A stretch of 15,291 nt of DNA from Pseudomonadota bacterium (GTDB lineage: Bacteria > Pseudomonadota > Gammaproteobacteria > Burkholderiales > Burkholderiaceae). The stretch covers positions 1 through 15,291 of the forward strand of contig JAEZQX010000110.1 in assembly GCA_023441105.1 (NCBI GenBank). Reading direction: 5' to 3'. Every line of letters begins with the position of its first letter. The first letter of the stretch is position 1. Positions 1 through 15,291 of this stretch are shown piece by piece. The notes beneath the pieces were generated by a model that did not search any database, was not told the origin of the DNA, and was given only the letters and a program-made list of their open reading frames with translations. The position numbers and the translations under genes were made by a program.

Positions 1-579
1 TCGCCGACCTGCCGCGTCGCCCGCCAGCCGGTGGGCAAGGCCGTAGAAGACGTGGTTGCAGACAAAGGTCCCGGCGCTTTGCGACACCGCAGCGCTGATA
101 CCCGCCTGGCGCATGGCGGCGACGATCGCCTTGACCGGCAGGCTGGACCAGTAGGCCACCGGCCCGTCGGCGTGCACCGGACGGTCGATCGGTTGCCGCC
201 CGGCATTGTCGGGAATGCGCGCGTCGTCGATATTGATGGCCACCCGCTCGACGGACACTTCCGCGCGCGACGCCGCCAGCCCGAGCGCGATCACCGCCAC
301 CGGCCGGTGCTGCGCCAGCGCTTCGTCGAGTGCCGCGAGCGCCGCGCCGAAAACACAGGGCAATCGTACGGCACGCACCACCGCGAGCGGCTGATCACGC
401 CCGACGGCAGCGCCTTCCAACGGCCCGTCGGCCGCTGCCGCCGGCGCCGGCACCTGCCAGCCATCGAGCCGGGCGGCGATGTCCCAGGACGGGTTGCCCG
501 CGTCGCCTCCGAACGGCTCGAAGCCGGTCAGCAGGAAGGTCGGCAGCGGGACGGTCGGCAACGACTGGGGCGCGGGCAT
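1..579 (-). CDS. pcp: Pyroglutamyl-peptidase I (pyrrolidone-carboxylate peptidase), C-terminus cut by window edge
   Basis: Cytosolic cysteine peptidase of family C15, which removes N-terminal pyroglutamate from peptides. I translated the minus strand from the ATG at 579-577 and the frame stays open for 193 codons to the window edge. The family motifs are clear: GFEPFGG near residues 19-25; the stretch [16 protein letters not shown] near 110-125, whose Glu111 should be the catalytic acid; and [14 protein letters not shown] near 167-180, whose Cys174 should be the nucleophile. The catalytic His, expected about 24 residues later, lies outside the window. Cys174 sits about 30 residues later than in typical 215-residue members, because of a short N-terminal extension and an Ala/Pro-rich insertion near residues 42-53. 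The gene starts 10 bp after the stop of the TetR gene, so the two are probably co-transcribed. No strong ribosome binding site is visible; translational coupling is possible. Confidence 0.9.
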
Positions 580-589
580 CGCCGATGCC

Positions 590-1270
590 TCAGGCCGCGG
601 CCACCTTGTCCGGCCGCGGCGCCGACGGCGCCGACGCCGACGGGGCCGTCCGGCGCGGCTGCGTCAGCCCGGCGAGATAGGTATCGATGACCTGCGTGCC
701 GGTCTTCACCAAATCGAACGCGCCGGGGTCCAGCATCCAGTTCTGGAACAGGCCTTCCAGCAGCGAATGCAGGCCCAAGGCCGCCGTCTTCGGGCCGAGC
801 CGCCGCGACAGCTCGCCGCGCCGGATCGATTGCGCCAGCGTGCGCTCGATATGGTCGAGGTGCGCCTTGCAGGCATCGCGCCGCCGATCGCGCACCGCTT
901 CGAGCTCGTCGACGTATTCCACCTTGTGCACGGCGATCTCGAACACCCGACGCAGCTGGTCGTCGTCGACGATCTTGCGCAGCGCGTCGATGCAGGTGCG
1001 GCGCAACTGCTCGAGCGCACCGTCGAGTTGCGGCGGCTGGCCGATGTGCAGGTGCTCCTCCATCGGCAGCAACACCCTCTGCATCATCGCATCGAACAGC
1101 TCGGCCTTGTCCTTGAAGTGCCAGTAGATGGCGCCGCGGGTCAGTCCGGCGCAGCCGGCGATCTCGTTGAGCGAGGCCCGCGACACGCCGCGCCGGGCGA
1201 AGACCCGTTCGGCGGTATCGAGAATCAGGTCGCGCGTTGCGAGCGCCTCTTCCTTGGTACGTCGAACCAT
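590..1270 (-). CDS. acrR: TetR/AcrR-family repressor of the adjacent RND efflux operon
   Basis: A 226-residue transcriptional repressor. The N-terminal TetR helix-turn-helix spans about residues 12-59, with the recognition-helix region [17 protein letters not shown], a signature typical of AcrR, TtgR and MexR-like TetR regulators of RND pumps. The C-terminal two thirds are helical and should bind drug-like ligands, by family analogy. It ends in a low-complexity Ala/Pro/Ser tail. The gene is divergent from the efflux operon and the shared 182-bp gap holds an AcrR-like operator, so it very likely represses both the pump and itself, and is released by pump substrates. The start ATG at 1270 gives the usual TetR N-terminus (basic residues, then the first helix); the Shine-Dalgarno is weak. 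The symbol is by family and operator similarity, not proven orthology. Confidence 0.88.
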
Positions 1271-1314
1271 TGCCCGTGCCGCGTCGCTCGTGTTTAATTG
1301 CGATTCCGTCGCGG

Positions 1315-1320
1315 ATTATA
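1315..1320 (-). promoter_or_regulatory. -10 box of the tetR-pcp promoter
   Basis: On the minus strand this reads TATAAT, a perfect sigma-70 -10 box, about 45 bp upstream of the repressor start codon. It touches the left arm of the operator. No good -35 box is present: the best hexamer is TTATAT, at a long 19-bp spacing. The promoter may therefore be weak. Confidence 0.55.
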
Positions 1321-1342
1321 CATACAGACGTGAATGTATATA
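1317..1342. promoter_or_regulatory. AcrR-type operator in the divergent promoter region
   Basis: Two palindromic readings overlap here. TATACAT (1317-1323) and ATGTATA (1334-1340) are perfect 7-bp inverted repeats. The 24 bases 1319-1342 also align without gaps to the 24-bp AcrR box of E. coli as I remember it. They match at both arms (TACATACA on the left, GTGAATGTAT on the right) and differ at three central bases and one base near the right end, giving 20 of 24 identical. The site spans the -35 region and spacer of the pump promoter and abuts the -10 of the repressor promoter. That position fits a repressor controlling both directions. Confidence 0.75.
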
Positions 1343-1346
1343 TAAT
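1317..1346 (+). promoter_or_regulatory. Sigma-70 promoter of the RND efflux operon
   Basis: A perfect TATAAT lies at 1341-1346, preceded by TATACA at 1317-1322 (4 of 6 matches to the -35 consensus) with an 18-bp spacer. Transcription would start near 1353, giving a leader of about 100 bases before the adaptor gene. The operator lies inside the promoter. Confidence 0.65.
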
Positions 1347-1452
1347 TGCGCGCCCGGCCCGGCACATCCATTGCTCCGCAGTGCGCTTTTCCGCTGCGCC
1401 GCGCCCCGTCACCACACTTAGCGCCCCGCACGCGACGCAGAAAGGTACTTCC

Positions 1453-2790
1453 ATGGCATTGCCTCCCGACATGTCCCTGCGCTCAAACCGCCTGCGCGCT
1501 GCAGCGGCCGGTTGGCTGCTGGTCCCGATCATCGGCCTGCTGGTCGGCTGCGGGCAGAAGCCTGAAGGACAGGCCGTGGCGCAGGGCCCGGCAGCACCGC
1601 CGCCGCCGGAAGTCGGGGTGGTCGTGATCAAGCCCGGTCCGGTGGGCCTGATGGTCGACCTGCCCGGCCGGCTCGAGGCCTCGCGGGTTTCGGAAGTGCG
1701 CGCCCGTGTCGCCGGCATTCTCGAGAAGCGGCTGTTCGAGGAAGGCAGCGACGTCCAGGCGGGTCAGCCGCTGTTCCAGATCGCCGCCGCTCCGTACGAG
1801 GCCGCCGTCGCCAGCGCCCGCGCCTCGGTCGCCCGGGCCCAGGCCAACCTCGCCCAGGCGTCGGCCCAGGTGCGTCGCTACAAGCCGCTGGTGGCCGCCA
1901 ATGCGGTGAGCCGCCAGGACTACGACAATGCGGTGGCCGCCGAGAAGCTGGGCGAAGCGGACGTCGCGGTCGCCAAGGCCAACCTGCAGACGTCGCAGAT
2001 CAATCTCGGCTATGCATCGGTCACGGCGCCGATCTCCGGCCGCATCGGCCGCGCCCTGGTGACCGAAGGCGCGCTGGTGGGCCAGGGCGAGGTGACCGAG
2101 CTGGCAGTGGTGCAGCAGATCGATCCGATGTATGTCAACTTCACCCAGTCGACGGCCGAAGTCCTGCGCCTGCGCCGGGCGTTCGAGGACGGTTCGCTGA
2201 AGCGCGCATCGGATCCGGATGGCGCCCTGGTGCATGTCGTTCTCGAGGATGGCACCGTCTACGACAAGCCGGGCAAGCTGCTGTTCACGGACCTCTCGGT
2301 GGACCCGACCTCCGGCCAGGTGACCTTGCGGGCGCAGATTCCCAATCAGCAGCACCTGCTCCTGCCGGGCATGTACGTGCGGGTACGCTTCGAGCAGGCG
2401 CAGGCGGCCCACGGCATCCTGCTGCCGCAGCAGGCGGTGACCCGCTCGGGCACCGGTGACACGGTGATGGTGGTCGCGCCCGACGGCAAGGTGAGTCCGC
2501 GCCACGTGCGGCTCGGCCCGGCGCAGGGCAACGACTGGGTCGTGTTCGAAGGGCTCAAGGAAGGCGAGCAGGTCATCGTCGACGGCTTCCAGAAGATGCG
2601 GCCGAATGCGCCGGTCAAGCCGGTGCCCTGGAAGAAGCCGGGCGGCAACGGCGGGGCCGTGGCGGGCAAGCCGGCCAACGGCGCGGGCAACGTAGCGGCC
2701 AACGGCACGGCCAACGCCAAGGATTCGGCCGCGGCCGGGAAGGCCGGCGACGGCGCGACCGCCACCGGCGCGGACGGCTCGCACAAGTGA
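1453..2790 (+). CDS. acrA: RND efflux periplasmic adaptor lipoprotein (AcrA/MexA type)
   Basis: A 445-residue membrane-fusion protein that links the inner-membrane pump to the outer-membrane channel. The N-terminus is a lipoprotein signal: a hydrophobic stretch at about residues 20-32 and the lipobox LVGC, with Cys33 as the likely lipidated residue. Then come the HlyD-family parts: a beta-barrel/lipoyl start (PGRLEASRVSEVRARVAGI), an alpha-hairpin rich in Ala and Gln near residues 110-175, the second lipoyl half (YASVTAPISGRIGRALV), and the barrel and membrane-proximal domains. The last 50 or so residues are a low-complexity Gly/Ala/Asn/Lys tail that looks disordered. The start at ATG 1453 is supported by GAAAGG about 8 bp upstream. 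The frame stays open further upstream, but that part overlaps the promoter and is not coding. Confidence 0.93.
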   Translation: MALPPDMSLRSNRLRAAAAGWLLVPIIGLLVGCGQKPEGQAVAQGPAAPPPPEVGVVVIKPGPVGLMVDLPGRLEASRVSEVRARVAGILEKRLFEEGSDVQAGQPLFQIAAAPYEAAVASARASVARAQANLAQASAQVRRYKPLVAANAVSRQDYDNAVAAEKLGEADVAVAKANLQTSQINLGYASVTAPISGRIGRALVTEGALVGQGEVTELAVVQQIDPMYVNFTQSTAEVLRLRRAFEDGSLKRASDPDGALVHVVLEDGTVYDKPGKLLFTDLSVDPTSGQVTLRAQIPNQQHLLLPGMYVRVRFEQAQAAHGILLPQQAVTRSGTGDTVMVVAPDGKVSPRHVRLGPAQGNDWVVFEGLKEGEQVIVDGFQKMRPNAPVKPVPWKKPGGNGGAVAGKPANGAGNVAANGTANAKDSAAAGKAGDGATATGADGSHK

Positions 2791-2819
2791 CTCCTGCGCG
2801 CTGATCCCGGATACCCCGC

Positions 2820-2835
2820 CCGGCCGCCCGGCCGG
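2820..2835 (+). other. Intercistronic hairpin between adaptor and pump genes
   Basis: CCGGCC (2820-2825) and GGCCGG (2830-2835) form a perfect 6-bp GC stem with a 4-base loop in the 71-bp gap between the two genes. There is no T tract after it, so it is unlikely to terminate transcription. It could influence mRNA processing or be chance in GC-rich DNA. Confidence 0.3.
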
Positions 2836-2861
2836 CAGCAAGAAAAGCAAAGGCTTCCTCC

Positions 2862-5800
2862 ATGGCCCAGTTCTTCATCAACCGCCCGATCTTCGCCTGG
2901 GTGATCGCCCTCTTCATGCTGGTGATGGGGGCGGTGTCGATCACGCAGTTGCCGATCTCGCAGTATCCGCAGGTGGCGCCGCCGGCGATCGTCATCAACG
3001 TCGTCTATCCCGGCGCTTCCGCGCAGACGCTGGAGGACGCCGTCCTCAGCGTCATCGAGCGCGAGATGAACGGCTCGCCGGGCATGATCTACATGGAATC
3101 GGTGGCGCAGGCCAACGGCACGGGGCAGATCACCCTTACCTTCGAGACCGGCACCAATTCCGACCTTGCGCAGGTGGATGTGCAGAACCGCCTCGGCCGG
3201 GCGACCCCCCGGCTGCCGCTGGCGGTTGTCCAGCAGGGCGTGCGCGTGGACAAGTCCCGGTCGAACTTCCTGCTCTTCACCATCCTTTCTTCCGACAATC
3301 CCGACATCGATCCGATCGCACTGGGCGACTTCGCCTCGCGCAACGTCCTGCCCGAGATCCAGCGGCTGCCGGGTGTCGGCCAGGCCCAGCTGTTCGGCTC
3401 TGAACGGGCGATGCGGGTCTGGATCGATCCGACCCGGCTGGTCGGCTTCAAGCTGTCCGTCAACGACGTGAACACCGCGGTCGCGGCCCAGAATGCCCAG
3501 GTCGCGTCCGGCACCCTCGGCGACCTGCCCAACGTGCCGGGGCAAACGATCTTCGCGACCGTCGTCGTCAAGGGGCAGCTGGCGACGGTGGAGGAGTTCG
3601 GCAACATCGTGCTGCGCGCCAACGTCGACGGCTCGACGGTGCGGCTGAAGGACGTGGCGCGCATCGAGCTCGGCGCACAGACCTACGCCACCTCCGCCCG
3701 GCTCAACGGCAACCCATCCACCGGCATCGGCGTGCAGCTCTCGCCGACCGGGAACGCGCTGGCGACCGCCGACCTGGTCCGCACCCGGATGCAGGAGCTG
3801 GCGCGCTTCTTCCCGCAAGGCGTGAACTGGGCAATCCCCTATGACAGCTCGCGCTTCGTGGAGATCTCCATCACGCAGGTGGTGGTGACCCTCCTGGAGG
3901 CGATCGTCCTCGTCTTCCTGGTGATGTACCTGTTCCTGCAGAAGTTCCGCTACACGATCATCCCGACGCTGGTCGTGCCGGTGGCGCTGATGGGCACCTT
4001 CGCGGTGCTGTTCGCGCTCGGCTTCTCGATCAACGTCCTGACCATGTTCGGCATGGTGCTGGTGATCGGCATCGTCGTGGACGATGCGATCGTGGTCGTG
4101 GAGAACGTCGAGCGCATCATGAGCGAGGAAGGCCTGCCGCCCTTGCAGGCCACCCGCAAGGCGATGGGGCAGATCTCGGGTGCCATCGTCGGCGTGACCG
4201 TGGTCCTGGTCTCGGTGTTCGTGCCGCTCGCCTTCTTCGGCGGCTCGGTCGGCAACATCTATCGCCAGTTCTCGGCGGTGATGGTCACCTCGATCCTGTT
4301 CTCGGCGTTCCTCGCCCTGTCGCTCACGCCGGCGCTGTGCGCGACGCTGCTCAAGCCGGTCGAGGCCGGCCACCATCATGCCAAGCGCGGCTTCTTCGGC
4401 TGGTTCAACCGTGCCTTCACCCGCACCGCCAAGGGCTACGAAGGCTTGCTGGCGCGGATCCTGCGGCGCGCGGCGCGCTACCTGGTGATCTACGTGGCCA
4501 TCATCGTGGCAGTCGGGGTGTTCTACCTGCGCCTGCCCACTTCCTTCCTGCCCCAGGAAGACCAGGGCAACATGATCGTCAACGTGCAACTGCCCGCCGG
4601 CGCTACCCAGAACCGGGCGCTCGAGGTGATGAAGCAGGTCGAGGACTACATCCTCAAGCAACCCGAAGTCCAGAGCATGGTCGCGGTGATGGGCTTCAGC
4701 TTCTCCGGCCAGGGCCAGAACGCCGGTCTCGCCTTCGTGACCCTCAAGGACTGGGACGAGCGGACGGCGCCCGGCAGCTCGGCACAGGCGCTGGCGGGCC
4801 GGGCATTCGTCGCGCTCTCCGGCATCCGCGACGCGTTCATCTTCCCGCTCAGTCCGCCGCCGATCCCGGAGCTCGGCACTGCCTCGGGGTTCACCTTTCG
4901 CCTGCAGGATCGCGGCGGCAACGGCCATGAAGCGCTGGTGGCGGCCCGCAACCAGCTGCTGGGGCTGGCGGCGCAGAGCAAGCTGCTGGCCGGCGTGCGA
5001 CCCGACGGCCTGGAGGATGCGCCGCAGCTGCAGCTCGAGATCGACCGCGACAAGGCCAATGCCCTCGGTGTCTCCTTCGAGGCGATCAATGGCGTGATCT
5101 CGACCGCCCTCGGCTCGCGCTACATCAACGACTTTCCGAATGCCGGCCGCCTGCAGCGGGTCCTGATCCAGGCCGATGCGCCGGCCCGGATGCAGCCCGA
5201 CGACCTGCTGCGACTGAACGCGGTGGGCGCCGCCGGCAACCTGGTGCCGCTGTCGGCGTTCGCGACGACGCGCTGGATCACCGGCCCGATGCAGACCATC
5301 CGCTACAACGGCTATCCGACGATGCGCATCTCCGGCGACGCCGCACCTGGCGGCAGCACCGGCGCCGCCATGGCGGAGATGGAGCGGCTGGCGGCGCAGC
5401 TGCCGCCCGGCTTCGCCTACGAGTGGACCGGCCAGTCGCGCGAGGAACGACTCGCCGGCGCCCAGGCCTCGATCCTGTTCGGGTTCGCCCTGCTGTCGGT
5501 GTTCCTGTGCCTGGCCGCGCTCTACGAGAGCTGGTCGATCCCGCTGTCGGTGATCCTGGTCGTGCCGCTGGGCGTCCTCGGCGTGGTGCTGGGCGTCACG
5601 CTCGGCAAGCAGGCCAACGACGTCTACTTCAACGTCGGCCTGATCACCATCATCGGCCTGTCGGCGAAGAACGCGGTGCTGATCATCGAATTCGCCAAGG
5701 ACCTGCATGCCCAGGGCAAGGGCCTGGTGCCGGCGGCGCTGGAAGCGGCGCACCTGCGGTTCCGCCCGATCATCATGACCTCGCTGGCCTTCACCTTCGG

Positions 5801-6074
5801 CGTGATGCCGCTGGCGCTGGCGACCGGCGCCGGATCCGCCGCACAGCGCGCCATCGGCATCGGCGTCGTCGGCGGCATGATCAGCGCCACGATCCTCGCG
5901 GTGATCTTCGTGCCGATCTTCTTCGTGGTCGTGCGCAGCATCTTCAAGGGCAGCGAGCGCCAGCGGCGGATGTACGCCCACGAGGATGAAGCCGGCGGTG
6001 CCGCCCCGGCCGCATCGCCGCAGTCTCCACCCTCGCCGCCGGCCGCGCCGGCCGGCCCCTCGGGAAGCCATTGA
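2862..6074 (+). CDS. acrB: RND multidrug efflux transporter, inner-membrane pump (AcrB/MexB type)
   Basis: A 1070-residue hydrophobe/amphiphile efflux (HAE-1) pump that uses the proton gradient to drive drug export from the periplasm and outer membrane leaflet. It begins with the family N-terminus MAQFFINRPIFAWVIALF, the first membrane helix. The proton-relay residues are present: Asp407 and Asp408 in VVDDAIVVVENVERI, at the same numbers as in E. coli AcrB, and a Lys at residue 936 in GLSAKNAVLIIEFAK, equivalent to AcrB Lys940. Two large periplasmic loops follow helices 1 and 7, and full length is conserved. A C-terminal Pro/Ala/Ser tail ends the protein. The ATG at 2862 has AAAGG 8 bp upstream. 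The stop codon overlaps the start of the next gene by one base, so translation is coupled. Confidence 0.96.
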   Translation: MAQFFINRPIFAWVIALFMLVMGAVSITQLPISQYPQVAPPAIVINVVYPGASAQTLEDAVLSVIEREMNGSPGMIYMESVAQANGTGQITLTFETGTNSDLAQVDVQNRLGRATPRLPLAVVQQGVRVDKSRSNFLLFTILSSDNPDIDPIALGDFASRNVLPEIQRLPGVGQAQLFGSERAMRVWIDPTRLVGFKLSVNDVNTAVAAQNAQVASGTLGDLPNVPGQTIFATVVVKGQLATVEEFGNIVLRANVDGSTVRLKDVARIELGAQTYATSARLNGNPSTGIGVQLSPTGNALATADLVRTRMQELARFFPQGVNWAIPYDSSRFVEISITQVVVTLLEAIVLVFLVMYLFLQKFRYTIIPTLVVPVALMGTFAVLFALGFSINVLTMFGMVLVIGIVVDDAIVVVENVERIMSEEGLPPLQATRKAMGQISGAIVGVTVVLVSVFVPLAFFGGSVGNIYRQFSAVMVTSILFSAFLALSLTPALCATLLKPVEAGHHHAKRGFFGWFNRAFTRTAKGYEGLLARILRRAARYLVIYVAIIVAVGVFYLRLPTSFLPQEDQGNMIVNVQLPAGATQNRALEVMKQVEDYILKQPEVQSMVAVMGFSFSGQGQNAGLAFVTLKDWDERTAPGSSAQALAGRAFVALSGIRDAFIFPLSPPPIPELGTASGFTFRLQDRGGNGHEALVAARNQLLGLAAQSKLLAGVRPDGLEDAPQLQLEIDRDKANALGVSFEAINGVISTALGSRYINDFPNAGRLQRVLIQADAPARMQPDDLLRLNAVGAAGNLVPLSAFATTRWITGPMQTIRYNGYPTMRISGDAAPGGSTGAAMAEMERLAAQLPPGFAYEWTGQSREERLAGAQASILFGFALLSVFLCLAALYESWSIPLSVILVVPLGVLGVVLGVTLGKQANDVYFNVGLITIIGLSAKNAVLIIEFAKDLHAQGKGLVPAALEAAHLRFRPIIMTSLAFTFGVMPLALATGAGSAAQRAIGIGVVGGMISATILAVIFVPIFFVVVRSIFKGSERQRRMYAHEDEAGGAAPAASPQSPPSPPAAPAGPSGSH

Positions 6075-7507
6075 TGTCGCCAGAACGAAGCGCCCTCCCC
6101 CTTCGCCGTCGCGCGCCTGCCAAACGCCTGCCGCGGCTCGGCCTGTTGTCGGCCGCCCTGCTGCTCGCCGGCTGCGCCTCGATGGCGCCAACCTACGAGC
6201 GCCCCGCCGCGCCGGTGGACGCGACTTTCCCGGGGATCGATGCCGCGGCCTCGCCGGCGCAAGGCGCGGCGGCCGCGGATATCTCGTGGCATGCGTTCTT
6301 TTCGGATCCGCGCCTCAAGCAGCTGATCGGCATCGCCCTCGAGAACAACCGCGACTTGCGGGTTGCCGGTCTCGCTATCGAGCAGGCGCGCGCGCAGTAC
6401 CGAATCCAGCGCGCCGACGAGTTGCCCACCGTCAACGCCATCGCGCAGGGGGTCCGGCAGCCTGGCCCGACCGGGGCGATGACGAGCGTCTACACCGCCG
6501 GGCTCGGCATCGCCTCCTTCGAGTTCGATTTCTTCGGCCGCATCAGGAGCCTCAGCGACGCAGCACTGGCTCAATACCTGGCGACCGAACAGGCGCAGCG
6601 GACGGCGCAGATCTCGCTGATATCCGCCGTCGCCGGCACTTACCTGAACTTGCTTTCCGACGATGAGCTGCTGGAGGTGACACGCGGTACGCTGCGCAGC
6701 CGCGAGGAATCGCTCAAGCTCACCCAGTTGAAGTTCAAGAATGGCGCCGCGTCGGAGCTCGATTTCCGGCAGGCGGAGTCGCTGGTCGAGGGCGCGCGCG
6801 TGACCCTGGCGCAGGTGAGCCGCAGGCGGGCGCTCGACCAGAACGCCTTGGTGCTGCTTCTCGGCCAGCCGATGCCGAAGGATCTGCCGCCGGCCCAGTC
6901 GATCCTGAAGCAGCAGCTGCTGCCCGAGTTGCCGGTCGGCCTGCCGTCCGAGGTACTGACGCGGCGCCCCGACATCCTGCAGGCGGAGCAGCTGTTGATC
7001 GCCGCCAATGCCAACATCGGCGCAGCCCGAGCGGCCTTCTATCCGCGCATCGGCCTGACGGCCACCGCCGGCATCGCCAGCAACGAGCTTTCCAGGCTCT
7101 TCAACAATGGGGAGTTCGCCTGGTCGTTGGCGCCATCGGCGCTGCTGCCGATCTTCGACCGTGGCCGCAACAAGGCGGCGCTGAAGTCGACCGAGGCGAG
7201 TCGCGACATCGCGGTGGCCCAATACGAACAGTCGATCCAGGCTGCATTCCGCGAAGTGGCCGACACGCTCGCCGCCCGCCAGACGCTGATCGACGAGGTG
7301 CGCGCCCAGCGCGCGCAGGTCGATGCCGAGGCCGCGCGCCTGCGGCTTGCCGACCTGCGCTACCGCAGCGGGGCTGCCAGCTATCTCGACGTGCTGGATG
7401 CGCAACGCTCGCTGTTCCAGGCGCAGCAGGCCGTGGTGCTGGTCCAGACGGCGCAGGTCCAGAACCTGGTCACGCTCTACAAGGTGCTCGGCGGCGGCTG
7501 GAAGTAG
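6074..7507 (+). CDS. oprM: Outer-membrane efflux channel lipoprotein (OprM/TolC-type, NodT family)
   Basis: A 477-residue outer-membrane factor that completes the tripartite pump. It has a lipoprotein signal peptide with lipobox LAGC (Cys34) followed by ASMAPTYERP, the usual start of NodT/OprM proteins. Two outer-membrane efflux repeats follow: one around residues 80-270 (with ALENNRDLRVAGLAIEQARA and FEFDFFGRIRSLSDAA) and one around 285-475 (with LTRRPDILQAEQLLIAANANIGAARAAFYP, split here as a family motif, and YRSGAASYLDVLDAQR). The ATG at 6074 shares its A with the TGA of the pump gene. A TTG three bases upstream is possible but less likely. It lies in the same operon as the adaptor and pump, with no internal promoter seen. 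Confidence 0.93.
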   Translation: MSPERSALPLRRRAPAKRLPRLGLLSAALLLAGCASMAPTYERPAAPVDATFPGIDAAASPAQGAAAADISWHAFFSDPRLKQLIGIALENNRDLRVAGLAIEQARAQYRIQRADELPTVNAIAQGVRQPGPTGAMTSVYTAGLGIASFEFDFFGRIRSLSDAALAQYLATEQAQRTAQISLISAVAGTYLNLLSDDELLEVTRGTLRSREESLKLTQLKFKNGAASELDFRQAESLVEGARVTLAQVSRRRALDQNALVLLLGQPMPKDLPPAQSILKQQLLPELPVGLPSEVLTRRPDILQAEQLLIAANANIGAARAAFYPRIGLTATAGIASNELSRLFNNGEFAWSLAPSALLPIFDRGRNKAALKSTEASRDIAVAQYEQSIQAAFREVADTLAARQTLIDEVRAQRAQVDAEAARLRLADLRYRSGAASYLDVLDAQRSLFQAQQAVVLVQTAQVQNLVTLYKVLGGGWK

Positions 7508-7537
7508 CGCCAACGCGCGGCCGGCGAAGTCGCTCGC

Positions 7538-7553
7538 CGGCGGTCGACCGCCG
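7538..7553 (+). terminator. GC-rich palindrome after the efflux operon, possible terminator
   Basis: CGGCGGTCGACCGCCG is a perfect 16-bp palindrome 30 bp after the channel gene's stop. It can fold as a 6-bp stem with a TCGA loop. No U-tract follows, so intrinsic termination is doubtful. Placement at the operon end is the main argument. Confidence 0.35.
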
Positions 7554-7594
7554 CAAGAGTTGTAACAGGATTCGGGCACATCGCTTGCGGGGCG

Positions 7595-8500
7595 ATGGCA
7601 TCGACCGGTCATCCGGCGCTCGAATCCATCGCCATGCTCCAGCCAGCCCTCTCGCGGGGCCGGGAGATGCATCACCGCGACGTTTGCGACCCTTTCTCCC
7701 GCCACCCCGCCCGCCCTGCTTCCCCCACCGCCACGCGTCGCGGCGGCGTCCAGACAAGACGCGCCCCTGCCACCGCCGATCGGCCGGCACCTGACGACAC
7801 TCCCCAGCCACGGCGTGGCAGATGGGGGCGGTTTGCCGCCGGCCTCTGCCGGCGCCTTGCCAACCGGCTGGCGCTCGCCACCGGCCGCCACGTCGGCCGG
7901 ACGCTGGCCTTGTGCCTCGCGGTCGTCAGCACCTCGGTGGCTGCCGCCCCCCCCGACCGGGGGGAGCCGACGCAGCGGAAGCAGCAGCGCGAAGTCGCCA
8001 CCCGCACTGCCCAGGTCATCGAGGAGGCGCGGGTGTCGCATATCGCCACCCGCTATCGCCGGCCGCCGGAGCAGGTGCGACGGGTGGTCCGCACGACCGA
8101 GCGGGTGGCGTCACGGCACGGCCTGCCACCCGAGTTGCTGCTGGCGGTCATGGAGACCGAGTCGAGCTTCAATCCGGCGGCGCGCTCGAAGTACGGCGCG
8201 CGGGGCCTGATGCAGGTGGTACCGCGCTTCCATCCCAAGGTCATCAAGGCGGTGGGCGGTGTGCACCGGCTCGATGAACCGGAAGCCAACATCGAGGCGG
8301 GCGCCGCCATCCTCGCCGCCTACGTCGAGGCGAGCGGCAACCTCGGCTCGGCGCTTGTCCGCTACTCCGGCGGCGCGCGCAGCTATGCCAAGCGGATCGC
8401 GCAGCGCCAGCGCGAGTTCGAGACCCTCGCGATCTATGCCACGCGACAGCTCGACAACATGCGGGTCAGCGAACTGCGCAACCCTGACGGCCGGGGCTGA
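7595..8500 (+). CDS. Lytic transglycosylase, SLT domain (start uncertain)
   Basis: A periplasmic murein-cleaving enzyme of the soluble lytic transglycosylase family 1 fold. The SLT domain lies in the C-terminal half: LLLAVMETESSFNPAARS, with the catalytic Glu encoded at 8159-8161, then YGARGLMQVVP, then an ANIEAGAAILAAY helix and the closing ALVRYSGGARSYAKRI motif. A hydrophobic signal-like stretch (LALCLAVVSTSVAAA) is encoded near 7904-7948. The frame runs back to an ATG at 7595, giving 301 residues and an unusually long, Arg/Pro-rich region of about 100 residues before that stretch. Other ATG codons in frame are at 7634 and 7667, and a TTG at 7910 lies inside the hydrophobic stretch. None has a convincing ribosome binding site. 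The domain is certain, the N-terminus is not. It is probably monocistronic. Confidence 0.82.
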   Translation: MASTGHPALESIAMLQPALSRGREMHHRDVCDPFSRHPARPASPTATRRGGVQTRRAPATADRPAPDDTPQPRRGRWGRFAAGLCRRLANRLALATGRHVGRTLALCLAVVSTSVAAAPPDRGEPTQRKQQREVATRTAQVIEEARVSHIATRYRRPPEQVRRVVRTTERVASRHGLPPELLLAVMETESSFNPAARSKYGARGLMQVVPRFHPKVIKAVGGVHRLDEPEANIEAGAAILAAYVEASGNLGSALVRYSGGARSYAKRIAQRQREFETLAIYATRQLDNMRVSELRNPDGRG

Positions 8501-8508
8501 CCGGGCCC

Positions 8509-8634
8509 GGGAGCGCGCGCGACCTCGGCGGCGCATCGCCGCAGGTCCGCCGCCGTGTACGGCGGCAGCGTCCGCTGCAGCAGGCCAGCGCGGTTGACCA
8601 GGATTCCGACAGGGCCGGGTTCCGCCGCGATCAC
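8509..8634 (-). pseudogene. Possible short-chain dehydrogenase fragment
   Basis: The minus-strand reading from a GTG at 8634 contains GILVNRAGLLQRTLPPYTAADL, here noted as resembling the LVNNAG motif region of short-chain dehydrogenases. Neither the N-terminal nucleotide-binding motif nor the catalytic Tyr-Lys pair is present, and the frame then runs antisense into the transglycosylase gene. If real, it is only a scrap of about 40 residues. It could also be chance. Confidence 0.25.
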
Positions 8635-8800
8635 TTGAAACCGAGCCCGCGCGCGATCAGGTTGCGCTGGATCTCGCTGGTACCTTCGGCGATGACATAC
8701 GCCAGCGTGTCGCGGTGGATGCGCCCAACGGGATACTCGCGCATGATGCCGGCGCCGCCGTGGATGCGGATCGCAAGCGCGACATTGACAGCCGCCGGGC
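8631..8800 (-). pseudogene. 3' remnant of an acyl-CoA dehydrogenase gene
   Basis: The minus strand encodes about 50 residues that look like the extreme C-terminus of an acyl-CoA dehydrogenase. They read AIRIHGGAGIMREYPVGRI, then HRDTLAYVIAEGTSEIQRN, then LIARGLGFK and a TGA stop at 8633-8631. The HGGxGxxxEYPxxRxxRD and EGTSEIQR motifs line the CoA/FAD site in this family. The recognisable match fades upstream near 8785-8800, and no in-frame start or the other 330 or so residues are present. The left end of the remaining gene is intact to its stop codon, so the loss was of the 5' part, probably by recombination when the neighbouring operon arrived or moved. The -35 box of the next operon lies at the broken edge. 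Confidence 0.7.
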
Positions 8801-8812
8801 TTCTCTCATAGT
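8785..8812 (+). promoter_or_regulatory. Sigma-70 promoter of the hydrolase/Bug operon
   Basis: A perfect TTGACA at 8785-8790, a 16-bp spacer, and CATAGT at 8807-8812 (4 of 6 to the -10 consensus). Transcription would begin near 8819, about 68 bp upstream of the deacetylase-like gene. The inferred start point falls at the first half-site of the operator described next. Confidence 0.55.
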
Positions 8813-8813
8813 C

Positions 8814-8849
8814 TTCAAGTCATCCGGCAAATATTCAAGTGACTTGAAT
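8814..8849. promoter_or_regulatory. Palindromic operator with an extra half-site upstream of the catabolic operon
   Basis: ATTCAAGTGACTTGAAT (8833-8849) is a perfect inverted repeat with 8-bp arms around one central G. A further TTCAAGT copy lies at 8814-8820, exactly 20 bp (about two helix turns) before the matching copy at 8834. The cluster begins just after the predicted -10 box and covers the transcription start, a typical place for a repressor. The XRE-cupin regulator at the end of the operon is the only candidate regulator in the operon; a MarR or GntR protein encoded elsewhere is equally compatible with such a palindrome. Confidence 0.65.
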
Positions 8850-8886
8850 GCCACCAGCGGGCTGCCGACAGCCCCGGAGGAGACCC

Positions 8887-9762
8887 ATGCCAATGCTTCC
8901 CAGCCAGCGCGCGCCGTTCAGCGCGATCGTCGACCGACCGGTGCAGCGCCTGCCCGGCGATGCCCGCATCGTCGTATGGAACGTCGTCAACCTCGAGTTC
9001 TGGGACATCGCCAACCCGATGGCCCGGCAGGTCCTGCCGGCGCCGACCGGCCAGCCGCTCCTGCCCGACGTGCCCAACTGGAGCTGGCACGAATACGGCA
9101 TGCGCGTCGGCTTCTGGCGCTTCCACGAGATGTACGAGCGGCTCGGCATCCGGCCGACCCTGTCGATCAACGCCCGCGTGTGCGAGGAGTACGCCCGGGT
9201 TGCCCAGGCCGCGCACGACAGCGGCTGGGAGTTCATGGGTCACAGCTACCAGCAGGGTCCGATCCACAAGGAAGCGGACCAGCCGTCGATGATCCGCCGA
9301 TCGCTGGAGGTCATCGAGGCCTTCACCGGCAAGCGGCCGGTCGGCTGGCTCGGCCCCGGCCTGACCCAGACGCTCGAGACGCCCGATCTGCTGGCGGCAG
9401 CCGGCGTCAGGTACATCGGCGACTGGGTCTACGACGACGTTCCGACGGAAATCGAGACGACTCACGGCCGGCTGGTGACCATCCCCTACTCCATGGAGAC
9501 GAACGACATCACCGTGATGATCGTGCAGCACCACGAGGCGGCCTACTGGACGCGCAAGTGCATCGACACGTTCGACCGCCTGTACGAGGAAGGCGGCAGC
9601 CGCCCACGCGTGATGACCATCGCCATCCACCCCTACATCTCGGGGCAGCCGTTCCGGATCAAGTACCTCGAGGAGGTCTACCGCCACATGTCACGCTTCC
9701 CGGGCGTGCTCCATTGGCAGGGAAACGAGATCATGGACTGGCACCTGTCCGCCGCCGCCTGA
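8887..9762 (+). CDS. NodB-fold polysaccharide deacetylase family protein (cyclic imide hydrolase/allantoinase-like)
   Basis: A 291-residue protein with the look of the carbohydrate-esterase-4-like group that includes PuuE-type allantoinase, Helicobacter PgdA and a Burkholderia cyclic imide hydrolase. These use a metal and a TIM-like barrel to hydrolyse amides. Supporting stretches are RPTLSINARVCEEYA (residues 89-103), GWEFMGHSYQQGPIHKE (113-129, with His119 and His127 as possible metal ligands), GWLGPGLTQTLETPDLLAAAGV followed by YIGDWVYDDVP, noted in two parts, and IAIHPYISGQP near the end. The classic TFDDG motif of sugar deacetylases is replaced by VVNLEFWD. No signal peptide is seen, so a cytosolic small-molecule role is more likely than polymer deacetylation. 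The ATG at 8887 follows GGAGGAG. It is the first gene of the operon. Confidence 0.8.
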   Translation: MPMLPSQRAPFSAIVDRPVQRLPGDARIVVWNVVNLEFWDIANPMARQVLPAPTGQPLLPDVPNWSWHEYGMRVGFWRFHEMYERLGIRPTLSINARVCEEYARVAQAAHDSGWEFMGHSYQQGPIHKEADQPSMIRRSLEVIEAFTGKRPVGWLGPGLTQTLETPDLLAAAGVRYIGDWVYDDVPTEIETTHGRLVTIPYSMETNDITVMIVQHHEAAYWTRKCIDTFDRLYEEGGSRPRVMTIAIHPYISGQPFRIKYLEEVYRHMSRFPGVLHWQGNEIMDWHLSAAA

Positions 9763-9777
9763 TCGTCGTGCCATTCT

Positions 9778-9799
9778 CCCGCCGGATCTCCCGGTCGGG
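9778..9799 (+). other. Hairpin between deacetylase-like and receptor genes
   Basis: CCCGCCGG and CCGGTCGGG pair as an 8-bp stem with one bulged T and a 5-base loop, 15 bp after the first gene's stop. No T-run follows. In an 83-bp intercistronic gap before a solute-receptor gene it could stabilise mRNA ends, but this is inference. Confidence 0.3.
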
Positions 9800-9845
9800 T
9801 TCGCAGTCCATCGCCTGTTCGCCTTACTCTCGAAGGAGCCTCGCC

Positions 9846-10823
9846 ATGAAGAAATGGTTTCGTTCGCTGATCGGTGTCGTCTCGGCGGCCAGCGCATTCG
9901 CGCTTCCATCTTTCGCCCAGGCTCAGGCCTGGCCGTCGCAGCCGGTTCGCATCATCGTGCCCTTCCAGGCCGGCGACCTGGCGGATGTCATCGCCAGGAT
10001 GATCGGACAGAAGGTGGGGGAGGACCTCGGCCAGCCGGTTGTCGTGGAGAATCGCCCCGGCGCCTCCGGACTCGTCGGCCTGCAGACGGCCTTGCAGGCT
10101 CCAGCCGACGGCCACACCCTGGTCATGGGCCAGATGGGCGGCATGGCGGTGGCCCCGAACATCAATCCGCAGCCGTTCGACGTCAGGACGGAGTTCAAGG
10201 GCGTGGCGGGGATGTATTCCAACTACATGGTGCTGGTGGCCGCCAACGACTTCGCGCCCCGTACGCTGGCCGAGATCATCGCGTTCGCCCGGGAGAACCC
10301 GGGCAAGCTCACCATGGCTTCCAACGGCCAGGGCGGCTTTCCGCACCTCGCCTTCGAACAGATCCGGCGCGAGGCCGGCGGCTTCGAGTACACGCACGTT
10401 CCGTACAAGGGCTCCTCGCAGATCCCCGCCGATGTCATCAGCGGCCGGGTCAACCTGACGATCCTCGGCTACTCCACGCTGATGCCGCACGTCGAGGCGG
10501 GCCGGATGAAGGCGATCGCCATCACCGGCGCCGAACGCAACACCCTGTCACCGGCGCTGCCGACGGTGGGCGAGACGGTCAAGGGTTACTCGGCCCTCGG
10601 CTGGTTCGGACTGTTCGCCCGCAGCGGCACGCCGACGGACGTCGTCCAGAAGGTCAATGCATCGGTCAACAAGGCATTGGCGATGCCCGACGTCATCGAG
10701 CGCGCCAAGACGATGGGACTCGACCTGATGGCGGGCACGCCCAGCGCCTTCGACCAGACCTGGAAGAACGACCACCAGAAATGGGGCCAGTTGATCCGCG
10801 ACCTGAAGCTCGACAAGCCCTGA
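9846..10823 (+). CDS. Bug/TctC-family periplasmic solute-binding receptor
   Basis: A 325-residue tripartite tricarboxylate transporter receptor. It has a Sec signal peptide (MKKWFRS then a hydrophobic core, cleavage expected after AQAQA near residue 28) and the mature start WPSQPVRIIVPFQAG. Other family landmarks are VVVENRPGASGLVGLQTALQ, the repeated GMxxNYMVLVA region, HVPYKGSSQIPADVISG, and LPTVGE. Bug proteins bind small carboxylates, amides or pyridine acids. Most Bug genes, as here, stand without the TctA/TctB membrane genes. The usual PFPAGGxxD loop near the ligand carboxylate site is PFQAGDLAD here, which may alter specificity. The ATG at 9846 follows GAAGGAG. As the second gene of the operon it presumably delivers or senses the substrate of the neighbouring enzymes. 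Confidence 0.92.
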   Translation: MKKWFRSLIGVVSAASAFALPSFAQAQAWPSQPVRIIVPFQAGDLADVIARMIGQKVGEDLGQPVVVENRPGASGLVGLQTALQAPADGHTLVMGQMGGMAVAPNINPQPFDVRTEFKGVAGMYSNYMVLVAANDFAPRTLAEIIAFARENPGKLTMASNGQGGFPHLAFEQIRREAGGFEYTHVPYKGSSQIPADVISGRVNLTILGYSTLMPHVEAGRMKAIAITGAERNTLSPALPTVGETVKGYSALGWFGLFARSGTPTDVVQKVNASVNKALAMPDVIERAKTMGLDLMAGTPSAFDQTWKNDHQKWGQLIRDLKLDKP

Positions 10824-10897
10824 CGACGCCAAGCGGCATCGCCACCGAAGCCCCTGGCCGCGCTCCGCTCGATCAGCTCATGAACAAGGAAGGAAAC

Positions 10898-12088
10898 GTG
10901 TCCGAAACCGATCATTCACCCCGCTACGAACCGTTTGGCTGGCATCACTGGCCCCATGATTTCTGGATGTCGTACCAGTTCCGCCGAGGCCTGGGCGAAA
11001 CCCAGGAAGGCGGCGGCGCGGTCAGCGAGGTCTTCCAGGCAGCCAGCAGGATCGTCGCCGGAGACTTCGACAGCTGGCACGAGCAGTGGCTGCACATCGC
11101 CCGGCGCAACGACGACCGCGGGGATGAAGCCATCGGCCGCGGCCATGTGCGCACGGCGATCAACTGCTGGCTGCGAGCCGCCAACTACTACCGAGAAGCG
11201 GAGTTCTGGCTTGCGGCCGACGACCCCCGGCGGCTGCCGACCTTCGACCGCTGCGAAGCGGCGTCGCGCAAGGCGTTCACCCGCTTCACGCCGGCCGCCG
11301 AGATCGTCGAGATCCCCTACGAGGATGGCAAGACGCTGCCGGCCTACTTCATCCGGTCGGCGAACGGCGGCGCGCGCCAGCCGGTGCTGATCTCCTTCGG
11401 CGGCCTCGACTCGTTCAAGGACGAGCTCTGGTTCATGACCGGGCGTGGCGCGGTCCAGCGCGGCCTGTCGGTACTGCTGGTGGACGGACCGGGTCAAGGC
11501 GGCGCCCTGCGCCGGCACGGCCTGGTCACGCGGCATGACTACGAGGTCCCGGTCGGTCGCTGCATCGACTGGCTGGCCGCGCGCCCGGACGTCGACCCCA
11601 GCCGCATTGCGGTCAGCGGTTCCAGCCTTGGCGGCTACTACGCCGCTCGGGCGGGTGCGATGGAACCCCGCCTGGCCGCCTGCATCTCGCATGGCGCCAT
11701 CTGGGACATCCACGAGCGCTGGAAGGTCCGCGACGACGATCACGGGCTGGCCGGACACATCAAGTGGGTGTTCGGCGCCCGGAGCATGGCCGAGGCCACC
11801 GAGATCGCGCGGCCCTTCAAGCTCGAAGGCGTGCTCGAGCACATGCGCTGTCCCTACCTCATCATCCACGGCGGCCACGACGTGCTGGGCGTCGAATCGG
11901 TCCGCAAGGTGCACGACTATGCGGTGAAGCACGGCGTGAAGGCGACCTTGCGGCTGACCTCCGAGGAGGAGACCGGCGCGGAGCATTGCCAGCACGACAA
12001 TCCCACCATCGGCCAGGAGCTGATGCTCGACTGGCTGTGCGACGTCTTCCGGATCGACCAGCGGCAGGTGGCGATGCTGCCCGGCTGA
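10898..12088 (+). CDS. Alpha/beta hydrolase, DHPON hydrolase/FrsA-like (first paralogue)
   Basis: A 396-residue serine-type hydrolase with a long helical N-terminal domain (about residues 1-130) and an alpha/beta-hydrolase core. The nucleophile elbow GSSLGG gives Ser243, the acid is probably Asp328 in IIHGGHDVLG, and the base His363 in AEHCQHDN. VDGPGQGG (195-202) is the conserved strand-turn before the elbow. This layout matches the group with 2,6-dihydroxypseudooxynicotine hydrolase, a C-C bond hydrolase of nicotine breakdown, and FrsA/DUF1100 proteins. I chose the GTG at 10898, because AGGAAGGA lies just upstream at a good distance; an in-frame ATG at 10880 lacks such a site. No signal peptide, so cytosolic. 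It shares its layout with the next gene. Confidence 0.87.
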   Translation: MSETDHSPRYEPFGWHHWPHDFWMSYQFRRGLGETQEGGGAVSEVFQAASRIVAGDFDSWHEQWLHIARRNDDRGDEAIGRGHVRTAINCWLRAANYYREAEFWLAADDPRRLPTFDRCEAASRKAFTRFTPAAEIVEIPYEDGKTLPAYFIRSANGGARQPVLISFGGLDSFKDELWFMTGRGAVQRGLSVLLVDGPGQGGALRRHGLVTRHDYEVPVGRCIDWLAARPDVDPSRIAVSGSSLGGYYAARAGAMEPRLAACISHGAIWDIHERWKVRDDDHGLAGHIKWVFGARSMAEATEIARPFKLEGVLEHMRCPYLIIHGGHDVLGVESVRKVHDYAVKHGVKATLRLTSEEETGAEHCQHDNPTIGQELMLDWLCDVFRIDQRQVAMLPG

Positions 12089-12185
12089 TCGCGTCCTGCC
12101 GTCCACCACCCTTCCGGGCGGGCGGCGGCCGCGATCCATCGCGCCGTCCCCGCCTCGACTGTCATTCGATTGGAGCGCTTTTGCG

Positions 12186-13328
12186 ATGAGTCACTGGTTC
12201 GAGTACTTCCCCGGCAACCACATGTGGTCCCAAGGCATGATGTTCGGCATCGAGATGTCCGCCTGGGGGGCGGCTGCGCTGGGGGAGATCGACCAGATCG
12301 GCCAGCGCCTGCGGGGCCATGAAGGCGACAACGAGCGCTGGTGGCGCGAGTGGACGGACATGGCCCGGCGCATCGAATCCTTCGGCGATGCCGAGGAAGC
12401 GCGCGGCCACCGGCTCACCGCCGGCTCGTACTACCTGCGCGCCGGCATCTACTACTTCTGCGGCGAACGTTTCATCCCACCCTCCGACCGCAAGCGACAG
12501 ACCTATCGCGATTGCCTGCGCTGCTTCGGCAAGGGTGTCGAGCGGCGCTACCCCGACATCTCCCGCGTCGAGGTGCCCTACGAAGGAACGACCCTTCCGG
12601 CATGGTTCGTGAAGGCCGACGGCGACGGTCCGGCGCCGGCGGTGGTCATGTTCGACGGGCTCGACAACGCCAAGGAAATGAGCGTGCTGTTCGGCGGGGT
12701 GGAGATCGCGCGGCGCGGCATCCACGTGCTGGCCATCGACGGTCCCGGACAGGGCGAGGCACTGCGACTGCAGGAGATCGTGAGCCGCCATGACTACGAG
12801 GTTCCGGCCGGTGCCGCCTACGACTACCTGGCCACGCGCCCGGACATCGATGCGCATCGCATTGCGGTGATGGGCTTTTCCATGGGCGGGTACTACGCGC
12901 CGCGCGCCGCTGCCATGGATTCCCGCTTCGCGGCCTGCGTCGCCTGGGGCGGTCACTTCGACTATCACGAATCCTGGGTTCGCCGGCGCAAGATCATGGA
13001 AAGCGGCGGCACCAAGGTATCGGCGCCGGGCTTCCAGTTGCCCTGGGTGCTCGGCATGCCGGACATGGATGCCTGCATGAAGAAGCTGGAGAAGTACCGG
13101 CTCACCGGCATCGCGGAGAGGATCAAGTGCCCGTTCTTCTGCATCCATGGCGAGAACGACAACATCGTCCAGGTCGAATTCGCCCAGCGGCTTCATGACG
13201 CCGTCGGTTCGAGCAACAAGACGCTGAAGATCCTGACCGCCTTCGACGGTGGCAGCGAGCATTGCCAGGAAGACAACCGGCAGGTCGGCGCCAACATCGT
13301 CGCGGACTGGCTGATGGACAACCTCTGA
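12186..13328 (+). CDS. Alpha/beta hydrolase, DHPON hydrolase/FrsA-like (second paralogue)
   Basis: A 380-residue paralogue of the preceding gene. The same features recur: helical N-terminal domain, VPYEGTTLPAWFVKA at the start of the core, AIDGPGQGEALR (183-194), RHDYEVP, nucleophile elbow GFSMGGYYAPRA with Ser232, Asp325 in CIHGENDNIV, and His359 in SEHCQEDN. All three triad positions are retained, so it should be active. Around the elbow the two proteins match closely, elsewhere they have diverged, especially in the N-terminal domain and the region after the nucleophile, so they probably act on different substrates or successive intermediates, or form a mixed complex. The ATG at 12186 has GGAG about 10 bp upstream. 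The 97-bp gap before it shows nothing convincing. Confidence 0.87.
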   Translation: MSHWFEYFPGNHMWSQGMMFGIEMSAWGAAALGEIDQIGQRLRGHEGDNERWWREWTDMARRIESFGDAEEARGHRLTAGSYYLRAGIYYFCGERFIPPSDRKRQTYRDCLRCFGKGVERRYPDISRVEVPYEGTTLPAWFVKADGDGPAPAVVMFDGLDNAKEMSVLFGGVEIARRGIHVLAIDGPGQGEALRLQEIVSRHDYEVPAGAAYDYLATRPDIDAHRIAVMGFSMGGYYAPRAAAMDSRFAACVAWGGHFDYHESWVRRRKIMESGGTKVSAPGFQLPWVLGMPDMDACMKKLEKYRLTGIAERIKCPFFCIHGENDNIVQVEFAQRLHDAVGSSNKTLKILTAFDGGSEHCQEDNRQVGANIVADWLMDNL

Positions 13329-13339
13329 GCCGTGTCGCA

Positions 13340-13909
13340 GTGCAGGCCACGAGTTCCTTGCTCGGATCGAGCATCCGCAGCACCCGGATCCTGAAGGGAC
13401 TCAGGCTGCGGGAGCTGGCGCAGCTCGCCGCCTGCTCCGAGAGCATGCTGTCGAAGCTCGAGAACGGTCACGCCAATCCGTCCCTCGCCATCCTTCATCG
13501 CATCGCCGACGGACTGCAGGTCTCGCTGGCGACGCTGCTGTCGCCGGTGGATCACACCCGGATCGTCGCGCGCGCCGGCCAGCGCGCGGCGGTGCGCATC
13601 GACGCCAACGGCTCGCGGGCTGAACGGTTGATTCCGAGCGGACAGGGGCACCTGCTGGAAGGGCATCTGCATGTCCTTGCGCCCGGCGCCGGCAGCCAGG
13701 GCGCGCTGGCCCATGAGGGCGAGGAAGTCGGCTATGTCATCAGCGGCCGGCTGCGCCTGACGGTGGGCAGCGAGATCTTCGAGCTCAGGGCCGGCGATTC
13801 GTTCGCGTTCCGCTCGGAAATCGAGCACCGCTACGTCAATCCCGGAAGCACCCGGACGCGAGTGATCTGGGTCAGCACGCCGAGCCGGATCTCCCCCCGC
13901 CCTGCCTAG
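13340..13909 (+). CDS. XRE-family transcriptional regulator with C-terminal cupin domain
   Basis: A 189-residue regulator. The helix-turn-helix lies at about residues 18-68 (LKGLRLRELAQLAACSESML then SKLENGHANPSLAILHRIA), a classic XRE domain. The C-terminal half is a cupin: HEGEEVGYVISGRLRLTVG and LRAGDSFAFRSEIEHRYVN near residues 130-170, expected to bind a small ligand. XRE-cupin proteins usually control amine, amino-acid or small-acid catabolism of their own operon. The start is taken as GTG 13340, 11 bp after the preceding stop. The frame is open further upstream inside the hydrolase gene (from a TTG at 13262), but that would overlap it by 67 bases and add a basic tail foreign to the family. 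No clear ribosome binding site; coupling is likely. Confidence 0.85.
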   Translation: MQATSSLLGSSIRSTRILKGLRLRELAQLAACSESMLSKLENGHANPSLAILHRIADGLQVSLATLLSPVDHTRIVARAGQRAAVRIDANGSRAERLIPSGQGHLLEGHLHVLAPGAGSQGALAHEGEEVGYVISGRLRLTVGSEIFELRAGDSFAFRSEIEHRYVNPGSTRTRVIWVSTPSRISPRPA

Positions 13910-13927
13910 GCGTGGAGGCACCGGCGG
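13897..13927. terminator. Imperfect hairpin between convergent genes
   Basis: CCGCC-c-TGCCT at 13897-13907 can pair with AGGCA-cc-GGCGG at 13916-13927 around an 8-base loop. It sits over the regulator's stop codon and just past the end of arginase, where a two-way terminator would be useful. No T-runs flank it, so the call is weak. Confidence 0.3.
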
Positions 13928-13936
13928 AGATCCCGG

Positions 13937-14878
13937 CTAACGCTGGCGGCGCATCAGCGTGCTCTTGCCGAACAGGCTTTCCACCAGGTCCACCACCAGC
14001 AGCGCGGTCTGGTTGCGCACGTCGAGCGCGGGGTTGATCTCGACCACGTCGAGCGACCCCAGCCGCCCGCTGTCGGCGATCATCTCCATGCACAGCTGCG
14101 CTTCCCGGTAAGTGGGCCCGCCCTGCACGCCGGTGCCCACGCCGGGCGCCACCGCCGGGTCGAGGAAGTCGGCATCGAGGCTGACATGAAGATGGGTGTC
14201 CTCGTCCATCTGCAGCAGCACCTGCTCCATGACGTGGCGCATGCCCATCTCGTCGATGTAGCGCATGTCGAAGACCTCCAGGCCCAGCTCGTGCACCAGG
14301 TGCTTCTCGCGGTCGTCGACGCTGCGGATGCCGATCTGCACCATCTGCTGTGCCTGCAGGGCCGGCGTCTGCCCCGACAGGTTGGTGAGCGCCGGCGGAC
14401 CGAGCCCGCAAAGGCAGGCGACGGGCATGCCGTGGATGTTGCCACTCGGGGTGATTTCGGCGGTGTTGCAATCGGCGTGGGCATCGAGCCAGATCACCCG
14501 CAGCCGCTTGCCCGACTCGCGGCAGTAGCGGGCGACCGCGCTGATCGAGCCGATGCCCAGGCTGTGGTCGCCGCCCATCAGCAGCGGCATCCGCTCCTCG
14601 CCGAGCGACTCGTAGACCGCGTCGTGCACCAGGCGATTCCACAGGATGCATTGCTGGAGATGGCGGAAGCCGGCATCGGGGTCGCTCCAGGGACTGGGCG
14701 GACCGAGCAGGTTGCCGCTGTCGTATACCTGCAGGCCATGGCGCTCCAGCGCGTTGCCGATGCCCGCCACCCGCAGCGCTTCCGGACCCATGCTGGCACC
14801 ACGCACGCTGGCGCCGACATCGGTCGGCGCGCCGATCAACTCAATGCGCCGGGCGGAGCCCGCAGGAACGGCCGTCAC
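13937..14878 (-). CDS. rocF: Arginase (ureohydrolase family)
   Basis: A 313-residue cytosolic di-manganese enzyme that hydrolyses arginine to ornithine and urea. Metal-binding motifs are all present: GGDHS at residues 102-106, DAHAD at 132-136, and SLDADFLDP at 233-241. ITPSGNIHGMPVA (142-154) is the substrate loop typical of true arginases rather than agmatinases. The start is GTG at 14878; GGAAG lies about 10-15 bp upstream and the next in-frame Met is residue 30, already within the conserved core start. The gene begins 22 bp after the ornithine cyclodeaminase stop and runs in the same direction, so the two form an arginine catabolic operon whose promoter must lie beyond the right edge. Confidence 0.95.
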   Translation of the reverse strand: MTAVPAGSARRIELIGAPTDVGASVRGASMGPEALRVAGIGNALERHGLQVYDSGNLLGPPSPWSDPDAGFRHLQQCILWNRLVHDAVYESLGEERMPLLMGGDHSLGIGSISAVARYCRESGKRLRVIWLDAHADCNTAEITPSGNIHGMPVACLCGLGPPALTNLSGQTPALQAQQMVQIGIRSVDDREKHLVHELGLEVFDMRYIDEMGMRHVMEQVLLQMDEDTHLHVSLDADFLDPAVAPGVGTGVQGGPTYREAQLCMEMIADSGRLGSLDVVEINPALDVRNQTALLVVDLVESLFGKSTLMRRQR

Positions 14879-14900
14879 CGGCGCCGGGCTTCCGATGCCA

Positions 14901-15291
14901 TCAGCCGACGGGGACGACGTGGCTGGCTTCGGGACACGTCGATCCCGCGCGCGTGGTGGCTGCCGGCAATGCAGGCCGCCAGGCTCCGGGCACGATCAGC
15001 GGAAGAGCAATGCCATCGCCGCGCACCGGCGTCGGCGCCTCGCCGCCGACCAGCGCGAACAGGTCCTTCGGATCGCGCAGTGCCGGGATCAGGTCGAGCG
15101 ATGCCAACAGGCCCAGGCCGGCAGCCTGCTCGCGCATGAAATGCAGCGCCGAGAAGTCCTCGAGCGCGAAGCCGACCGAGTCGAAGAGGGTCACTTCGTG
15201 GGCATCGCATCGCCCGGCACTGAGGCCGTCCAGTACCCGCCAGAGCTCGGTGACCGGAAAATCCGTCGTCATCTGCTGGATCTCTCCCTCG
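14901..15291 (-). CDS. Ornithine cyclodeaminase, C-terminal part (N-terminus beyond window)
   Basis: The last 130 or so residues of an NAD-dependent enzyme that turns ornithine into proline and ammonia. The frame is open at the right window edge (EGEIQQMTTDFPVTELWRVL) and continues with VTLFDSVGFALEDFSALHFM and SLDLIPALRDPKDLFALV, which are hallmark C-terminal motifs of the ornithine cyclodeaminase/mu-crystallin family. An ATG at 15272 exists but is internal to the conserved domain, not a start. After DLFALV, where family members usually end, the frame continues for about 50 residues with no recognised motif to a TGA at 14903-14901. Its partner arginase lies directly downstream. Confidence 0.9.
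   Translation of the reverse strand, partial: EGEIQQMTTDFPVTELWRVLDGLSAGRCDAHEVTLFDSVGFALEDFSALHFMREQAAGLGLLASLDLIPALRDPKDLFALVGGEAPTPVRGDGIALPLIVPGAWRPALPAATTRAGSTCPEASHVVPVG

Follow-up and report, generated by a model that had tools for sequence, protein, structure and literature searches.

Which compound might the five-gene cluster in this DNA take up and degrade, and do its genes share one switch? In the window (the whole analysed stretch of 15,291 nucleotides), a reading-frame check of positions 8785-13909 gave five intact frames, all on the forward strand. Together with their family matches, these bear out the claim of an earlier sequence-only reading that five same-strand genes of the families named below stand here.

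8785..8812, forward strand: sigma70-like promoter (TTGACA, 16-bp spacer, CATAGT), the sole such site in 7500-15291
8833..8849, no strand assigned: perfect palindrome ATTCAAGTGACTTGAAT, 17 bases, proposed operator of the XRE-cupin regulator, between the promoter and the first gene
8887..9762, forward strand: PDA, PuuE-like cyclic amide/imide hydrolase of the polysaccharide-deacetylase fold, from profile, fold and motif comparison
9846..10823, forward strand: Bug/TctC periplasmic receptor, full-length match to PF03401 (TctC) with 202.8 bits
10898..12088, forward strand: ABH1, alpha/beta hydrolase and DHPON hydrolase relative, GTG start, PDB match 2jbw
12186..13328, forward strand: ABH2, second alpha/beta hydrolase and DHPON hydrolase relative, 38% identical to ABH1, PDB match 2jbw
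about 13340..13909, forward strand: XRE-cupin regulator with both HTH_3 and Cupin_2 domains; the proposed GTG start is uncertain and the frame opens with TTG at 13262

From the first to the fifth gene the intergenic gaps are 83, 74, 97 and 11 bp. A scan of 7500-15291 revealed no terminator-like site, so the 3' limit of the cluster is given only by the next genes, an arginase and the end of an ornithine cyclodeaminase; both lie on the other strand and were rejected as operon members for that reason. No hydroxylase, amidase or isochorismatase gene occurs in the window itself, and no transporter permease gene (TctA/TctB) between the five genes. Judged from sequence, the chances are about even that the cluster is an operon dedicated to the uptake and catabolism of a small compound with a nitrogen-containing ring. 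Candidate substrates would be a cyclic imide, a ureide, or a hydroxylated pyridine or pyrimidine, and the ring that is opened would most likely be a cyclic imide or ureide.

Of the new results, the putative operator is the strongest. The promoter call, taken alone, is weak, because 0.4 such sites are expected by chance in the 7.8 kb in which the one was found. The palindrome downstream of it is accompanied by a lone half-site TTCAAGT at 8814-8820; when the window was shuffled 200 times, no match to the palindrome at up to three mismatches arose. In 80 related ABH1 loci, 24 near-copies (at most two mismatches to a motif derived from the window itself) are present, 22 of which lie immediately in front of homologous operons, compared with 0-1 in ten simulations; the 24 sites are not independent, as their carriers include close relatives, e.g. 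five Limnohabitans-type loci. At the same threshold, a site accompanies 15 of the 19 XRE-bearing loci and 7 of the 61 loci without a nearby XRE gene. It is absent from the XRE loci L058, L061, L065 and L071, and L061 and L071 have a site at three mismatches. This recurrence supports the earlier proposal of one operator serving the group, and the palindrome may mark a regulon.

The operator core at no more than one mismatch was found in 18 of 25 genomes (22 sites) and a reversed control pattern in 6 of 25 (7 sites), a descriptive figure since 17 of these genomes had been picked for an XRE gene or a site at the locus. The core lies at the operon in 16 of the 17 picked genomes, while two of the other eight have a site, neither at such an operon (L155, L156). 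Second core sites were seen in G1048, G1054 and G1057. Across 399 unselected Burkholderiales genomes the frequency of the core is at chance level, with the exact core in three and the reversed control in two. In one of these three, the core is followed by a Liv/amidase cluster that includes a 40% XRE relative; no such enzyme genes stand beside it in the other two. The regulator itself scores 66.8 bits against the PuuR equivalog, which requires 211 bits. It would repress the operon by binding the palindrome between the promoter and PDA, and would release it once the cupin pocket detects the substrate or an intermediate.

The first enzyme has an allantoinase as its nearest characterised relative. 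With the PuuE allantoinase (3cl6, 1z7a) PDA shares the fold (TM 0.80-0.82), the EYG-R-G-WR and ETND-type motifs and, in the profile alignment, the key histidines; unlike a true member, it is only about 25% identical and reaches 102 bits against TIGR03212 (PuuE), far below the equivalog cut-off of 424.6. PuuE is a remote relative, and PDA was rejected on score as an allantoinase proper. NodB-fold (CE4) deacetylases carry the metal motif H-x3-H, and PuuE is metal-independent. In PDA this motif is absent, with His followed by Gln in 20 of 20 alignment rows, and the match to PF01522 (22.1 bits) falls below the gathering cut-off of 23.1; on both grounds it was rejected as a polysaccharide deacetylase. 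A further parallel, drawn by description only, is with HxnM of Aspergillus nicotinate breakdown and the Pseudomonas putida YZ-26 imidase, which the relevant passages of one paper count among the kin of the deacetylase-fold imidases (PMC9304392). According to the same passages, HxnM is an imidase that opens a piperidine-dione, a six-membered imide, at a C-N bond, and is placed nearest HpPgdA (3qbu) (PMC9304392); 3qbu is a more distant match to PDA than PuuE.

For both alpha/beta hydrolases the best PDB match is 2jbw, the 2,6-dihydroxypseudooxynicotine (DHPON) hydrolase, with E values of 2.2e-30 for ABH1 and 2.4e-31 for ABH2. That enzyme, which acts in nicotine breakdown, hydrolyses a C-C bond and so detaches an acyl side chain from its ring. 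Both hydrolases have the Ser/Asp/His residues, with motifs GSSLG/GFSMG, HGxxD and EHC, and the triad of ABH1 is in place in the profile alignment; the similarity is nevertheless remote (E about 1e-30), and the other genes of the nicotine pathway were not seen in the window. Pfam places both in broad esterase/peptidase families (FrsA-like, Peptidase_S9), and against the FrsA esterase NCBIfam equivalog (477 bits) they score 43 and 45 bits. An operon for the breakdown of some ordinary ester, amide or acyl compound, with the hydrolases as esterases and no N-heterocycle involved, is a less likely alternative. It gains from this Pfam placing and from the many ABH1 homologues that have Bug and S15-type peptidase genes as neighbours but lack a PDA-type gene: within 6 kb, S15-type genes occur at 19 of the 80 ABH1 loci and PDA-type genes at 26, the remaining 54, many truncated by contig ends, having none. 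These locus counts, like those for the PDA orthologues below, are based on translated searches, because some mapped reading frames may be wrong. What speaks against such a substrate is the company kept by the PDA orthologue clade, whose linked genes encode an isochorismatase-type hydrolase, amidases and a molybdenum hydroxylase.

Close PDA orthologues were found in 18 genomes, with only the top candidates scored per genome in the draws. At 14 of the 18, ABH1-type, isochorismatase-type hydrolase and/or Liv-type transporter genes are nearby; this module is absent at the other 4. Sixteen of the genomes came from family or order draws (12 with the module), G009 and G011 only from known ABH1 carriers, and G001, G003, G012 and G083 also have loci in the ABH1 set. 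Eight of the 14 module-bearing genomes also have a xanthine-dehydrogenase-type (molybdenum-hydroxylase) 2Fe-2S gene nearby, and an Amidohydro_2 (ACMSD/decarboxylase-family) enzyme is another neighbour of these orthologues. Enamidase is a ring-opening enzyme of a nicotinate pathway, and one (2vun, E 4.7e-116) lies near a 57% PDA relative at L108. These neighbours lend support to the earlier guess of a pathway for an N-heterocycle or imide.

Much of the gene set is conserved. Conservation of the exact gene order among relatives is not supported: none of the 80 related ABH1 loci has the exact five-gene order, two have all five families in a permuted cluster, and one has four of the five in the window's order. 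Uptake systems vary (Bug, Liv ABC, TRAP, NMT1-type), while the ABH and PDA-type genes stay. The operon of Limnohabitans sp. 2KL-51 (L154) shares a 76% PDA orthologue, a 65% ABH1-type hydrolase, the same operator and a terminal XRE-cupin regulator (56%); it differs in that no Bug or ABH2 was detected at the locus and in its additional isochorismatase, HpaI, OsmC, FAH, second PDA, Liv transporter, two amidases, Mo hydroxylase and Amidohydro_2 enzyme. Ramlibacter, Pigmentiphaga and Zwartia loci (L004-L007) have Bug, ABH1 and ABH2 in the window's order, with an XRE gene in L004, L005 and L006 and a PDA-type gene in L004, L005 and L007. In contrast to the window, XRE comes first or is replaced by IclR (L007), and the PDA-type proteins are only 49-55% identical to PDA. 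Clusters of this kind are present in further bacteria from soil and fresh water, and the same operator frequently accompanies them.

An operon for the catabolism of a nitrogen-containing ring is favoured by the PuuE-like PDA with its HxnM parallel, the DHPON-like hydrolases, the recurring operator, the module beside most PDA orthologues, and the persistence of ABH and PDA-type genes where the uptake system differs. Against it stand the unconserved order, the loci without a PDA-type gene, the orthologues without the module, the remoteness of the DHPON hydrolase and PuuE kinship, the chance-level core in unselected genomes, and the window's lack of its own hydroxylase, amidase or isochorismatase gene. 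In such an operon the Bug receptor would capture the compound and hand it to a permease encoded elsewhere, ABH1 and/or ABH2 may, by analogy with DHPON hydrolase, hydrolyse the C-C bond that joins an acyl side chain to the ring and so remove the chain, and PDA would open the ring at a C-N bond.

Glutaconimide is a tautomer of 2,6-dihydroxypyridine. A more specific version, offered tentatively and decidedly unlikely as a whole, is an undescribed ring-cleavage route common to several lineages, in which a DHPON-hydrolase-like enzyme would free 2,6-dihydroxypyridine or a ring like it, which a PuuE-like imidase working without a metal would open hydrolytically, no oxygenase being used, in XRE-cupin operons with a palindrome conserved from Burkholderiales to Hyphomicrobiales and the uptake system swapped. 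It is quite improbable that the ring is instead a ureide or pyrimidine (allantoin-like, barbiturate-like or hydantoin) and not a pyridine-derived imide. The allantoinase kinship of PDA would fit such a substrate, as would the weak resemblance of linked isochorismatases to biuret hydrolase and RutB, a linked amidase resembling biuret hydrolase, and the Amidohydro_2 enzyme of L008, which matches ACMSD (E 1e-58) more strongly but also uracil-5-carboxylate decarboxylase (E 1e-30); the PuuE score, however, is far from equivalog level, and ureide breakdown offers no obvious task for DHPON-hydrolase-like enzymes. Membership of a described pathway, e.g. the pAO1-type nicotine or a described nicotinate route, is very improbable despite the nicotine origin of DHPON hydrolase and the L108 enamidase, as the scanned genes of the window include none further that is recognised from nicotine or nicotinate pathways, and searches of an open-access library yielded no paper joining these families.

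The enzyme families are already known, while neither their combination nor the regulator-operator pair was found in print in these searches. The 17-base palindrome and its proposed regulator would be the hallmark of a catabolic operon family found in both beta- and alphaproteobacteria, which turns the earlier guess into a testable regulon. Its closest relatives point to the degradation of compounds with nitrogen-containing rings, among which are pollutants and plant alkaloids, and where operons of this type hold a gene annotated as polysaccharide deacetylase, it may be better read as a ring-opening hydrolase.

Five same-strand genes with a single visible promoter, as the sequence-only reading had described, are borne out by the analysis. 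The genes are intact and occupy 8887-13909 on the + strand with intergenic gaps of 83, 74, 97 and 11 bp, and a predicted sigma70-like promoter at 8785-8812 is the sole one in 7500-15291, where 0.4 would be expected by chance. We propose an uptake-and-catabolism operon for a nitrogen-containing ring, a reading to which we give roughly even chances.

Features of the candidate operon
8833-8849, perfect palindrome of 17 bases, candidate operator
8887-9762, + strand, PDA, PuuE-like enzyme of 291 residues, first gene
9846-10823, + strand, TctC/Bug receptor of 325 residues, second gene
10898-12088, + strand, ABH1, alpha/beta hydrolase of 396 residues, third gene
12186-13328, + strand, ABH2, alpha/beta hydrolase of 380 residues, fourth gene
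~13340-13909, + strand, XRE-cupin regulator of ~189 residues, fifth gene

Upstream, the - strand at 8631-8789 holds a stub of 52 codons that matches the C-terminal end of an acyl-CoA dehydrogenase (PF00441, E 1.7e-14, covering positions 103-149 of the 150 in the profile). It ends where the operon promoter begins and suggests a rearrangement or insertion scar. The window further holds a pyroglutamyl-peptidase-type gene running off its end (PF01470, 1-579, - strand), a TetR gene beside an RND efflux set (590-7507; membrane-fusion, pump and outer-membrane proteins named by eye) and, between efflux genes and operon, a lytic transglycosylase (SLT) gene (7595-8500). Facing the operon from the - strand (13937-15272) are an arginase, scoring above the TIGR01229 cut-off, and the C-terminal portion of an ornithine cyclodeaminase.

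ABH1 and ABH2 share 38% identity, and the best solved relative of both is 2,6-dihydroxypseudooxynicotine hydrolase. Serine, aspartate and histidine are at the expected places in each, and C-C cleavage is a plausible activity. That the operon instead serves ester or acyl compounds has perhaps a one-in-four chance. In the hydrolase tree, ABH1 groups with rows from Ramlibacter, Rubrivivax, Pigmentiphaga and other sources in a set of 14 (95/93), and ABH2 belongs to a set of 11 rows (98/99); support is weaker at the forks nearest to each. An ABH1 nearly identical to betaproteobacterial ones occurs on a contig assigned to Thermoflexus (Chloroflexota); this assignment is probably a binning error.

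For a nitrogen-containing ring as substrate, PDA would be the ring-opening enzyme. Its best sequence match is PuuE and relatives (1z7a, E 9.3e-23), and a Foldseek search with an AlphaFold2 model (mean pLDDT 81) returned 1z7a, 3s6o and 3cl6 as top hits. At the position where the NodB metal motif has its second histidine, all 20 aligned sequences carry glutamine, which is what one would expect of a metal-free cyclic-amide hydrolase and not of a deacetylase. Against the allantoinase equivalog PDA scored 102 bits, far under the cut-off of 424.6; a ureide or pyrimidine ring appears unlikely.

Conservation was examined in loci gathered with an ABH1 alignment. From 193 relatives the 80 best were retained, and contig ends truncate many of these loci. 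The exact five-gene order, whose conservation the sequence-only reading had left to be checked, was found in 0/80. Among these 80, Bug lies directly upstream of ABH1 in 24 and ABH2 directly downstream in 6; within 6 kb of ABH1 are a PDA-type gene in 26, an XRE-cupin gene in 19 and both in 11. The order is XRE-BUG-ABH1-ABH2-PDA in two Ramlibacter loci, XRE-BUG-ABH1-ABH2 in Pigmentiphaga and PDA-BUG-ABH1-ABH2, plus an IclR gene, in Zwartia. Among 54 PDA-type proteins placed in a tree, the window PDA belongs to a Limnohabitans/Alcaligenaceae clade (99/96); set against the ABH1 and ABH2 sets, this indicates that the operon may be a mosaic that draws on two related types. In other lineages the uptake genes beside ABH enzymes are TRAP, NMT1-type or Bug. 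Also within 6 kb of ABH1-type genes are a ~425-residue family (13/80; L001 5660-6937 and relatives), whose L001 member had no Pfam match at E 0.001, and an S15-type peptidase/acylase gene (19/80; L011 2394-4184 and relatives), possibly marking a second variant of the pathway.

When any central base and at most 2 mismatches are allowed, the palindrome has 24 sites in the 80 loci (1.09 Mb in total), against 0-1 in each of ten first-order Markov simulations. Of the 24, 22 precede a BUG, ABH1-type or PDA-type gene by at most 160 bp, counted to where the protein match starts, and the other two flank an XRE gene. Sites are present in 15/19 XRE loci and 7/61 others. Five of these seven are in genomes of Limnohabitans type, and in every one of the five a single XRE relative (56-57%) is encoded elsewhere; in genome G009 the relative lies at the opposite end of the site-bearing operon. 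With at most 1 mismatch, 25 selected genomes held 22 core sites in 18 and 7 reversed-pattern sites in 6. Of 399 other genomes from Burkholderiales, 3 have the exact core and 2 the reversed pattern, which is chance level; the signal is thus the location of sites at these operons, not genome-wide abundance. In locus L151 the exact core immediately precedes genes for a Liv-type receptor, a transporter, an amidase-like protein and an M20 peptidase, and a 40% XRE-cupin relative closes the cluster; this may be a sister regulon serving a different substrate.

Close PDA orthologues (at least 67% identity) are sparse, occurring in 9/268, 1/399 and 6/399 genomes of three draws (E 1e-130). With two more genomes, 18 were compared: 14 have ABH1-type (12), isochorismatase-type (13) and/or closely related Liv-type transporter genes beside the orthologue, and four (G900, G1031, G808, G728) have none of this module. 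A xanthine-dehydrogenase-type 2Fe-2S gene lies within the fetched stretch in 8 of the 14. The fullest module, in Limnohabitans sp. 2KL-51, runs from the operator through ABH, isochorismatase, HpaI-type aldolase, OsmC, PDA, FAH-type hydrolase, a second PDA, Liv transporter, amidase, a 3-hydroxyisobutyrate-dehydrogenase-type enzyme, 2Fe-2S and molybdenum subunits, an Amidohydro_2 enzyme (its relative in locus L008 is nearest to ACMSD-type decarboxylases) and a second amidase to an XRE-cupin gene at the far end. In Pusillimonas sp. T2 a PDA relative (57%) and a Liv transporter occur together in the neighbourhood of an enamidase (2vun, E 4.7e-116), the ring-opening enzyme of a known nicotinate pathway (PMC9304392). 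The hydroxylase and amidases of the related loci are absent from the window, so either they are encoded elsewhere in its genome or the substrate is already an imide or dione.

In the proposed mechanism, the XRE-cupin protein would repress at the palindrome, just downstream of the predicted promoter, until a ligand in the cupin releases repression. Bug would capture the compound with an unlinked permease, ABH1 and/or ABH2 would remove a side chain, and PDA would open the ring hydrolytically. A published parallel comes from nicotinate breakdown in Aspergillus nidulans, whose HxnM opens a piperidine-dione and has 64% identity to a Pseudomonas putida imidase homologue (PMC9304392).

It is improbable that the operon is part of an already described pathway: in the open-access literature, with subscription journals mostly outside coverage, neither the gene combination nor the regulator-operator pair was found described, and a text search for the operator core matched a single paper, on Enterococcus. 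Every named protein family is already known; what we rate as new is a candidate catabolic operon with a newly recognised candidate operator.
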